The position numbers and the translations under genes are program-made. This document shows positions 1-64,000 of a stretch of 64,000 nt of DNA, in pieces; position 1 is the stretch's first letter, and each line of letters opens with the position of its first letter. Origin of the DNA: Chryseobacterium sp. (GTDB lineage: Bacteria > Bacteroidota > Bacteroidia > Flavobacteriales > Weeksellaceae); assembly GCA_031277615.1 (NCBI GenBank), contig JAITMC010000020.1, positions 62,001 to 126,000 of the forward strand. Direction: 5' to 3'. The notes below the pieces were generated by a model. That model ran no database searches and had not been told where the DNA came from. It saw only the letters and a list, made by a program, of their open reading frames with translations.

Positions 1-963
1 GAAGCTCTTTTTCTTCCGTTTGTCTTTTTATTTCTGTACACGGCTTCACAGATCATTACCGGGAAACTTGGGGGAAGAAAAGCTGTTTTTTACCTTTCTG
101 TTTCATTAATTACTCTTTATAACATCAGGTACAGCGCTTTGTTTTTTATGGCAGGAACCGGACTGTACGGACTGCTGTCGCTGAGAAAGAAATATGGACC
201 GGTATTCATCCTGTCCGGAGTTATTGGCTTAGTATTTATTGCAGCTTATAAATTCCTGTTTATTGATTATTTTAATCAGGATTATGTCAAAACCTTCCTG
301 GAAGTGGGCCTTCACCCTACTTCTCAATTATTGAGGGAATTTTTCCAGGGGCTTACCACTTCCTTTAATCCGTTTATTCATATTGCAGATCCGGGCGGAG
401 GCCAAATAAATTTTGCCATTTATGGAATCGGAGTCTTGAATATCCTTCTGCTCATCTACCTCCTGGTAAAAGAGAGGCTTACGGAAACGGAACTTTTTTT
501 TGTTGTTGCAGGAAGTACAGGAATCTTATGCTCTTATTTCATCCAGTATTTTTATTCTGTAAATCCAATGGATTATCGAATCATTGGTCCTTTTCTTGTT
601 CCGTTGTGGCTGATTTATTTTCACAGATTATTTAAAATCTTCGGGATCAAAACCTATGTTATCAGTATACTGAGCATTCTAACCGGAATGACTTTCACCT
701 GGCTGTCCAAAGGAAATTACCTGGAAAACAGAAAAGCAGTATCAGGATTTCTGAAAAGTGAAAAACTGGATAAAGTTCCTTTAAAATTCTACGTCACCAA
801 AAAAGAGGAAGACCTGAACAAAATGAAAACGGCAGAGCTGGTGAGCACCGTAAATGCTGACGTTACATTTACTTACAAGCCCAAGGATACACTTCAGAAA
901 ACCACGCTTACATGGTATAAAGTTTTACAAAAAATTAAAATCGACAAGAATAAATATCAATAA
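1..963 (+). CDS. Polytopic membrane protein, 3' part of gene (5' end outside window)
   Basis: The frame is open from the first base of the window, so this is the C-terminal 320 residues of a longer protein whose start lies upstream. What is visible is a run of hydrophobic helices with short loops, a larger extracytoplasmic-looking loop (about residues 85-125) and a soluble basic C-terminal tail of about 85 residues. The layout resembles the C-terminal half of glycosyltransferase-family-39-like or O-antigen-polymerase-like membrane proteins, but no catalytic motif lies in the visible part, so no function is assigned. It ends 37 bases before the next gene, which has its own promoter element right after this stop codon. 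A membrane protein is nearly certain; the family is a guess. Confidence 0.75.
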   Translation, partial: EALFLPFVFLFLYTASQIITGKLGGRKAVFYLSVSLITLYNIRYSALFFMAGTGLYGLLSLRKKYGPVFILSGVIGLVFIAAYKFLFIDYFNQDYVKTFLEVGLHPTSQLLREFFQGLTTSFNPFIHIADPGGGQINFAIYGIGVLNILLLIYLLVKERLTETELFFVVAGSTGILCSYFIQYFYSVNPMDYRIIGPFLVPLWLIYFHRLFKIFGIKTYVISILSILTGMTFTWLSKGNYLENRKAVSGFLKSEKLDKVPLKFYVTKKEEDLNKMKTAELVSTVNADVTFTYKPKDTLQKTTLTWYKVLQKIKIDKNKYQ

Positions 964-969
964 TTTTAT

Positions 970-977
970 TATCTTTG
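970..977 (+). promoter_or_regulatory. Bacteroidetes-type -7 element TATCTTTG
   Basis: TATCTTTG matches the TAnnTTTG -7 consensus of Bacteroidetes sigma factors exactly. It lies 23 bases before the ATG at 1001. No clear TTG/TTTG -33 box sits 17-23 bases upstream, so only half of the promoter is supported. Confidence 0.45.
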
Positions 978-1000
978 GTTAAAGTTAAAACATTAAAAAA

Positions 1001-1240
1001 ATGAAATTACCAAAGTTTTTATTAGCAGATAATTCGGAGTTTCCTGAAGATCTATTCGTAGTACACACAGAATATCCAAGATTTATCTTAAACGTTGAGG
1101 AAGAAGAGGTTGAGTGGTTAGATGATCTTGAGGGTGATGATGAAGAAACAATGGCGGATGAAGCTACTAAAGTGGTAGAAGCTGCCTTCAAATGGTGCGA
1201 TGAAGAGTTGGCTAAGTACGACGAAGAAGAGGAAGATTAA
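1001..1240 (+). CDS. Small, very acidic conserved hypothetical protein
   Basis: A 79-residue protein without signal peptide or membrane segment. Nearly a third of its residues are Asp or Glu, clustered in the middle (EEEEVEWLDDLEGDDEE) and at the C-terminus. The N-terminus (KLPKFLLADN, then FPEDLFVVHTEYPRF) looks like a compact folded start. It has the character of a conserved small Flavobacteriia protein of unknown role. Its own promoter element (970-977) and a strong terminator after it suggest a monocistronic, well-expressed gene. The acidic charge could suit a nucleic-acid mimic or a metal/cation-binding role, but nothing shows this. Confidence 0.8.
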   Translation: MKLPKFLLADNSEFPEDLFVVHTEYPRFILNVEEEEVEWLDDLEGDDEETMADEATKVVEAAFKWCDEELAKYDEEEED

Positions 1241-1262
1241 TAACAGTCTAAAACATAAAAAA

Positions 1263-1290
1263 GGAACTCAGTTGAGTTCCTTTTATTTTT
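1263..1290. terminator. Bidirectional rho-independent terminator
   Basis: Perfect 8-bp stem GGAACTCA/TGAGTTCC (1263-1270 and 1273-1280). T-rich tail on the + side (1281-1290) and A-run on the left (about 1257-1262). It serves the converging genes ending at 1240 (+) and 1291 (-). Confidence 0.85.
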
Positions 1291-1701
1291 TTATTCAGCT
1301 TTGTTGAATTTCAACAGTAAAAGATTGTCTTTGTAAAGTTCAAGGGTATTCCCGGAAACGACATACTTGTTGGCTTTTCCTACCATATCCATAAAATTCT
1401 GCTCCACACTCATGTTGTTGCACATCATTTTTGTAGATCCCATCTGGCCTGCCGAGAAATTACCTGTAGCCGTTTCTATTTTAGCAGTTCCGAAATAGTT
1501 ATTACATCCGGCATTCCCATTAATCTTTTCTCCTTCAATATTCAGGGTTGGAACTTTTCCCTTTACATTATCTGCAAGAGTCCATTTTGTATTCGCTAAT
1601 GAAGGCTGTGCCTTTCCTACTTTAGAAGCCGAAGCACTTGTTGCTGCTCCACACGACGCTAAAACCGCTGCCGCACATATACTTAAAAAAAGATTTTTCA
1701 T
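1291..1701 (-). CDS. META domain (HslJ-like) lipoprotein
   Basis: A 136-residue protein with a lipoprotein signal peptide ending in the lipobox LASC, so Cys17 would be the lipidated residue. The mature part holds one META domain (PF03724 type): LANTKWTLADN at the start, GNAGCNNYFG in the middle, and MGSTKMMCNN before the last strands. These are the usual landmarks of HslJ/heat-shock-type META proteins, which are small envelope proteins linked to stress and to resistance to novobiocin in E. coli. It is likely anchored in the outer membrane. A TAAATTTG -7-like element lies on the minus strand at 1723-1730, 22 bases before the ATG. The gene is alone and shares its terminator with the acidic-protein gene. 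Confidence 0.85.
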   Translation of the reverse strand: MKNLFLSICAAAVLASCGAATSASASKVGKAQPSLANTKWTLADNVKGKVPTLNIEGEKINGNAGCNNYFGTAKIETATGNFSAGQMGSTKMMCNNMSVEQNFMDMVGKANKYVVSGNTLELYKDNLLLLKFNKAE

Positions 1702-1867
1702 TTTTTACTTTTAGAATTAACCCAAATTTACGGATTTTATATTATCTAAACGGGCTGAGAGAAATTTTATTATTTTTTTAAGAGGTTTTATTAAGACCTT
1801 TCGGCCCTCATTTCCGGATGAATTCTGAACAATTTTCTGAAGGTTTTATTGAAGGCTTTTATTTATT

Positions 1868-1950
1868 TCCCACAGGTTGCACGAATGACACTGATATTTG
1901 TGGATATTTTTTCTGACGCAGATTGTGCAGATGACGCAGCTTTTAATACC
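1868..1950. repeat. Dispersed intergenic repeat, copy A
   Basis: Within the 630-base gene-free stretch 1702-2331. Copy A runs from a CCCACAGG phrase through TTTGTGGATATTTTTTCT to GCAGATTGTGCAGAT and TTTTAATAC. It matches copy B (2066-2148) over about 83 bases with scattered substitutions. The rest of the stretch holds only degenerate AT-rich sequence and the pheT terminator. Confidence 0.7.
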
Positions 1951-2065
1951 CCAAAAAAAATCTTTGATTTTTAAGAACTTTAGTGAACTTCTATACGCAA
2001 TGCATATAACTTAGAAAATTACTCAAGGGGTAAAAATCTTTGTGCCTTTTGTGGTTAAAAGAATT

Positions 2066-2148
2066 TCCTACAGATTTCACGAATTTCACAGATGTTTGTG
2101 GATATTTTTTCTCGCGCGGATTGTGCGGATTGAGCAGATTTTAATACT
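2066..2148. repeat. Dispersed intergenic repeat, copy B
   Basis: Second copy, same orientation as copy A: CCTACAGATTTCACG, then the identical TTTGTGGATATTTTTTCT block, then GCGGATTGTGCGGAT and TTTTAATAC. On the opposite strand the phrase order (ATCTGCG, A/T-rich, ATCTGTG, ATCTGTGGGA) is like the second half of the repeat unit at 49.6-50.3 kb. Confidence 0.7.
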
Positions 2149-2286
2149 TTATGTTTTTATTTAGAGCACAAAGGCGTTAACACTCAGTAATGGCATTGTT
2201 AGAAGTGATTGTGCCTCTTTTATTTTGATACGCTAAAGTTTTACAGGCTAAAGAAATTATGCAGCTTCTTCAGATCTAAAATAAAA

Positions 2287-2310
2287 AAACGGACTCAAGA
2301 AAGTCCGTTT
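2287..2310 (-). terminator. Terminator downstream of pheT
   Basis: Perfect 9-bp stem AAACGGACT/AGTCCGTTT (2287-2295 and 2302-2310) with a 6-base loop. The A-run at 2283-2289 gives the U-tract on the minus-strand transcript. Confidence 0.85.
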
Positions 2311-2331
2311 TATATTTTATGTGCTATTGAA

Positions 2332-4734
2332 TTAAGATCTTAATTCAGCGTTGTATTCTTTCTGGAATGCTTTGATCAGAGAATCCATTACTTCTGAGAT
2401 TTCTTTTTCTTCCAATGTTTTTTCTTCATTCAGAAGCTCGAAACTCATCGCGTAAGACTTTTTACCTTCCGGAAGATTTTTCCCTTCATATACATCAAAC
2501 AAATTGATGCTCCTGATGAACGGGGATTTATTTTTCTTCGCAGTCTGGTACAGATCCTGATAATTGACATTCTTATCGATCAGTAAAGCAAGGTCTCTTC
2601 TGATCTTATTGAATTTAGGAATATCCATAAACTTCAGTGTATTCTTTGAGCGAAGTTCCTGAGCCAGTTCCAGTTCAATTTCGGCATAGAAACATTCCTG
2701 ATCGATATCAGCGTCTTTCAGCAATACCGGAGCTACTTTACCGATTCTCACCAAAGTTTTTCCATTAGCTTCATATGCCAGGGCATCAGAGAACCTTTCA
2801 TCAGATAAGGCAGTTTCCTTATAATCGATCGCCAGCTTCTCTAATAAAACTTTTACGTATGCCTTCAGGTTGTAGAAGCTTACCGCTGATTTTGGCAGCA
2901 GCCAGTTTTCTGCGGCATCTCTTCCTGAAACAAGAATAGCCAGCTGCTTTCTTTCTTCGTACTGATCACGTTTATGATAAATCTTCCCAAATTCAAAGAA
3001 CTTAATATCCTGATTTTTTCTGTTGATATTGTAAACTGCATTCTGAAGAAGTCCTTCCAGAAGGGATTTTCTCATAAAAGCAAGATCACCGCTTAACGGA
3101 TTCAGAAGTTTTACCGCATCGGTTTCATCTTTTACAGAAGTAAGTGAGTTATTCATCACTTCATTGAAGCCTAAGCTCTGTAACGTTCTTGCCCAGCTGT
3201 TTTCCAGCTCGTCCTGATCGTTGGCATTAAGCTTAACTGGGGTAAAAGATATTTTCTGTGGTGCATCAATCTTGTTGTAGCCGTAGATTCTTAAAATCTC
3301 TTCAATAACGTCGATTTCCCTTGTTACATCTGCTCTGTAAGCCGGTACGGAAATTTCAAGGCCATTCTGAATTTCGTTAAGTACCTGAATTTCAAGGGCT
3401 TTCAGAATTTCTTTTACTTTCTCTCTGTGAATTTTAGTTCCCAGGATCTGTTCGATCTTGGAGAATCTGATGATCACATAGCTGTCTTCTATTTTCTTTG
3501 GATATTCTTCCAGCAATTCACCGGCTAATTTACCTCCTGCAATTTCCTGAATCATTTTAATGGCGTGGGTAATTGCTGTTCTGGTAAGATTGGGATCAAC
3601 TCCTCTTTCAAATCTGAAAGAAGCATCTGTATTCAGTCCGTGAAATTTGGCTCCTTTTCTTACCGCTACCGGATTAAAGTAAGCACTTTCAAGGAATATG
3701 GTTTTTGTAGCTTCGGAAACCCCTGATTCTGCACCTCCGAAAACGCCGGCAATACACATCGGGGTATCTTTTCCGTCTTTGATCATGATTTCGGAACCGT
3801 TCAGGGTTCTCTCTGTTCCGTCAAGCGTTGTAAATTTTGTTCCTTCTTTCACCACGCCTACCTTCACTTTTTTACCGGCAATTTTATCCGCATCAAAAGC
3901 GTGGAGCGGCTGCCCGTATCCGTGAAGAATATAGTTGGTGATGTCTACAATATTATTGATCGGGCTTAATCCGATAGCTTTCAGTCTGTCTTTTAACCAT
4001 GACGGAGAATCGGCCACCTTTACGTCTTCAATAACCGCTCCGATGTATCTTGGGCAAAGTGCTGCATCTTCCACTTCTAAAGTAAACTCATGAGATCCTT
4101 CACTATTTAAAGCTTCAGAAGCTACTTTTTCAAACTTTGATTTCTGCTGGTTGGTGGAAAGAAAGGCATGCAGATCTCGTGCGACACCGTAATGCGACAT
4201 GGCATCCGTTCTGTTGGGCGTAAGTCCGATCTCAAAAACTTCATCGCTGGTCAGCTCAAAATAATCGGCAAAATTCTTCCCTACTTCGTATCTGGTTTCG
4301 TCTAAAACCATGATACCTCCGTGGTCATCACTTAATCCCAGCTCATCTTCGGCACAGATCATTCCTTGGGAAACTTCCCCTCTGATCTTCGCTTCTTTGA
4401 TTTCGAAAAAGTTTCCGGTTTTATCATAGATCTTAGTTCCTACAACGGCTACCGGAACAGTTTGTCCGGCTTCCACATTCGGAGCACCACACACAATGTT
4501 CAGTATTTTTCCGTTGCCTACATCTACTGTTGTTTTCTTCAGTTTATCTGCATTCGGATGTTTCTCGCAGGTCAATACTTTTCCTACAACAATGCCTTCC
4601 AGACTGCCTTTTACACTTTCAAATTTTTCTATCCCTTCCACTTCAAGACCTATATCCGTAAGGAATTCTCCGATCCTTTCTGTTTTAAGTTCGGTTTTTA
4701 CAAAGTCTTTCAGCCAGTTGTTTGATATTTTCAT
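2332..4734 (-). CDS. pheT: Phenylalanine--tRNA ligase beta subunit
   Basis: An 800-residue protein of the length usual for bacterial PheT, which with PheS forms the alpha2-beta2 enzyme that charges tRNA-Phe in the cytoplasm. Domains in order: N-terminal start typical of the family (MKISNNWLKDF), the EMAP/tRNA-binding OB fold around residues 40-150 (VGKVLTCEKHPNADKL), the B3/B4 editing domain with HGYGQPLHAFD, the B5 domain, the catalytic-like core, and the C-terminal anticodon-binding FDX-ACB domain (about residues 710-800, IRRDLALLIDKNVNYQDL). pheS is not adjacent, which is common in Bacteroidetes. It is followed by its own terminator. The 273-base stretch upstream (4735-5007) holds no gene. 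Confidence 0.97.
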   Translation of the reverse strand: MKISNNWLKDFVKTELKTERIGEFLTDIGLEVEGIEKFESVKGSLEGIVVGKVLTCEKHPNADKLKKTTVDVGNGKILNIVCGAPNVEAGQTVPVAVVGTKIYDKTGNFFEIKEAKIRGEVSQGMICAEDELGLSDDHGGIMVLDETRYEVGKNFADYFELTSDEVFEIGLTPNRTDAMSHYGVARDLHAFLSTNQQKSKFEKVASEALNSEGSHEFTLEVEDAALCPRYIGAVIEDVKVADSPSWLKDRLKAIGLSPINNIVDITNYILHGYGQPLHAFDADKIAGKKVKVGVVKEGTKFTTLDGTERTLNGSEIMIKDGKDTPMCIAGVFGGAESGVSEATKTIFLESAYFNPVAVRKGAKFHGLNTDASFRFERGVDPNLTRTAITHAIKMIQEIAGGKLAGELLEEYPKKIEDSYVIIRFSKIEQILGTKIHREKVKEILKALEIQVLNEIQNGLEISVPAYRADVTREIDVIEEILRIYGYNKIDAPQKISFTPVKLNANDQDELENSWARTLQSLGFNEVMNNSLTSVKDETDAVKLLNPLSGDLAFMRKSLLEGLLQNAVYNINRKNQDIKFFEFGKIYHKRDQYEERKQLAILVSGRDAAENWLLPKSAVSFYNLKAYVKVLLEKLAIDYKETALSDERFSDALAYEANGKTLVRIGKVAPVLLKDADIDQECFYAEIELELAQELRSKNTLKFMDIPKFNKIRRDLALLIDKNVNYQDLYQTAKKNKSPFIRSINLFDVYEGKNLPEGKKSYAMSFELLNEEKTLEEKEISEVMDSLIKAFQKEYNAELRS

Positions 4735-5007
4735 TTGCTACATCTATTTTAATTGACCAGATGCGGACTGACCGTTTACCTGATCTTTTTTTTACTCTTT
4801 CCAACGGCGAAAAAATCTTTTTCAGTTCTAAAATCTGTTGAGTTTTTCGCGCTACAAATGTCGTGTTTTTTTGAGAAACAGCGAAATTTAGAAGCCACTT
4901 TAATAGGATAAATTCCGCTCCCTGTTGTGAAATGGCTTGTGGCAGAACATTCTTATTTCACTGTATGGAATTCAGGTTCTTTAATAGTCCCCTACAAAAT
5001 CTGACAC

Positions 5008-5841
5008 TTAATATTGTCTGGAATATTTCTTTTTCTCTGCAAGATATTCGGCTTTATCCCCATTACCCGTTCTAAATAAGGTTTTAACCGTTTTCATCAG
5101 CTTTTCTTCTGCCAGATTGGGGATATAGCAGGCAAAATGAAGGTGGGGACCGTTACTCCATCCTGTGTTTCCGCTCAATGCAATCACGTCTCCTTTTTTC
5201 ACCTGATCGCCGAGATTTACCTTAACTCCGTTTTCCTTTAAGTGGTAATACTGTGCAAATGTTCCGTCTGAATGCATAATGGTAACGTAATTTCCCTGTT
5301 CCACACAGCTTTTTGACGGACAGCCGGTGTTATGATGTTTTACAAAATCTGTCACAATACCTTCTCTTGCGGCTGTAATTTCTGTTCCTTCCGGCATTTT
5401 AAAATCCAGGGAGTTTTCGTTACGGTGCGAAAAAGCTCCGTTGTACCCCTGATGTACCGTGAAAGTATTGCCTTTCTTAAAAGGCAGATCGTACTGGTAG
5501 TCTGCATCATAACTGGTCTGACTTACATCACCGATATACATCGTATAGCCTGGCATTTTTCTTGCGCCCCACTTTTTTTTCTTATCGAGAACCACAAAGT
5601 AGGCAATTTGATTTTTTAATGATTGGGCGGGTATAATCTGAACTTTTTTAAATGCTTCAGGAGCCTTTGCATTTTCCAGTTCCGGAGTGCCCGAAAACAC
5701 GAAAGACATTGGGTAAACTTCCTGATTGTCGGCATAATAAACCAGTGTATCTCCTTTTCTTTCCTGATAAACTTTAATATTTTTCTGGGAGAACCCATAC
5801 GCAAACTGTATTCCTAAAATAAGAACGAGTATTTTTTTCAT
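5008..5841 (-). CDS. Secreted M23-family metallopeptidase (LytM-like)
   Basis: Predicted zinc endopeptidase acting on peptidoglycan cross-links or another periplasmic peptide. The chosen start (5841) gives a clean Sec signal peptide, KKILVLILGIQFAYGFSQ; an in-frame ATG 12 bases upstream would add MIKT. Residues 20-120 form an N-terminal region with no recognised domain. The M23 domain covers about residues 130-250: HQGYNGAFSHRNENSLDF carries H139 and D146, H200 lies in QYYHLK, and GPHLHF supplies H233 and H235, so all ligand positions are kept. Length (277 residues) suits a single-domain M23 enzyme. It lies just past the dnaN terminator, so either readthrough or an unseen promoter serves it. 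Confidence 0.9.
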   Translation of the reverse strand: MKKILVLILGIQFAYGFSQKNIKVYQERKGDTLVYYADNQEVYPMSFVFSGTPELENAKAPEAFKKVQIIPAQSLKNQIAYFVVLDKKKKWGARKMPGYTMYIGDVSQTSYDADYQYDLPFKKGNTFTVHQGYNGAFSHRNENSLDFKMPEGTEITAAREGIVTDFVKHHNTGCPSKSCVEQGNYVTIMHSDGTFAQYYHLKENGVKVNLGDQVKKGDVIALSGNTGWSNGPHLHFACYIPNLAEEKLMKTVKTLFRTGNGDKAEYLAEKKKYSRQY

Positions 5842-5860
5842 GGTTTTTATCATCGAAAAA

Positions 5861-5882
5861 AGAGACTGAAAATTCAGTCTCT
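5861..5882 (-). terminator. Terminator downstream of dnaN
   Basis: Perfect 9-bp stem AGAGACTGA/TCAGTCTCT (5861-5869, 5874-5882), 4-base loop, flanked by AAAA and TTTT. It is placed between the dnaN stop (5907) and the M23 peptidase start. Confidence 0.8.
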
Positions 5883-5906
5883 TTTGAGTTTTTATGGATT
5901 TAAATA

Positions 5907-7037
5907 TTATAATCCGATGACCGGCATTGATAACATTAAAATATTTTCACTTTCTTCAAGACCGTCAAGAGGCTCTATAATTCCCGGTCTGTTAGGCTGG
6001 GACATTTTCATCGTGATATCATCTGAAGCTAAAATGGTAAGCATTTCCGTTAAGAACTTGGAACTGAAACCGATATTGATATCTTCTCCGTTATAGTCGC
6101 AAGGGATCTGCATATCTGCTTTGTTGGCATATTCCGTATCTTCTGCATGAAGGTGAAGGATGTTGGCAGACAGCTTAAATCTAACCTGGTTGGTTGATTT
6201 GTTGGACATGATGGATGCTCTTTTGATCGCCCCTAATAAAAGGTTTCTGTTGATCGTTAATACATTTGGGTTTTCCTTAGGAATAACCGCTGTGTAATTA
6301 GGGTATTTTCCGTCGATCAGTCTACAGATCCAGATATGCTTGCCAAAAGTAAATTTAGCCATATTCTCGTTGAAATCGATGGTAACGTCTTCATTGGAGC
6401 TGGCTAAAATATTTTTGAAAATGTTCAAAGGTTTTTTAGGCATGATGAATTCCATCGGTTCAGGATTCATCAGGTCTGATCTTTTGTATACAACCAGTCT
6501 GTGGGAGTCTGTGGATACGAAATTGGTTTCGTTTTCTCCGAACTGGAAAAGCACTCCTGTCATTACGGGACGAAGAGAGTCATTACTTGTTGCAAAAAGG
6601 GTGTTGGTAAGGGCTTCCGATAATACGCCGGCAGGCATAGTTACGCTTTGAGAAGCATCAAATTCCGGCAGTTCAGGATAATCATCAGCATTATCCAGTG
6701 CTACAGCGAAATTATCTTTTTCATCCAGAATCTCAAGCTGGCTTCCGGTACCTTCTGCATTGTCCTTTACGGCAAGCGTTAAAGGCTGTTCTCCATAAGT
6801 CTTGATAAAATCCTGAAAAATCTTAGCAGGAACGGCAAATTTCCCTGAATCGTCAGACTTCACCTCTAAAGACGTCACAAGCGTTGTTTCGCCATCAGAT
6901 GCTGTAATGGTAACATTATTTCCGTCTAATTCAAAAAGATAGTTTTCTAAAATCGGTCTCGACTGAGAACTTGATATTACGCCACTTACAGTTTGCAGAG
7001 CCTTCTGCAGTTCACCACTTGAAATAATAAATTTCAT
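5907..7037 (-). CDS. dnaN: DNA polymerase III beta subunit (sliding clamp)
   Basis: A 376-residue protein matching the three-domain clamp. The N-terminus MKFIISSGELQKALQTVSGVI and the middle LRPVMTGVLFQ (the conserved RPVLTGV-type turn) are diagnostic. The C-terminus LEESENILMLSMPVIGL replaces the usual PMRL-type ending with a Bacteroidetes-like variant. It forms the ring that tethers polymerase to DNA and binds clamp-binding motifs of other repair proteins. The start fits the family exactly. A TATATTTG -7-like element lies 20 bases upstream on the same strand (7058-7065). Its own hairpin terminator follows. It is not next to dnaA here, as is usual in Bacteroidetes; recF is at the far end of this window, also unlinked. 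Confidence 0.97.
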   Translation of the reverse strand: MKFIISSGELQKALQTVSGVISSSQSRPILENYLFELDGNNVTITASDGETTLVTSLEVKSDDSGKFAVPAKIFQDFIKTYGEQPLTLAVKDNAEGTGSQLEILDEKDNFAVALDNADDYPELPEFDASQSVTMPAGVLSEALTNTLFATSNDSLRPVMTGVLFQFGENETNFVSTDSHRLVVYKRSDLMNPEPMEFIMPKKPLNIFKNILASSNEDVTIDFNENMAKFTFGKHIWICRLIDGKYPNYTAVIPKENPNVLTINRNLLLGAIKRASIMSNKSTNQVRFKLSANILHLHAEDTEYANKADMQIPCDYNGEDINIGFSSKFLTEMLTILASDDITMKMSQPNRPGIIEPLDGLEESENILMLSMPVIGL

Positions 7038-7057
7038 AGATTTAAAAATAATTTTTA

Positions 7058-7065
7058 CAAATATA
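7058..7065 (-). promoter_or_regulatory. -7 element (TATATTTG) of dnaN
   Basis: Reading leftwards the sequence is TATATTTG, an exact TAnnTTTG match 20 bases before the dnaN ATG. No good -33 box was found. Confidence 0.4.
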
Positions 7066-7210
7066 ATAAATAGAAAATAGATTAAAAAAAATAATCCGGA
7101 GAGTTATTAACAACCATCAAAAGAATTTTCCAACTATTTCTATTTCACTTTTCTGTGGAAGGAGATGATCCTTCGATGATAAATTTATGAATTATTTTTG
7201 ATCATTTAAT

Positions 7211-7218
7211 TATATTTG
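7211..7218 (+). promoter_or_regulatory. -7 element (TATATTTG) of dgkA
   Basis: Exact TAnnTTTG match 17 bases before the dgkA ATG at 7236. The nearest TTTG (7197-7200) is only 10 bases away, too close for a -33 box. Confidence 0.4.
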
Positions 7219-7235
7219 TCAAGAATATTTTTCTC

Positions 7236-7592
7236 ATGCGAAAACCACCCGTCCATAAAAGTTTTTTAAACGCTTTCCGCGGTGTTTTTTTAATGATAAA
7301 AACGGAAAGAAATTTCCAGATCGAGATGGCTGCTTTCCTGATTAATCTGTTTCTGATCTTTTACTGGCAGCTTTCCGTAACGGATACAGCACTGATTATC
7401 CTGGTTTCATTTGCTGTTCTGAGCGCTGAAATCTTCAATACGGCTGTAGAAAAGATCTGTGATATCATTCAGCCTGATTTTGATAAAAGAATCGGTTTTA
7501 TTAAGGATATTTCGGCGGGAGCGGTATTGCTGATGGCTTTTGCGGCTGTGGTAACAGGAGTTATGGTGTATAGAAAATACCTGTTTTTATAG
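7236..7592 (+). CDS. dgkA: Diacylglycerol/undecaprenol kinase family membrane protein
   Basis: A 118-residue inner-membrane protein of the DgkA family (PF01219), which phosphorylates diacylglycerol or undecaprenol to recycle lipid carriers. Three hydrophobic helices are visible (about residues 31-50, 52-66 and 93-112). The family signature lies between them: LSAEIFNTAVEKICDII, with the catalytic Glu and Asn, followed by DFDKRIGFIKDISAGAVLL, with the conserved Asp-Ile-Ser-Ala-Gly-Ala-Val. The N-terminal KSFLNAFRGV...TERNFQIE segment also fits. Whether the substrate is diacylglycerol or undecaprenol cannot be told from sequence. It is monocistronic, divergent from dnaN. Confidence 0.92.
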   Translation: MRKPPVHKSFLNAFRGVFLMIKTERNFQIEMAAFLINLFLIFYWQLSVTDTALIILVSFAVLSAEIFNTAVEKICDIIQPDFDKRIGFIKDISAGAVLLMAFAAVVTGVMVYRKYLFL

Positions 7593-7610
7593 AAAAGTAT
7601 TGTTTTTTTA

Positions 7611-7635
7611 TATACTTTTTCTTGAAAAAAAGTAT
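7611..7635 (+). terminator. Hairpin downstream of dgkA
   Basis: Stem TATACTTTTT/AAAAAGTATA (7611-7620 and 7626-7635) with a 5-base loop. It has A/T pairs only apart from one, so it is a weak terminator; it may belong to the palindromic repeat that follows. Confidence 0.45.
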
Positions 7636-7660
7636 ACAAAATTCAAGACTGGAATCATCC

Positions 7661-7792
7661 GCTAAAAATTGAGACTGACTCCTAAAATTTCCAAACTCGC
7701 ATGGATTCAAACGGTTCTTCTTCGGCTCAAAATCCCAGCCATGCTCAGACAGTGGAAATTTTTTAACGGATTCAATCTCAATTTTTTTAACG
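7661..7792. repeat. Imperfect palindromic element (MITE/REP-like)
   Basis: The stretch 7593-7977 has no convincing gene. Its core is a long inverted repeat. The left arm (7661-7704) reads TAAAAATTGAGACTGACTCC, then TAAAATTTCCA, then CATGG. The right arm (7739-7792), read on the other strand, gives TAAAAAAATTGAGATTGAAT, then AAATTTCCA, then CATGG. The arms flank about 34 unpaired bases. A minus-strand open frame of 90 codons crosses the element but looks like a by-product of the palindrome. The element could be a non-autonomous mobile repeat. Confidence 0.6.
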
Positions 7793-7977
7793 CTCCTGCT
7801 TCCTAGGTCAATTGATTTTCCCCTCCTGTCCATTTTGTCTTAAGGTACAATCATAATAAACCTTTGAACTCTAAAAAGATGCGAATAAAGCCAATTCCTT
7901 ATATTAAATAAGACCATTTTATTCATTTATAATTAATCTTAAGAACTTTATTCTGTCAGATTTTGAGGCTAGATTCT

Positions 7978-8310
7978 TCACTTTCCTGCATAAATAAATC
8001 CTTTTTTACCGGACTTAAAAACAACCTCGATCCTCTGATAATCGTCAACTTCGTATTCATCGGCCTGAAGGATTTCCTTTTCTGTGATTTCAAAGAGTAT
8101 GCCTTCCACCTCGTCTTTACTGTTTCCGGAAAATTCCAGGATGGGATGGTATTTCTGATGGCTTTTCCGCAGCACTTCAGGATCGGTAATTTCCAGCATT
8201 TTCAGCCGGTATCCGGTTAGAGTCTCCTTTTCACCGGTTAAAAGCCGTCCGAAGGTTTCGAGCTGCACCTGCTCTTTCTGCAGAGTTCCGTAAGAGAATA
8301 AATGAGGCAT
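7978..8310 (-). CDS. Gamma-glutamylcyclotransferase-like (AIG2/GGCT fold) protein
   Basis: A 110-residue cytosolic protein of the GGCT-like fold (PF06094). The N-terminal PHLFSYGTLQ is the substrate-binding signature of the fold, followed by LTGYRLKMLEI and VEGILFEIT with the conserved acidic residue, then ADEYEVDDYQRIEV. Members cleave gamma-glutamyl amines or gamma-glutamyl amino acids to 5-oxoproline; many bacterial members have no proven substrate. Its ATG shares one base with the stop codon of the upstream SGNH hydrolase gene (TAATG overlap at 8310), so the two are translationally coupled. Confidence 0.85.
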   Translation of the reverse strand: MPHLFSYGTLQKEQVQLETFGRLLTGEKETLTGYRLKMLEITDPEVLRKSHQKYHPILEFSGNSKDEVEGILFEITEKEILQADEYEVDDYQRIEVVFKSGKKGFIYAGK

Positions 8311-8939
8311 TATAAATATTTTTCAATGATGGGACGTGCTGTTTCGGCCATGATTCCGTATCCTTTCTCATTGGGATGAACCCCGTCAGCAGAAAGTAAA
8401 ATTTCTTTATCGTCAACAAATGCAGCATAAAAATCAATGTATTTAAGTGCTTCTTTACCGGCAATATCCTGAAGAATACGGTTATAGATGATAACGTCTT
8501 CATTGGTTCTCATCTTTCCGGAGGGAACGACTATTCCATTTACTTTTTCGGCAAAAGGAAGAATGCTTACAAGGTAAATTTCGGATGAGAATTCCCTGGC
8601 ATGCTGCACCGCAGTTTGAATATTTCTTCTGAAATCTTCACGGCTGACAATCTGTTGGCTGTCTTTTACAGCCAGGTCATTGGCTCCATAGCCGATGAAA
8701 ATGATGTTTCCGTCTGCTGAATTTCGGGCCTTTAATTCGTGAGGCATTCTTTTAAGCAGTTCTTCTGTGGTTTCGCCACCGATTCCGAGGTTGAAAAGAA
8801 TCAGTTCGTCTCCGTTTCCCTCATGAAATTTCTGCAATGCGTATCTTTTCAGGAGGTCTACCCATCCGCCAAAGACTCCGTCATATTCTCCATAAGTAAT
8901 GCTGTCTCCAAAGAACAGTCCGTATCTTATTTTTTTCAT
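8310..8939 (-). CDS. SGNH/GDSL-family hydrolase (lysophospholipase/esterase-like)
   Basis: A 209-residue enzyme when started at the ATG at 8939 (MKKIRYGLFFGDSITYG), which puts the GDS nucleophile Ser13 at the usual distance from the N-terminus. A longer frame up to 9020 exists but adds a Lys-rich leader that runs into the preceding gene. All SGNH blocks are seen: block I FFGDS, block II GIGGETT (Gly), block III GYGAND (Asn), block V DGVHPNEKG (Asp and His). There is no signal peptide, so a cytosolic esterase is expected. It is coupled to the downstream GGCT-like gene by a one-base stop/start overlap and lies 34 bases after the membrane protein gene, forming a likely three-gene unit. Confidence 0.88.
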   Translation of the reverse strand: MKKIRYGLFFGDSITYGEYDGVFGGWVDLLKRYALQKFHEGNGDELILFNLGIGGETTEELLKRMPHELKARNSADGNIIFIGYGANDLAVKDSQQIVSREDFRRNIQTAVQHAREFSSEIYLVSILPFAEKVNGIVVPSGKMRTNEDVIIYNRILQDIAGKEALKYIDFYAAFVDDKEILLSADGVHPNEKGYGIMAETARPIIEKYL

Positions 8940-8973
8940 ATAAAGCATGAAATTAAAAAATGTTGTGATTTTT

Positions 8974-10209
8974 TTACCTTTCCGGCCATTCAGTTTCTTT
9001 TTTATTGTTATTAAAAACACTGCTGTATATCAGACAGGCCGCCAAAAACAGCTGGTACCACTCAAAATCCAGTTTGAACCTTGTCATTCCAGCCTGCCCT
9101 ATCATGTATGGTGCCGTAAAATTCCCGAACAATAAAACTGAAAAAAGAAGGAGCTGCCAGTTTTTCTTTCTGTATAATTGGATCAGGCTTAGCAGGGTAA
9201 TGATGTTCAGAACAATAACGTAAATTTTCCGTCCAATGATTGCCGGTGATGAATCATAAAAATATCTTGAAGGTACATACCATAGCATGAGTGCATTGGC
9301 CGCTGCTTTTTTCATAGAAATACAGGGGTTATTCTGTTCAATTTCCTTTACTTCCTTTTCATAGATTTTCTCCATGGTGAATTCATCGGTATGCATTCTT
9401 TTTCTTCTTATTTCCGAGCTTTTCTGGGGAGATATTTTCTGTAAGGACGGAAAAATCTGAAGATCATAAAAATATCCGAAATGTATATTTTGCCACACCG
9501 GTGTTTTGGATATGATCATTCTATCGAAAGTGATGTAATTACGGATCACCCACGGACTGTATAAGCAACCTATAATTCCCAATACAGCAATAAGTTCCTT
9601 CAACTTTATTTTTTTATACACAAGAAGGGAGATCAAAAGAACCATAGAAAGAGGCACCGCAATTACCTGACTCAAAAACAATACCGATGCGCTGATCCCC
9701 AGCATGATGATGTGTACACCAGAGTGTTTTCCCTGCCATATCGCTAAAAAATAATAAAGGAAGATCAGGAAAATAAAAATGAAAATGTTCGTAATTTCCA
9801 ACGTACCGGAATAGATAAAGTAGACCGGGGATAATATGAATAAATATCCAGTAAGGATTCCTGTTTTTTCTTTATTAAAGAGCCTTGCAGTGAGAATAAA
9901 AAGCAAGGGAACCAGAAAAAAAATAACATGCTGTGAAATAATAACAGCGGCTTTGGCATGCTCGCCAAAAATATAAATGAACAGGGATAAAAAAAGCGGA
10001 TATACCGGTAGTTTATAAGCAGTAGGCCCTACAGTCATAAATTCGGAATACACTCCGTACTTCACGAGATTATTGGCAATATCCCAATCTTCAAAAGTAA
10101 GCCCGTCAAAGCCTTTTGTGTAAGAGTAAAAAATCTTCAGCAAGAGAACGGCAAAGTTAAAGATCATAAAAACTTTATATTTCAACAAAAGATTCATCAG
10201 TCTTGCCAT
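8974..10209 (-). CDS. Polytopic membrane protein, glycosyltransferase-39/ArnT-like
   Basis: A 411-residue integral membrane protein with about ten hydrophobic segments. The first loop holds GFDGLTFEDWDIANNLVKYG, with acidic residues where GT39/ArnT-like enzymes have their catalytic Asp, followed by AYKLPVYPLFLSLFIYIFG, the Y/P-P-x-Y-P-type turn common to this superfamily. A soluble loop of about 90 residues (about 240-320) sits before the last helices. By family, it would move a sugar from a polyprenyl phosphate carrier to an extracytoplasmic acceptor. A TAATTTTG element lies upstream on the same strand (10238-10245). The acceptor is unknown. Confidence 0.7.
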   Translation of the reverse strand: MARLMNLLLKYKVFMIFNFAVLLLKIFYSYTKGFDGLTFEDWDIANNLVKYGVYSEFMTVGPTAYKLPVYPLFLSLFIYIFGEHAKAAVIISQHVIFFLVPLLFILTARLFNKEKTGILTGYLFILSPVYFIYSGTLEITNIFIFIFLIFLYYFLAIWQGKHSGVHIIMLGISASVLFLSQVIAVPLSMVLLISLLVYKKIKLKELIAVLGIIGCLYSPWVIRNYITFDRMIISKTPVWQNIHFGYFYDLQIFPSLQKISPQKSSEIRRKRMHTDEFTMEKIYEKEVKEIEQNNPCISMKKAAANALMLWYVPSRYFYDSSPAIIGRKIYVIVLNIITLLSLIQLYRKKNWQLLLFSVLLFGNFTAPYMIGQAGMTRFKLDFEWYQLFLAACLIYSSVFNNNKKETEWPER

Positions 10210-10294
10210 GATCAGTTCACTAGTATAAGATAGACTACAAAATTAAATATTTAGACCTGTATTTACGGCATAAAAAGGAAGTTGTTTGTTCATT

Positions 10295-10675
10295 TCACGC
10301 CAGAACCAGCGTTATATTTCGATGAGACTGTATAATTTCCACCAATATTTCAAACAGGGTCTGACCTTTTCCGTTGGATAAATCATTCCGTTTCTCTTGA
10401 ATCAGTTCAATATTGAAGGGCTTTCCCTGCCTGATCTTAAGGTCATAAAACTCCTGTGTGGCTTTCAGTCCCAGATCTGCTTCTGATTTTCCGGAATCTT
10501 TACATATGATGGTTATTTCTTCGTTATTCTCAAAAACACCGAAGCCGCCGTACAGGATATCATCAAAGCCATCCAGTGTTCCTACTTTCCAATCCGTATT
10601 TTTCATCAGCACAGAGGAAATTTCATCGTAGAAGCCTGCTAAAGACGAAAAATGACCGCCATGAATGACGATCAT
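10295..10675 (-). CDS. Barstar family protein (ribonuclease-inhibitor fold)
   Basis: A 126-residue protein when started at 10675 (MIVIHGGHFSSLAGFYDEI). An ATG at 10708 would extend it into the last codons of purL. The layout matches barstar (PF01337): an initial beta strand, the helix LAGFYDEISSVLM, a Trp-containing strand (DWKVG), and TLDGFDDILYGGFGV, which corresponds to the acidic barnase-binding loop with its Asp residues. Barstar proteins block barnase-type ribonucleases or unrelated toxins. No barnase-like or other toxin gene is next to it. It is probably read with purL, whose stop lies 13 bases upstream. Confidence 0.75.
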   Translation of the reverse strand: MIVIHGGHFSSLAGFYDEISSVLMKNTDWKVGTLDGFDDILYGGFGVFENNEEITIICKDSGKSEADLGLKATQEFYDLKIRQGKPFNIELIQEKRNDLSNGKGQTLFEILVEIIQSHRNITLVLA

Positions 10676-10688
10676 TTTTCTTGTATTG

Positions 10689-13600
10689 TTATTTGAAGTA
10701 TTCAACACCGTTTTTGAATATATTGTGGTAATTCGCGGTTGGTATATTTCTCATGAGCCCCTCCGTAAATCTTTCCGGGTGTCCCATTCTTCCGTAGATC
10801 TTTCCACATGGGCTGGTAACACCTTCAATTCCGAATAATGAATTGTTGGGGTTGAACGGCATTCCGTGGGCAATGTTTCCATCGAAATCGATGTACTGTG
10901 TTGCAATCTGTCCGTTTTCATATAGCTTCTTAATCTCTTCTTCGGAAGCCATGAAACGCCCTTCGCCGTGAGAAATCGGAATGGTGTAAGTCTGACCTTT
11001 CATTCCTTTTAACCATGGGCTTTCATCATTCACTACTTTCACCGTTACCATCTGAGAAATGTGTCTTCTGATCGCATTGTGAGCCAATGTCGGAGAGTTT
11101 TCATCCAGATCTTTAATTCTTCCGTAAGGTAATAATCCTGATTTAACCAAAGCCTGGAACCCGTTACAAATCCCGATAATCATCCCGTCTCTGTCTAGTA
11201 ATTCATGAACTGCATTTCTCATCTTTTCGTTCTTTAAAACGTTGACAATGAATTTTGCAGACCCATCCGGCTCGTCCCCTGCTGAGAAACCTCCTGAGAA
11301 AGCAAGGATCTGAGAAGTTCTGATCTCTTCTACCCATGCATCAATACTTTCATCCAATAATTGGTGGCTGATATTGATTAAAGGCAAGCTGCTTACCACA
11401 GCTCCTTCTTTCTGGAATGCGTTTAAGGTATCATACTCACAGTTGGTTCCTGGGAACACCGGAGCAAATATTTTAGGCTGAGCAATTCCGTGTTTTTTGA
11501 TGATGATATTTCTTGGATGGATTGAGTTTGATTTTTCATCAATTTCAACCGTCATCTTTTCTTTTTCTACTGTTGGGAAAAGGTTTTCGAAGGTACCGGT
11601 AAAGCTGGATTCGAGATTTGAAATTTGAAATTTGAAATTGTTGATGGTTAAAACCTCATCCGCCACTACTTTTCCAATGAATTGAAGAGATGCACTACTT
11701 AGCTCTTCTTTTGCTTCGATGATTAAGCTACCGATGTTTTTAGCTAATAAAGTATTTTCATCAGCGTTGATTTCAGCACCTAATCTGTTACCGAAACTCA
11801 TTTTTGCTAATGCTACAGCTACACCTCCGTCTTTCACTGTTTTTACAGAAACAATTTTTCCTGATTTGATGTTTTCAAAGATGAATTCATAGATTGCTTT
11901 TAAGGCATCATAATTCGGAAGGCCGTTTTCCTGGGCAGCATGGTTGAAGAAATATACTTTATTTTCTGCTGTTTTAAATTCAGGAGAAATAATATTTTGT
12001 TTTTCACCGTTGGCACATGCAAAAGAAATCAATGTTGGTGGTACATTCAGATCCTGATACGTTCCGCTCATGGAATCTTTACCACCGATTGCAGCTAAAC
12101 CAAGGTTGATTTGCGCATCATAAGCTCCCAGAAGAGAAGCTAAAGGTTTACCCCATTTTTCAGGAGCCTGACCAAGCTTTTCAAAATATTCCTGGAAGCT
12201 TAATCTGATGTTTTTATAGTCACCTCCCATCGCAACAATCTTCGCTACACTTTCTACTACAGCATAAGACGCGCCCAATAATGAGTTTTGTTTTGAAATT
12301 TCAGCATCGAATCCCCAGCTTGCTAAAGATACTGTTTTGATATCTTTTGCTCCTAAGATTGGCAGTGTCTGAACACTTCCTTCCATTAGGGTTTGTTGGT
12401 ATTTTCCTCCTAAAGGCATGGCTACTGTTGTTCCTCCTACGGAAGAGTCAAACATTTCCAATAATCCTTTTTGGGAAGCTACGTTTTTATCTTTTAAGGT
12501 ATTTAGGAAGTTTTCTTCGTTGAATGCTTTATTCTCTGTTTTTACTTCTTCAAGGTGATTGATTTTAACCTCCTGAGATTTTGAACATCCGTTGGTATCA
12601 AGGAATGCTCTTGAAAGGTCTACAATTTTATCTCCTTTCCAGAACATCTGCATTCTTCCTGAATCCGTTACTTTTGCCACTTCTACAGCCACAATATTTT
12701 CAGCTTCACAGAATTTGATGAACTTTTCTTTGTCTTTCGGATCTACCACAACGGCCATTCTTTCCTGAGATTCAGAAATGGCTAATTCTGTTCCGTTTAA
12801 TCCTTCGTATTTTAATGGTAATACATCAAGGTTTACTTCTAAAGAGTCTGCAATTTCACCAATCGCTACAGAAACTCCTCCTGCACCAAAGTCATTGGAT
12901 TTTTTGATTAATCTCGTTAGTTCAGGGTTTCTGAACAGTCTCTGGATCTTACGTTCTTCCACCGCGTTTCCTTTCTGTACTTCAGAACTCATGGTGTGGA
13001 TAGAGGTTTCATCCTGTTCTTTTGAACTTCCGCTTGCTCCTCCTACTCCATCACGGCCTGTTGCACCTCCTAAAATAATGATAGAATCTCCATTTGCAGG
13101 CTTTTCACGTCTCACCCAGTCTACAGGAACAGCTCCGGTAACGAAACCAACTTCCATTCTTTTGGCTTTGTAGCCTTCATCATAGATTTCAGAAACCATC
13201 GTCGTTGCAAGGCCAATCTGGTTCCCGTAAGATGAATATCCGTTAGCAGCTTGTTTTGTAATGGTTTTCTGAGGTAATTTTCCTGGTAATGTTTTGTCTA
13301 CTGATTCTAAAACGTCAGCAGCACCCGTTAATCTCATCGCCTGGAATACAAAAGATCTTCCTGATAAAGGGTCTCTGATGGCTCCTCCTAAACAAGTAGA
13401 TGCCCCTCCGAAAGGTTCAATTTCCGTTGGGTGATTGTGTGTTTCGTTTTTGAATAGTAAATACCAGGGTTCTTTTTTACCATCGTATTCGGCTTCGATC
13501 TGGATGGTACAGGCATTGATCTCATCCGAGATCACAAGGTTGTCAAGGTTGCCTGTTTTATGGAAATATTTACCACAAACTGTTGCTAAATCCATTAAGG

Positions 13601-14384
13601 AAATAGGCTTCAGCTCACGGCCTAAGAATTTTCTTTTTTCGATATAGTCATTGAAAATAGTATCCAGTGTCTGTTTGAATTTCCCTTCAAACTGAATGTC
13701 TGACAATTCTGTTTCGAAAGTGGTATGACGACAGTGATCGCTCCAGTAGGTGTCTAATACTTTAAGTTCTGTTTCCGTAGGGTTTCTTTCTTCAGTTTTA
13801 AAGTATTCCTGAATAAATTTCAGGTCATCTAATCCTAATGCAAAACCATGATTATTATAGAAATTTTCTAGTTCAGCATCATTGAAATTGATGAAGTTTT
13901 CGTGAATTAATACTTTTGACGGTGTTTCATCCGCAGGAATATCCAATACAGAAAGGTCTTTTTCCTGAGATTCCACTTTATTGATCAGAAGGTCTTTGAT
14001 TTTCACCAGATCAGCTTCTGAAACGCCTTCAAATTCGATCAGCTTTCCACTTCTTACTTTTGATTTTTCATTTTCTGTCAGTAAAGCAATACACTGTTGG
14101 GCAGAGTCTGCTCTCTGATCATACTGACCAGGCAGGAATTCCATTCCGAAGTGGGTGCCTTTTGCAGGGTTTTCTGTATGTAAAATATCAGTAACAGGGT
14201 CTACGAAGGTATTGTTTACTACTTTTTCGAATTCCCCGTCATTCAAGTTGAAAATATCATACACATTGTAGACTTTCACACTTTGAATTGCCGGAACAAC
14301 TGCTTTTACTTCATCAAAAATTTTTGGACTTTCAACATCGAAAATTCCTCTTTTTTCTACGAAAATTCTTTTGTTATTAGACAT
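10689..14384 (-). CDS. purL: Phosphoribosylformylglycinamidine synthase (large, fused type)
   Basis: A 1231-residue FGAM synthase of the single-chain type, which converts FGAR, glutamine and ATP to FGAM in purine synthesis. Visible order: N-terminal PurS-like segment; linker with YWSDHCRHTTF; first AIRS-type half with FKNETHNHPTEIEPFGGA and GGATGRDGVGGASGSS; second half with GGKDSMSGT; and a C-terminal class I glutamine amidotransferase from about residue 960. The latter has FPGTNCEYD, the nucleophile Cys1073 in GICNGFQAL, and HPERF near the end. Many ESxE-type residues of the active site are present. It is the largest housekeeping gene here and is followed closely by the barstar gene. Confidence 0.97.
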   Translation of the reverse strand: MSNNKRIFVEKRGIFDVESPKIFDEVKAVVPAIQSVKVYNVYDIFNLNDGEFEKVVNNTFVDPVTDILHTENPAKGTHFGMEFLPGQYDQRADSAQQCIALLTENEKSKVRSGKLIEFEGVSEADLVKIKDLLINKVESQEKDLSVLDIPADETPSKVLIHENFINFNDAELENFYNNHGFALGLDDLKFIQEYFKTEERNPTETELKVLDTYWSDHCRHTTFETELSDIQFEGKFKQTLDTIFNDYIEKRKFLGRELKPISLMDLATVCGKYFHKTGNLDNLVISDEINACTIQIEAEYDGKKEPWYLLFKNETHNHPTEIEPFGGASTCLGGAIRDPLSGRSFVFQAMRLTGAADVLESVDKTLPGKLPQKTITKQAANGYSSYGNQIGLATTMVSEIYDEGYKAKRMEVGFVTGAVPVDWVRREKPANGDSIIILGGATGRDGVGGASGSSKEQDETSIHTMSSEVQKGNAVEERKIQRLFRNPELTRLIKKSNDFGAGGVSVAIGEIADSLEVNLDVLPLKYEGLNGTELAISESQERMAVVVDPKDKEKFIKFCEAENIVAVEVAKVTDSGRMQMFWKGDKIVDLSRAFLDTNGCSKSQEVKINHLEEVKTENKAFNEENFLNTLKDKNVASQKGLLEMFDSSVGGTTVAMPLGGKYQQTLMEGSVQTLPILGAKDIKTVSLASWGFDAEISKQNSLLGASYAVVESVAKIVAMGGDYKNIRLSFQEYFEKLGQAPEKWGKPLASLLGAYDAQINLGLAAIGGKDSMSGTYQDLNVPPTLISFACANGEKQNIISPEFKTAENKVYFFNHAAQENGLPNYDALKAIYEFIFENIKSGKIVSVKTVKDGGVAVALAKMSFGNRLGAEINADENTLLAKNIGSLIIEAKEELSSASLQFIGKVVADEVLTINNFKFQISNLESSFTGTFENLFPTVEKEKMTVEIDEKSNSIHPRNIIIKKHGIAQPKIFAPVFPGTNCEYDTLNAFQKEGAVVSSLPLINISHQLLDESIDAWVEEIRTSQILAFSGGFSAGDEPDGSAKFIVNVLKNEKMRNAVHELLDRDGMIIGICNGFQALVKSGLLPYGRIKDLDENSPTLAHNAIRRHISQMVTVKVVNDESPWLKGMKGQTYTIPISHGEGRFMASEEEIKKLYENGQIATQYIDFDGNIAHGMPFNPNNSLFGIEGVTSPCGKIYGRMGHPERFTEGLMRNIPTANYHNIFKNGVEYFK

Positions 14385-14387
14385 TAG

Positions 14388-14414
14388 ATGTCAGATTTTA
14401 TTTAATATTAGATT
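14388..14414. repeat. 27-bp direct repeat, left copy
   Basis: An exact 27-bp sequence starting ATGTCAGATTTTATTTAA recurs at 14844-14870; similarity continues for several more T-rich bases. The two copies bracket the broken DUF1016 gene. Confidence 0.75.
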
Positions 14415-14472
14415 TATTTTTCTTTTTAAATTTATTTCTTACTATTTCTACTGAATGGCAAGATTAAAACTT

Positions 14473-14830
14473 TTACCATATCCGGAAATAAGAGGTCAAT
14501 AGTAAAAACCGTTTCCATGATAATTGTCGCATCGCTGATGCGACAATTTCGAAATTATTAAAAACTGAAGCAAACTGCATCATTTTCCAAATATTTTTTT
14601 CAGAAAAAGAATTTCCGAATTCTACGGTAGGTTGCTGAGAGATTTGTAAAATTACTTCTTTACCATACTCTGCCCTTTTATTCCCCAGAACATTCATTTA
14701 TTCTCTGTCCGATTTTCCAGTACAAAACCACCATTGCCGAGTTTACCTGAACCGCAACCTGACTTCTCGTTTTGTCGACCAGTTCTTTCAGATCGGTAAT
14801 TAATTGCTGATGATTCTGATTCTGTAACAT
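14473..14830 (-). pseudogene. Degraded DUF1016/YhcG-family (PDDEXK nuclease) gene
   Basis: Two frames read leftwards give the N-terminal domain of a YhcG/DUF1016 protein. The first runs from the ATG at 14830 and contains LITDLKELVDKTRSQVAVQV, then AMVVLYWKIGQRINE, and stops early. One base out of frame, the match resumes as VLGNKRAEYGKEVILQIS, then EKNIWKMMQF and MRQLSWKRFLLL. A single-base frameshift near 14690 therefore splits the gene. The reading stops at 14473 after about 120 residues, while full-length members have about 330-380 and carry the nuclease domain C-terminally. So the gene is both frameshifted and truncated. The paired 27-bp repeats on both sides suggest it came as an insertion that has since decayed. 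Confidence 0.8.
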
Positions 14831-14843
14831 TGCTAAAAATTAA

Positions 14844-14870
14844 ATGTCAGATTTTATTTAATATTAGATT
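14844..14870. repeat. 27-bp direct repeat, right copy
   Basis: Exact copy of 14388-14414, 456 bases away in the same orientation. It lies just upstream of the pseudogene start on the minus strand. No inverted terminal repeats are obvious inside the pair. Confidence 0.75.
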
Positions 14871-14888
14871 ATTTTTTCTTTTACTTTT

Positions 14889-16319
14889 TCAAAGCGTCAA
14901 TACCAGATTGTTATCTTCTGTTCCATCAATATTGGACGCTCTTTTGGGCGTTATCATCCACCCAATGTTATTGAGTACAAATTTAAAGGAATAAGTCTTA
15001 TCTTTTTCAAATTTAGACACTGGAATTTCCAATTCGTAATGATTATTTCCTTTATTTGTCATTTGATAGTCCTTATTATTCGGATTCCAATCGTTGAATG
15101 AGCCTGCCACTGAAATCGTATTGATCAGTCCGGAATCTGCTGTCTTTGGATGATCATAAGCAAAAACGACATTATTTCCCCTTATGGTATACCCATAGGT
15201 TTCTTTTTTATTTGCTGAGGGCGAAGTAAAATCCTCCATCATCTTTGAAACGCAATCCTGAAGGATAAAACCTCCTCCGGGTACACTTACGTTTACAATC
15301 ACACATATTCCTATATTGAGTTCCGGATATATGGTAAACCAGGTCTGTGTACCAAAGGCTCCTCCATGTTTAAATCCTACTTTTCCAAATTCACTCACAT
15401 AATAATCATCCCAAAGATAGCCACGCCAGTTTTCTTTGCTTCCTTCAATATTCTTATGGGTTTCACGGACAACACTATTCTTTGAATATAATTCATCTTT
15501 CAGGAATTTCATCAAATCGCTGAGAGTCGATTTCGTCTTTATTCCTGTAGAACCCCATAAATTAGATGCAAAATGCGGCATCAACAGATGGTTTTCACCA
15601 TATCCGTTGGCTAAAGTTTCATTTTTATTCAGGGTGAATTTGGTATGCTTCATCCCTAATTTTGAAAAGATATTCTGATTGAAAAGGGTTTCCACATCCT
15701 TTCCATAGATATTTTCCAACATCATTCCTGCCAATTCAAGGCTCAGGTTGCTGTAGTTATATTTTATTCCCGGAACGGTATCCAATTTTACCTTTTCCAA
15801 ATCTTTATAAAACTGATCTTTTGTATATCCAGCCTCACGTTCTTTCATTAGGAAAGGAGTTCTTTCATTCATCTTAGCCCGTAAATCTTCCTCATCAGGC
15901 AGCCCCCTTGGCAGTGCCGTGGTATAGGAAAGAAGATTTCTTACCTTTATTGGGGTACCGTTATATTCCAGGTTGGGATAATCTTTCTTCAGGTATTTCC
16001 GGATATCATCATCAAGGTTCATTTTTCCTTCCAAAACTGCTTTCGCAAGCAATTGCCCTGTAAAAAGCTTGGTTACTGAGGCAATTTCAAAATATGTATT
16101 GTCATTGGCTTTATTCCCTTTTCCTTTGTCTATTTCTCCAAAATGGGTGGTGTAGATTTTTCCATCTTTTACAATCCCAACGGAAACAGAATAGGCTCCT
16201 GTTTTTTCAGCAATATTTTCAGCATTGGTATTCATTATTGAATAAACTGCTTTATCGCTTTGTGCATAGTTCTTTACAAAAGCTAAAACAACAATAAATA
16301 CGAATATATTTTTTCTCAT
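14889..16319 (-). CDS. Secreted serine hydrolase (class C beta-lactamase fold) with C-terminal CBM48-like domain
   Basis: A 476-residue exported protein (signal peptide ending NYAQ, about residue 20). Residues 30-370 form a penicillin-binding/beta-lactamase class C fold: SxxK is Ser81-Val-Thr-Lys84 in FEIASVTKLF, the YxN element is YNYSN, and KHGGAFG replaces the KTG box. Such proteins are esterases, D-aminopeptidases or beta-lactamases; sequence does not separate these. From about residue 375 a second domain begins: GYTIRGNNVVFAYDHP, VAGSFNDWNPNN, and a closing strand pattern typical of the AMPK/CBM48 glycogen- or starch-binding E-set fold. The fusion suggests the enzyme is tethered to a glycan or uses the domain structurally. 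It is followed, 6 bases past its upstream neighbour's stop, in an operon-like row with the WG-repeat gene. Confidence 0.85.
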   Translation of the reverse strand: MRKNIFVFIVVLAFVKNYAQSDKAVYSIMNTNAENIAEKTGAYSVSVGIVKDGKIYTTHFGEIDKGKGNKANDNTYFEIASVTKLFTGQLLAKAVLEGKMNLDDDIRKYLKKDYPNLEYNGTPIKVRNLLSYTTALPRGLPDEEDLRAKMNERTPFLMKEREAGYTKDQFYKDLEKVKLDTVPGIKYNYSNLSLELAGMMLENIYGKDVETLFNQNIFSKLGMKHTKFTLNKNETLANGYGENHLLMPHFASNLWGSTGIKTKSTLSDLMKFLKDELYSKNSVVRETHKNIEGSKENWRGYLWDDYYVSEFGKVGFKHGGAFGTQTWFTIYPELNIGICVIVNVSVPGGGFILQDCVSKMMEDFTSPSANKKETYGYTIRGNNVVFAYDHPKTADSGLINTISVAGSFNDWNPNNKDYQMTNKGNNHYELEIPVSKFEKDKTYSFKFVLNNIGWMITPKRASNIDGTEDNNLVLTL

Positions 16320-16324
16320 TAAGT

Positions 16325-17299
16325 TTACTTCGGAGTATTTTTGAATTTATTCGGGTTATCAGGATGTTCTTTCTGGTATTTTTCAGCTTCTTTTATTTCA
16401 TTTTCCAGCCATTTTTCGAAAGGGACTTTTTGCTCATTATATGATTTTATTGTATAAACGCTCTTAGCATCTTCTGAAACAAGGAATTTAAAGCGATAGA
16501 GCATTCCCAAATCATGCTTTGTGTAATCGTAGGTGTTTACCTGATAATAAGGAAAGTTTTCTTTGGGTCTTTCTACCATTTCAAAATACAGTTTCTTTTC
16601 TTTTTCCGGGATTTTATTGTAAACATTTACATAATAAAGATCTGACAGCAGTTTATTTTGCTGATCAAAAAACTGAAGAATACTTTTCTCTTTTTCGTTG
16701 TATTGGAAAGGATACGGGTAATATTTTCCGACAATTTTCACGTCCTTATCAGAATATTGGGTAAGCGGCTTCACCGTTTCTCCTTTTGCGTTCATCATTC
16801 CCCATTTTTCGCCTGGTACTTTTATATATCCGTCATCATCGTTCCTTTTGCATCCGTCACAAAATGAGGCATATCCATACGTAAAATGCTCAACAAAATC
16901 ATGTTTGGGTTCAATCACTGTTTTTCCGTTTCTATCTACAAAACCGATCTTCCCGTTTTTAACGAAACGTCTCAATCCTTCTACAAAGTAATCAGGGCCA
17001 TTATCATATAAGAATGGGGTATAAAGAAAGTTCCCTTTTCTGTCATAGACATATCCCCAGGTATGTTTCTGAGGCTTCTCTCCTTTTTTCTCACCGTCAA
17101 AGAGAACGGTTTCTCCCTCTACCGGATCCCCGTCTTCAACGTCTGAGTAAATTTTAAATTGTGCAGGAATGATAATTTCTCCTTTGGCATTTTTTACCCC
17201 TACTAAGGATTCTTTGGTTTTAAAATATCTTAAAACTTCCTTCTCCTGAGAGAAAGCAAGTACAGGGATTACTGAAATGAGTAAAAGGACTTTCTTCAT
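16325..17299 (-). CDS. Secreted WG-repeat-containing protein
   Basis: A 324-residue protein from the ATG at 17299 (MKKVLLLISVIPVLAFSQ gives a standard signal peptide). A longer frame up to 17329 would begin inside the purB terminator. WG repeats are seen: LVGVKNAKGEIIIPAQF, WGYVYDRKGNFLYTP, KIGFVDRNGKTVIEPKHDF and KWGMMNAKGETVKPL, each with the W/I-G-x-x-D/N-x-x-G-K pattern, in residues 30-190. The C-terminal 130 residues lack repeats and end in a Lys/Glu-rich helix. WG-repeat proteins have no settled biochemical role; this one is likely periplasmic. Its stop is 6 bases before the serine hydrolase start, so both are probably co-transcribed. Confidence 0.75.
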   Translation of the reverse strand: MKKVLLLISVIPVLAFSQEKEVLRYFKTKESLVGVKNAKGEIIIPAQFKIYSDVEDGDPVEGETVLFDGEKKGEKPQKHTWGYVYDRKGNFLYTPFLYDNGPDYFVEGLRRFVKNGKIGFVDRNGKTVIEPKHDFVEHFTYGYASFCDGCKRNDDDGYIKVPGEKWGMMNAKGETVKPLTQYSDKDVKIVGKYYPYPFQYNEKEKSILQFFDQQNKLLSDLYYVNVYNKIPEKEKKLYFEMVERPKENFPYYQVNTYDYTKHDLGMLYRFKFLVSEDAKSVYTIKSYNEQKVPFEKWLENEIKEAEKYQKEHPDNPNKFKNTPK

Positions 17300-17318
17300 G
17301 GTCGGTTTGAAATAAAAA

Positions 17319-17340
17319 ATGCAGCCCAAAAGGACTGCAT
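17319..17340 (-). terminator. Terminator downstream of purB
   Basis: Stem ATGCAG/CTGCAT (17319-17324, 17335-17340), extended by partial CC/GG pairing, with a minus-strand U-tract from the A-run at 17312-17318. Confidence 0.7.
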
Positions 17341-17345
17341 ACTGT

Positions 17346-18773
17346 TTATACTTTAAGATCAGCTTCCAATCCTATCAGATCTTTATTTTCATCCAGAATC
17401 GGCTGGACTTCATTTTTAATGAACTCCTCGGTCTGAATCGGGGCAAACCCGATAAAGTTTTTAGGATCTAAAACTTCTTTTAATTTTGATTTATCTAATT
17501 TCAGGGAATCATCATTCAGGATTCTTTCGATAAGGTCATTTTCTTTTCCTTCCACTTTCACCTGCTTGGAGGCTTCCATGGAGTGAACTCTGATCACTTC
17601 GTGAATTTCCTGACGGTCTCCTCCTGCTTTTACTTCTTCCATGATGATGTATTCTGTCGCCATGAAAGGAAGTTCCTCCATAATATGTTTGTTGATTCTG
17701 TTCGGATACACTACAATTCCGTTCATGATATTGTTCCAGATCAACAGGATGGCATCCACGGCAAGGAATGCCTGAGGAATCGTTAATCTTTTGTTGGCAG
17801 AATCATCCAGGGTTCTTTCAAACCATTGTGTAGAAGCTACCATTGCAGAACTGGTCGTTAAAGACATTACGTATTTTGCCAATGCCCCGATTCTTTCGCT
17901 TCTCATCGGATTACGTTTGTAAGCCATCGCCGATGAACCGATCTGGTTTTTCTCGAATGGTTCTTCAATTTCCTTAAGGTTCTGAAGTAAACGTAAATCG
18001 TTGGTGAATTTATGCGCGGACTGAGCGATATTTCCTAATAATGCTACTACTTTAGCATCAATTTTTCTATCGTAAGTCTGTCCTGAAACTCCGAACACTT
18101 TTTCGAATCCGAATCTTTTTGAAAGTTCTTTATCCAAATGTTTTACTTTGGAATAATCTCCGTTGAACAATTCAAGGAAACTTGCAGCCGTTCCTGTAGT
18201 TCCTTTAACTCCTCTGAAACGAAGGGTTTCAAGGAAGAAATCAAGCTCTTCGATATCAAGCACCAAACTCTGTAACCAAAGGGTTGCTCTTTTCCCAACT
18301 GTCGTGAGCTGTGCAGGCTGGAAGTGTGTAAATCCTAAAGTCGGAAGATCTTTATACTGAATAGCAAAATCCGACAGGTTTTTCATGACGTTTATCAACT
18401 TTTTCTTCAGGATTAAAAGTCCGTCACGGATCTGGATAAGGTCTGTATTGTCTCCTACAAAAGCTGAAGTAGCTCCCAGGTGGATAATTCCTTTTGCTGA
18501 AGGCGCCACATCTCCATAGGTATGAACGTGAGCCATTACATCATGACGGAATTTTTTTTCGTATTCTGCCGCTTTATCGTAATCGATGTTTTCAGCATTG
18601 GCTTTCAGCTCGGCAATCTGCTCGTCTGTAATATCAAGACCTAAGTCTTTTTCAATCTCAGCCAGAGCGATCCAAAGCTTTCTCCAGGTACGGAATTTGT
18701 TATTATGTGAGAAATTAAACAACATTTCTTCACTGGAATAGCGCTCTTCCAATGGATTTTTGTAGGAATTCAT
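17346..18773 (-). CDS. purB: Adenylosuccinate lyase
   Basis: A 475-residue member of the fumarase/aspartase superfamily. It cleaves SAICAR to AICAR and adenylosuccinate to AMP in purine synthesis. The signature loop is present as IGSSAMAYKRNPMRSERI, where the catalytic Ser and Lys lie; THFQPAQLTTVGKRA and HLGATSAFVGDNTDL are the other substrate-binding motifs. The KRNPMRSE form is the longer, eukaryote-like type of PurB common in Bacteroidetes. A TATTTTTG -7-like element lies 25 bases before the ATG on the same strand (18799-18806). It is the second purine gene in the window, 3 kb from purL with the serine hydrolase and the WG-repeat gene between them. Confidence 0.97.
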   Translation of the reverse strand: MNSYKNPLEERYSSEEMLFNFSHNNKFRTWRKLWIALAEIEKDLGLDITDEQIAELKANAENIDYDKAAEYEKKFRHDVMAHVHTYGDVAPSAKGIIHLGATSAFVGDNTDLIQIRDGLLILKKKLINVMKNLSDFAIQYKDLPTLGFTHFQPAQLTTVGKRATLWLQSLVLDIEELDFFLETLRFRGVKGTTGTAASFLELFNGDYSKVKHLDKELSKRFGFEKVFGVSGQTYDRKIDAKVVALLGNIAQSAHKFTNDLRLLQNLKEIEEPFEKNQIGSSAMAYKRNPMRSERIGALAKYVMSLTTSSAMVASTQWFERTLDDSANKRLTIPQAFLAVDAILLIWNNIMNGIVVYPNRINKHIMEELPFMATEYIIMEEVKAGGDRQEIHEVIRVHSMEASKQVKVEGKENDLIERILNDDSLKLDKSKLKEVLDPKNFIGFAPIQTEEFIKNEVQPILDENKDLIGLEADLKV

Positions 18774-19074
18774 TCTTTTCTTTTACTTTTTAGAGATACA
18801 AAAATACGGTTTTTCGGCGAGAGATGAAAATTCCGGGCTGTGTTTTGAATTCTGGACTTTGCGGACGAAAAATGATACTTTATTGAGGTGAGTTCATCAG
18901 CTGAGATTGAGTAAGATTTTAACGCTATGGCCGCTATTTTTTTTATCATGTTATGGATATTTTTTGTTCGCAAAGGCGTTTCACTTAGCAGAGATCGCCA
19001 TTTATCTTTTTATATGTTGATTTTTAAAGATAAAAATCGAAAGAATGCTGTAATGCTTTCTGTTGATATAGAAA
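18774..19074. other. Gene-free stretch with repeat remnant
   Basis: No credible gene; a 67-codon minus-strand frame here has poor composition. A phrase near 18951-18990 (GGATATTTTTTGTTCGCAAA, GGCGTTTCAC) resembles the dispersed repeat phrases near 1893, 2099 and 2167 (GTGGATATTTTTTC, CAAAGGCGTT), so it is likely another decayed member of that family. Confidence 0.4.
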
Positions 19075-19096
19075 AAGTCACCCTTTCGAGTGACTT
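19075..19096. terminator. Terminator of the small secreted paralogue pair
   Basis: Stem AAGTCAC/GTGACTT (19075-19081, 19090-19096), loop 8 bases, with an A-run on the left and a T-run at 19099-19106, so it can act both ways. Confidence 0.75.
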
Positions 19097-19117
19097 GCTT
19101 TTTTTTGAAACCATAAC

Positions 19118-19531
19118 TTACTGATAGATGACCACATCATCTTTCTTAATCTGATAACCTGTTTTCTTGTATGGAACTAAAACATAAGATTCTTTAATAT
19201 AGCTTCCGCTTTTCCATATCTTGTTTTTTCCTTCCTTATCAAGGATAATGCTTTTTGCGTTGGCATTGGGAATAAAAATCTCTGCCCGCTTCATGTCTTT
19301 ACTAAAGATAACGGCCGTCATTGTTGTATAGCTTTTATCTCCGCCTACTTCCTTTAATTTGATTTTCTGTTCAAAAACCCGGACACATTTATTTCTGATT
19401 TGTGAATAGGTATAGCCCGCAGAGCCTATACAGCCATGAACATCTCTGTCGCCTCCCAGAACAGGAGTTTTTTGTTGGGCAAAAACTAAAGAGCCCAGGA
19501 ACATCGTACTTAGTAAAATTGATTTTTTCAT
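19118..19531 (-). CDS. Small secreted protein, paralogue 1 (GGDRD-HGCIGSAGY family)
   Basis: A 137-residue exported protein from the ATG at 19531 (MKKSILLSTMFLGSLVFAQ signal peptide); the frame extends 60 bases further up but without a leader-like sequence. The mature start carries a tight motif, LGGDRDVHGCIGSAGYTYSQ, then CVRVFE, with two conserved Cys that could pair. The remainder is a series of short strands (AVIFSKDMKRAEIF, YKKTGYQIKKDDVVIYQ) that suggest a small beta-barrel or beta-sandwich. I do not recognise a named function. The downstream gene is a clear duplicate, so this is a local tandem duplication. Confidence 0.75.
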   Translation of the reverse strand: MKKSILLSTMFLGSLVFAQQKTPVLGGDRDVHGCIGSAGYTYSQIRNKCVRVFEQKIKLKEVGGDKSYTTMTAVIFSKDMKRAEIFIPNANAKSIILDKEGKNKIWKSGSYIKESYVLVPYKKTGYQIKKDDVVIYQ

Positions 19532-19672
19532 ATTTAAATTATTAATGTTTTCGGTAGTAAGTCGTTTTAGGAATAAAGATATTAATTTCATTCCTACTTA
19601 CAAAAACATTCCTTCATATACTCACAAAAAAATCACCCTTATGAGATTTTATCTTTCTGTGAAAATCTGATT

Positions 19673-20062
19673 TTACTGATAAATTACGACATTATCTTTT
19701 TTAAGCTGATAGCCGGTTTTTTTGAAAGGTGTTAATACATACCCGTCTTTTTTCCAGGCTTTTGCTTTTCCAGGTCTGGTAAGGATTACGCTTCCTCCTT
19801 CTGCATCTTTCACAAAAACCTCAGCTTTCTTTTTGTCCTTGCTGAAAATAACAGCAGCAATATAGTCTCCGTTTGAAGACACTTCTTTCAATTGGATTTT
19901 TTCTTCAAAAGTTCTTACACAGTCTTTTTTGATCTGTGAATATGTATATCCTGCTGATCCGATGCATCCGTGAGCATCTCTGTCGCCACCCAATACCGGT
20001 GTTTCCTGTGCGAATACTAAAGTACCAAGGAACATTGCGCTCAATAAAATTGTTTTTTTCAT
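19673..20062 (-). CDS. Small secreted protein, paralogue 2 (GGDRD-HGCIGSAGY family)
   Basis: A 129-residue exported protein with signal peptide MKKTILLSAMFLGTLVFAQ. It matches its neighbour through the whole length: LGGDRDAHGCIGSAGYTYSQ, CVRTFEEKIQLKEV, AVIFSKDKKKAEVF, KKTGYQLKKDNVVIYQ. The main differences are a shorter middle (about eight residues missing before VLTPFKKTG) and scattered substitutions. The two conserved Cys are kept. The identical C-terminal pattern and 80-90-base gap suggest a fairly recent duplication. Function unknown; the periplasm or cell exterior is expected. Confidence 0.78.
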   Translation of the reverse strand: MKKTILLSAMFLGTLVFAQETPVLGGDRDAHGCIGSAGYTYSQIKKDCVRTFEEKIQLKEVSSNGDYIAAVIFSKDKKKAEVFVKDAEGGSVILTRPGKAKAWKKDGYVLTPFKKTGYQLKKDNVVIYQ

Positions 20063-20312
20063 GTGGTTTGTCTTATTATGTTAATTGCGGAGGGTATCAA
20101 TAAAAATCATGCCAAAAATTTAACAGGAAGGGATTTGGAGATGTAAACTACTGTAGTAAAGGGAGATATTATTTATAGGCTGGAAGATGGGTGATGGATG
20201 ATGGAAGTGAATATTGGTTATAGCGGTTGATGGTTGTTATCATTATTAAAAGGATTTTTTTTCTCAATTTCATTTCTGCACATACAATTTCATGCTGTAT
20301 AGGATGTACTAA
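20063..20312. other. Gene-free stretch, nothing certain
   Basis: About 300 bases to the bglX stop with no open frame of note. It holds a short GATGGGTGATGGATGATGG phrase (from about 20187), a type of degenerate intergenic filler, and the bglX terminator at its left-hand gene side. No RNA gene or promoter is convincing. Confidence 0.4.
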
Positions 20313-20346
20313 AAAGCCTTGCCAGCGGATATTCTGACAAGGCTTT
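20313..20346 (-). terminator. Terminator downstream of the GH3 gene
   Basis: Perfect 9-bp stem AAAGCCTTG/CAAGGCTTT (20313-20321, 20338-20346) with a 16-base loop. It marks the end of the polysaccharide utilisation operon. Confidence 0.75.
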
Positions 20347-20367
20347 GATTATAAATCTTTCCGGAAG

Positions 20368-22695
20368 TTATTTTGTCCAGTTGATTTTTGAATGTTTTAC
20401 GTCCTGGGAGCTGGTACCGATCATGATATCAAATTCTCCGGGTTCCCAGTCGTATTTCAGTTCTCCGTTGTAGAATTTAAGATCTTCCGGGGTAATGTTG
20501 AAAGTAACTTTTTTGGATTCGCCTTTTTTCAGCATAACTTTCTGGAAGCCTTTCAGCTCTTTTACGGGTCTTGTAATGCTTCCTACCATATCTCTGATAT
20601 ACAGCTGAACGACCTCTGCACCATCATAATTACCGGTATTGGTTACGGTAACGGAAGCCTGCACAGCCTGGTTTCCTTTTGGGTTAGCACTGGAAACGGA
20701 CATCTCCGAATAGCTGAATGAAGAGTAGCTTAACCCATAGCCAAACGGATACAGTGGTTTATTACATTCATCCATATAATTGGAACGGAATCTTTCATAT
20801 TCACATTTATCTGTTTTTTCCTGGCTCAGCGGACGGCCTGTATTTTTAGCATTGTAATAAATAGGAACCTGGCCCAGGCTTCTCGGGAATGTCATCGGAA
20901 GCTTTCCTGAAGGGTTTACTTTCCCAAACAGGACATCAGCAATAGCATTCCCGGCTTCTGATCCTGCAAACCATGCATTCAGAATAGCATCAGGAGTATC
21001 TTTAATATTGGTTAAGGCCAATGGTCTTCCTGTGAAAAGCACTACGGCGATAGGTTTTCCGGTCTTTTTCAGTTCATTTAAAAGGTCTACCTGCGACTGA
21101 GGGATCGTAATTTCTGATCTTGAAGAGGATTCGCCGCTCATCTCAGCAGATTCCCCAATTGCAAGAACAATCACATCCGCTTTATTGGCTACGTCAACCG
21201 CTTCTTTTAATAATTCTTCTTTTGAGCGGTTATCTCTGTCTGTTTTCTTTCCGTGGGCTGCATAGATATCTTCCAGCTTGGCGTCATAATCAATGTTGGC
21301 CCCTTTAGCGGAAAGGAATTTTACTTCTTTACCATAGTTTGCCTGTAATCCCTGCATTAAATTCACTGAGATAGCATGTTTGGTTGCAACACTCCAGGTT
21401 CCGGCCATATTCAGAGAGTTGTTGACCAATGGCCCTATTACCGCTACGGTTCCTGATTTTTTCAAAGGGAGCACCTGATTCTCATTTTTCAATAAAACCA
21501 TAGACTGGGCTGCAACATTTCTCGCAATATTGCGGTTTTCCATGTTGTATACTTCTTTTGCAGCGAGTTTGGCATCTCCATGTTTGTAAGGATTGTCAAA
21601 TAACCCCAAATCATATTTTGCTTCAAGAATTCTTTTCGCTGCCGCATCAATCTCAGCCTGGGTTACTTTACCTTCGGAAAGAGATTTTTTAAGGGTTGTT
21701 AAAAATCCTTCTCCTACCATATCCATGTCCACGCCGGCCTTCAATGCTAAAGCAGAAACCTGCTGTAAATCTCCCATTCCATGTTCTACCATTTCGTTGA
21801 TCCCGGTATAATCGGTCACTACGAAACCTTTGAATTTCCATTGATTTCTCAATACTTCAGTCTGCAGCCATCTGCTGCCTGTAGCCGGAACACCATCCAC
21901 TTCATTGAAAGAAGCCATTACAGAAGCTACTCCAGCGTCTACAGCTGCTTTATAGGGTGGGAAATATTCGTTGAACATTCTTACATGGCTCATATCCACC
22001 GTATTATAGTCGCGCCCTGCTTCTCCTGCTCCGTATAGCGCAAAGTGTTTCACACAGGCCAATATATTGGTGCCGTTGGCCAAATCTTTGCCCTGGTAGC
22101 CGTATACCATATTCTTGGAAATTTCGCTTCCGAGGTAGGGATCTTCTCCGGAGCCCTCGGAAACTCTTCCCCATCTTGGTTCGCGGGAAATATCTACCAT
22201 TGGCGAGAAGGTCCAGTTGATTCCGTCTGAAGAAGCTTCTTTTGCCGCCACTCTTGCAGACTGCTGTATCAGGTTCATATCCCAGGAAGCGGCAAGGCCT
22301 AACGGAATAGGGAAAGTGGTTTCATAGCCGTGGATCACATCCATTCCGAAGATCAATGGGATTTTAAGGCGGCTTTTCTCAATAGCCACCTTCTGAACAG
22401 CTTTTATTTTATCTGCTCCTTTTATATTGAACAGTCCTCCTACAAGCCCCTGCTCTACTTTTTTCCCGATATCCGAACTTTGGGCCTGCCCTGTGGTGAA
22501 ATCTCCTGAAGTAGGAAGATTCAGCTGGCCGATTTTTTCATCAAGCGTCATTTTAGACAAAAGATTGTCTACAAAGGCTTTCTTTTTGGCCTGATATTGT
22601 GCAGTCTGATAAGACTGTACGGGCTTATCTATCATTTCCTGAGCGGAAAACACCGGCGAAAGGGCCAGGGCTGCAAGTACAATGAACTTTTTCAT
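20368..22695 (-). CDS. bglX: Exported GH3 beta-glucosidase
   Basis: A 775-residue glycoside hydrolase family 3 enzyme with signal peptide (MKKFIVLAALALSPVFSAQ). The order is: N-terminal TIM-barrel domain (KMTLDEKIGQLN; RWGRVSEGSGEDPYLGS; the nucleophile Asp295 in FVVTDYTGINE), the alpha/beta sandwich (VLLKNENQVLPLKKSGTVAVIG; VVLFTGRPLALT), and a C-terminal FnIII-like domain (YGLSYSSFSY, NTGNYDGAEVVQLYI). This is the BglX architecture, periplasmic in Bacteroidetes. It would remove terminal glucose from oligosaccharides released by the upstream GH144-like enzyme. It is the last gene of the locus and ends in a clear terminator. Confidence 0.94.
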   Translation of the reverse strand: MKKFIVLAALALSPVFSAQEMIDKPVQSYQTAQYQAKKKAFVDNLLSKMTLDEKIGQLNLPTSGDFTTGQAQSSDIGKKVEQGLVGGLFNIKGADKIKAVQKVAIEKSRLKIPLIFGMDVIHGYETTFPIPLGLAASWDMNLIQQSARVAAKEASSDGINWTFSPMVDISREPRWGRVSEGSGEDPYLGSEISKNMVYGYQGKDLANGTNILACVKHFALYGAGEAGRDYNTVDMSHVRMFNEYFPPYKAAVDAGVASVMASFNEVDGVPATGSRWLQTEVLRNQWKFKGFVVTDYTGINEMVEHGMGDLQQVSALALKAGVDMDMVGEGFLTTLKKSLSEGKVTQAEIDAAAKRILEAKYDLGLFDNPYKHGDAKLAAKEVYNMENRNIARNVAAQSMVLLKNENQVLPLKKSGTVAVIGPLVNNSLNMAGTWSVATKHAISVNLMQGLQANYGKEVKFLSAKGANIDYDAKLEDIYAAHGKKTDRDNRSKEELLKEAVDVANKADVIVLAIGESAEMSGESSSRSEITIPQSQVDLLNELKKTGKPIAVVLFTGRPLALTNIKDTPDAILNAWFAGSEAGNAIADVLFGKVNPSGKLPMTFPRSLGQVPIYYNAKNTGRPLSQEKTDKCEYERFRSNYMDECNKPLYPFGYGLSYSSFSYSEMSVSSANPKGNQAVQASVTVTNTGNYDGAEVVQLYIRDMVGSITRPVKELKGFQKVMLKKGESKKVTFNITPEDLKFYNGELKYDWEPGEFDIMIGTSSQDVKHSKINWTK

Positions 22696-22767
22696 AAATC
22701 TATCTTCTTATTATTATTGTTTTATATTTTCACTTTAAACAGATATTATTTTAAACTTATTAAGCTT

Positions 22768-23919
22768 TTAATGATATACTATTTCCTGTCTTATTGTTTC
22801 TATGGTATTGGTGATTTTATTCTCGGTATACCATTCTGTCGAATTTCCATATTCATCGAATTTTTCGGTAGAAAAATAGGTAGATGAGAAAAATTCTGCA
22901 TGGGTCTTTTTTCCATTTTCGATATAATATATTCCAATCAGCTCATCATTTTCATTATACTGATTAACTTTCCCTTCAAGGTATTCCAGTCTGCCTGCTC
23001 CTCCGAAATAGTCATCATAATCGTCTTTTGTTTTGCAATACTCGCTTCCGTAATGGATATTGTACTGATCAAAGTATTCAATTTCTTCCAAATGGGGAGT
23101 AAGACGATCTTTGGAAAAGTCCGGACGGTAGGATGAGGTTTGCTGTAATGTCAGATTATCAAATTCATCATAACTGAAAACTTCAAGGCGGATATCCTTC
23201 ATTATTTTGCCGAATGCCTCCTGATCTTCGGTTTGCATATAATGTCTAAATAGCTCCAGCTTTTCTTCATTATACAGGAATTTTCCAATTCTTATCACCC
23301 TGTTTTTTTCATCAGAAACGGTGTATTTGATCTGGTCATTCTCTCTTTCAACAACCATATTACCGGCAAATTCGTATATTTTAGAGACCGTAGGATAATC
23401 AGCATGAATGTATTTTTTCTGAACCTCACAGGTTCTTCCATCTTCACTGTAAACGGTAGTGATATGATAAGAATCTTCGTATCCTTTAACCTTAAAAATT
23501 ACTTCTGTAAGCATTGTCCCTTTGAAGGTATAGCTCACTTCATCTTCTTCTGTTTTTACAATAAAAATCTGTTGTTGGTCACCCTCTTCTTTTATTTTTT
23601 TCTCTAAAGCATCCTTTGATCCTACAGAATAGATATCTGAATTATCATATCCATCAAATGGATTTTTAACCAAGATCATACACTCCACATTATGATGAGA
23701 ACGGTTATATACAATTTCGGCCTCATAATTCCGGTGGTACTCATAAATGGTTTCAAAGTTTTCAGCATCATTAAAGTTCAGGTCTCTGATCTTCTTTAGA
23801 TTATTAAAAAAGGCTGATGCTACAGGCTTTCCGTTTTTATAACGGTGAACTTCCCGGATATTTTTTTTATTTCCGCTAAACTCATGCATTGAGATTCTTT
23901 CAAGTTCTAAAATTTCCAT
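22768..23919 (-). CDS. Unrecognised cytosolic protein with YD/beta-hairpin-like repeats
   Basis: A 383-residue protein without signal peptide, lipobox or membrane helix. I do not recognise a domain. Its sequence consists of short, strand-turn-strand units rich in Tyr, Asp, Glu and Asn: EVHRYKNGKPVAS, FSYDEFDNLTLQQ, VNQYNENDELIGIYYIENG and KFDEYGNSTEWYTEN, reminiscent of YD-repeat or MORN/antitoxin-like beta strands. It sits between the alpha/beta hydrolase and the GH3 gene in the same direction, so it may be co-transcribed, but an intracellular protein is odd among exported glycan-degrading enzymes. Confidence 0.7.
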   Translation of the reverse strand: MEILELERISMHEFSGNKKNIREVHRYKNGKPVASAFFNNLKKIRDLNFNDAENFETIYEYHRNYEAEIVYNRSHHNVECMILVKNPFDGYDNSDIYSVGSKDALEKKIKEEGDQQQIFIVKTEEDEVSYTFKGTMLTEVIFKVKGYEDSYHITTVYSEDGRTCEVQKKYIHADYPTVSKIYEFAGNMVVERENDQIKYTVSDEKNRVIRIGKFLYNEEKLELFRHYMQTEDQEAFGKIMKDIRLEVFSYDEFDNLTLQQTSSYRPDFSKDRLTPHLEEIEYFDQYNIHYGSEYCKTKDDYDDYFGGAGRLEYLEGKVNQYNENDELIGIYYIENGKKTHAEFFSSTYFSTEKFDEYGNSTEWYTENKITNTIETIRQEIVYH

Positions 23920-23946
23920 AGCCTTTTGATTAAAAACATTGCAATG

Positions 23947-24645
23947 TTACTTACTTTTCTTTTTAGACAGCATCCATTCATATAGCTGTGGATCTGAATA
24001 GGCAGAATCCCATGAGTTATGATTATCATTCGGGAAAATCACCAGTTCTGCCGTCGGATTTACAGGATGAAGTTTCTGGTAAAATTTAAAGGCATTTTCC
24101 GGCAGTACGATATCATCCATTCCACCATGGAATATTTTTATATTCAGATCTTTAAATTGATTAATATTGGCCGTCATTATCTGATCTGTAGGAGCACAGA
24201 CTGAAGCTACTGCTGCAAACATTTCGGGATGTTCCATAGCCAGTTTTAAAGTTCCCCATCCTCCCAAAGATAATCCTGTGAGATAGATTCTGGAGGCATC
24301 AATTTTATATTTTTTCTGAATTTCTTTTATTAAATTATAAATTGTTACGGTATCCCACCAGGTATCTGCCGGACATTGAGGGGCAAGAATTGCAACAGGT
24401 TCCTTAATCAGCTCTTTATAGGTAAACGGACTGTGCGCTTTGACCAGATCAAGATTGTTTCCACGCTCTCCGGACCCGTGAAGAAATACGATCAGCGGAA
24501 CATTCCCTTTCACTTTCTGAGGGTAATCCAGGATATAGGATATTTTTTCTGTTCTTTTAAATTCTTTGTTGAGCTCTGCTTTGATCTCCTGGGCCTTCAG
24601 AGCTGAAAACGGGAGAAGTAAAAGCGGAATATATTTTAATTTCAT
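23947..24645 (-). CDS. Exported alpha/beta-hydrolase (esterase, CE1/PET-hydrolase-like)
   Basis: A 232-residue protein with a signal peptide (MKLKYIPLLLLPFSALKAQ). The alpha/beta-hydrolase landmarks are complete: oxyanion segment VFLHGSGERGNN, nucleophile elbow TGLSLGGWG (Ser126), a catalytic Asp in HGGMDDIV, and a catalytic His in NDNHNSW. The family (Pfam esterase/phospholipase-carboxylesterase, near CE1 feruloyl-esterase-like) removes acyl groups from polysaccharides. In this locus it may strip ester substituents (for instance succinyl groups) from the glucan, an inference from context. It lies between the GH144-like gene and the unknown protein gene. Confidence 0.87.
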   Translation of the reverse strand: MKLKYIPLLLLPFSALKAQEIKAELNKEFKRTEKISYILDYPQKVKGNVPLIVFLHGSGERGNNLDLVKAHSPFTYKELIKEPVAILAPQCPADTWWDTVTIYNLIKEIQKKYKIDASRIYLTGLSLGGWGTLKLAMEHPEMFAAVASVCAPTDQIMTANINQFKDLNIKIFHGGMDDIVLPENAFKFYQKLHPVNPTAELVIFPNDNHNSWDSAYSDPQLYEWMLSKKKSK

Positions 24646-24720
24646 ATTGATTATTTAATTTCCGGTGATTCAATTTAGGGTTTTATGATTGGAGTCTGAT
24701 TAATATTTGAAGGTTTTATA

Positions 24721-26118
24721 TTATCTGATTCCGTATTTTTCTGATTGGAAGCTTAGTTTTTTAAGTCCCTGCTGGATTTCAGGGGCATTCATAAAGAGTT
24801 TCCAGAGAAATCCGGTTCTGTAGTTTTCAATCATCGGGGCAATTGTTCCCTGGTCAATGGCCAGATATCTTGGAGTAAACCAGTTGTTGTACTGAACAGA
24901 GGTTGCATCATAAGGTCCTGCAGATCCTATAAATTCCGGTTTTTGGGTATAGATAAACCGCAGGAAATCCATGGATTCTTTTGGAGTATACGGAAAACTG
25001 CTCAAAGCTGCCGTCGGGGTAATCACTCCGTTGTCATTGGAAGGCATATGTGCTGTGTAGCCTGTGCTTCCGTCTTCATTTCTTGTGTATCCTGCGGTCA
25101 GCCCCCAATAATTTGGGCCATAACCTTTCCATTTTTTTGGATTTTCAACACAGTATTTATAGTCAATCAAGACTTGATTTCTGTTAAGTTCAAAATAATT
25201 TTTCACCATTTTATCAGACAAACCTGAAGGATCGAGTCCGATATATGAATACTGCGACCAGAACAGCGGTCCGCCGTATTCTTCTGCATAGTTGTGTTTT
25301 ACATATAAGGGAAGTCCGTACTGAGTTTTATCCGTAAGGTAACTTCCGTTTCTTGTCCAGCCTTTGTAATAGGTTTCGGCATCGATGGAATAAGTGGGTG
25401 ATGATGCAGCCAGAATGTACGTAATCAGGCATTCATTATACCCTTCCAGCGGAAAGTTCATTTCCCACTGATACTCCGGTGACCAGTGCCAGTAAAGGAC
25501 TTTTTCGCCTCCTTTGGTATACCAGTTCCACTGAATTCCTTTCCAGAGGTCATCACATTTTGCGGCAAGGGCTTTTTCTTCGGCATTTCCGTTTTTAAAA
25601 TACTCCCGGACCATCAGAATTCCCGAGGTAAGAAAAGCTGTTTCTACCAGATCGCCTCCATTGTCTTTTTTCCCGAAAGGAACGGTTTTTCCCGTCTCTC
25701 CATTGATCCAGTGAGACCAGGCTCCTTTATGACGGTCTGCTTTAGCAAGGAAATCCATCATATGGGAAAGTCTTTTTACGGCTTCTTTTCTGGGTACAAA
25801 TCCTCTTTCAACGCCTACCAGAATGGTTGCCAGTCCAAATCCGGAACCTCCGGTGGTGATTACATGTTTGTCATGATCAGGGTAAATATCATCTTCATGA
25901 TAGCGTTCTCTTCCCAGCATGGATTGGGGTTCTGCATACTCCCAGAAATATTTCAGGGCATCCTTCTGAACCCTGTCCATCAGCTGTTCATCTGTTATAT
26001 CACTTTTTACAGCAGTATTTTTGAATGCCGCTCCAGCCTGTTGAGAGGCAGGTGAGTTTTTGCACGCAGATGCCAGCAGCAAAGAAGTTATCGCTATTGA
26101 TCGTACAGTCCTTTTCAT
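24721..26118 (-). CDS. GH144-like endo-beta-glucanase lipoprotein (glucoamylase-like, PF10091)
   Basis: A 465-residue lipoprotein (LLLASACKNS, Cys19). After a spacer, residues 40-450 form an alpha/alpha barrel of the Glycoamylase Pfam family: LKYFWEYAEPQSMLGRER, TTGGSGFGLATILVGVERGF, DNGGDLVETAFLTSGIL, WHWSPEYQWEMN, YNECLITYILAASSPT, and AGYTRNEDGSTGYTAHMPSNDNGVITPTAALSSF with the acidic residues typical of the fold. In Chitinophaga pinensis the founding GH144 enzyme is an endo-beta-1,2-glucanase, so surface cleavage of beta-1,2-glucan is the best guess. It stands directly after the susD gene, with an intervening hairpin. Confidence 0.85.
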   Translation of the reverse strand: MKRTVRSIAITSLLLASACKNSPASQQAGAAFKNTAVKSDITDEQLMDRVQKDALKYFWEYAEPQSMLGRERYHEDDIYPDHDKHVITTGGSGFGLATILVGVERGFVPRKEAVKRLSHMMDFLAKADRHKGAWSHWINGETGKTVPFGKKDNGGDLVETAFLTSGILMVREYFKNGNAEEKALAAKCDDLWKGIQWNWYTKGGEKVLYWHWSPEYQWEMNFPLEGYNECLITYILAASSPTYSIDAETYYKGWTRNGSYLTDKTQYGLPLYVKHNYAEEYGGPLFWSQYSYIGLDPSGLSDKMVKNYFELNRNQVLIDYKYCVENPKKWKGYGPNYWGLTAGYTRNEDGSTGYTAHMPSNDNGVITPTAALSSFPYTPKESMDFLRFIYTQKPEFIGSAGPYDATSVQYNNWFTPRYLAIDQGTIAPMIENYRTGFLWKLFMNAPEIQQGLKKLSFQSEKYGIR

Positions 26119-26146
26119 GTTTTATTTTTTACCTGATTCTAAAAGA

Positions 26147-26170
26147 AGAGGAGAACTTTCATTCTCCTCT
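26147..26170 (-). terminator. Hairpin between susD and the GH144-like gene (possible attenuator)
   Basis: Perfect 9-bp stem AGAGGAGAA/TTCTCCTCT (26147-26155, 26162-26170), 6-base loop. The minus-strand tail is only partly U-rich (TTCTTTTA), so it may tune, rather than end, transcription from susCD into the enzymes. Confidence 0.6.
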
Positions 26171-26181
26171 AAAGTTAATTA

Positions 26182-27600
26182 TTAATAGCCCGGGTTTTGG
26201 GTAAACATACCAAGACTTTCATTGATGGCATCCAGTGGAATCGGGAAAAGCTCATTCTTCCCTGCCTTGAATCCATAAGGAGCCAGTACGGTTGCAGCCT
26301 GTCCTGTTCTTACCAGGTCTACAAAACGATCTCCTTCCATCGCAAGTTCTACCCTGCGCTCATGCCAGATCGCTGTTCTAAGCCCAGCCTGAGTAGTAGC
26401 TGTAGTTCCCGGCAATTGAGCTCTTGTTCTGACTCTGTTAAGGTTGGCAGTCGCTGTTGCCGTATTTCCTAATTCATTGGCGGCTTCAGCATTAATCAGA
26501 AGTATTTCCGCAAATCTAAGAATTCTGATATTCTGTCTTGAACCATAAGCACAGGCACTGTTGTTATCTGCCTTCGGAACATATACTTTCTGATTGTATG
26601 TATCTACGGATTCCGGGTCTCCTTTTTTAATAAGATCCCCTTCAGGAGTGATTTCACCTTCTCTCAGAATTGTTAATTCTTTTCTGATATCTCCCGGTTC
26701 AAATGCATTTTCCAATGCCTGGGACGGAGTAAAGAATCCCCATCCAAACTGATTCCTTACCCCCTGAACCTCAGCATACTGACTTCCTCCGAATTGAGAT
26801 GAACATTCACAATTTACTTCAAATACAGATTCCGGTCCGAACTCTCCTGCTATTCTGAACAGGTGATTAAAATCAGGATCAAGATTATACCCCATACTGA
26901 TTACCTGATTTGAAGTATCAAAAGCTTTCTGCCAGTCTTTTTTATATAGATAGACTTTCGACAAAAGTCCCAAAGCAGCACCTTTAGTTACCCTTCCAAG
27001 ATCAGCAGCCCCGTAAGCCTGTGGTAAAACAGCCGCCGCACTCGTAAGATCGGAAATGATAAAATCATATACTTCTTCCGCGGAGTTTCTAGGCACTTTA
27101 TAGGTTGAAGGAATTCCATCAAAAATAGGAACGCCTCCATAAATTCTCAAAAGATTAAAGTAGAAATAGGCTCTCAGCATTTTTGCTTCAGCAAGCAGTC
27201 TTTCCTTTAAGGTACTGTCCATCTGTATATTCGGAACATTACTAAGCACCTGGTTGCATCTGTTTACTGCCTGCCACTGTCCTATCCAATATCCTTTTAC
27301 TCCATCAGTTCCAACTGTATACGTAAAATTATCATATGCATTAATGAAAGAAGCATCTCCAGGATTAGAGCCTTTTACAACATCATCTGCAGGAACCCCA
27401 AAAATAAACTGATAAGGGAATGCAGAGTTATCATAGCTTCTCAGGAAAAGATAAATGGCATTGGTAGCCTGCATGGCATCATCTGCTGTTTTGAAGAAAT
27501 TGGAAGCTTCTGTTGAACCTTCCTGCTTGATATCCAAATAATCGTCTTTACAGCTCACGACAAGCGAAAATAAAGCGACTGATAAAAATATTTTTCTCAT
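26182..27600 (-). CDS. susD: SusD/RagB-family glycan-binding lipoprotein
   Basis: A 472-residue SusD-like lipoprotein (lipobox LVVSC, Cys17, then KDDYLDIKQEGS). The N-terminal tetratricopeptide region and the C-terminal RagB/SusD signature are clear: FKTADDAMQATNAIYLF, EAKMLRAYFYFNLLRIYGGVP, LGLLSKVYLYKKDWQKA, LRFAEILLINAEAANELGN, and HERRVELAMEGDRFVDLVRTG, then NELFPIPLDAINES near the end. It caps the SusC transporter at the outer surface and catches oligosaccharides. It begins 12 bases after the susC stop, so it is in the same operon. Symbol by homology only. Confidence 0.95.
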   Translation of the reverse strand: MRKIFLSVALFSLVVSCKDDYLDIKQEGSTEASNFFKTADDAMQATNAIYLFLRSYDNSAFPYQFIFGVPADDVVKGSNPGDASFINAYDNFTYTVGTDGVKGYWIGQWQAVNRCNQVLSNVPNIQMDSTLKERLLAEAKMLRAYFYFNLLRIYGGVPIFDGIPSTYKVPRNSAEEVYDFIISDLTSAAAVLPQAYGAADLGRVTKGAALGLLSKVYLYKKDWQKAFDTSNQVISMGYNLDPDFNHLFRIAGEFGPESVFEVNCECSSQFGGSQYAEVQGVRNQFGWGFFTPSQALENAFEPGDIRKELTILREGEITPEGDLIKKGDPESVDTYNQKVYVPKADNNSACAYGSRQNIRILRFAEILLINAEAANELGNTATATANLNRVRTRAQLPGTTATTQAGLRTAIWHERRVELAMEGDRFVDLVRTGQAATVLAPYGFKAGKNELFPIPLDAINESLGMFTQNPGY

Positions 27601-27612
27601 GATTTTCTCTAA

Positions 27613-30432
27613 TTAAAATGTTAAATTCATACCGAATGTATAGATAGCAGAAATCGGATAAATATTGTTATCAACACCCATCTGTACTCTATCCGTATTC
27701 ATAATCTCCGGTGAAAATCCGTTGTATTTAAAACTTGTCCAAGGGTTTTGTGCACTTACATATAATCTCAGTTTGGTGAGCAATAATGATTTTGCAAAAT
27801 CTTTAGGAAGATTATACCCCAATGTGATATTTCTGATTCTCAGATAACTTCCGCTTTCTACGAAAAAGCTGTTAGGTTTAATGATTTCCTGATTATTAGT
27901 CGTCATAGAATAGGAATTTGATGTACCCGGTCCTGTCCATCTGTTGTTATAGAAGTCCAGATCCCAGTTTTCGTTTCCAAAACGCTGTTCACGGTTGTAG
28001 TTATAGATTTTGTTTCCAAATACTCCCTGGAAATCTATGGCAAAATCAAAATCATATATGTTCAGGTTCACTCCGAATCCATAAGTTCCTTTTGGAATAG
28101 GGCTTCCCAGAAATGTTTTATCTCTGGAATCAATAACTCCGTTTCCATCAAGATCTGCAAATTTAAATCCTCCTTTCTGTGCTCCGTTCTGTTGTGCCCA
28201 ATTATTAACTTCTTCATCCGACTGGAAAATACCTGCGACCTGGAAACCATAGTATGAACCTACCGCCTGGCCTTTCTGTAATCTTACAATAGAGTTTCCG
28301 AACAAGCTTACTCCGGTGTTAAGGTAGGAACCTTCATATACAGAAGTGATCTCATTCTTAAGCGTGGTAAGATTTCCGTAAACTCCCAGTTTTATTTTAT
28401 CGTTTATTCGCGTGTCATAATTTACAGATACCTCGAAACCTCTGTTATTGAATGAATAAGCATTGGTTACGTAATTATTCCAGTTGCTAGCTCCTGATAC
28501 AGTTCCCTGTACAATACCATATACTACGTCTTTGGTATCTTTATCAAAGTAGGTTGCATCAATTTTAAGTTTATTGTTGAATAATGCCATTTCCAATCCA
28601 ATATCTCTACCGGTCGTGGTTTCCCAACCGATATTCGGATCGATAACACGGTCAATAGTCTGTGCTGGAGCACCAGAATCACCATAGTATGCACCGTCTT
28701 TAAAAATCGTAGTAACCAATGTGTAAGCTCTTGTTACGTCCGGATTACCCAGTTTTCCCCAGCTAGCTCTTAACTTTAATAAATTGAAAACATTCTGATT
28801 ACTCATAAAGTCCTCCTTGGAAATTACCCAACCTGCACTTACTGCCGGGAAAACTTTATAACGGTCTCCTGAAGAATATTTGGAAGTTCCATCTCTACGT
28901 AAAGACCCGTTGACCAAATATTTCCCTTTATAATTATAATTAATCCTCCCGAAGAAAGATTCAATTCTGTCCTGATAAGGAACAACATCATATCCTTCTA
29001 CATTATCCGTAACTTTCAGAATATCGGTACCATTAAAAATATTTAAGGAACCGTTCGTTCCGTCATATTTAACATTCAGTGCCTGTAGGTAAGTCTGCGA
29101 GTAGGAATTTCTTGTTCTTGAATATCCGGCAAGTACCTCAAGATTATGGCTGCCTAACGATTTTTTCCAGCTTAAAGTATTATCCCAGATATAGTTTCTG
29201 TTTTTTGAATCTCTTGTAATCAGCTTATTCGGTTTTTGGTCAGAAACAGGAACATATCCAAAAGTAGGAGTAAATTCGTATTGGCTTGTATTGTAATTAT
29301 CTGTGGTATAACTTACTTTAAAAGTAAAGTCTTTCAGGAATTTATATTCTGCCCAGATATTATTCAGCATTCTTTCCTGTCTGGTCTGTGAACGATACAG
29401 ATCCAATACGGCTCTCGGGTTGGGAATTGAGTATCCGTTAAAAAACTGATAGCTTCCGGTTTCCGGATTCATTACCGGGAAAATAGGAGGAGCATTGTAT
29501 GCATTCAGCAATGGATTTTTTGCCAGGTCAGTATGCATTTTAGAGAATGAAAAATTATCTCCGATCGTTAAATTATCCGTGATCTTATAACTTAGATTTA
29601 CTTTTGTATTAAACCTGTTGAATCCTGTTCCCGAATTAATTCCTTTTCCGGCTGCAAGGTTTCCTTCGTCCTGCAGATACCCCACACTTCCGTAATAATT
29701 AAGCTTTCCTAAGCTTCCGGATGCTGAAAAATCATTGGAGTTGATGATGCTTGTTCTGAAAATTTCTTTGAACCAATCTGTATCCGCTGGAAACTGGGAT
29801 CTGGAAATTGCTCCTTTAATATTACCGTTATCGTTCATAAGCTTTTCATTATAAAGCTCAATATACTGATCGGTATTAGCCATTTTAGGAATATTGGTTA
29901 CTGTTTTGATTCCTAAATATGAACTAAAGTTATAGACAGGCTTTCCTTTTCCTGATTTTGTTTTGATGATCACCGCACCATTGGATGCTCTTGCACCGAA
30001 AATCGCCAAACTGGAAGGATCTTTAAGAACACTCATGGATTCAATATCCTGAGGATTCAGGAATGAAATATCATCCGTAATCATCCCGTCTACTACAAAA
30101 ACGGTTTTTCCTGTCAGGGAACCTACCCCTCTGATATCTACTCTTGGAGAGGTTCCCGGAGTTCCTGAGTTTAGCACCTGAACACCGGATAATTTACCTT
30201 GAATAGAGCTCACCGGATTGGCATTAGGTTTATCTGCCAGGTCTTTTGCAGAAACCATGCCGATACTACCGGTCACGTTTTCTTTTTTCTGAGATCCATA
30301 CCCGATCAGAACTACTTCCTCGATCTTCTGCTCTTTGGCAGTGGTATCCTTTGGAGCAGTCTGCGCATTGACGTTCATACCGAAGTATAAAACGGCAATG
30401 AGGCATGAATACTTTAATTCACGTTGTTTCAT
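27613..30432 (-). CDS. susC: SusC/RagA-family TonB-dependent outer-membrane transporter
   Basis: A 939-residue receptor from the ATG at 30432 (a start 24 bases upstream, adding MYEIKLNY, is possible). After the signal peptide (ending MNVNAQ) there is no carboxypeptidase-regulatory-like domain: the plug begins at once with IEEVVLIGYGSQKKENVTGS, the SusC signature, then QGKLSGVQVLNSGTPGTSPR, VDIRGVGSLTG and VFVVDGMITDD. The rest is a 22-strand barrel ending PISAIYTFGMNLTF, with ADLDGNGVIDSRDKTFLG in the usual position. The missing N-terminal domain makes it shorter than the typical 1000-1100 residues. Its -7-like box TATTTTTG lies at 30516-30523 on this strand, without a good -33. Confidence 0.94.
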   Translation of the reverse strand: MKQRELKYSCLIAVLYFGMNVNAQTAPKDTTAKEQKIEEVVLIGYGSQKKENVTGSIGMVSAKDLADKPNANPVSSIQGKLSGVQVLNSGTPGTSPRVDIRGVGSLTGKTVFVVDGMITDDISFLNPQDIESMSVLKDPSSLAIFGARASNGAVIIKTKSGKGKPVYNFSSYLGIKTVTNIPKMANTDQYIELYNEKLMNDNGNIKGAISRSQFPADTDWFKEIFRTSIINSNDFSASGSLGKLNYYGSVGYLQDEGNLAAGKGINSGTGFNRFNTKVNLSYKITDNLTIGDNFSFSKMHTDLAKNPLLNAYNAPPIFPVMNPETGSYQFFNGYSIPNPRAVLDLYRSQTRQERMLNNIWAEYKFLKDFTFKVSYTTDNYNTSQYEFTPTFGYVPVSDQKPNKLITRDSKNRNYIWDNTLSWKKSLGSHNLEVLAGYSRTRNSYSQTYLQALNVKYDGTNGSLNIFNGTDILKVTDNVEGYDVVPYQDRIESFFGRINYNYKGKYLVNGSLRRDGTSKYSSGDRYKVFPAVSAGWVISKEDFMSNQNVFNLLKLRASWGKLGNPDVTRAYTLVTTIFKDGAYYGDSGAPAQTIDRVIDPNIGWETTTGRDIGLEMALFNNKLKIDATYFDKDTKDVVYGIVQGTVSGASNWNNYVTNAYSFNNRGFEVSVNYDTRINDKIKLGVYGNLTTLKNEITSVYEGSYLNTGVSLFGNSIVRLQKGQAVGSYYGFQVAGIFQSDEEVNNWAQQNGAQKGGFKFADLDGNGVIDSRDKTFLGSPIPKGTYGFGVNLNIYDFDFAIDFQGVFGNKIYNYNREQRFGNENWDLDFYNNRWTGPGTSNSYSMTTNNQEIIKPNSFFVESGSYLRIRNITLGYNLPKDFAKSLLLTKLRLYVSAQNPWTSFKYNGFSPEIMNTDRVQMGVDNNIYPISAIYTFGMNLTF

Positions 30433-30456
30433 ATAGTTCAATTTTATTTCGTACAA

Positions 30457-30716
30457 ATCAATTTCGCAATGTCTTTTAGTGGAGTTATTCTAAATTCTCA
30501 AAAAAAGACATTAGTCAAAAATAGAAAAAAAAACGAACAATGTTAATATATGTTAAAAATTTAAAAAAATAAATCCATTATACAACAGAAACTCATAAAA
30601 CTGAATCAACAATCAAATAAAATGCAAAATAAACATGAATTTAAAATGAAAAATAAAATCATAAAAATCTATTTTACGGTAAAAATTTCACTAAATCCTT
30701 ATGATAAAATTAATAT
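30457..30716. other. AT-rich divergent intergenic region between susC and the DUF4197 gene
   Basis: No gene; strongly A/T-rich with A-tracts around 30520-30700. It holds the upstream regions of two divergent units. Only the rightward promoter (30717-30748) is a strong two-box match. No regulator-binding palindrome stood out. Confidence 0.5.
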
Positions 30717-30748
30717 TTTGTTAAACTAGAGAATAGTGTTTACCTTTG
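30717..30748 (+). promoter_or_regulatory. Two-box Bacteroidetes promoter of the DUF4197 gene
   Basis: TTTG (30717-30720), 20-base spacer, TACCTTTG (30741-30748): an exact match to TTTG-N19/20-TAnnTTTG. Transcription should start near 30755, which rules out the GTG at 30736 as the start codon and supports the ATG at 30781. Confidence 0.75.
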
Positions 30749-30780
30749 GCGCAGTATTTGAAAAACCAATAAAAAGATCA

Positions 30781-31452
30781 ATGAAAAAATACATCATCGC
30801 CGCGGCGGTTTTCATAGGAACCGGAGCAGCTATTCTTACTACCACACAGTCATGCACTTCTGTGGCGACTTCCGACCTTGGTCTCTCGATCATCAAAAGA
30901 ATTCTTCTGAACGGGATTGATAAAGGGATGGGAATCTACAGCAACAAAGAAGCATTTCTTCAGAATAATATGGTAGACAAGGCTCTTCCCAAGCAATTGA
31001 GAGACATCAATACCACGCTTGAAAAGATTGCGCCTTCCCTGGTCGCCAAAGAAAGAGATTATATTGCACAGGCTGCGTCTTACACCGTGAATATTTCCAA
31101 ACCTATCCTTCAGCAGGCAGTTAACAGTCTGAATGCTCAGGATGTGACAAGAATTATTCAGGGAACTACCGCCACACAGATTCTGAAAGAGAAGAGTTCA
31201 CAACAGCTTGTTTCGGCCATTGCCCCAATGGTTGATCAAAAACTGAATGAATACGGAATCATCAAAACCCTGAATACGGCCCTTTCCGGAAACAGCCTTT
31301 TAGGAAGCCTTCTGGGTGGAGGAAACAATACGGTAAATGCAGGAGGATTAAGCCAGCTTGCTTCCGAACAGCTGGTGAATGGTCTCTTCAATATCATCGA
31401 AGATTATGAACACCAAAACTCCAAAGCGCTGCTGGGACCACTTGGAAAATAG
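30781..31452 (+). CDS. DUF4197 domain-containing exported protein
   Basis: A 223-residue protein whose start was set by the promoter just upstream. N-terminal KKYIIAAAVFIGTGAAI followed by TTTQSCTS gives a signal peptide, perhaps a lipoprotein with Cys near residue 22 (the -3 position is Thr, so not a classic lipobox). The DUF4197 body is helical: GLSIIKRILLNGIDKG, FLQNNMVDKALPKQLRD, ILQQAVNSLNAQDVTRIIQG, and SQLASEQLVNGLFNIIEDYE. The central LLGSLLGGGNN loop is Gly-rich. The family's function is unknown; members are periplasmic. The DUF493 gene follows 41 bases downstream and may be read from the same promoter. Confidence 0.85.
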   Translation: MKKYIIAAAVFIGTGAAILTTTQSCTSVATSDLGLSIIKRILLNGIDKGMGIYSNKEAFLQNNMVDKALPKQLRDINTTLEKIAPSLVAKERDYIAQAASYTVNISKPILQQAVNSLNAQDVTRIIQGTTATQILKEKSSQQLVSAIAPMVDQKLNEYGIIKTLNTALSGNSLLGSLLGGGNNTVNAGGLSQLASEQLVNGLFNIIEDYEHQNSKALLGPLGK

Positions 31453-31493
31453 AAAAAAAATCGTTATATTTATCTATAATTTAACAACTGCAG

Positions 31494-31799
31494 ATGGACA
31501 TATTACAAGGAAATCAACACGCCACTCCGGAGGATTTTTATAATTCTTTAAAGGAGAAACTGGAAGGTCATCATGATTTTCCGGAAGATTATTTATTTAA
31601 ATTTATCATTCCTACCGACCAGGCAAAACTTACTGAAATTTATAAAGTTTTTGACGGAATAAAATTTACACTGGGAAACCGCGAAAGTAAAAACGGAAAA
31701 TATACAGCCTGTAACATCAATGCTTTCGTTCTGGATGCCAATCAGGTGGTGAATATTTATAAAGAGGTCGCCAAAATAGAAGGCGTTATTCTGTTATAA
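31494..31799 (+). CDS. DUF493 (YbeD-like) family protein
   Basis: A 101-residue cytosolic protein of the YbeD/DUF493 family (PF04359), an ACT-like alpha/beta fold thought to be regulatory. The features that match are the small N-terminal helix (TPEDFYNSLKEKLEG), FPEDYLFKFIIPTDQAKLTEIYKVF, FTLGNRESKNGKYTACNINAF with its conserved SKxGKYxS-like turn, and the closing strands. E. coli YbeD sits next to lipB; here the neighbour is DUF4197 instead. It ends at a strong bidirectional terminator. Confidence 0.85.
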   Translation: MDILQGNQHATPEDFYNSLKEKLEGHHDFPEDYLFKFIIPTDQAKLTEIYKVFDGIKFTLGNRESKNGKYTACNINAFVLDANQVVNIYKEVAKIEGVILL

Positions 31800-31837
31800 A
31801 AAAAAGATTGAAAAAAGATCAATTTCCGAACTTCAAA

Positions 31838-31883
31838 AACAACAAAACGGCTGCTTCTGATACGAAACAGCCGTTTTGTTGTT
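31838..31883. terminator. Bidirectional terminator with 16-bp perfect stem
   Basis: Stem AACAACAAAACGGCTG (31838-31853) pairs with its exact complement at 31868-31883, loop 14 bases. It lies between the converging DUF493 (+) and ArsC-like (-) genes. Confidence 0.9.
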
Positions 31884-31891
31884 TATTGTTA

Positions 31892-32242
31892 TTACTTTTC
31901 AATAAAAAATTTCACATTTTCAATGGGTCTACCCAGCATGGCTACTGAACCTTTCACCAGAATCGGCCTCTGGATCAGGGAAGGATTTTCAACCAGGATT
32001 TTCAGCCATTCCTCCTCCGAGTAATCTTTACCCGCAAAGTTCTCCAGATAGAGCTTATCGGTTTTCCGGATCAGATGAAATACCGTCTGATTCAGCTTTT
32101 TCAATACGGTTCTGAGCTCCATGATACTCAACGGATCTTCAATGATATTGATGATCTCGAACGGCACTCCGTTTTCATCCAGGTATTCCAGTACTGCATT
32201 TGACTTTGAGCAGTCTCCGTTATGTAAAACTTTTACCAGCAT
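31892..32242 (-). CDS. ArsC/Spx-family thioredoxin-fold protein
   Basis: A 116-residue ArsC-like protein (PF03960). The active-site strand reads VLHNGDCSKSN instead of the more usual HNPRCSKS, with the redox Cys kept but the preceding Pro-Arg replaced by Gly-Asp. FEIINIIEDPLSIMELR (the xxY-xPp-type linker) and the Arg-containing RPILVKGSVAMLGRP, with two of the arginines that bind oxyanion, are present. Family members reduce arsenate with glutaredoxin or regulate transcription; no ars operon is nearby, so an arsenate role is doubtful. A TAAATTTG -7-like element is at 32273-32280. Confidence 0.85.
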   Translation of the reverse strand: MLVKVLHNGDCSKSNAVLEYLDENGVPFEIINIIEDPLSIMELRTVLKKLNQTVFHLIRKTDKLYLENFAGKDYSEEEWLKILVENPSLIQRPILVKGSVAMLGRPIENVKFFIEK

Positions 32243-32325
32243 AATGCATTATTTTAGATTAAACCTTCTATACAAATTTAGCAAGAAACCGGATGACGGG
32301 CATCTTAAAATCTGATAAAATACTG

Positions 32326-32940
32326 TTAAAACAAACCGTTCAGTTCTGCTTCTATTTTTTCAAGAATAAATCCGAAATCTTCAGGTTTTTCTACGAAATC
32401 AAGGTCGTCCACTTCAATCACCAGAAGTTTTCCTTCGGTATAATTGGAGATCCATTTTTCATATTTCTGATTCAGTTTGGAAAGGTATTCTATACTGATG
32501 GATGCTTCATATTCTCTCCCTCTCTTGTAGATTTTTTTAACGAGATTCGGAACATCAGATTTCAGATAAATCAATAAGTCCGGTGCCGAAACGAAAGATT
32601 TCATCAGATTAAAAACCGATGCATAATTGTTGAAATCCCTGTCCGAAAGAAGATTCATATCATTGAGGTTTTCCGCAAAAATGTGTGCATCTTCATAGAT
32701 TGTACGGTCCTGAACAATGTTTTTACCACTTTCTCTGATTTCTTTTACCTGACGGAACCGGCTTCCCAGGAAATAAATCTGAAGCGCAAAACTCCACTTG
32801 CTCATATCCGCATAAAAATCTTCAAGATAAGGATTGTGATCTACATCCTCAAACTGTGCATCCCATCCGTAATGCTTGGAAAGCATGGTGGTTAAAGTAG
32901 TTTTTCCTGCCCCAATATTTCCTGTAACTGCAATATGCAT
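32326..32940 (-). CDS. Deoxynucleoside kinase (dGK/dAK family)
   Basis: A 204-residue deoxynucleoside kinase of the thymidine-kinase-2/dGK fold (PF01712), which phosphorylates deoxynucleosides to salvage them for DNA. The P-loop is GNIGAGKTT (residues 7-15). The middle part has FYADMSKWSFALQIYFLGSRF and the catalytic/substrate element QDRTIYEDAHIF, where many homologues have ERS; the lid segment is KRGREYEASISIEYL with its Arg residues. No signal peptide. It is the first gene of a row with the secreted protein gene upstream (39-base gap) and may be co-transcribed with it. Confidence 0.9.
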   Translation of the reverse strand: MHIAVTGNIGAGKTTLTTMLSKHYGWDAQFEDVDHNPYLEDFYADMSKWSFALQIYFLGSRFRQVKEIRESGKNIVQDRTIYEDAHIFAENLNDMNLLSDRDFNNYASVFNLMKSFVSAPDLLIYLKSDVPNLVKKIYKRGREYEASISIEYLSKLNQKYEKWISNYTEGKLLVIEVDDLDFVEKPEDFGFILEKIEAELNGLF

Positions 32941-32979
32941 ATTCTTTTTCTCTTAGTATTTATTATGGTTAAAAACTGA

Positions 32980-33936
32980 TTATATTCCAACAGCCTGAAC
33001 TTCTGCAGCCTCTTCCATCAATTTCTGAAGGACATTGTCAGGTTCTTTTTCCTCAGAGGTCTTCTGATCTGCTTCTGTTTTCTGTTCCGGAGTTCCTGAG
33101 GTATTTTCTGTAGCCGGAACGGGAGCTTTCTGCACAGAATCAGGTTCTGTCTGCTGTTTGGTTTCCTTTATTTTTTCAAGGCTGTAAAGATAGAGTTTGT
33201 TGGCCTTGATTGCAAAATATGAGCGGATGTTTTTATCCACAATCTGCGCCTCAGGATCTTCAAAAACCTTTATCATTCCTTTTTCCGGATCATATCTTGA
33301 AATAGAGTTTCCTGCCACCACCAGAATGGTATCATTTTCCCTTCTGAAGCGTTTTCCGTTTTCCAAAGGAGCTTCAAAAATCTTTTCAAATTTAAGGGTA
33401 TAGACCCGGATATGCTTTCGGGTAAGAATATAGACTTTGGTTTCAAATACCAGAAGATCGGTAAGATCGTCAAAGCTTACATCAAAGGGATATGAGTTGA
33501 TGGTTGTTTCGTTTCTGAAATTATACTGGATCAGGCGTTTCATACTGTCGTCCAGAAGCCATAACTGCTGTAAGTCCTCAGCATATGCCATTCTGATAAA
33601 TCCGAATTTCTGCTTGAAGTCGATTTTCTGAATTTCGTTCATATTCTGATCCATAAATTTCATTTCCTGTGCATTTTCAGAAAAAAGAGGAACGCTGAGA
33701 GGATTCTGAACGGTCTGAACTTTATAGGGAACGGTAAGCATCATTTTTCCGAGCTGTTTTCCCAGAGAATCGTATTTGGTAAAACTGAAATCCTTATTCC
33801 TATAGATATACAGATTCCCGTAATCATCTGCCAGCATGTCTTTTGCTTCCTTGAGTTTCAAGGTATCCAAAGGAAGTGTTTTCTGCGCAAAAGCTGTACA
33901 GAACAGGAAAAAAAATAGTATGTTTAAAAATTTCAC
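32980..33936 (-). CDS. Secreted protein, beta-propeller-like with charged C-terminal tail
   Basis: A 318-residue exported protein with signal peptide (MKFLNILFFFLFCTAFAQ). The mature body to about residue 240 is a series of short strands with Tyr/Asp turns (AKDMLADDYGNLYIYRNKD, LWLLDDSMKRLIQYNF, VLVVAGNSISRYDPEKG-like), consistent with a small beta-propeller. The last 70 residues are low-complexity: Gln, Glu, Lys, Pro, Thr (about residues 245-305), then a short amphipathic helix. I do not recognise the function. Its ATG overlaps the stop of the serine hydrolase gene by 4 bases (33933-33936), so the two are translationally coupled. Confidence 0.7.
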   Translation of the reverse strand: MKFLNILFFFLFCTAFAQKTLPLDTLKLKEAKDMLADDYGNLYIYRNKDFSFTKYDSLGKQLGKMMLTVPYKVQTVQNPLSVPLFSENAQEMKFMDQNMNEIQKIDFKQKFGFIRMAYAEDLQQLWLLDDSMKRLIQYNFRNETTINSYPFDVSFDDLTDLLVFETKVYILTRKHIRVYTLKFEKIFEAPLENGKRFRRENDTILVVAGNSISRYDPEKGMIKVFEDPEAQIVDKNIRSYFAIKANKLYLYSLEKIKETKQQTEPDSVQKAPVPATENTSGTPEQKTEADQKTSEEKEPDNVLQKLMEEAAEVQAVGI

Positions 33937-35081
33937 CCTTCTTTTTTAATGAGTTCAAGATACTGAAAAATTATTTCATCCAAAAGATGATTCATACGGA
34001 TATCATCTTCTTTAATATTAATGAGTGCTGAGATCACCAGACGTTCTTTCGGATATATCCTCAGGTCTGCCATGCCTCCCGGATATGCCCCTCCATGCCC
34101 GAAAAAATAATTCCTGTAAAAATCCCGCCCGGTCATAAAGCCCAGCGCATAGGTTTTCTCTTCATTTCGGGGAATCAGCAGATCTTTGAAGGTCTCTTTG
34201 GCCAGGATACGGTCTGCATACAGATATGAGTTTCCCAGTTTCACAAGATCTTCGGAAGTGGAAAGATAACAGCCGGGACCATAATTAAAGCTGCAATCCG
34301 TACACGGAACCTTCTTCAATCCTGCATCATTCCTGTAATAAAATGTTGAGGTATCTCCGTCGAAATTTCCGGTATCGGGAACCGTATGCTCCAGACCTGC
34401 CTTATCCAGAACCAGTTCCTTTTTCGCCGCTACAAGGGATTTCCCGGCAAGCTTTTCTATCAGAACTCCCAGAAGGATATAGCCATAATTGCTGTAACGG
34501 TAAGCGGTACCCGGTTTAGATTCCAGGACTGTTTCCTGAAAAGACGGATAGAAATTACTTCTGTGAAGGTCGTTTTTGCCACACAGAAATCCTTTCTGCT
34601 GTTCTCTCACCAATCCGGCCCTGTGACTCAGCAGCTGTTCAACGGTAATATCATATTCTTTAACCGGAAGACTGTCGAGGTATTTGTAAACACTTTCATG
34701 GAGATTCAGTTTGCCCTGCTCCTGAAGCTTGGCCAGGGCAACAGAAGTCATGGTTTTGGAGATACTTCCTATCCTGAATTTGGTTTTGGACGGAATGATT
34801 TCTTTTTTGCTCTCCACATCGGCATATCCCGATCCTTTGGAATAAATCAGTTGATTTCTGTAGGAAACAGAGATTGAAAGCCCCGGAATATCATATTTCT
34901 TTCTGAATTTTTCAATCAGTTTATCATTCTTTTTTTCAAGAACAGAAAAATTGATGTTTTTCTGTCCTGATACGGTACAGAAGGCAAGAAAAACAGCTCC
35001 ACAGATCATTTTTAAAAGAAACACCGGAAAATTAATACGGTTTCGGATTATATAGCCGGATTTACTGAATACCCACTTCAT
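33933..35081 (-). CDS. Exported serine hydrolase (beta-lactamase/PBP fold)
   Basis: A 382-residue class C beta-lactamase-fold enzyme. The first ATG is at 35081, overlapping the end of the cyclotransferase gene by 20 bases; an internal ATG at 35009 gives a shorter leader (MICGAVFLAFCTVSGQ). The catalytic SxxK is Ser106-Ile-Ser-Lys109 in IGSISKTMTS; the YxN box is YRYSNYGY; and HGGAYPGG stands for the KTG box. A conserved CxxC pair (CTDCSFNYGPGCY) lies near residue 260 and might form a disulfide. Substrate is unknown (esterase or D-peptidase). It is part of a chain of overlapping genes with the cyclotransferase upstream and the secreted protein downstream. Confidence 0.88.
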   Translation of the reverse strand: MKWVFSKSGYIIRNRINFPVFLLKMICGAVFLAFCTVSGQKNINFSVLEKKNDKLIEKFRKKYDIPGLSISVSYRNQLIYSKGSGYADVESKKEIIPSKTKFRIGSISKTMTSVALAKLQEQGKLNLHESVYKYLDSLPVKEYDITVEQLLSHRAGLVREQQKGFLCGKNDLHRSNFYPSFQETVLESKPGTAYRYSNYGYILLGVLIEKLAGKSLVAAKKELVLDKAGLEHTVPDTGNFDGDTSTFYYRNDAGLKKVPCTDCSFNYGPGCYLSTSEDLVKLGNSYLYADRILAKETFKDLLIPRNEEKTYALGFMTGRDFYRNYFFGHGGAYPGGMADLRIYPKERLVISALINIKEDDIRMNHLLDEIIFQYLELIKKEG

Positions 35082-36105
35082 AAATCTTCGGCCAGTTTTT
35101 ACCTGTTACCACCATATTATTTCCTCTGAAAGCAATTCCGTTGAGAACTTTTTCAGAATCTCCCTGGCTGTTTTCACCGGTAATTTTCGTAAAATCAAAT
35201 TTACCCACCACTTCTCCGGTAGCCGGATTGATCTTCAGAATAAAAGGCTGATGCCAGACATTCGCATAAATGAAACCGCTATGGTATTCCAGTTCGTTAA
35301 GGTTCTCATAAACGGCTGAATTCCCAGCAACAGCAAGTGTTTTCACCACTTTTGAAGGATCATTGACATCCAGAAAAAACAGATTTTTTGATCCGTCGGT
35401 CGCAATAAGGTTTTTTCCGTCATAAGTTAATCCCCATCCTTCTGCCATAACATTCGGCATAGGAAACTCAGAGAGTTTTTTTAAACTGTTTTTATCGTAA
35501 ACAAACCCTATTTTGTTGCGGTAGGTCAGCTGATAAATTCTGTCGCCAACAATAGTACATCCTTCAGAGAATATATGAGCCGGCTGTTTAGCCGTAAGCC
35601 CCGGAACCGCTGAACCTAATGTATATTTAATAAGCTGTGAAGCACCTTCCAGTCCGTCACTTTCATATACCATATTCCCTTCCATCAGAAATCCTTCTAC
35701 GAACAGCGCCGGATCATGAGGATAATCCTTTATCATCTCATAGGAAATATTCTGTTCCGGATTTTTAGCATATACAATGATGGTTGCATCCTGATTCAGG
35801 GTTTCGCCGTTTTTAGATTTAATAATAAAAGTCACGTTATTGTCGCCCAATGTAAAAAACTTAGGATCGATCGTTAATCCCTGGCTTTCTTTATCGCCAA
35901 AACTGATGGTAATGGTTTCGGCATTATCAGTAACCTCTTTAGGAAGTTTAATCTGATCACCGAAATGGTAGCCTTCTGTTTCTTTAGAGGTATTATAATC
36001 GGCCAGGGTGTCGAGCATTTTTTCATTATTGTTGCATGATACCAGCAGAAAAACAGCTCCTAAACCGGTTATTATATTTCTTTTCAGGGAATGGTTTATA
36101 ATCAT
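35062..36105 (-). CDS. Glutaminyl-peptide cyclotransferase lipoprotein, copy 1
   Basis: A 347-residue lipoprotein (FLLVSCNNN, Cys24) of the plant-type glutamine cyclotransferase family (PF05096), which forms N-terminal pyroglutamate on peptides. Residues 30-110 form a Bacteroidetes-specific N-terminal immunoglobulin-like segment. The propeller begins DYPHDPALFVEGFLMEGN, and contains YESDGLEGASQLIKYTLG, FSEGCTIVGDRIYQLTYRN, PNVMAEGWGLTYDGKNLIATDGS, NLNELEYHSGFIYANVW, and VLNGIAFRGNNMVVTGKNWP. A second copy (36748-37770) is about 70% alike. A TACTTTTG element at 36110-36117 is only 5 bases from the ATG, so the transcript may be almost leaderless or the true start later. Its 3' end overlaps the serine hydrolase gene. 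Confidence 0.9.
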   Translation of the reverse strand: MIINHSLKRNIITGLGAVFLLVSCNNNEKMLDTLADYNTSKETEGYHFGDQIKLPKEVTDNAETITISFGDKESQGLTIDPKFFTLGDNNVTFIIKSKNGETLNQDATIIVYAKNPEQNISYEMIKDYPHDPALFVEGFLMEGNMVYESDGLEGASQLIKYTLGSAVPGLTAKQPAHIFSEGCTIVGDRIYQLTYRNKIGFVYDKNSLKKLSEFPMPNVMAEGWGLTYDGKNLIATDGSKNLFFLDVNDPSKVVKTLAVAGNSAVYENLNELEYHSGFIYANVWHQPFILKINPATGEVVGKFDFTKITGENSQGDSEKVLNGIAFRGNNMVVTGKNWPKIYEVGIQ

Positions 36106-36169
36106 TTTTCAAAAGTAGTCATTTTTTAATCCTTTATCATAAATTCCTGTAAAAGTCGTGGAGTGAGAT

Positions 36170-36690
36170 CTGTTTTTTCTTTAGATAATCCTGTATTTCC
36201 TTTAATGGTTCATTTTTTTCAAACGCAAAGCTGATGGTGGGGCAATGGTGATTTTTAGGAGGCTAAGAGGGAAATCAACTCCGTTGATTCGATGAAGCGG
36301 GCTTTATAAAGACCATATTTTAAAATCGATCTGATTTCCTTAATAAACCTTAATCCTTCATTATCCTTAATGGTTCATTTTTCAAACGCAAAGCTGATGG
36401 TGGGGCAATGGTGATTTTTAGGAAGCTAAGAATGGAATCAACTCCGTTGATTTGATGAAGCGGGATTTATAAAGACCGTATTTTAAAACCGACCGGGTTT
36501 CTTCGAAAAACCTAATCCTTGGATAACCTTTAAGGTTCGTTTTTTTAAAACGCAAAGCTGATGGCGCGGCAATGGTGATTTTTAGGAGGCTAAGAGGGAA
36601 ATCAACTCCGTTGATTCGATGAAGCGGGCTTTATAAAGACCTTATTAAAATCGATCTGATTTTCTTAATAAACCTTAATTCTTCAATACA
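36170..36690. repeat. Tandem array of three ~163-bp units
   Basis: The gene-free stretch 36106-36747 is mostly a tandem array. The phrase AAACGCAAAG recurs at 36221, 36384 and 36548, giving periods of 163 and 164 bases. Each unit carries CGCAAAGCTGATGG, GGCAATGGTGATTTTTAGG, a hairpin ATCAACTCCGTTGAT (36274-36288, 36437-36451, 36601-36615) and GATGAAGCGGG, then an A/T-rich spacer. No open frame runs through it. It is bounded on the right by the terminator of the second cyclotransferase gene. The core is shared with the array at 49.6 kb. Confidence 0.9.
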
Positions 36691-36696
36691 TAAAAA

Positions 36697-36722
36697 AACA
36701 GCGTTCATGAAGGAACGCTGTT
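36697..36722 (-). terminator. Terminator downstream of the second cyclotransferase gene
   Basis: Perfect 10-bp stem AACAGCGTTC/GAACGCTGTT (36697-36706, 36713-36722), 6-base loop, A-run at 36692-36698 giving a minus-strand U-tract. Confidence 0.85.
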
Positions 36723-36747
36723 GTATGATTGATCTGTTTTATTCTGA

Positions 36748-37770
36748 TTATTTGATCTGAACTTCGTAGATTTTTGGCCAGTTTTTGCCGGTCACCAGCA
36801 TATTTTCGCCTTTGAAAGCGATTCCGTTCAGGACGTCATCGGTTCCTTTGGTATTCTGTTTGGCGATTTCGGTAAAATCAAACGTTCCTACTACTTCTCC
36901 GTTAGCCGGATTGATTTTCAGCACCACCGGTTTCTGCCAGACATTGGCATAAATAAATCCGTTATGATATTCCAGTTCGTTCAGCTGATCATAAGCCTGG
37001 GCACTTCCTGCTACCGCAATATATTTGATCAGTTTGGAAGGGTCGTTTACATCCAGGAAATATAAAAGTTTACTTCCATCTGAAGCGATCAGGTTTTTCC
37101 CATCATAGGTAAGTCCCCAGCCTTCACCCAACACATTCGGATAGGCAAATTCCGAAAGAAGCTTTAGAGAACTTTTATCATAGATATAGCCCTTTTTGCT
37201 CTGCCAGGTCAATTGATATACTTTATCCCCAACAATGGTACTTCCTTCTGAGAAGTCCTCCTGAGCCTGTTTTGTAGAAGCAAGCGGTGTTGTGGTTCCC
37301 AGCGTATATTTCAGGATCTGTGAAGATCCATTCTGGCCGTCACTTTCATACACCGTATTCCCTTCTACCTGGAATCCCTGTACAAAATTCTTTGGATCAT
37401 GGGGATATTCTCCGATGATCTGATAGGTTATATTTTTTTCAGGATTTTTAGCAAATACATTGATGGTAGCATCCTGATTCAGGACCTTTCCGTTTTTGGT
37501 TTTTACATTAAAAGTAACGGCATTGTCTCCCAATGTGAAAAATTTCGGATCTACTGCTAAGTCTGAAGTTTCTTTATCTCCAAAGCTGATGGTAATACTT
37601 TCTGCATTTTCCGTCACTTCTTTAGGAAGTTCAAGTTTATCGCCAAACTGATATCCTTTTGCTTCCATAGAATTGTTATATTCATTTAAAGTATTCAGGA
37701 TTTTTTCATCCTTGTTACAAGATGCCAGCAGGAGAACCGCTGCAAAACCTGCTATAATATTCTTTTTCAT
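36748..37770 (-). CDS. Glutaminyl-peptide cyclotransferase lipoprotein, copy 2
   Basis: A 340-residue lipoprotein (LLLASCNKD, Cys18), paralogue of the gene at 35062-36105. The matching blocks are in the same order: EYPHDPKNFVQGFQVEGN, YESDGQNGSSQILKYTLG, FSEGSTIVGDKVYQLTWQS, PNVLGEGWGLTYDGKNLIA, LNELEYHNGFIYANVWQKP, NGIAFKGENMLVTGKNWP. The N-terminal Ig-like segment is also conserved (LPKEVTENAESITISFGDKE). Both copies face the same way and sit on either side of the 163-bp array. A two-box promoter (TTG-N21-TATTTTTG, 37791-37822) precedes the gene. The role is likely pyroglutamate formation on secreted proteins or peptides. Confidence 0.9.
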   Translation of the reverse strand: MKKNIIAGFAAVLLLASCNKDEKILNTLNEYNNSMEAKGYQFGDKLELPKEVTENAESITISFGDKETSDLAVDPKFFTLGDNAVTFNVKTKNGKVLNQDATINVFAKNPEKNITYQIIGEYPHDPKNFVQGFQVEGNTVYESDGQNGSSQILKYTLGTTTPLASTKQAQEDFSEGSTIVGDKVYQLTWQSKKGYIYDKSSLKLLSEFAYPNVLGEGWGLTYDGKNLIASDGSKLLYFLDVNDPSKLIKYIAVAGSAQAYDQLNELEYHNGFIYANVWQKPVVLKINPANGEVVGTFDFTEIAKQNTKGTDDVLNGIAFKGENMLVTGKNWPKIYEVQIK

Positions 37771-37790
37771 TGAATTTCTAAATATTTCTC

Positions 37791-37822
37791 CAAAAATAGC
37801 AAATTTTATTCCGTATTCCCAA
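37791..37822 (-). promoter_or_regulatory. Candidate promoter of cyclotransferase copy 2
   Basis: On the minus strand: TTG (37820-37822), 21-base spacer, TATTTTTG (37791-37798), 20 bases before the ATG. It overlaps the 3' end of the upstream VOC gene. Confidence 0.5.
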
Positions 37823-38189
37823 TAGAATCAACAGGCTGCCCAAATTGTAATATATAACCGTTGTTGTCGTATATTGCAAATTCTCTCATTTCCCAGTCAA
37901 AGGTTTCGATTTCATAGCAGATTTTCGTTTTTGTTTTAAGATCTTCCCAAAGTTCGTCCACATCGTCTACATTGAAATAAAAAGAGCCTGTAAAGCCGAT
38001 TTTGTCGAATTTTTCATGGGCATTCGGCTGGGAGAGCATGATGTATACTTCATCTTTACGGAGTGAAGCCCATTGCCAGCCGTCATTCCTTCCCATCAGC
38101 TCAAATCCAAGTACCCGGGTATAGAACCCGATGGTATCGTCTAAATTTTCAGTCCATAAAAGCGGACGGACTGCTGTAAATTTTATCAT
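37806..38189 (-). CDS. VOC-family (glyoxalase/bleomycin-resistance-like) protein
   Basis: A 127-residue single-copy VOC domain protein: KFTAVRPLLWTENLDDTIGFYTRVLGF gives the first beta-alpha-beta unit, GFTGSFYFNVDDVDELWEDL the second, and REFAIYDNNGYILQFGQP the C-terminal strand with the usual Glu/His-type metal site partly degenerate (the last position is Gln, not Glu). Such proteins are metal-dependent enzymes or drug-binding proteins; no specific role is visible. Its ATG overlaps the stop of the GNAT gene by 4 bases, so it is coupled to it. Confidence 0.85.
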   Translation of the reverse strand: MIKFTAVRPLLWTENLDDTIGFYTRVLGFELMGRNDGWQWASLRKDEVYIMLSQPNAHEKFDKIGFTGSFYFNVDDVDELWEDLKTKTKICYEIETFDWEMREFAIYDNNGYILQFGQPVDSIGNTE

Positions 38190-38695
38190 AGATTAAGGGT
38201 TTCAAATGTGTTTCTGCTGATTTTCATATGGATTGAAATCCAGGTTTCACCTTCTATGCTTACTTCACTCATCACTTCAGGATCTCTTTCAAAGCCTACT
38301 TTTTTATAGCATTCGATGGCTCCCGTATTCCAGTCATAGACATTCAGTTCTGCGGTTTCGCGGTTCAGTCTGCTGAATCCATACTTTAAAAGTTCCTGCA
38401 CGATTTTTTTGCCATAGCCTTTTCCCCGGTTATTTTCGTCCCAGATCAGAATTCTTCCGAGAAGGAAGGAATTTTCTTTCAAAAAAATCTGTGCATGGCC
38501 TATTCCGTTTCCTTGTTCCTGATCCATTATTCTGAACATCAGCCTATTTTCGTTATCCAGGTCTGTTTTCAGCTGTTCTTCCGTAAGGGGAAAGTCATAA
38601 GCAGGCCCTGCAAACTGAAGGAGCATCCTTTGATCTTTTATTTGTGGGATCAGTTCCGAAGCATTGTCTATTGTAAAAGGAAGCAGTTCTATCAT
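38186..38695 (-). CDS. GNAT-family N-acetyltransferase
   Basis: A 169-residue acetyltransferase of the RimJ/RimL type. The acetyl-CoA-binding motif A reads GRILIWDENNRGKGYGKKIVQELLKYGF (R-G-x-G-x-G/A), followed by TAELNVYDWNTGAIECYKKVGFE, the classic motif B (N-x-x-A-x-x-x-Y-x-K-x-G-F). The C-terminal strand ends with EGETWISIHMKI. Substrate unknown. It is the middle gene of a VOC/GNAT/SRPBCC row with overlapping or nearly abutting ends (3 bases after the SRPBCC stop), read as an operon. Confidence 0.9.
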   Translation of the reverse strand: MIELLPFTIDNASELIPQIKDQRMLLQFAGPAYDFPLTEEQLKTDLDNENRLMFRIMDQEQGNGIGHAQIFLKENSFLLGRILIWDENNRGKGYGKKIVQELLKYGFSRLNRETAELNVYDWNTGAIECYKKVGFERDPEVMSEVSIEGETWISIHMKISRNTFETLNL

Positions 38696-38698
38696 CTA

Positions 38699-39136
38699 TT
38701 AATTATTTTCTAAATATGACTTCAGGCTTTGACCAATAATGGTATTCCATCCCTGGGTAAAGTTTTCCCTGGAAAAACCATCTCCAAGATCTTTAAAATT
38801 TTCGATACCTTCATGGGTGAGTGTCACTACGGTTCCCTCATTTTCGGATTGAAGTTCCCAGATGACGGTGGTTTCAGCGTTTGAAAAATCGGGATAAGAC
38901 CAGGTATGTTTCAGCCACTGTTCGGGAATAACCTCTAAAATCCGCCCTTGATGGTGGTATTTCTTTTCTTCGCCGGGTTCAAAGAAATTAAATTCTTTTC
39001 CGGTTTCCAATTCAAAATCCTGAATATCAAAATACCAGGACTTCATTTCATTCTGATCGGTCAATGCTTTCCATACCTTGTTTACGGGAGCATTTATTCT
39101 GTACTGAACGGTGATAGGTGTATTCATAAAATTCAA
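38699..39136 (-). CDS. SRPBCC-family (AHSA1-like) protein
   Basis: A 145-residue START/AHSA1-like domain protein: YRINAPVNKVWKALTDQNEMKSWYFDIQDFE, then FFEPGEEKKYHHQGRILEVIPEQWLKHTWSYP, TTVIWELQSENEGTVVTLTHEGIEN, and FTQGWNTIIGQSLKSYLE as the long C-terminal helix. The fold binds hydrophobic ligands; the function of bacterial AHSA1-like members is mostly unknown. An in-frame ATG 9 bases in (MNTPITV) is the alternative start. It is the first gene of the three-gene row and lies left of a clear terminator that ends the antiporter gene. Confidence 0.88.
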   Translation of the reverse strand: MNFMNTPITVQYRINAPVNKVWKALTDQNEMKSWYFDIQDFELETGKEFNFFEPGEEKKYHHQGRILEVIPEQWLKHTWSYPDFSNAETTVIWELQSENEGTVVTLTHEGIENFKDLGDGFSRENFTQGWNTIIGQSLKSYLENN

Positions 39137-39173
39137 AAGATTTCCATAAAATTACATATTAAAAACGGCAAAA

Positions 39174-39208
39174 GCCGCAAAAGATTATCTTAAATATTCT
39201 TTTGCGGC
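39174..39208 (-). terminator. Terminator downstream of the antiporter gene
   Basis: Perfect 11-bp stem GCCGCAAAAGA/TCTTTTGCGGC (39174-39184, 39198-39208), followed on the minus strand by TTTTGCCGTTTTT. Confidence 0.8.
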
Positions 39209-39241
39209 CTTTATCTGTATCTGTCTGCTCTATGTTCAGAA

Positions 39242-40852
39242 TTAATGGGCAAATCCGGTTATCTTGGCTTCATCAAAATCCAGCTGCATCTCAATGGCTC
39301 TCATTACATGATCATCAAAGATCTTTTCTTTTTTCATCCGGTGCAGTTCATTTCTCTGCGCCTGAATGATCTGACGGAGAACGTCTTTATTTTCATTAAC
39401 GGCGGTTACATAATCTCCTGTGGAAGCCATACACTGGGCTTTATCGGCCATCAGCATCATTTCATTCTCCAGTTTGTGTTTCTGGTGGCGTACCAGGCTG
39501 TTGCGTTCTGCCAGTTCAGAGAAATCATTCTCTAATTTATGCATGGCCGTTTCTTTAAGTTTTCGCATCAGGATCACTTCCTGTTTTTCTTCCGGTAATT
39601 CACTTCCGGCATCCTTGATATCCAGCAATTTTAAAATCGGGGTCAGAAGTAAGCCCTGTCCTACCAGGGTGATCAGTATAATCACGAACGTTACAAACAA
39701 GATAATATTACGGTGCGGAAAAGCCTCACCATTGGGTAAAAAGGCAGGAATAGACAGTGCGGCAGCCAGCGATACCACGCCCCTCATTGCGGCAAAGCTG
39801 ATGATGAAAGGCTCCCTCCAGTCGGGTTTAGGCATTTTTAGCCGTATTTCTTTTGAACAGAGTCTCGGGAAGTACATCAGGGCATAGCTGTAAAGAATCC
39901 TGGTCAGAATAATAGCTCCCCCAATGACAATGCTGTAGAAAATTCCTTCTGAAATGGTATATTCTTTCATTCCGGCAACCACTATAGGAAGTTCAAGCCC
40001 AATGAGGATAAAAATAATGGTATTCATCAGGAATATGAGTACACTCCATACGTTTCCCGACTGTATTCTTGAGGTATGGCTCAAATAGCAGTGGGAGTTG
40101 TATGACATCAGCAATCCTCCTGCCACGACGGAAAGTACCCCGGAAAAGTGAAAATGTTCTGCTCCCACATACATAATGTACGGAACGATCAACGTAATCA
40201 CCGTATCTATATTGGAATTGGAAGGAATAATTTTCAGCAGGGCACCAAACAGCAAGCCTGTACCTACCCCCACTGCTACTCCTCCAATGGCCATTGTAAA
40301 GAAGTCCTGAACGGCATCTCTCCAGATAAACTGCCCGGAAATAACTGCTGCAAGAGCGAATTTAAATACAATTAAACTGGAAGCATCATTAATGAGGCTT
40401 TCCCCTTCAAGGATATTGGTGATCTTTTTAGGAATTTTCATGTGTTTCAGCACTGAAGTGGCTGCAACGGCATCCGGCGGCGAGTTCACCCCTCCCAACA
40501 GGAATCCCATCGCTACAGTAAGCCCTGGAATAATGGATGAGGAAAGATAAGCCACAACAACTGACGTTAAAAACACCAGTCCGAAGGCCATGGAAAAGAT
40601 CTGCTTTCTCCATTTGTGAAAATCCTGCCATGAGGTAAACCATGCCGCTTCAAAAAGGATGGGTGGTAAAAAGATCAGGAATACAAGGTCAGGCTCTATT
40701 TCTATATGGGGCATTCCCGGAATAAAGCTTATCAGCAATCCTGCGATCACAAGAAAAATAGGATAAGCCACTTTCAGTTTCTGCCCAATCATCACTAATA
40801 TCATTACAGACAGAAGTACTGCAATGGATATGATAACATAACTGTGAATCAT
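39242..40852 (-). CDS. Na+/H+ antiporter, CPA1 (NhaP/YjcE-like) family
   Basis: A 536-residue inner-membrane antiporter. About twelve helices cover residues 1-410, with the CPA1 signature GVNSPPDAVAATSVLK, then GESLINDASSLIVFKFAL where the ion-binding Asp of the ND motif lies, and FIISFAAMRGVVSLAAALSIP near the end. The last 120 residues form a cytosolic helical tail rich in Lys/Glu (LKETAMHKLENDFSELAERN). It exchanges sodium or potassium for protons for pH and salt balance. It is read alone; the bestrophin gene upstream is 77 bases away. Confidence 0.9.
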   Translation of the reverse strand: MIHSYVIISIAVLLSVMILVMIGQKLKVAYPIFLVIAGLLISFIPGMPHIEIEPDLVFLIFLPPILFEAAWFTSWQDFHKWRKQIFSMAFGLVFLTSVVVAYLSSSIIPGLTVAMGFLLGGVNSPPDAVAATSVLKHMKIPKKITNILEGESLINDASSLIVFKFALAAVISGQFIWRDAVQDFFTMAIGGVAVGVGTGLLFGALLKIIPSNSNIDTVITLIVPYIMYVGAEHFHFSGVLSVVAGGLLMSYNSHCYLSHTSRIQSGNVWSVLIFLMNTIIFILIGLELPIVVAGMKEYTISEGIFYSIVIGGAIILTRILYSYALMYFPRLCSKEIRLKMPKPDWREPFIISFAAMRGVVSLAAALSIPAFLPNGEAFPHRNIILFVTFVIILITLVGQGLLLTPILKLLDIKDAGSELPEEKQEVILMRKLKETAMHKLENDFSELAERNSLVRHQKHKLENEMMLMADKAQCMASTGDYVTAVNENKDVLRQIIQAQRNELHRMKKEKIFDDHVMRAIEMQLDFDEAKITGFAH

Positions 40853-40929
40853 CTTGAGTTAGTTTTTTGAGTTGTTTTTTGCGTTAAGGTTGTGCGTGTT
40901 ATATTGATTTTAATCTCATGTTAAAAAAA

Positions 40930-41934
40930 TTACATGACAATATTATTCTTCGGAGTGATTGGTGGTGGAAGTTCAGACTCATCCAGCATATCTCTCATAT
41001 CAATCTCTATGGTACGGCTGATCTGAGTGATCGGCACATCATTCGGACTGCCTTCAAAAGGATTTACCGAGGCTTCTCCCACGCTGTCTAAGGTATGGAA
41101 ACACCATGTTACCAATAATGAGAACGGAATATTGAACCATAAAGTCCAGCCTTCCATAACGGTTCCATCCCCCAGCTTATCCAGTTCTTTTAGCAATCCG
41201 AAGGGTACAAAAAAGATAAACAGCAGTAAAAGATAGGTCGTGATAGAGGAAAAATTTCTCGGATACGGAAAGTTTTTGATCCGTTCTGCTTTCCCCTGAT
41301 CATCGGTAAATTTCACGAGCTGCTGATTGATCTGTGACCATTGGAAATCATTGATATCCCCTTTGGCATAAGCTTCGGAAAGTTCTTTACTCTGGGCTGC
41401 CATCAGCTGGGTTGCCCTGTTTTTCTTGCTTAAAATATACTGAAGTTCAGATTCGGATAGGTATTGTTTCAGCTCATCTTCCAGTTTGGAGATCCGTTCA
41501 GGCACTTCATATTTCCTGGCATATTCAACAAACTGGGAAGTTCCCATATTTTCCCAGGCCCGGGGTTCTCGGAGCTGAAAACGGAGCGCTGTGAGCCATG
41601 CATAATGGCGCAGAAACATTTCTTTTACTTTTTGTGGATCTTTTTCCTTAAGAGCGTCTCTCAGGATATATCCAAAACTACGGCTGTCATTAATGATCGC
41701 TCCGTAAATCTGCCGGGCTTCCCAAAGCCTGCTGTAGCTTGCATTATTTTTGAAACCGACAATAAAAGCGACTGCTGTTCCCATAATAGCAATGGGCTGC
41801 CACGGAAGCGACAGAAATTTCCAGCCTGAAAAATACAGGATGGTAGGAATCGCCGACAGTAAAGTTAAAACATAGATACTGCGTTTCGTCCAGTTGGCAA
41901 ATTCGCGTGCGCCAAATCTTTTCCCTGAGTGCAT
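40930..41934 (-). CDS. Bestrophin-family anion channel
   Basis: A 334-residue bacterial bestrophin (PF01062, former UPF0187). Clear landmarks: the first helix AIPTILYFSG, then VAFIVGFKNNASYSRLWEARQIYGAIINDSRSFGY, the form of the conserved F-R-N-N-x-x-Y-x-R-x-W-E-A-R element, HYAWLTALRFQLRE, and FVPFGLLKELDKLGDG near the pore with NPFEGSPNDVPI in the cytosolic end, the Ca-clasp/regulatory segment. It is predicted to form a pentameric chloride or cation channel in the inner membrane. It is in line with the antiporter, which may point to a shared role in ion balance. Confidence 0.9.
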   Translation of the reverse strand: MHSGKRFGAREFANWTKRSIYVLTLLSAIPTILYFSGWKFLSLPWQPIAIMGTAVAFIVGFKNNASYSRLWEARQIYGAIINDSRSFGYILRDALKEKDPQKVKEMFLRHYAWLTALRFQLREPRAWENMGTSQFVEYARKYEVPERISKLEDELKQYLSESELQYILSKKNRATQLMAAQSKELSEAYAKGDINDFQWSQINQQLVKFTDDQGKAERIKNFPYPRNFSSITTYLLLLFIFFVPFGLLKELDKLGDGTVMEGWTLWFNIPFSLLVTWCFHTLDSVGEASVNPFEGSPNDVPITQISRTIEIDMRDMLDESELPPPITPKNNIVM

Positions 41935-42024
41935 ATGTGTTTATTTTAGTTATGTTGATTATTGCTTTATCAGCGAACAGTTTTTATCTTCATCAATCAG
42001 GGCACCGGCAGGAATCTCTGTTGG

Positions 42025-42702
42025 CTAATTTCTGTTAAAAGGAATATTATTATAAAATCCGATCTGGATCTGTCCTCTGTTTCGGTTTTCCTGGATCTGA
42101 TTCATGTATCCGGCTTCTATCCGCATATTTTTATTGATGACATATCCCAGTGCTCCATAAACCCTATTTCTGTCGAAAACCGGTCTGTCGAAGTGCAGGA
42201 AAATCTCATTATAGACAGATGCGTACAGAGATTTCGGCAGCATTTCTTTCTGCGTAATCGGAATATTGAACCCCAGCAGATAACGGAATCTCATTCTGAA
42301 ATCGTTTTCAAGGAAACGTTCTTCAAGACGATAGCGGTGCTGCAGATTGAAACGCCCGAACTTCTGCTTGGTAATAAACTGCTGGAAGATTCTGTGTTCA
42401 ATATTTTCTCTTTTCTCCCCGTTTACGTAAGGCTGGCTCAAAATAAAACCGTACCCCAATAAAACATTATTATTGTTTTCCGTAAGGTCATATCCTACTC
42501 CGGTACGGATCAGGAGCTGCTCCAGATCCCCTATTGCATCAAAGTTACGGTACTGGATCTCGTTGTGCCAGTTCAGCTTTTTGCTGATCTTGTTATTCCC
42601 GAAATACATATACCATGCTCCCAGATCATTTTTCTGTGCCGAAGCACTTATTGCTCCCAGGCTCAACACCGTTAATGCCAGCTTCGTAAAAACCTTTCTC
42701 AT
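42025..42702 (-). CDS. DUF2490 domain outer-membrane beta-barrel-like protein
   Basis: A 225-residue exported protein from the ATG at 42702 (MRKVFTKLALTVLSLGAISASAQ; the frame allows a start 9 bases further up). The body is the DUF2490 family: DLGAWYMYFGNNKISKKLNWHNEIQYRNF, LIRTGVGYDLTENNNNVLLGYG, NIEHRIFQQFITKQKFGRFNLQHRYRLEERFL, NDFRMRFRYLLGFNIPI, and the final strands GQIQIGFYNNIPF. The alternating pattern and Tyr/Arg-rich strands suggest an outer-membrane barrel. Function unknown. It has the best two-box promoter on this strand (42735-42766). Confidence 0.88.
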   Translation of the reverse strand: MRKVFTKLALTVLSLGAISASAQKNDLGAWYMYFGNNKISKKLNWHNEIQYRNFDAIGDLEQLLIRTGVGYDLTENNNNVLLGYGFILSQPYVNGEKRENIEHRIFQQFITKQKFGRFNLQHRYRLEERFLENDFRMRFRYLLGFNIPITQKEMLPKSLYASVYNEIFLHFDRPVFDRNRVYGALGYVINKNMRIEAGYMNQIQENRNRGQIQIGFYNNIPFNRN

Positions 42703-42734
42703 AAATATCAATTACTATTATCTATCGTGTTCAA

Positions 42735-42766
42735 CAAATTTAATAATTTTAATCAATAATCACAAA
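42735..42766 (-). promoter_or_regulatory. Two-box Bacteroidetes promoter of the DUF2490 gene
   Basis: On the minus strand: TTTG (42763-42766), 20-base spacer, TAAATTTG (42735-42742), 32 bases before the ATG at 42702. Confidence 0.7.
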
Positions 42767-42838
42767 TCATAATGATCAGGATGATCCGTAGCTCATTTTT
42801 ATGATTCTGGTGTCTTGAATCGGTCTTCCGAATTGCTT

Positions 42839-43234
42839 TTATCCGGGAATATTTTCTGTTAAAACATCGTTTCCTTCTTTATCAAAATAGGTGCATGTCA
42901 TCGCATTCAGATCCATTTTCCAGCCTTCAATACCGTTCTGTGCACAGTCCGTACAAAACGTGGGGTAATCTGTTCCGCCCTGCTGATGAAGTTTCAGTTT
43001 TTTTGTAAATTCTTCAAGATTGACTATTCCGGAAATGCTTCTTACGGGATCGTTTTCTCCTCTTGTGGCAGCCAGCTGATTATCTTCATCAAAGTAGTCT
43101 GTATTCTGATCGGAAACGTAAGTAATGTAACGGGAAACGCCAAGCTCTTTCAAAGCACGGATGTACTGCGGGAAATCGGCGCCGCTTTTTACTTTGGCAT
43201 GCTCTGCTTTAATATCATCAATTGTAAATTTCAT
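42839..43234 (-). CDS. DUF1398 (YbcV-like) family protein
   Basis: A 131-residue cytosolic protein of the DUF1398 family (PF07166): MKFTIDDIKAEHAKVKSGADFPQYIRALKELGVSRYITYVSD opens the domain, HQQGGTDYPTFCTDCAQNGIEGWKMDLNAMTCTYFDKEGN closes it, with the conserved FCxDCAxxGIxxW element. E. coli homologue YbcV is a prophage protein of unknown function, but here the neighbourhood shows no phage genes. The Cys-x-x-Cys pair might bind metal or form a disulfide. It is monocistronic. Confidence 0.88.
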   Translation of the reverse strand: MKFTIDDIKAEHAKVKSGADFPQYIRALKELGVSRYITYVSDQNTDYFDEDNQLAATRGENDPVRSISGIVNLEEFTKKLKLHQQGGTDYPTFCTDCAQNGIEGWKMDLNAMTCTYFDKEGNDVLTENIPG

Positions 43235-43334
43235 TGTGTGGTTTTTTGTTTTTTCAGTCCTACGCTTTCTTTTTTAACCAAAAGCTTTTATCAAATTTAA
43301 AAATTTTCGGGATGCAAATGTATAATAAAATAGA

Positions 43335-43359
43335 AAACCGACAGATGTCCTGCCGGTTT
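43335..43359 (-). terminator. Terminator downstream of the PhnB-like VOC gene
   Basis: Stem AAACCGACAG/CTGCCGGTTT (43335-43344, 43350-43359) with one mismatch, flanked by A- and T-runs. Confidence 0.6.
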
Positions 43360-43393
43360 GTTTTAACTATATTCCGTATATAAAATATCCATA

Positions 43394-43843
43394 TTACGGA
43401 TGTTGTTGCATTTTTGCAGGATCGTCATAATTAACCATCCATCCGATTCCGAACTGATCGGTAAACATTCCGAAATAGGCTCCCCAGAATGTATCTGCCA
43501 TGGGCATGGTAACCTGTCCGCCCGCAGAAAGTCCGTTGAACAGCTTATCAGCTTCTTCTTTGGACTCTGCATTAATAGAAACAGACATGTTATTCCCTGC
43601 TTTGAAGTGGGAGGCCCATTCACCACCGGTGTCACTTCCCATTAATATCGTTTCTTTGGAAATAGGGAGAGATACGTGCATGATTTTGTCCTTGTCCTCT
43701 TCCGGGGTTTCCTTGCCTTCCATAGGAGGCATTTCACCGAAAGTACCGATGTAAGGATACTCGCCTCCGAATACTGATTTGTAGAAGTCAAATGCTTCTC
43801 TGCAGTTTCCGTTGAATGTAAGATAAACGTTTACTGTTGCCAT
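43394..43843 (-). CDS. PhnB-like VOC-family protein
   Basis: A 149-residue VOC protein of the PhnB/3-demethylubiquinone-methyltransferase-like branch: MATVNVYLTFNGNCREAFDFYKSVFGGEYP, MHVSLPISKETILMGSD, SVSINAESKEEADKLFNGLSAGGQVTMPMADTFWGAYFGMFTDQFGIGWMVNY. The middle acidic loop (PPMEGKETPEEDKDK) is the usual site of variation. Metal-site residues of this branch are only partly kept. No enzyme activity can be assigned. It is the last gene before the terminator at 43335-43359 and lies downstream of a second VOC gene. Confidence 0.88.
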   Translation of the reverse strand: MATVNVYLTFNGNCREAFDFYKSVFGGEYPYIGTFGEMPPMEGKETPEEDKDKIMHVSLPISKETILMGSDTGGEWASHFKAGNNMSVSINAESKEEADKLFNGLSAGGQVTMPMADTFWGAYFGMFTDQFGIGWMVNYDDPAKMQQHP

Positions 43844-43886
43844 GATTGTTTTTTATGAGTTAAGTTTTTTTAAAGTTTAAACCGGC

Positions 43887-44258
43887 TTACCGGTGCTGGT
43901 CAATCAGGATTATGTTTCCGTCCGGATCTTTCAGGAAGATGTGCTCAGGGCCTGATGTGGTTTCATCAGCTGATTTATCGAGTTCCACTCCATTTTCTTT
44001 TAAGTGTTTCTGAATTTCCCGTACATCGTCAAAAGATTCCAGGTTTTGGGCATTCTCATCCCATCCCGGATTGAACGTCAGCATATTTCCGTCGAACATC
44101 GCCTGAAACAGTCCGATCAGGGTGTGTTCATTTTTCATGATCAGATAATTCTGATCCATGCTTCCTCCCATAGCCGAGAAACCCAGCTTTTCATAAAAAT
44201 CTTTAGACTTCTGAAGGTCTTTTACGCTTAGACTGAGTGAAAATACTCCTAATTTCAT
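43887..44258 (-). CDS. VOC-family protein (glyoxalase-like)
   Basis: A 123-residue VOC domain protein when started at the ATG at 44258 (MKLGVFSLSLSVKDLQKSKDFYEKLGF). The frame runs 51 bases further up but overlaps the upstream gene. The start chosen overlaps the stop of the membrane-protein gene by 4 bases, a typical coupling. The C-terminal half has the ELDKSADETTSGPEHIFLKDPDGNIILIDQH form, where His and Glu metal ligands of the fold are expected (PEHIF and DGNIILID). The two VOC genes in this row are only distantly alike, so they are not recent duplicates. Confidence 0.85.
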   Translation of the reverse strand: MKLGVFSLSLSVKDLQKSKDFYEKLGFSAMGGSMDQNYLIMKNEHTLIGLFQAMFDGNMLTFNPGWDENAQNLESFDDVREIQKHLKENGVELDKSADETTSGPEHIFLKDPDGNIILIDQHR

Positions 44259-44659
44259 ATTTTTCTTGTTTTTAAAGCTACTGAACTTCCTGCCAGCACA
44301 AGTCCCCATACTGCTATTCCCAGTACCCAGAACCAGATGGGAGTAGGCAGGGACATCATCATATAGAGGGTAATCAGCAGGAAAATAATTCCACAGATCA
44401 CCGCTGACATATGTTTTCCGTTATTGGAGATCTTGGAAGCGGTAAACCCGGATACAAAGGCTGCAAGTGCATACCCCAAAATCACAAAGAACAACGCCAT
44501 AAAAGGAGCTGTTGCCACATAGGCTTTCATGGCTTCCATATCACCGCTTCCAGCTGCTGCCGGCGGCGGATAGAGCTGATGGCCTATTTTTTCAACAATC
44601 GTTATGCAGATAATACCTGCGATTAGTCCAACCGGAACTGCCAATATTCTTCTCAGCAT
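44255..44659 (-). CDS. Small four-helix membrane protein
   Basis: A 134-residue integral membrane protein with four hydrophobic segments: residues 5-25, 50-75, 85-105 and 108-125. The loop after the first helix contains EKIGHQLYPPPAAAGSGDMEAM, a Pro/Ala-rich linker. No charged residues lie in the helices beyond one Glu/His cluster near residue 22-28. No family function is recognised. It is coupled by overlap to the VOC gene downstream and lies 10 bases after the secreted-protein stop; thus it belongs to a compact row of accessory genes. Confidence 0.75.
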   Translation of the reverse strand: MLRRILAVPVGLIAGIICITIVEKIGHQLYPPPAAAGSGDMEAMKAYVATAPFMALFFVILGYALAAFVSGFTASKISNNGKHMSAVICGIIFLLITLYMMMSLPTPIWFWVLGIAVWGLVLAGSSVALKTRKI

Positions 44660-44669
44660 CGTGTGGTGG

Positions 44670-45140
44670 TTATTGATTTTTTAGCCGGGTTTTAAAGTCC
44701 AGGCTTCCGTCATAGCTTTTCCAGTCTCCCGTAAGTTCTATGTGCTGGTCTTCAATTTTCTCCGTGTTTTTATTCCATTTGAAGGTATAGATGAATCTAC
44801 CTTTAAATATTCCGGAATGTTTGCCTTTATTTTCTTCCGCCAACTCATATTCCCCGAAAACGGTGCCTTTTCTTTTGGCATCTTTGTATTGGGTAATGGT
44901 GAACTTCCCTTCCAGCTTGGCGTAGTTCTCATCAACAAGTGAATAACCCGAAACAAAGTATTCCTGGTCATTTTTCTTATTCTGCTCAGCAATACTGATC
45001 TTCATTTTCAGCTCTTGCCCTTTGTCACCAATGGTTCCGGTATAAGGCTTACTGTTGTTCAGCCAGACATTTGAAATATCCGGCATTTGTGCCCATGCAA
45101 AATTGCAGGCAAGAATGAGGAGGTATAAAAGTTTTTTCAT
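44670..45140 (-). CDS. Small secreted beta-rich protein
   Basis: A 156-residue exported protein from the ATG at 45140 (MKKLLYLLILACNFAWAQ signal peptide); an ATG 21 bases upstream would overlap the DUF1569 gene. The mature part alternates polar and hydrophobic residues: LNNSKPYTGTIGDKGQELKMKISI, EYFVSGYSLVDENYAKLEGKFTITQY, GTVFGEYELAEENKGKHSGIFKGRFIYTF, suggesting a lipocalin- or beta-sandwich-like fold. I cannot name a family. It is the second gene of the row that starts with the DUF1569 protein. Confidence 0.7.
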   Translation of the reverse strand: MKKLLYLLILACNFAWAQMPDISNVWLNNSKPYTGTIGDKGQELKMKISIAEQNKKNDQEYFVSGYSLVDENYAKLEGKFTITQYKDAKRKGTVFGEYELAEENKGKHSGIFKGRFIYTFKWNKNTEKIEDQHIELTGDWKSYDGSLDFKTRLKNQ

Positions 45141-45150
45141 AGTGTGAGGT

Positions 45151-45606
45151 TTAGACTCCAAACTGAGCCAGATGATGGTTCAGGTGTTTGGCAAACATAT
45201 TATTCCATTCCTGGGACGTAAGCTTTCCGAAAGAAAAAGATTCCTTACCGTCAAAAGCATCCGGTCCCAGCTGTTGTGTTTTCTGGATAAACCCGATCAG
45301 TCTTTTCTTTTCTTCATCGAAGTTTTTTCTTCCGCTGATCAGAAACTGCGGAGCGGTAGGAGAATCTCTGGGATATGCTTTCTCTCCCACTACTTTGGGC
45401 TTCACAAAAGTTTTCAGAATGAATTTGGCAATGGCACCCGGTTTTTTATGTTTTTCCGGTTCATATACCATTTCATAGGAAATACTACAGTGGGCCAGCA
45501 TCTGGTCTACCGTCATTTTTCCCCATAAACCGTGTGTATCTTCAACAAGCCTGTTGATTCTATCTATATAATTTTGAGCATCTTTTGCATCAAATACATT
45601 TTCCAT
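45151..45606 (-). CDS. DUF1569 (DinB-superfamily) protein
   Basis: A 151-residue protein of the DUF1569 family (PF07606), a DinB/YfiT-like four-helix bundle: INRLVEDTHGLWGKMTVDQMLAHCSISYEM supplies the first His ligand; the C-terminal LTSQEWNNMFAKHLNHHLAQFGV supplies the second and third His, so the metal triad of the superfamily is complete. These are probably thiol-dependent or metal-dependent transferases of unknown substrate. It is the first gene of a row that continues with the secreted protein, membrane protein and VOC genes. A TATATTTG -7-like element is at 45629-45636, 22 bases before the ATG. Confidence 0.87.
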   Translation of the reverse strand: MENVFDAKDAQNYIDRINRLVEDTHGLWGKMTVDQMLAHCSISYEMVYEPEKHKKPGAIAKFILKTFVKPKVVGEKAYPRDSPTAPQFLISGRKNFDEEKKRLIGFIQKTQQLGPDAFDGKESFSFGKLTSQEWNNMFAKHLNHHLAQFGV

Positions 45607-45728
45607 ATTCTGTCTAATTATCTGAAAGCAAATATATCAGTTTTTTCTTTTGATTGGACAGAGTGATGAAAAAGTTGTAAGCTGTTTTTTAATTTTGATG
45701 ATGAGAATCCTGGTGGGAGGAAAAGTGA

Positions 45729-46934
45729 TTAATCGTGAGCATCTATCTCTTCATGATCTTCTGCTATCTGGGGTACGGCTTTTCTAAAGATCAGCCAAAG
45801 CTTGATTTTCAAAGCAATCCACCCAATAATGGCATATATCACAAGGAGAATACTCAAATGCTGTAAGTAAGGGTACGTAAGTTCTACGGAACCTTTCTGG
45901 ATAAGCAGTATTTTGAAAGCCTGAAGGAATGGGGTGAGCGGAATAATATTCGCAATAAACTGTACGAAAGCCGGCATTGCGCTCAATGGCCATGTAAATC
46001 CACTGATGATAAAGGCCGGTGAAGCAATGACCATCAGAATCTGTGTTGCTTTCAGGGCATCAGGAATCAGAATACTGATGAATACTCCTAAAAAGGATAC
46101 TGAGGCTACAAAAACAGCAGTCAGAAGGATAAAATTGAGTATTCCTTCCGGCATCGGAACCCGGAATATCATATGCATAAAGTAATAGATGCCTACAATA
46201 AGGATGGAAAACACCCAGATCGGGATTACTTTAATCAGCATGGTTGGGAAGGCCCATTTTTTCATTCTAAGGTATTCGCTTACAAAGGAGCCTCTTTGAA
46301 ATTCTGAGGCAAAACTTACGGCCATAGCCAGCAGGATTACCTGTTGCAGAACAACCGCCAGCATCGCCGGCCACATAAAAATAAGATAGTTGCTGGTGGT
46401 ATTGAAAAGGGTGATGTAATTGGTCTTGAAAGGTTCGTACTGGGTTGCTGCTTTGGTGGCAGGCATTCCCGCTTTCTGTAACGCTTTTATGGATGCTCCG
46501 GCTGAGAAAGTCCCTATCGTAAGCTGAAGGGCTTTGGAAGCAAAATTCGCGGTAAGCACATTTCCGGTATTGATATAGACGTTGAGCTCAGGGTATTTTT
46601 TCTGGAGCATATCGGCTTCAAACCGGGAAGGAATCACGACCACGGCTGCGGCTTCGTGCCGGATCACCTCATCTTTCATGCTCAACGGTTCCTGAATATA
46701 TTTTATCACTCTGATGCTTTTGTTATCATCCAGCATATCGGTGAACTGGCTGGACAAAGGGGTATTGTCCCTGTCTATTACCAGAACTGGGGTATTTTCA
46801 ACTTTTCCGCTTTTATAAACGAATCCTAACAGGGTGGCATAGAATACCGGGGCCAGAAAAAATACGGTCCTTAAGGTAGAATTACCTATAAAAAGTCTGA
46901 ACTCACGTTTTAAAAGCCGGAAAAATTCTTTCAT
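45729..46934 (-). CDS. ABC-2 type transporter permease (drug/export family)
   Basis: A 401-residue ABC-2 permease (PF12698-like). One helix near the N-terminus (LRTVFFLAPVFYATLLGFVY) is followed by a large extracytoplasmic domain (about residues 45-175, ENTPVLVIDRDNTPLSSQF) and five to six helices in the C-terminal half, with FASEFQRGSFVSEYL and SPAFIISGFTWPLSAMPAF as the family landmarks. It is the third gene of an operon with a TolC protein and HlyD adaptor. No ATPase gene lies in the row, so the ATPase must come from elsewhere or is another permease's partner. It starts 1 base after the HlyD stop. Confidence 0.88.
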   Translation of the reverse strand: MKEFFRLLKREFRLFIGNSTLRTVFFLAPVFYATLLGFVYKSGKVENTPVLVIDRDNTPLSSQFTDMLDDNKSIRVIKYIQEPLSMKDEVIRHEAAAVVVIPSRFEADMLQKKYPELNVYINTGNVLTANFASKALQLTIGTFSAGASIKALQKAGMPATKAATQYEPFKTNYITLFNTTSNYLIFMWPAMLAVVLQQVILLAMAVSFASEFQRGSFVSEYLRMKKWAFPTMLIKVIPIWVFSILIVGIYYFMHMIFRVPMPEGILNFILLTAVFVASVSFLGVFISILIPDALKATQILMVIASPAFIISGFTWPLSAMPAFVQFIANIIPLTPFLQAFKILLIQKGSVELTYPYLQHLSILLVIYAIIGWIALKIKLWLIFRKAVPQIAEDHEEIDAHD

Positions 46935-46935
46935 A

Positions 46936-47895
46936 TTATTTCAGAATAACATTAGCATTGACTAAAATATTTTTAGCCTTATTCATGTCTTTAGGTTTTA
47001 CTTTAATCTCATAAACGGCATCCTGAAGTTGGTAATCAGGATAAGCGGTGGTAATATCCGCATATCTTGTGAGCTGCTTGATGTATACGATATTGCCGGT
47101 CAGGTTTTCTTTGTTGTATACCACCTGCATATTGACTTCCTGACCTTTTTTATATTTAGCAATCGCACTTTCGGGAACGGTAAACCTGAAATAGGTACTT
47201 TCCGGGATGTATCCGTTGAATAAAGCAAAGCCTGCGGTAGCCAGCTCTCCCGTATTGAGGCTGATGGTTTCAACTTCCATATCATTGGTTGCAATAACAT
47301 ATCTTTCGGAATAGGCAACATTAGCTTCCTGAAGTGCTCCTCTTGCCTGGGATGCCTGTCCTGCCGCCATTTCCACTTTTTCGAAACGGGTTCCTCTTTT
47401 TACATCGTCCAGTTCAGCGACCACCGCATCGTACTGAGCTTTGGCTCCCTGAAGTTTCGCATATACTTCGTCATGGGCCTGGGGTGACATCAAACTGTCC
47501 CGGAACATATTGTTGGCTCTACGGTATGATTTCTGGGCAAATTCATACTGCTCCTTCAAGCCTTTATATTTGGCCTGAAGCTGTCTCATCTGATCTGCCG
47601 TTGCTCCGTTTTTTGCCATCTGTTCCTGGGCGGCAGCCGCATTTACGGCTCCCTGTGCCTGTGCTATTTTTGCAGATACTTCGGGAACATCAAGCTGGGC
47701 CAGGGTATCTCCTTTTTTTACGGTCTGCCCTTCTGTGACATATATTTTCACAATTCTTCCGGTGACCTTCGGTGCAAAGGAAATTACATCCTTCCTGGTT
47801 TTCCCTTCGGAGTCGTTGAGGTTTTCTTTTTTTTCGCCACAGCTTCCTAATAGTAAAAGAGCCGCAAAGACTATGGGTATATTTTTATGCATCAT
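46936..47895 (-). CDS. HlyD-family periplasmic adaptor lipoprotein
   Basis: A 319-residue membrane-fusion protein with a lipobox (LLLLGSCGEK, Cys19). It has the standard order: biotinyl-lipoyl half-motif (IVKIYVTEGQTVKKGDTLAQLD), a coiled-coil hairpin (about residues 75-185, rich in Ala/Gln/Lys), the second lipoyl half with MEVETISLNTGELATAGFALF, and a barrel domain. It bridges the inner-membrane ABC permease and the TolC-like channel. It begins 15 bases after the TolC gene and ends 1 base before the permease, so all three form a single transcript. Confidence 0.92.
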   Translation of the reverse strand: MMHKNIPIVFAALLLLGSCGEKKENLNDSEGKTRKDVISFAPKVTGRIVKIYVTEGQTVKKGDTLAQLDVPEVSAKIAQAQGAVNAAAAQEQMAKNGATADQMRQLQAKYKGLKEQYEFAQKSYRRANNMFRDSLMSPQAHDEVYAKLQGAKAQYDAVVAELDDVKRGTRFEKVEMAAGQASQARGALQEANVAYSERYVIATNDMEVETISLNTGELATAGFALFNGYIPESTYFRFTVPESAIAKYKKGQEVNMQVVYNKENLTGNIVYIKQLTRYADITTAYPDYQLQDAVYEIKVKPKDMNKAKNILVNANVILK

Positions 47896-47910
47896 TTTAA
47901 TGGTAAGGAG

Positions 47911-49320
47911 TTAATAAAGTTTAGCAATATCCAGTTCCTGAGTGGATCTCATCAGTTCAATCCCTGCTCTTCTCTGGTTGAAAAGGGCATTCTGATATTC
48001 AAGCTCAGCGGCTTCAAGATCGTTTTCGGCATCAATGAGCTGTGAAGATTTACTCATTCCGTACCGGAATTCTTTTTCAGCCTGTACGAGTGCATTTTTG
48101 GCCAGTTCTTTTTGTTTTGCCTTTAATTCGATCTGTGCCGTTGCGATATCGTAGTTGGTCTGGTTATTGGCCAGATTCAGGGTCAGCTTTTTTACGGCGT
48201 CTTCTTTTTTATTCTGCAGCACCTCTTTCCCTATTCGGGCGCTTTCTTCGGCATGTTTTCCTTCTTTTCCGTCGAATATTTCCCATTTAAAACCAACGCC
48301 GGCCGTAAGGAGAGGGAGAACATTGACGTTATTAGGCCTCCAGTCCAGTTTGGCTCCTTCATATCCGAGCTGCGGAACTGCGGGGATAATATTTTCCGAA
48401 GTTTTGATGCGGCTTCCGTAGAGGCCGATATAATAGGCCGATGCCATCAGCTGTACTTTAGGGATCATCCAGGTTCTTTCTGCTTTGATCTTATAATCTG
48501 CTGCGGTAATACCATGATTCAAAGCACGGATTTCCGCTCTCTCTTCAATTCCTTTTTCGGGAGAAAGCAGATTGACAGGAGACAACACCGGATCGATCAT
48601 TCTCAACCGTTCCCTGCTGATTCCCGTAAGAATATAAAGCTGGGTGAGAAGAAGTTCCTTTTTCCCTTCATATTCTACCATTTTAGCATTCAGGGTTGCC
48701 TGGGCCAGCTCTATTTTTTTATGATCATAAGGAGTAATGAGGCCATAGCCTAAAGCTTTGTCAGCTGTTTTCCTGTTGATGTCCAGTCTTTTCTTACTTT
48801 CATCCAGCACTTTTTTAGACTGGTGAATTAGCGCAAGCTGGTCGTATGCTTTAGAAATGTTAGCGACCACATCATCTTTTGTTTTCTCCAGCAGAATGTC
48901 TTCGGATATTTTCTTTTCTTCAACGGCCTTTTTCATATATTTCACTTTACCGCCGGAATAGAGAAGCATTTTAGCCTCTGCTTTGGCGATTCCTGAAAAA
49001 CCGGATACATTAAGGTTGTTATTGAAGCTTCCTTCCGGGATATTGATGAAAGGTCTGAGATTAATTTCCGGCGATGTGAGTCTTGTGGTTGCATTCAGAT
49101 AACCCGCCTGTCCGCTTACTTCCAGAGTAGGAAGAAAGATATCTTTCAGTTTGTGTTCATCAAGGTCGGTGAGTTTATTCTGGGTGATCTGCATTTTGAG
49201 ATCAGAATCGCGAACCATGGCACTATCCAGCAACTCTTTGAAATCGGGTGCCGATTGTGCCCAGCCAAAAGCAGGGAAAGCCAAAAAACTAAACGTAAAA
49301 ATCAATAAATTGTTTTTCAT
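47911..49320 (-). CDS. TolC-family outer-membrane efflux protein
   Basis: A 469-residue outer-membrane channel protein with signal peptide (MKNNLLIFTFSFLAFPAFGWAQ). Two OEP repeats are visible: the first in FKELLDSAMVRDSDLKMQITQN and EVSGQAGYLN, the second in ADYKIKAERTWMIPKVQLMASAYYIGLYG and GVGFKWEIFDGKEGK, then the long helices (AVKKLTLNLANNQTNYDIATAQIELKAKQK) and FRYGMSKSSQLIDAENDLEAAELEYQNALFNQRRAGIELMRST as the C-terminal repeat. It leads an export operon with HlyD and ABC-2 permease. A TATATTTG -7-like element lies at 49336-49343. Confidence 0.93.
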   Translation of the reverse strand: MKNNLLIFTFSFLAFPAFGWAQSAPDFKELLDSAMVRDSDLKMQITQNKLTDLDEHKLKDIFLPTLEVSGQAGYLNATTRLTSPEINLRPFINIPEGSFNNNLNVSGFSGIAKAEAKMLLYSGGKVKYMKKAVEEKKISEDILLEKTKDDVVANISKAYDQLALIHQSKKVLDESKKRLDINRKTADKALGYGLITPYDHKKIELAQATLNAKMVEYEGKKELLLTQLYILTGISRERLRMIDPVLSPVNLLSPEKGIEERAEIRALNHGITAADYKIKAERTWMIPKVQLMASAYYIGLYGSRIKTSENIIPAVPQLGYEGAKLDWRPNNVNVLPLLTAGVGFKWEIFDGKEGKHAEESARIGKEVLQNKKEDAVKKLTLNLANNQTNYDIATAQIELKAKQKELAKNALVQAEKEFRYGMSKSSQLIDAENDLEAAELEYQNALFNQRRAGIELMRSTQELDIAKLY

Positions 49321-49627
49321 GGTTTATGTTTATAACAAATATAATGCAAAAAAATGTTAATACATTAAAGATATACATCAAAAACAAGTGAATTTAAAAT
49401 AAGTTTAAAATACGTTTAGTTTTAAGCAGCTATTTAACATAAGTATAGCCAATCTGTTTAATTTTAATTTGAAGGATATTTTAAATGAAAAAAAAATTAT
49501 TTAAAGAGATCAATATCGAGAATAAAGGAGCCCGGTGTTGAATAAATTTATAAATTTTGTATGGTAATTCTGTTGTTTTTCAGGGTAATTATTAAGTAAG
49601 AAATGATTAGTGTTGTTGTGTTTTCTG

Positions 49628-50294
49628 AAACGCAAAGATAATGTTTAGGCAATGGTGACTTTTAAGGGAGCGAAGAACACAATCAACTCCGTTGATCCGA
49701 TGAAGCGGGCGTTATATAATCCGGGTTTAATTAAAAGTTAAATGTGAGGACATCAACATCTACGCAAGCTGCCTGATCTGCGAGAATAAAAAAATAAAAA
49801 TCTGTGGGATGTGCGCGATCTGTGGGAAACTTTATTGATACTGTTTATGCTTTTTTGAAACGCAAAGATGATGCTTAGGCAATGGTGACTTTTTAGGGAG
49901 CGAAGATCAGAATCAACTCCGTTGATCCGATGAAGCAGGCGTTATATAATCCGGGTTTAATTAGACGTTAAATGTGAGGCCATCAACATCTATGGAAGCT
50001 GCCCGATCTGCGAGAATAAAAACATAAAAATCTGTGTTATCTGCGGGATCTGTGGGAAACTTTATCGATACTGTTTATGCTTTCTGAAACGCAAAGATGA
50101 TGCATAGGCAATAGTGACTTTTAAGGGAGCTAAGAAAAGAATCAACTCCGTTGATCCTATGAAGCAGGCGTTATATAATCCGGGTTTAATTAAAAGTTAA
50201 ATGTGAGGCCATCAACATCTACGAAAGCTGCCCGATCTGCGAGAATAAAAACATAAAAATCTGTGGGATCTGCGCGATCTGTGGGAAACTTTAT
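49628..50294. repeat. Tandem array of three ~230-bp composite units
   Basis: The gene-free stretch 49321-50355 is dominated by this array. The phrase AAACGCAAAG recurs at 49628, 49858 and 50087 (periods 230 and 229). Each unit has two halves. Half one carries CGCAAAGATGATG, GGCAATGGTGACTTTTAGGG and the hairpin ATCAACTCCGTTGAT with GATGAAGC, as in the 36-kb array. Half two carries CATCAACATCTA, GATCTGCGAGAATAAAA and ATCTGTG...GCGATCTGTGGGAAAC, similar in order to the reverse of the copies near 2 kb. No open frame spans it. The left 300 bases (49321-49620) are AT-rich and contain the TolC upstream region. Confidence 0.92.
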
Positions 50295-50308
50295 AACTTA
50301 TCATAAAA

Positions 50309-50334
50309 AAACTCCCCACATCAGCGGGGAGTTT
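50309..50334 (-). terminator. Terminator of the A2M-ecotin operon
   Basis: Perfect 9-bp stem AAACTCCCC/GGGGAGTTT (50309-50317, 50326-50334), 8-base loop, A-run on the left giving a minus-strand U-tract. It directly follows the ecotin stop. Confidence 0.85.
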
Positions 50335-50355
50335 ATAGGGTAAGCGGGTTTCAGA

Positions 50356-50844
50356 TTATCTCTGAACTGCTTTTTTCATTTTGGTATCAGGACGTAAAAC
50401 TCTGTAACGAACCTCCAGATCTTTTGGTACGTAGAATACCATTGGCAGTTTACTGTTGTAGCCTACGGTTTCCGGTTTAAGGGTTACAAATTTTTTCGTC
50501 AGCTTCTGATCAGGACACGCCATTAAGGTACCGCCTGTTTCTCCTTTGGATTCCACTTCGTAATAGTTGTATCCCCATCCCTGAAGGTCCTGGGTTTTCA
50601 GTTCTCCCATTAAAAAGTGTTTGTTGCAATCAAGCATTTTTTCGGCTCCCACAAAAAATTCCACTTTTAAGTCGCTTTCATTTTTTGCAACAGGCAGTTG
50701 AATGTATACCTGTTTGTAACCTTCCTTAGCTTTTGGGAACATTTCAATTTCCAGCTTTTCAAACTTTTCAGCTTTCTTTTGTGCGAAAGCGTTTACTCCT
50801 GCAAGCATTACCAATCCTGTAATTAAAGTTTTTGAAAATCTCAT
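50356..50844 (-). CDS. eco: Ecotin, exported serine-protease inhibitor
   Basis: A 162-residue periplasmic inhibitor of S1-type serine proteases (trypsin, chymotrypsin, elastase). Signal peptide MRFSKTLITGLVMLAGVNAFA. The mature part matches ecotin: EIEMFPKAKEGYKQVYIQL, the fold-defining LDCNKHFLMGELKTQDLQGWGYNYYEVES, and YNSKLPMVFYVPKDLEVRYRVL. Cys73 and Cys110 correspond to the disulfide of E. coli ecotin. The reactive loop is TLMACPD; counting from the disulfide Cys, the P1 position that is Met84 in E. coli is Leu107 here, with Thr in P2. It follows two A2M genes in one transcript (43-base gap) and is ended by a terminator. Confidence 0.95.
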   Translation of the reverse strand: MRFSKTLITGLVMLAGVNAFAQKKAEKFEKLEIEMFPKAKEGYKQVYIQLPVAKNESDLKVEFFVGAEKMLDCNKHFLMGELKTQDLQGWGYNYYEVESKGETGGTLMACPDQKLTKKFVTLKPETVGYNSKLPMVFYVPKDLEVRYRVLRPDTKMKKAVQR

Positions 50845-50887
50845 TTTGTTTTATTTTAAAATTTTACTAGTTCCCTATAGCCAAAAA

Positions 50888-53800
50888 TCATTCCAAAATA
50901 GAAATCCCGGTTCCTTTTGTGTGCGCATTCATCTGTGGAGCGTAGTAATTCTGCATCGTGGTAATGCCATTGGAGAACTTTCCTGAGGCATTTGCAATCA
51001 CATCGTATTCAAACACATACTTCCCTTTCGGCATATACTGAATATAGAAGTTGGTAGAGGCGTCTTTGGTGGACTGATAATATCCTAAATTATTTTTCCA
51101 CTGGTAGCCTGACAATGCATCTACGGGTTCAAATCCGGCAGCACGCATGTCTTTAATATGAATAAATTCCATAGCACGGTCTGTATTCAGGATCATTCTT
51201 ACGGTTACTTTATCTCCAACTTTCAAAGGGGTTTCAGGGGAAATTTTCTGCAGTTCCTCCCCATTTACCGTTTTTATTTTTTTGTACAGCTCTTTGGTAA
51301 CTGCGATGTAGCTTTCCGAGGATTTTATTTTATCCAGATCTTCGTAATACTGCCAGAACAGGCCTCCCTGAACAATTCCGGGTCCCGGTTTGGTGATGGT
51401 AACCGTACTCAGGTTTTTGTCTACGGCATCTGTTTTCACAGTAGATTTCACATAACCGGTTGCCTGGGTTTGAGGGGTTATTTCTTTTCCGCCCCAGATA
51501 ATGGTGGCTTTATCGCTTTCTGCGCCGGTCCATGATTTCCCTGAATTCAGGATCGTGAAGATCACTTCTGAAGTTCCTCTTGAGCTTCCCCATGAGTTGA
51601 CTTCTTTCTGGGTTACCAGCCATATTTTCATGTCTTCAATGAATTTCTGATCATTGGCTTTAAGTGTATTGAACGCTTCCAGAGCTCCGGCATGGTTTAC
51701 CACTTTTGATCCGAACCATCCCCAGTCATTCAGGTTCTGCTTCCAGTAAACGCCCTGTGTTTTGGTATCGGTAGAAGTTTCTTTCAGATAGTTCATCAGT
51801 TTGTCTGATACGTCTTTCAAGCCGTAATCGTTCATCAGCAATGCGGCGCGGTGAAGACCGAAGAAAGTGAAGTCGGTGATCTTTGCTGTTTTTGCTTTTT
51901 GCTTTACCAATGATTTCAGTGTGGCTCCTTTTCCTTTTAAAGGATACTGCTGTTCCCAATAATTCCGGGTATCCAGATAATCCATGGTCCAGTTGTTCCA
52001 TACGTTTTCTTTTTTCACATCCCAGTATTTGCTTACTTCATTATCAACGTATTGAACCAGTTTTGCAACCAGTTCTTTCTGTTCTGTTCCCTGGTAATCT
52101 TTTACATTGTCTTTTAACCATGAATTGATTTTACCCAGGTTTTTAAGGATATATAAAGAGGTTCCGTATGAGCTTGGATATCCGGCATACCATGAGAACC
52201 CTCCGTCAGGATTCTGTAGTTTACGGAAATCATCCCAGCTCTGACTGATTGAATTTCTCATGGTATTCACATCAAATAACAGGGCCAGCTTCTGCATCTG
52301 CTCGCCTTCATTTTTACTTTCGAGCACCCAAGGGGTTTCTTCTAAAAGCAGCTGCTTCAGTTCCTGATTTTTTTCCAGGTTTGAATTCAGAAGGCCTTTG
52401 TTCTGGTATTCTTCAAATACAGTTTTCATTTTCGGATTGGCTCTGAAAATTTCCGATGCCAGCACATCTGCAAACCATTTATTGAAAACCACGTCAGCTG
52501 AATTATTCTGATCATTTTTCAGGCTCGGCAATGCAAACATAATTTCCCAGATCGGATTGGTCGTTAACTCTAATGTATTGGATACATTGGAAACGGTTGT
52601 TGAGTTTGTATTTTTAAGGTTATCGAGAACAAATGTTTTAGTTTCCCCTTCTTTTACAAAAACAGGAACGGCATCTGTTACCAGCATTCTGTTCGGAAGC
52701 ACGGCCACCGCCTGCTGTTCGCCATCTGAATAAGCTCCGGCTTTAGCCACCACTTTCATGATGATGGAGGAAACGTTATCGGGCACTTTCAGCTTCCATG
52801 TCAGGGCAGAATTTCCGTTTTCATTTAAGCTGAAATTCTGGGTTCCTGCACTGATTCCGAATTTTGAAGTGATGTTTTCGTTTGTGAAAGCATCCAGGAT
52901 CTGAAGTTCCGCAGAACCGCTTAATTTTTTATCGGTAAGATTGGAGAGTTTAGACTGAAGGTTCAGCTCATCCCCTTCTCTCAGGAATCTCGGATAATTT
53001 GGCGTTACAGAGAATTCTTTCTGGGTCACGACCTGTCTTTCCATAGTAGCCGCTCTTGCATCTTTGGTATGGGCCAGGAACATCAGCTTCCATTTCGTAA
53101 GGGCTTCGGGAGAAGTGAATTCAAAATGAACGTTTCCATCAGCATCGGTTTTCAGATCAGGATAGAAGAAAGCGGTTTCGTTCAGATTCTGGCGAACAGG
53201 AACTTTTTCCAGCTCTTCCACTCCTCCTGAATTGGCAGACTGTTCTTCCACTATTCCATCGGCGTTTGCGGCTACAGCCTGAGCAGTTACTTTCATCGAT
53301 CTTTTCTGCCCGTATCCTACCGTCACTACTTCTTCAATACTTGCTTCTTTCGCAATGGCAGCGCTTGGAGCAGGAAGTGCTCTTCCACGGATCAGCCGTG
53401 TATTTCCATATAAATCATTATCAAACCAGTTAAACTCCGGAATCTGAATAGATTTTCCGTTAAAATATTTTAATCTTTTCTGATAGTAGACCTGCTGCAG
53501 ATATTCTCTGATATCATAGGAAGTTACTACAGAATAAGGGCTATAAAGATTCTGCCAGCTGAAGGTATTTACGGCAAACTGATCCAGCGACATATCGTAC
53601 ATATTGGCCAGCACTTCAGCATTCACTTTTTCTTTATCACTTCCGGAAACTTTTACACTCCATTTTTCTTTGGAATTAGGTTCCAGCTTATCTCTGAACG
53701 TTACGGTTTCTATTTTCAGAGGCTGTTCCGCAGCTTTGATTTTCAGAATAACAGACTGGGTCTGAACATCATTGAAAGCCACAAGCTGAAACTGGATATT

Positions 53801-56761
53801 CAGAGCATTAATGCTTTTATCTTTAGGGATATCTGCTGTATATTCCAGCAATCCCTTTTTAAATTTATGGGTTTCTGAAACGGTTTTTCCGGTACCGTCC
53901 TGTACAAATACATTCACCAGGGCATCCGGTACTGCAGAATATACATAGATCTTCGCCTTCTCGCCTCTTGAGAATTCATTTTTAGGATCAATAACATTCA
54001 GGAAAGTTTTTTGTGAAGGTTTTAAAGCTCCTTTATCCCAGATACTGAAATTCTGGGAAGATTTTATGGTATCTTTTCCTTCTATATTGTAAAGTTCAAG
54101 CCGGTAATCGCCTGCTTCCAGTTTTCCCAGATCCAGTTCTGCCGATGGTGGCTGCTGTTTCTCCATCATCACTTTCTCTGTTTTCCAGTTTTTCATTTCA
54201 TCATCTTTATCAAAACGATCGTGAGGGAATTTGCTGATGAATTCCTGTTTTGAGTATTTCGGAAGATCCTGAACCGTGGATTCAAAGTTCTCTCTGAAGA
54301 TCCGGTCCGGAGCTGCCAGTCTGGAAAGCTTCACCTGATAGGATTTTTTCAGGTCCTGCCCGTTATAGTTTCGGGTTTCCACTTTCAGCTTTACATTTTC
54401 ATCGCTAAAGGTATTTTTAACCTCATCTGCCTGGATATAATGGGAAACGGAAGCTACTTTCAGCTGGGTATCGGCTGATTGGGTTTCTCCGTTGATATCG
54501 GTTACCGAAGCATTAATTTCATAATTATCAATCTGAATTCCGTCTAAGGTTTCATCTTTTTTAAGTTCCAGACGAATCACAAATTCTCCTTTTTCATTGG
54601 TTTTTGCTTCGCCCAGGATGGAATTTTCGTTATCGTCGCTTTGCGGATACCACCAGAAATATCTCCATCTGATGTTGTGTTTTTTAATTTCATAGTTCAC
54701 GACGGAATTGCTCAGAGCTACCCCGGAGAACATCATGGCCTTTCCTTTCAGCTCGATGGTCTGTCCGTATTTGTATTCATCTTTTACGGGATCAAAGGTC
54801 ACTTCAAATTTCGGCCTTTTATATTCTTCCACCCTGATATCTCTGTATCCCTGCGAATTCCCGTCTGTTCTAAGGTAAAAAACACCGTTCAGCTTTCCTT
54901 TCGGAAGGATAAAGCTTCCATGATAGGATCCGAATTCATTGGTTGTGAAATTCTGGAAAGAAACATCCTGTCCATTGGCATCCTGCAGGGTAATTTTCTG
55001 CTTTACACCGGCAGTTACGGATTCTATTTCCTTATCTATCCCGGTGTTGATCACTTTGAAATATACCGTTTGTCCCGGCCGGTAAATGGCTCTGTCGGTA
55101 AAGATCTGAGCTTTGGTGCGGGTCTGCTTATTCGGGTTATATTCTTCTGCATTACCACTGTTTCCGTAAACCTGCATCATCTGGAAATCGTTGGTCTTCG
55201 GCTGGCGGATCAGGAAGGTTCTGTAATATTCTTTACTGGCTGTGGAAGGGAATTTGAAAACGCCGTTCTCACCGGTTTTACCATCTATTTTATTGAGTGT
55301 TTTATTGGAAACAAATTCATAGAAAGCAAGACCTTCATTGGCTGCAGGTTTACCGTTTTCACTGCTCACCAGCTTCATTTCGTTGGAAAGCTGGTTACGG
55401 TCTGTTTTGTTCTGATAGATGATCCTGTTTCCGGAAACCAGAAAATAGAAATTCTGTCTGGCCTGATCACTGCTGTTGGTATCTGATCCGGCTACAGCAT
55501 ATTCAGCCACATAAATTCCTGACGGAAGCGGCTTGATCTCCAGGGATGTTTTATGACTCTGATAATCGCCGGCATCGGTAAGCTGGAAGGTTTCCTTTCT
55601 TACCTGATTTTTTTTGATTTTGCTGAAGGTATTGTTGTAGCTGCTCTGTACATATTGCATGAACGGAGTAAAATCTTCTTTCACCTCATAAATATTCAGC
55701 GAGAATTCTGATACGTTTTTATGTTCCGCAACGATATGAATGGGAAGATTGCTCTGCGTCTGCTGCTCATATCTGATCGTCAGTAACGGATTGGTAATCT
55801 GATTTTCTTTGTTTTTAATATTTTCAAGGAAAAGGGATTTCGGATATTGCTTTTTGGCCTGATCTGCAACCGCCAAAGCCTCTTTCACTTTCTTTTTGGT
55901 GATAAGCTCACTCATGATTTCGTCCATAATCACGACTTTATAATCACCTTCCGTATCTGATTTCAAAAGGTTCTGAAGCTGTTCAAGTCTGTCTTTACAA
56001 CGGGTGTAGTTACAGTTTTCGGACAGCTTTTCCTTCATGAAATAGAGTTTTGGATTCCCGGTATTCAGGGCAATCAGCTCATCAAAAACCGTATTGATCT
56101 TTTTCCTGTTTTCTGCCAGCTCATTTTTGGTAAAGGGACCTTTTTCTGAAAGAAAAGCTATTTCTTTGAGCCCATACCAGTCAAAAAGAGTCGGGAAATA
56201 GGCAATATCCGTTGCTCCTGTAAATATATCTTTGTATTTCTCCAGGGAAATATTTTTCATTTCCTGTTTTCTGCCATCCAGTTCCTGATAGCTTTTGGAA
56301 AGATAATTTTTAAAATCGAGCCTGCTCCACGTTTCGATCTGCGACAGGTCCTGTGAATTGATATTGGTTCTGCCGTCGATCTGCCATGAATTTCTTCTGT
56401 AATAGTCCAGAAAAAACTCATTCGTCATCACCCTGAATACCAGCTGTTGCTCTCCCTTCAAGCCGGCTTCGGTGGACTGAATTTTTTTGAAGAACTTGGA
56501 GGCCGCATCATTTTTATCATCGTCTACGGTTTGGTTGACGATGCTGAATTCCGCTTTCAGGGAACGGATCAGCTGAAGTACGTTATTTTCTTTCATGGCG
56601 TGGTTTTGTATGTCTAAAATAATGGGAAGATTGGATTTGTAAGTGCCTTTGGTACTATTTTCCGTGATCTTCTTCCATTGTCCGTCGTAATACTGTTGTG
56701 CCTGTATTTTAGGGTAAAAGCTAAAACACAGCAACATCATTAATAGCTTGACATTTCTCAT
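50888..56761 (-). CDS. Alpha-2-macroglobulin family protein, copy 1 (SusC-like motif in bait region)
   Basis: A 1957-residue exported protein (signal peptide ending KIQAQ, no lipobox). After an N-terminal helical/MG-like part, the MG2 domain starts FTDRAIYRPGQTVYFK near residue 554. The A2M domain begins near residue 1190 (LNETAFFYPDLKTDADG). The thioester domain lacks the CxEQ signature: the equivalent stretch reads LPSLKNDQNNSADVVFNKW (about residue 1405-1425), with Asp-Gln-Asn-Asn in place of Cys-x-x-Gln. The bait segment between FNWFD (about 1109) and RQNLNETAFF is unusual: it carries IEEVVTVGYGQKRSMKV (from residue 1142), the plug signature of SusC-type receptors. It lies 11 bases past copy 2. 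Confidence 0.9.
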   Translation of the reverse strand: MRNVKLLMMLLCFSFYPKIQAQQYYDGQWKKITENSTKGTYKSNLPIILDIQNHAMKENNVLQLIRSLKAEFSIVNQTVDDDKNDAASKFFKKIQSTEAGLKGEQQLVFRVMTNEFFLDYYRRNSWQIDGRTNINSQDLSQIETWSRLDFKNYLSKSYQELDGRKQEMKNISLEKYKDIFTGATDIAYFPTLFDWYGLKEIAFLSEKGPFTKNELAENRKKINTVFDELIALNTGNPKLYFMKEKLSENCNYTRCKDRLEQLQNLLKSDTEGDYKVVIMDEIMSELITKKKVKEALAVADQAKKQYPKSLFLENIKNKENQITNPLLTIRYEQQTQSNLPIHIVAEHKNVSEFSLNIYEVKEDFTPFMQYVQSSYNNTFSKIKKNQVRKETFQLTDAGDYQSHKTSLEIKPLPSGIYVAEYAVAGSDTNSSDQARQNFYFLVSGNRIIYQNKTDRNQLSNEMKLVSSENGKPAANEGLAFYEFVSNKTLNKIDGKTGENGVFKFPSTASKEYYRTFLIRQPKTNDFQMMQVYGNSGNAEEYNPNKQTRTKAQIFTDRAIYRPGQTVYFKVINTGIDKEIESVTAGVKQKITLQDANGQDVSFQNFTTNEFGSYHGSFILPKGKLNGVFYLRTDGNSQGYRDIRVEEYKRPKFEVTFDPVKDEYKYGQTIELKGKAMMFSGVALSNSVVNYEIKKHNIRWRYFWWYPQSDDNENSILGEAKTNEKGEFVIRLELKKDETLDGIQIDNYEINASVTDINGETQSADTQLKVASVSHYIQADEVKNTFSDENVKLKVETRNYNGQDLKKSYQVKLSRLAAPDRIFRENFESTVQDLPKYSKQEFISKFPHDRFDKDDEMKNWKTEKVMMEKQQPPSAELDLGKLEAGDYRLELYNIEGKDTIKSSQNFSIWDKGALKPSQKTFLNVIDPKNEFSRGEKAKIYVYSAVPDALVNVFVQDGTGKTVSETHKFKKGLLEYTADIPKDKSINALNIQFQLVAFNDVQTQSVILKIKAAEQPLKIETVTFRDKLEPNSKEKWSVKVSGSDKEKVNAEVLANMYDMSLDQFAVNTFSWQNLYSPYSVVTSYDIREYLQQVYYQKRLKYFNGKSIQIPEFNWFDNDLYGNTRLIRGRALPAPSAAIAKEASIEEVVTVGYGQKRSMKVTAQAVAANADGIVEEQSANSGGVEELEKVPVRQNLNETAFFYPDLKTDADGNVHFEFTSPEALTKWKLMFLAHTKDARAATMERQVVTQKEFSVTPNYPRFLREGDELNLQSKLSNLTDKKLSGSAELQILDAFTNENITSKFGISAGTQNFSLNENGNSALTWKLKVPDNVSSIIMKVVAKAGAYSDGEQQAVAVLPNRMLVTDAVPVFVKEGETKTFVLDNLKNTNSTTVSNVSNTLELTTNPIWEIMFALPSLKNDQNNSADVVFNKWFADVLASEIFRANPKMKTVFEEYQNKGLLNSNLEKNQELKQLLLEETPWVLESKNEGEQMQKLALLFDVNTMRNSISQSWDDFRKLQNPDGGFSWYAGYPSSYGTSLYILKNLGKINSWLKDNVKDYQGTEQKELVAKLVQYVDNEVSKYWDVKKENVWNNWTMDYLDTRNYWEQQYPLKGKGATLKSLVKQKAKTAKITDFTFFGLHRAALLMNDYGLKDVSDKLMNYLKETSTDTKTQGVYWKQNLNDWGWFGSKVVNHAGALEAFNTLKANDQKFIEDMKIWLVTQKEVNSWGSSRGTSEVIFTILNSGKSWTGAESDKATIIWGGKEITPQTQATGYVKSTVKTDAVDKNLSTVTITKPGPGIVQGGLFWQYYEDLDKIKSSESYIAVTKELYKKIKTVNGEELQKISPETPLKVGDKVTVRMILNTDRAMEFIHIKDMRAAGFEPVDALSGYQWKNNLGYYQSTKDASTNFYIQYMPKGKYVFEYDVIANASGKFSNGITTMQNYYAPQMNAHTKGTGISILE

Positions 56762-56772
56762 CTGTTATCTGT

Positions 56773-59700
56773 TTATTTTTTTATTTCTAATTTATCTCCT
56801 TTCGTTCTTGCGTTCATCTGAGGGGCATAATAATTCTGTAAAGTGGCAAAACCGTTTGAGAAACTTCCTGAAGCGTTGCATACCAGATCATATTCAAATA
56901 CATATTTCCCTTTCGGCATATAATAAATATAGAAGTTGGTGGAAGCATCTTTGGTGGTCTGATAATACCCCAGATTATTCTTATACTGATACCCGGAAAG
57001 CACATCCACAGGCTCCAGTCCGGCTGCCCTCATGTCTTTCAGGTGAACATACTGCATCGGACGGTCCGTATTCAGGATCATCCTTACGGTAAGGCGGTCT
57101 CCTACGGTGAGCGGACTGTTGTCTGTAATCTTCACGAGTTCTTCACCGTTTGTTGTTTTTATCTTCTTATAATATTCTCTTGTCATGGAAAGGTAGGTTT
57201 CTGTAGATTTCACATTTTCAAGGTTCTCGTAATACTGCCAGAACAATCCACCTTGTGCAATTCCCGGGCCGTATTTTGTTACGGTAACTTCAGCGAGCTT
57301 TTTATCGACCTTATCAGAGCTGATGGTCTGCTTCAGATAACCTGTTGTTTTGGTTTGTGGAACGACTTCTTTTCCGCCCCAGGTTACGGTGGCCTTATCT
57401 GCTTCCGGAGTGGTCCATGATTTTCCGGAATTCATCAGGGTGTAAATAACTTCGGCTGTCGTTCTGGAATTTCCCCATGAATTGGTTTCTTTCTGTGTGG
57501 CAAGCCATACTTTGGATTCTTCAATAAAGTTAACATCTTCCGGCGTCACTTTACTGATGGCTTCTATAGCTCCGGCATGGTTAACCGCCTTAGATTCATA
57601 CCAGCCCCAGTCATTGAGGTTCTGCTTCCAGTAAGCGCCCTGCGTTTCTGAAGCAACAGAGGTTTCTTTAAGATACTTAATCAGCTTTCCGGAGGTGTTT
57701 TTCAGTCCGTAACTATCATAGATAAGGGCTGCCCTGTGAAGACCGAAGAAGGTAAAATCTGTGATCTTAAATTGCTCTGCCCTTGTGATAATATTCTGTT
57801 TAAGACTTGCTCCGGTTCCCCGCAGCGGATATTCTTTTTCCCAATAGCGTCTTGCATCCAGATAATCCAGTGCAAAGTTACTCCATGGGGTGTTTTCATT
57901 TTCTTTCCAGTGGGTAGCCAGCTCCCTGTCGATATAATAAATCAGGGAAAAGACCATCTCCTGCTGCCCGGATTGGTACTGCGATATTCGTCCTTTCAGC
58001 CACTCATTCATTTTCCCGAGATTCCGGAGAATGTATAATGAGGAAACATAGGAGCTTCGGTATCCCGGCAGCCACGGAAAGCCTCCGTCTCCGTTCTGAT
58101 ACCGTAAAAGGAACTTCCAGTCACTGTTGATGGATTTTATCATTGTATTGACATCAAAAAGTCTTGAGATGTTGTTCATGGTTTCTGTTTCAGACTGGGC
58201 ATTCAGCACCCAGGGCGTTTCTTCCATCAGCACCTGTTTAAGTTCCTGGTTTTTCTCCAGATTGCTTTTCAGGAGGTCTGCACTTTTGTACTCATCAAAA
58301 ACGGCTTTCATTCTTGGATTGGCCCTAAAGACTTCGGTTCCTACAACATCTGCAAACCATGTATTGAATATGGCATCGGAAGTGATATTGAGGCCCTGGC
58401 TCAGATCCGGAAGGGCAAAAAGGATCTCCCAGATTGGGTTGGTCTTTACTTCCAGGGTATTTCTGATATTTTCAATGGTTGAAGAGTTGTTATTTTTAAG
58501 GTTCTGAAGGGTAAATGTTTTGGTCTGTCCTTCTTTCACAAAAATCGGAACGGCATCTGTTACCATCATTCTGTTGGAAAGCACGGCAACAGGAATCTGT
58601 TCTCCGTCAGAATACTCACCGGCTTTTGCCACCACTTTGATGATGATGGATGAAGCTTTATTGAACGGGGTTCTGATCTTCCAGCTGATCACAGCATTTC
58701 CGCTATTTTTTACTTCAAAATTCTGTACTGCCGATTCTATTCCGAATTGCTTTGAAATATCTTCGTTGGTTTCGGCATTGAGGATCTGCAGAGAAGCAGC
58801 TCCGGACATGGCTTTATCCGTAAGGTTGGATATTTTAGTCTGGAAATTCAGCTCGTCCCCTTCTCTCAGGAATCTCGGGTAATTCGGATTCACAGAGAGT
58901 TTCTTTTGGGTAATGATGTCTTTTTCCAGCACTGCCGTCCTCAGATCTACGGTGTGGGCAAGGAACATCAGTTTCCATTTGGTGAGGGCTTCCGGGGTTG
59001 TAAATTCAAAGCTTATATTTCCCTGGGCATCGGTTTTCAGATCCGGATAGAAAAATGCGGTTTCATTAAGGTTCTTACGGGCCTGCACTTCGTTAAGATC
59101 TTCTTTCTGCTTTTCTTCCGGTGCTTTATCCTTTTTATTGGAAAGCCCCATTTTATCTTCCCCTTCAAATCGCCCTTTTTCACGGGCAGAACTACTTACG
59201 CTTTCAGCGACTGCCATCTGAGTATTGTATGCAGGACAGCCATTGAGAGAAGCGATTCCCGGAACGGTAGGACACTGATCTTTCATATCGTCAACCCCAT
59301 CACCGTCCATATCTGTCGTCAGCCCGTATTTCACCAGAAGCTTGTAAAATACATCTTCATCAAACCAGTTGAATCTTGGAAGGTAGATTCCTTTAGTTTC
59401 CAGATAATTAACTTTCTGGTACCATTCCAGGGTTTGGGTCAGATTATAGATATTGTAGTCTTCTATAGGAGTTGCCGGCCTGTAATATTTTATAAACTCA
59501 TAGGTATTCGGAACGAATTTATCCAGAGATTTATCATACATATTGGCCAGTACTTCGGCAATCACTTTTTCATTGTTCCTGCCTGAGATCTTAACGCTCC
59601 ATTTTTCTTTAGTGCCAGGTTCTACTTTATCCCTGAAGGTTGTCAGTTCAATTTTCAAAGGATCTTTTTCTTCTTTAACATTGATCCGCACAAATTGATT

Positions 59701-62679
59701 CTGCATATCGTTATAATAAGCCAGAACAAACTGAACATTGTATTTTGTGATATTTTTTTCATGGGAAACCGGGAAAGTATAGGTAAGCATTCCGTTGGTC
59801 ATTTTCCGTCTTTCCATTGTTTTTTTCCCCTGCCCATCCTGAAAATAAATATTCACAGAAGCGTCGGGAACCGCTGAATAAGCATAAATAACAGCCTGAG
59901 AGCCCCTCACGACCTCATCTTTCGGACCTACAACCTTCAGAAAAGGAAACTGATTTTTTCCGAGTTTCTTTTGACTCCATACTTCAAAGTCCTGCTCTGA
60001 TTTTATGGTGTCTTTGCCTTCAATATTATATACCTGAAGCCTGTAATCTCCCGGTTCAAGCATACCCAGATTCAGTTCTTTACCTTCTTTGGTTCCATCA
60101 ATCACCGTTCTCAGGATTTCCCAGTTTTTACGATTTTCAGACTGATCATAGCGGTCATGCGGAAACTTTTTCAGGAATTCTTTTTTTGACATTTTCGGAA
60201 GGGTCTGCACCATGTATTCAAAATTACTCCTCAGAACCCGCTCCGGCTGCTTCAGCTGAACAAGTTTTACTTTGTAATTTTTGGTAACGGGAACATCATT
60301 GTAGTTGTAGGCAGTCACTTTGATTTTCAGGTCATTTTCTGCGAGTGTCTCCTTTATTTCATCGGCTTTCAGATAATGGGAAACTGAAGCCACTTTCACA
60401 TCGGTTTCTGCGGACTGGGTTTCCCCATTGATGTCTGTAAGAGATGTTTTTATTTTATAATTATGAACCTGAATCCCCTGGGTGTTATCATCTTTTTTAA
60501 GATCAATCTTAATGACAAATTCTCCTTTTTCATCGGTTTCGGTTTTTCCCACGATGGAGTTTTCATTGCTGTAACTTTCGTACGGATACCACCAGAAATA
60601 CCTTTGACGGATATTCTCTTTTTTTATTTCATAGTCAACAGAAGTTTTGCTCAGGGGAATTCCGGAGAAAGTAACGGCTTTCCCTTTCAGCTCAATAATT
60701 TCTCCGTACTGATAATCTTTTTTGATGGTATCAAAAGTGATCTCAAATTTGGGACGCTTATATTCTTCTACAGAAAAATATTTAGAATCACTGATGTGTC
60801 TACTTGCATAATTACCGGAAACGACCAGCCTGAACTGACCATTCAGCCTGTCTTTTGGTAAAACAAAACTTCCGCTGTAAGACCCGAATGCATTGGTAGT
60901 GAACTTTTGAGTACTGACGACCTGGCTATTGGCATCATACAGACTTACCGTCTGCTCGTGATTCACCAGAAGCTTTTCTGTTTTTTTCTCAATATCCGGA
61001 AAAGTGGAAATAGCTTTAAAATACACGGTCTGTCCCGGTCTGAAAATCTGGCGGTCCAGGAAAAGCTGGGTATGCGGATAATCATTTTCATAAGAATATG
61101 CAAAATAGGCGGCCTTTACAATATTGTAATTATTTTCTGCCGGATCATAAATCATGTACCGATAGTCACGATAATCATTTTTTTCAGAAGGAAATCTGGC
61201 CAGGTTATCCGTTTCAATCATGAGCTGGGTTTCATCGATTCCGGAGTAATCCCGAAAATGCCATTTATAAAGTCTGGTATTAGCTTTCAGTTTTCCATTT
61301 TGCCGGTCAACCAGCATATGATCCTTTTTTTCATCGTAAACAACTCTTGAAGAGGTCATGATGAATATAAACTGTGAAATTTCCTTACCATTGATACACT
61401 CTCCAATGTATACTCCTTTAGGAAGTCCTTTCATTTCAAGGGCTGTACTGTATCGCTGGTAATCTTTTTTGATGGGAAGGGTAAAAGTGTCTGTCCTTAC
61501 CAGAGTCTTATTCACTTTTTTATATTCTTCGTCATCATTAAGGTATCTTGCCTCATACGATAGGCTCCCTAGATATTGCAGTTGATTTTTAACATCATTT
61601 ACCTGGTATATCTTAAGGGTAAAACGGTCTGTATTTTTATGGGTAGCCACGATCTGAACGGGCTTCCCGGGCTCGTTATGCGTTTCAAGGAAAAGTGAAA
61701 GAGTTGCTGCTTTTATTTGATTTTCCTGCTGGATAATATTGCTCAGGAATTTTGAATCAGGATATTCTTTCTTCATCCTGTCTATCAGATCTACAGCCTG
61801 TGTAAATTTTGATTTGGTATTTAATTCACCCACTATATTTTTTACGATCAAAATCTTGTAATCTCCTTTTACCGGGGAATTTACCAATGCGATCTGCTTG
61901 TCCGGAAATTTCTCATCTTTTTTGATCGTATTTTCAAAAATCAGTTTCTGGTGCTGGAAATAGAGTTTGGAATTGCCTGCGTTAAAATCAATCAGGTTCT
62001 GATATAAGGCCAGAATGACGGGCTGGTTTTCCTTTAATTCCTCTTTAGTGAAAATATTGCTGTTGTTGAGAAAATCAATATTCTTTTTAACTTTCCAATC
62101 ATAAAGTGAAGGAAAAAACTGAAAATCCCGTTCCTCTTCAAAAGCATTTTTATATTTCTCCATCTTTATTTTTCTTAGCATATCGTCAACGGCAGTCAGT
62201 TCTGCGAATTGCTTCAGGTAAAAGTTTTTGAAGTCGAGATTCGTCCACGACTCTATTTCTGAAATATTTCCGTTATCTACATTTGTCCGCTTCCGGATGT
62301 CCCATTTTTTAAGCTCATAATAATTCTCAAAAAATTCAATCTCCAGAACTTTGAAGAAGAGCAGATCCTCATTTTTCAACCTTTTCTCCATATTCGTGAT
62401 CTTGGAAAAGAAAACAGAGGCATAGTCGTTTTTCGGATCATCCTGAGTCGCTTTATAGACCCCAAATTCGGCTTTGAGCGATCTGATGATCTCCGTAGTA
62501 TTGTTTTCTTTTACCGCTTGGTCCTGAATCTCAAGGATAAGAGGCAGGTTGGATTTGAAAGTTCCATCCTTGTAGCTTTCCGCAATTTTCTTCCACTGTT
62601 CATCATAAAACGTCTGTGCCTGAGAAAACAGACACAAAAAAACAAAAAAGAGGAGCACACATTTGGAGATGATTTTCAT
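56773..62679 (-). CDS. Alpha-2-macroglobulin family protein, copy 2 (TSP3-like repeat in bait region)
   Basis: A 1968-residue paralogue of copy 1, first gene of the operon. Signal peptide MKIISKCVLLFFVFLCLFSQAQ, no lipobox. MG2 starts LFLDRQIFRPGQTVYFK (about residue 537); the A2M domain begins LNETAFFYPDLKTDAQG (about 1200). The thioester segment is LPDLSQGLNITSDAIFNTW (about 1420-1440), again without Cys or Gln-Gln. The bait segment between FNWFDED (about 1101) and RKNLNETAFF is about 90 residues long and holds DMDGDGVDDMKDQCPTVPG (about 1121-1140), the Asp-rich calcium-binding thrombospondin-type-3 repeat found in OmpA-like proteins, then a Lys/Glu-rich stretch. It shares operon and architecture with copy 1; identity is high outside the bait. 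Confidence 0.9.
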   Translation of the reverse strand: MKIISKCVLLFFVFLCLFSQAQTFYDEQWKKIAESYKDGTFKSNLPLILEIQDQAVKENNTTEIIRSLKAEFGVYKATQDDPKNDYASVFFSKITNMEKRLKNEDLLFFKVLEIEFFENYYELKKWDIRKRTNVDNGNISEIESWTNLDFKNFYLKQFAELTAVDDMLRKIKMEKYKNAFEEERDFQFFPSLYDWKVKKNIDFLNNSNIFTKEELKENQPVILALYQNLIDFNAGNSKLYFQHQKLIFENTIKKDEKFPDKQIALVNSPVKGDYKILIVKNIVGELNTKSKFTQAVDLIDRMKKEYPDSKFLSNIIQQENQIKAATLSLFLETHNEPGKPVQIVATHKNTDRFTLKIYQVNDVKNQLQYLGSLSYEARYLNDDEEYKKVNKTLVRTDTFTLPIKKDYQRYSTALEMKGLPKGVYIGECINGKEISQFIFIMTSSRVVYDEKKDHMLVDRQNGKLKANTRLYKWHFRDYSGIDETQLMIETDNLARFPSEKNDYRDYRYMIYDPAENNYNIVKAAYFAYSYENDYPHTQLFLDRQIFRPGQTVYFKAISTFPDIEKKTEKLLVNHEQTVSLYDANSQVVSTQKFTTNAFGSYSGSFVLPKDRLNGQFRLVVSGNYASRHISDSKYFSVEEYKRPKFEITFDTIKKDYQYGEIIELKGKAVTFSGIPLSKTSVDYEIKKENIRQRYFWWYPYESYSNENSIVGKTETDEKGEFVIKIDLKKDDNTQGIQVHNYKIKTSLTDINGETQSAETDVKVASVSHYLKADEIKETLAENDLKIKVTAYNYNDVPVTKNYKVKLVQLKQPERVLRSNFEYMVQTLPKMSKKEFLKKFPHDRYDQSENRKNWEILRTVIDGTKEGKELNLGMLEPGDYRLQVYNIEGKDTIKSEQDFEVWSQKKLGKNQFPFLKVVGPKDEVVRGSQAVIYAYSAVPDASVNIYFQDGQGKKTMERRKMTNGMLTYTFPVSHEKNITKYNVQFVLAYYNDMQNQFVRINVKEEKDPLKIELTTFRDKVEPGTKEKWSVKISGRNNEKVIAEVLANMYDKSLDKFVPNTYEFIKYYRPATPIEDYNIYNLTQTLEWYQKVNYLETKGIYLPRFNWFDEDVFYKLLVKYGLTTDMDGDGVDDMKDQCPTVPGIASLNGCPAYNTQMAVAESVSSSAREKGRFEGEDKMGLSNKKDKAPEEKQKEDLNEVQARKNLNETAFFYPDLKTDAQGNISFEFTTPEALTKWKLMFLAHTVDLRTAVLEKDIITQKKLSVNPNYPRFLREGDELNFQTKISNLTDKAMSGAASLQILNAETNEDISKQFGIESAVQNFEVKNSGNAVISWKIRTPFNKASSIIIKVVAKAGEYSDGEQIPVAVLSNRMMVTDAVPIFVKEGQTKTFTLQNLKNNNSSTIENIRNTLEVKTNPIWEILFALPDLSQGLNITSDAIFNTWFADVVGTEVFRANPRMKAVFDEYKSADLLKSNLEKNQELKQVLMEETPWVLNAQSETETMNNISRLFDVNTMIKSINSDWKFLLRYQNGDGGFPWLPGYRSSYVSSLYILRNLGKMNEWLKGRISQYQSGQQEMVFSLIYYIDRELATHWKENENTPWSNFALDYLDARRYWEKEYPLRGTGASLKQNIITRAEQFKITDFTFFGLHRAALIYDSYGLKNTSGKLIKYLKETSVASETQGAYWKQNLNDWGWYESKAVNHAGAIEAISKVTPEDVNFIEESKVWLATQKETNSWGNSRTTAEVIYTLMNSGKSWTTPEADKATVTWGGKEVVPQTKTTGYLKQTISSDKVDKKLAEVTVTKYGPGIAQGGLFWQYYENLENVKSTETYLSMTREYYKKIKTTNGEELVKITDNSPLTVGDRLTVRMILNTDRPMQYVHLKDMRAAGLEPVDVLSGYQYKNNLGYYQTTKDASTNFYIYYMPKGKYVFEYDLVCNASGSFSNGFATLQNYYAPQMNARTKGDKLEIKK

Positions 62680-62693
62680 AGGTATTAATTTTG
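62662..62693 (+). promoter_or_regulatory. Candidate promoter of the UbiA-like gene
   Basis: TTTG (62662-62665), 20-base spacer, TAATTTTG (62686-62693). The ATG at 62698 is only 4 bases past the -7 box, so the transcript would be leaderless or nearly so; it also overlaps the start of the A2M gene on the other strand. Confidence 0.35.
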
Positions 62694-62697
62694 ATAA

Positions 62698-63453
62698 ATG
62701 AATGTTTTAAAAATACTCAAAAAATATGTTATAGACAGCCAGCTCTATGTGTCTTTAATGGGAACTCTTTTTGCAGTATTTTTTATGAAGGAGCAACATA
62801 CCTTCCGTTTCCCTTCTGTACTGCTGATTTTTATTACGTATTTCAGCGGTTACCTGTATACAAAATACCAGTATACGAAACATTTTCTTAAAATCGTAGT
62901 CCTGAATGCCATAGCCGGAATCGTCTGCGCTTTCCTGATCATTCACAACCATAATGAGATCAGGCTTCTGAAATGGTTCATTATTGTGGTGCTTGGGCTG
63001 CTCTACAACAGTTTTTTCCTTGATGTTTATATCCGGAAGATCCCGTTGCTTAAAGTTTTTTATGTGGGACTGGTATGGGCGTTGGTGAACTGCTGGCTGA
63101 CCCTTCATGAGTTCAGCCTGCCTATTTTCCTGATCAGCTTCTTTTTTATCACAGCATTGGTTCTGCCTTTTGATATCCGCGATATGAATGTGGATACGGT
63201 AAAGACCTTTCCCCAGATGATAGGCGTTCAGAATACAAAGTACATTGCCTATGTGCTCATTTTTATCAGCTGTGTGATTTCTGTTTTTTATCTCAAGCCT
63301 TTGTATGCCCTGGCATTTTTTCTTTCCGGTATTGTTGCTTATATTTTTATTTATTTCGCTGAAAATAAAAGAGATGACCTCTATTTTTCTTTCGGCGTGG
63401 AAACCTGTTCAGCACTTCCTTTTTTATTTTTACTAATAATGGAGTATTTTTGA
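62698..63453 (+). CDS. UbiA-like prenyltransferase-family membrane protein
   Basis: A 251-residue polytopic protein with about eight hydrophobic helices, arranged like UbiA prenyltransferases. The second Asp-rich motif is seen as LPFDIRDMNVDTVKTFPQMIG (DxxDxxxD), typical of the family. The first motif, NDxxDxxxD between helices two and three, is absent: the corresponding loop reads GYLYTKYQYTKHF. The enzyme would therefore lack part of the usual Mg-pyrophosphate site, and its activity is uncertain; it may be a Bacteroidetes-specific branch. recF follows 3 bases later, so they are read together, while the A2M operon diverges. Confidence 0.75.
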   Translation: MNVLKILKKYVIDSQLYVSLMGTLFAVFFMKEQHTFRFPSVLLIFITYFSGYLYTKYQYTKHFLKIVVLNAIAGIVCAFLIIHNHNEIRLLKWFIIVVLGLLYNSFFLDVYIRKIPLLKVFYVGLVWALVNCWLTLHEFSLPIFLISFFFITALVLPFDIRDMNVDTVKTFPQMIGVQNTKYIAYVLIFISCVISVFYLKPLYALAFFLSGIVAYIFIYFAENKRDDLYFSFGVETCSALPFLFLLIMEYF

Positions 63454-63456
63454 CGA

Positions 63457-64000
63457 ATGATTATCAAGAAGCTTAGTCTTTACAATTTCAAAAACCATTC
63501 GGAGAAGAAATTTGAGTTCTCCCCGCAGATCAACTGTTTTGTAGGGAACAACGGTGCCGGAAAAACCAATATTCTGGATGCCCTGCATTATCTGTCGGTA
63601 GGTAAAAGCTTTCTGGGCAACACCGATGCTAATAATATTAAACAGGATGAAGATTTTTTCACCATTGATGCTGAGATCCTGAATGAAGACAGTGAAGATG
63701 TCATTAAAATTTCCCAACCCAAAGAGGCTAAAAAAATCATTAAAAAGAATGATAAAAGCTACGACAGGCTCGCCGATCATATCGGATATCTGCCCAGTGT
63801 GATGATCTCACCCTATGATTCCAATCTTATTTCAGATTCGGGGGAAAGCCGCAGAAAATTCCTGGATTCCATGATCTCTCAGACAGATTCGGGGTATCTT
63901 TTTGACCTGATCCAATATCAGAAAACGATACAGCAAAGAAATGCCCTGCTTAAATATTTTGCCAAAAACAGAATCTGGGACAAAGATTCACTGGACATTT
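63457..64000 (+). CDS. recF: DNA replication and repair protein RecF (5' part, cut by window end)
   Basis: The first 181 codons are in the window, with no stop. The start MIIKKLSLYNFKNHSEKKFEF is typical of RecF. The Walker A P-loop is GNNGAGKTNIL (residues 30-40), followed by ALHYLSVGKSFLG. The RecF-specific stretch VMISPYDSNLISDSGESRRKFLDSMISQ (about residues 117-144) is clear. RecF loads RecA at gapped DNA with RecO and RecR. A full protein of about 360 residues is expected beyond position 64000. It follows the UbiA-like gene by 3 bases and is far from dnaN and dnaA, unlike the classic dnaA-dnaN-recF order. Confidence 0.95.
   Translation, partial: MIIKKLSLYNFKNHSEKKFEFSPQINCFVGNNGAGKTNILDALHYLSVGKSFLGNTDANNIKQDEDFFTIDAEILNEDSEDVIKISQPKEAKKIIKKNDKSYDRLADHIGYLPSVMISPYDSNLISDSGESRRKFLDSMISQTDSGYLFDLIQYQKTIQQRNALLKYFAKNRIWDKDSLDI

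Follow-up and report, generated by a model that had tools for sequence, protein, structure and literature searches.

A conserved A2M–ecotin locus in Chryseobacterium with a proposed self-mimicking, exchangeable protease bait

Layout of the locus

The window, a stretch of 64,000 nucleotides of a Chryseobacterium genome, contains two genes for large proteins of the A2M family (A2Ma and A2Mb in the following) and one for ecotin, which follow each other on the minus strand (Table 1). They are separated by gaps of 11 nt (A2Ma–A2Mb) and 43 nt (A2Mb–ecotin), and one intrinsic terminator follows ecotin; a sequence-only reading of this DNA had described the same arrangement, and its coordinates are confirmed here. 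All three proteins have signal-peptide-like starts, and the two A2Ms are 51% identical. A divergent UbiA-like gene begins 18 nt from A2Ma, a spacing that recurs in 111 of 135 loci; in six loci this gap reaches 250 nt or more (G018, G081, G082, G135, G136, G139).

Table 1. Features of the A2M–ecotin locus, its neighbours and a SusC reference in the window
Feature	Positions	Strand	Remarks
SusC/RagA receptor	27613..30456	-	TIGR04056, 690 bits; SusC reference of the donor type, outside the locus
Intrinsic terminator 3' of ecotin	50309..50334	-	stem 50334-50309, 11 pairs
Ecotin	50356..50844	-	162 aa; P1 Leu
A2M copy 2 (A2Mb)	50888..56761	-	1957 aa; no CXEQ; genus-wide copy
Bait region of A2Mb	53201..53431	-	aa 1111-1187; hypervariable
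SusC Ton-box-like cassette in A2Mb bait	53297..53344	-	aa 1140-1155
A2M copy 1 (A2Ma)	56773..62679	-	1968 aa; no CXEQ; optional upstream copy
Bait region of A2Ma	59083..59370	-	aa 1104-1199; placed by alignment with A2Mb
TSP3 cassette, OmpA-type, in A2Ma bait	59233..59313	-	aa 1123-1149
UbiA-like gene	62698..63453	+	PF01040, E=8.3e-5, 22.4 bits (cut-off 34.2, not reached)
recF	63457..63999	+	TIGR00611, 177 bits; continues past the window end

To compare this locus across the genus, 148 genomes were considered, 141 of which gave a region, located by a canonical ecotin match or else by a listed A2M match. We used 140 of these regions (G147 was left out), and 130 of them have a full-length A2Mb. 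The others have no A2M at the locus (G026, G078), an A2M of another subfamily (G066, G115), a fragmented A2M gene (G037, G062, G092, G118, G127) or an A2Mb cut by the contig end (G135). In the loci read, the usual gene order is recF and UbiA-like on one side and, divergently, an optional A2Ma, A2Mb and an optional ecotin on the other.

The A2M proteins

Both A2Ms contain MG2, A2M and bMG10 domains that score over the curated Pfam cut-offs. The CXEQ thioester motif is absent from all 14 A2Ma and all 130 A2Mb sequences, and the aligned site is without it. A single lipobox pattern gave no match in the A2Ms, which, together with their signal-peptide-like starts, suggests a periplasmic location.

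The fold prediction drew on the window sequence and on 27 of the 56 listed segments. The best Foldseek match of the A2M core model is the native A2M of E. coli (5a42, E=4.8e-19). Given a mean pLDDT of 58.7 over the whole model and TM-scores of 0.16-0.28 among the 50 matches listed, this match rests on the MG domains. The bait is modelled without helix or strand at a pLDDT of about 23-32, and confidence is also low for residues 506-664 and 691-742.

The sequence-only reading had treated the double A2M as a unit. Across the genus it is a minority form, since the second, upstream copy occurs in only 15 of 140 loci. Its presence changes 7 times on the backbone tree, compared with 13.5 times after shuffling; we propose that A2Ma is an older duplicate, retained in a minority of species including that of the window.

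Ecotin and its link to A2M

The identity of ecotin is clear from PF03974 (E=6.9e-42) and from the NCBIfam equivalog model PRK03719 (168.5 bits, cut-off 162). The Cys motif is present in 119 of 119 copies and the reactive-loop motif in 118, being broken in G060. At the alignment position that we take to be P1, 109 of the 118 readable copies have Leu, and tandem copies have Asn or Lys. A Leu at P1 would be consistent with activity against chymotrypsin/elastase-type enzymes.

Among the matches listed, ecotin lies behind A2M, on the same strand and within 3 kb, in 112 of the 114 Chryseobacterium genomes with a canonical ecotin. The set is therefore real rather than a chance constellation, and the neighbourhood is no oddity of one strain. 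Ecotin presence changes 10 times on the backbone tree, compared with 23.1 times after shuffling. The link was seen within the genus alone and was absent from all four ecotin genomes examined outside it; the view of A2M–ecotin as a general bacterial system thus finds no support, in a search whose scope excluded Proteobacteria. The earlier idea of a protease-inhibition module is accordingly supported in part: in its favour are the conserved adjacency of two unrelated inhibitor families, the signal-peptide-like starts and the lack of a terminator-like site between the genes of the window, whereas the missing link outside the genus weakens it.

The same reading had also assumed one operon. In the window, the strongest terminator-like site of the scan lies 3' of ecotin and the A2Ma–A2Mb and A2Mb–ecotin gaps have none, in a scan that is overall at chance (13 sites, 14.6 in shuffles). 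Elsewhere the assumption holds less well: the A2M–ecotin gap measures at least 120 nt in 41 of 111 loci and contains a terminator-like hairpin in 21 of 111, among them that of C. culicis with its gap of 150 nt. Promoter scans stayed near chance, both for sigma-70 (39 sites, 30.7 in shuffles, sd 5.7) and for a pattern built on the Bacteroidota promoter consensus (5 sites, 3.7 in shuffles). What is conserved is the adjacency and not a single transcript.

These observations bear on a purely historical explanation, by which an ancestor acquired ecotin behind A2M a single time and its descendants inherited the arrangement, without the two proteins acting together. We regard it as a real possibility, if one with less than even odds. 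It would account for a link seen within one genus alone and for the hairpins between the two genes, and other neighbours are conserved as well, the UbiA-like gene in 110 of 111 loci. It accounts less well for the persistence of the link despite differing genes downstream of ecotin, where a TolC set is found in 77 of 111 loci, and for the ecotin duplicates of four genomes, which all remain behind A2M.

The bait region

The bait is the sole hypervariable stretch of an otherwise conserved A2M, and it turns over rapidly: in 52 genome pairs with a backbone identity of at least 95%, 56% have baits that are less than 60% identical, whereas in every comparison stretch wholly outside the bait 0% fall below this value. 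The A2Mb proteins of C. shigense and C. carnipullorum, for example, are 96.8% identical in the backbone and 46% in the bait; for C. limigenitum (GldN type) and G122 (TSP3 type) the values are 96.7% and 39%. Baits are mosaics of recurrent cassettes that resemble specific parts of envelope proteins made by the cell itself, namely the TonB linker, the T9SS protein GldN, the SusC Ton box/plug and an OmpA-type TSP3 repeat. The sequence-only reading had not noted this feature, the main one of the locus.

We assigned cassettes strictly by alignment scores against shuffled sequences, with one reference per donor (TSP3 by pattern). By this measure, 47 of 130 baits score above all shuffles for TonB, 24 for GldN and 19 for SusC, compared with 0-3 of 130 for eight control proteins; 40 of 130 have no assigned donor. 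The matched segments are aa 81-206 of TonB, aa 89-179 of GldN and aa 23-86 of SusC. Two bait pieces of G091 match TonB of their own genome (E=4.2e-10 and 4.1e-4) and the bait of G145 matches its own GldN (E=2.8e-8), each in a single-genome search. The donors were confirmed as TonB-family proteins by TIGR01352 and PF03544 and as GldN by TIGR03523 (E=6.1e-52).

In the window itself, local alignment of the A2Mb bait with the window's SusC scores 88, the top shuffled score being 59. Profile matches of the short SusC-like baits are weak with the NCBIfam SusC model (E=0.11 for the window's A2Mb bait and 0.016 for another), and Pfam returned none. SusC-plug sequence also occurs in a CXEQ-bearing A2M subfamily and in a third A2M-like frame of the window genome. 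A2Ma as a whole protein matches the OmpA-family chain 5wtl in the PDB (E=2.9e-6) and Pfam TSP_3 under its cut-off (E=0.001, 19.1 bits, cut-off 25), and one TSP3-type bait reaches E=1.6e-30 with an OmpA-family chain. The TSP3 type is found in 14 of 14 A2Ma baits and in none of the 14 paired A2Mb baits; an avoidance of TSP3 in A2Mb, as expected of complementary tandem baits, is not significant (Fisher p=0.61), because TSP3 is rare in A2Mb anyway (11 of 130).

Cassettes occupy two fixed slots, and by loose patterns, written after the baits had been inspected, their order is opposite to that in TonB and SusC in 76 of 82 slot pairs. Patterns of the same kind find a Ton-box-like sequence in 41 of 130 baits, against 0.6 in shuffles. 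This last count would also suit a docking role, in which cassettes are binding peptides that station A2M at Ton, SusC or T9SS complexes, for example through a Ton box bound by the TonB C-terminal domain, and protect locally without being decoys. We consider this improbable: pieces of the TonB linker, of GldN and of TSP3 all sit in these two slots and, to our knowledge, have no common partner, and swaps between very similar A2Ms would shift the docking site abruptly.

On the backbone tree, GldN cassettes (22 changes, 22.3 after shuffling) and TSP3 cassettes (10 and 9.8) are scattered, unlike the presence of A2Ma or ecotin, while TonB-type cassettes retain some phylogenetic signal (26 and 38.5). 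Cassettes have been swapped between species, for which the simplest route would be recombination at the borders of the bait, which are conserved. Recent copying from the cell's own donor genes finds no support. Among 20 TonB and 20 GldN genes, chosen from genomes with such baits, plus that of G145, the own donor ranks on average 8.2 of 21 (TonB) and 6.6 of 21 (GldN) at the protein level, with 11 expected, and bait and own-donor DNA are about 70-91% identical over short stretches of 33-102 nt. With closer donors in other genomes, a bait is not freshly copied from the gene of its own cell, nor does it clearly track that gene.

In 34 orthologous-bait pairs, likewise chosen by likeness, the bait has a dN/dS of 0.26, compared with 0.04-0.07 in three other stretches; relaxed constraint would explain this difference no less than selection for change. 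Between cassettes, dN/dS is 0.15 for GldN and TonB types alike, a value biased low in that cassettes are recognised by protein similarity; with pN at 0.19-0.21 and pS at 0.64-0.67, donor residues are kept while synonymous sites have much diverged. With the same bias, this retention makes it less likely that the bait is simply decaying.

It could nevertheless be a tolerated insert. A bait need perhaps only be exported, soluble and disordered, and fragments of common envelope genes could enter it through illegitimate recombination, pass from species to species and be kept because they are harmless, resembling their donors without function. The faster protein evolution of the bait, the lack of a strong preference for own donors and the baits without a strict donor would all be expected then. 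We still think it rather unlikely, as a small set of donors, and of segments within them, keeps recurring, residues are retained at diverged synonymous sites (subject to the bias in finding cassettes), and two fixed slots are kept in an order reversed with respect to TonB and SusC.

A self-decoy explanation of the locus

We propose that the A2Ms are thioester-less, Type II-like proteins with a self-mimicking, exchangeable decoy bait. The locus would encode an exported anti-protease system, with one such A2M as its core, usually followed by ecotin. A protease that cuts the presumably disordered bait would cause the A2M to close around it in a non-covalent trap, as in MagD. Since the cassettes would imitate the TonB linker, the SusC Ton box/plug, GldN and the OmpA-type TSP3 linker, a protease attacking these envelope machines would encounter their sequence in the bait as well and spring the trap; the data suggest, in other words, that each trap poses as what it guards. 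In species with two A2Ms, their unlike baits (TSP3 in A2Ma, another in A2Mb) might widen the coverage, and ecotin would add a direct block of chymotrypsin-fold serine proteases. We lean slightly towards this explanation of the locus as a whole. For its central part, that bacterial A2Ms are integrated self-decoys with interchangeable copies of protease-exposed Ton, SusC, OmpA and T9SS segments, drawn from a rapidly shuffled repertoire shared between species and directed against envelope-attacking proteases, we see an even chance. The sequences establish the gene content and its conservation, the missing thioester motif, the mosaic bait with its relatedness to the donors and its rapid turnover, and the retention of cassette residues; that mimicry captures proteases and is what selection keeps is inferred.

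The proteases in question might also be the cell's own exported or periplasmic enzymes rather than those of a predator, competitor or host, with ecotin and A2M guarding the periplasm against premature self-activity. Chryseobacterium is a strong secretor of proteases, and GldN, a family assigned here by its model, is a component of the machinery through which they are secreted. The fast turnover of baits between sister species is easier to reconcile with an outside threat that changes than with a fixed set of own enzymes, and we judge this variant rather unlikely.

If the baits of the proposed self-decoys copy proteins under attack, their sequences name the targets, TonB, SusC, OmpA and GldN, and the question of which threat bacterial A2Ms counter becomes testable with proteases that cut these segments; the natural bait alleles are a ready experiment. 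If true, a bacterial protease trap would embody the principle of an integrated decoy, and the exchange of its cassettes can be seen from one sister species to the next. Furthermore, the near-fixed A2M–ecotin pair unites two inhibitor families in one genus.

Comparison with known systems

The Type II A2M MagD, encoded in the mag operon of Pseudomonas aeruginosa, is reported to trap a protease non-covalently and without a thioester (PMC5764988). The Chryseobacterium A2Ms share with it the A2M domains, a bait region and the missing CXEQ motif. Unlike MagD, they have recF, UbiA-like, ecotin and a TolC/HlyD/ABC set as their nearest identified neighbours, and in the loci read the usual gene order leaves no room beside A2M for genes of the six-gene mag operon; their bait is assembled from shuffled pieces that resemble the cell's own envelope proteins, and ecotin is usually next.

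Type I A2Ms, such as E. coli ECAM and Salmonella Sa-A2M, are similar in that the modelled core is closest to native ECAM (5a42). ECAM is a lipoprotein, whereas the Chryseobacterium A2Ms give no lipobox match; they also lack the thioester motif of Type I, and no PBP1c gene (pbpC) is among their identified nearest neighbours.

Ecotin constitutes inhibitor family I11, and the A2M and ecotin families are among the most abundant prokaryotic inhibitors, with no A2M–ecotin link in the passages seen of that source (PMC12620975). The ecotin described here agrees with its family in a model score over cut-off, conserved Cys motifs and a signal-peptide-like start. It differs from E. coli ecotin in the mostly Leu instead of Met at the aligned, presumed P1 position.

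In the passages seen, PMC12939704 mentions Chryseobacterium solely for a tick A2M. The literature searched, which left out most subscription papers and all preprints, yielded nothing on a macroglobulin bait with TonB, a plug domain or Bacteroidetes, and no description of a self-mimicking, exchangeable A2M bait. We propose that the novelty of this system lies in its bait, with exchangeable cassettes that imitate the cell's own envelope machines. In animal thioester proteins, such as insect TEPs and those of Daphnia, variation is likewise concentrated near the bait; unlike in these, the variation described here consists of cassette exchange with identifiable self donors, and it takes place in bacteria.

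The A2M-ecotin locus

The sequence-only reading had described two A2M genes and an ecotin gene with gaps of 11 nt (A2M-A2M) and 43 nt (A2M-ecotin) and a single terminator at the end, and the open reading frames, family assignments and stem scan reproduce this arrangement, coordinates included; the scan found no terminator-like stem in either gap of the window. All three products have signal-peptide-like N-termini, as judged by eye. A lipobox, searched with one pattern, was matched by none of 130 full-length copies of the genus-wide A2M (A2Mb, copy 2 in the window) and by none of 14 copies of the optional upstream A2M (A2Ma, copy 1). Between ecotin and the TolC-HlyD-ABC genes lies a 230-nt direct repeat in three tandem copies (92% and 89% identical to the reference). 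On the other side, the A2M and a UbiA-like gene are divergent, with starts 18 nt apart as in 111 of 135 loci measured, and with this spacing the A2M promoter should fall within the UbiA-like gene.

Features of the locus and related frames of the window genome
Feature	Position	Strand	Basis
A2M copy 1 (A2Ma)	56773-62679	minus	ORF; Pfam and NCBIfam family confirmation
A2M copy 2 (A2Mb)	50888-56761	minus	ORF; Pfam and NCBIfam family confirmation
Ecotin	50356-50844	minus	ORF; Pfam and NCBIfam family confirmation
Terminator-like stem, 3' of ecotin	50334-50309	minus	
Direct repeat, three copies	49621-50309		
A2M/UbiA-like divergent starts	62679-62698		
Third A2M-like frame with SusC-plug match, and 767-aa frame	G000:C20:502-3036 and C20:9300-9683		

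Among 140 loci, the upstream A2M is full-length in 14 and fragmented in one, and the A2M-A2M gap measures -1 to 14 nt in 14/14. The A2M-ecotin gap (n = 111) is shorter than 60 nt in 70 loci; 35 loci have a gap of 120-250 nt and six one of 250 nt or more. A terminator-like hairpin lies within 150 nt 3' of ecotin in 102/111. Judging from gap lengths and hairpin counts, the operon proposed earlier is likely a single transcript in the window, but it is no general rule, since 21 of the 111 gaps contain such a terminator-like hairpin and 41 are at least 120 nt long. A different tandem occurs in one genome (G096), in which A2Mb is followed by a copy-1-like A2M (52% identity) with a TSP3 bait; this genome has no ecotin among the matches listed. 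In another genome, of 75% completeness (G062), A2M, TolC, recF and GldN are split into several frames, more likely by sequencing error than by decay.

Ecotin-A2M linkage within and outside the genus

Profile searches of 148 genus genomes found ecotin in 115 and bMG10 in 147. Canonical ecotins (at least 89 bits) occur in 114 genomes, and in 112 of these they are linked, i.e. downstream of an A2M on the same strand within 3 kb (110 among the matches listed, plus G003 and G062 from locus reading; unlinked in G026 and G078), so that the linkage extends beyond one strain, a point that the sequence-only reading had marked for checking. A second, divergent ecotin class (17 entries of 31-61 bits in 16 genus genomes, e.g. 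G092:C1:2855823-2856185) had no link to any A2M among the matches listed.

Outside Chryseobacterium, ecotin is rare in the order and phylum samples: it occurs in 20/296 order genomes, three of them outside the genus, and in 5/395 phylum genomes, one outside the genus. None of these four non-genus genomes has a nearby A2M (G303 is without A2M, in G290 and G392 it is on other contigs, in G420 1.5 Mb away). The window genome itself is assigned to Chryseobacterium: of 120 relatives found, the 80 loci retained from named genomes are all of this genus, with ecotin identities of up to 91%. A review places Bacteroidetes ecotins among proteobacterial ones and reads this as horizontal transfer (PMC9904509).

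A UbiA-like gene is present in 110/111 ecotin-A2M loci. Ecotin and the TolC/HlyD/ABC exporter may have been gained or lost together, given that the exporter set lies downstream in 77 of the 111 ecotin-A2M loci, whereas TolC is found in 0/27 A2M-only loci (L136-L275). Four genomes (G084, G089, G105 and G130; loci L217, L221, L236 and L259) carry two to four tandem ecotins 3' of the A2M, with a changed P1 in some. Of 118 readable copies, 109 have Leu at P1, four have Met, three Asn and two Lys; the confinement of Asn and Lys to tandem arrays (G084, G105, G130) suggests that ecotin targets have diversified there.

A hypervariable bait with donor-like cassettes

Over 130 aligned A2Mb sequences, mean column identity is 0.77; it falls to 0.44-0.49 in the 60-residue blocks at aa 1081-1200, every other block reaching at least 0.64. 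These blocks cover the bait, the stretch ahead of the A2M domain expected to be cut by proteases. Bait identity is below 60% in 56% of the 52 pairs whose backbones share at least 95% identity, compared with 0% for windows wholly outside the bait; in C. shigense and C. carnipullorum, the bait is 46% and the backbone 96.8% identical. Bait and backbone identity correlate weakly (Spearman 0.38; 0.62-0.83 in seven control windows).

Two baits searched against three genomes matched, besides A2Ms, a 279-aa TonB-family protein and the 312-aa T9SS ring protein GldN. Scored strictly (above every shuffled bait, with one reference per donor), 47 of 130 baits match TonB, 24 GldN and 19 SusC, compared with 0-3 for eight other window proteins; a strict pattern finds TSP3 in 10/130, and one TSP3-type bait matched an OmpA-family chain over its repeats (E = 1.6e-30). 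A strict donor was assigned to 90/130 baits; loose patterns, written after seeing the baits, call cassettes in 124/130 (eight in shuffles). Of the two baits in the window, that of copy 2 is similar to the Ton-box region of SusC (score 88, with shuffled scores of at most 59) and that of copy 1 contains a TSP3 repeat.

The matched donor segments are TonB aa 81-206, GldN aa 89-179 and SusC aa 23-86. The cassettes occupy two slots, the first holding SusC plug, the second part of TonB or TSP3, and the second holding Ton box, the first part of TonB or GldN; this order is kept in 76/82 slot pairs and is opposite to that within TonB and SusC themselves. SusC-plug-like baits also occur in CXEQ-bearing A2Ms of two other genomes (G066, TIGR04056 E = 7e-10 and PDB SusC homolog 1.9e-4; G115, by eye). 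In a third A2M-like frame of the window genome (1521 aa, contig C20), bMG10 scores barely over the cut-off and the SusC plug is matched at E = 3.7e-48; in the 767-aa frame on the same contig, the SusC match is limited to model positions 76-208.

Evolution and interpretation of the bait

Character changes were counted on a FastTree backbone tree and compared with shuffled carriers. GldN cassettes, with 24 carriers, required 22 changes against 22.3 after shuffling; the corresponding figures are 10 for 10 carriers of TSP3 (9.8), 16 for 19 of SusC (18.1) and 26 for 47 of TonB (38.5). The controls had phylogenetic signal (A2Ma 7 for 14, shuffled 13.5; ecotin 10 for 105, shuffled 23.1). Noise in the classification at the strict cut-off may account for some of the cassette turnover. 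The donor of the same genome is not the closest one, yet it ranks a little higher than expected by chance; shared descent could by itself account for this.

Between species, cassette dN/dS is 0.15 for both GldN and TonB (donors 0.09 and 0.12; bait-bait pS 0.64-0.67), values biased low because cassettes were picked by protein likeness; in 34 orthologous bait pairs, likewise picked by likeness, it is 0.26 vs 0.04-0.07 in three other stretches. The bait is thus under constraint, though far less than other A2M stretches. That the cassettes are tolerated inserts, whose resemblance to donors serves no function, is to us a less probable alternative. The best supported reading, which we favor by a modest degree, is a non-covalent protease trap that is often accompanied by ecotin and whose bait is exchangeable and self-mimicking. 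The underlying sequence facts are firm, and from them we infer that the bait would serve as a decoy; the intended proteases may be those of a predator, a competitor, the host or the cell itself.

The CXEQ motif occurs in 0/130 A2Mb and 0/14 A2Ma, and both are therefore Type II-like in the terms used in PMC5764988. In a structural model of aa 540-1320 (mean pLDDT 58.7, pTM 0.37), TM-scores are low because the domains are poorly packed; the better-modelled part finds its best structural match in E. coli A2M, followed by complement proteins. The bait is unstructured in the model (pLDDT about 23-32), as it is in the published A2Ms covered in PMC4498604.
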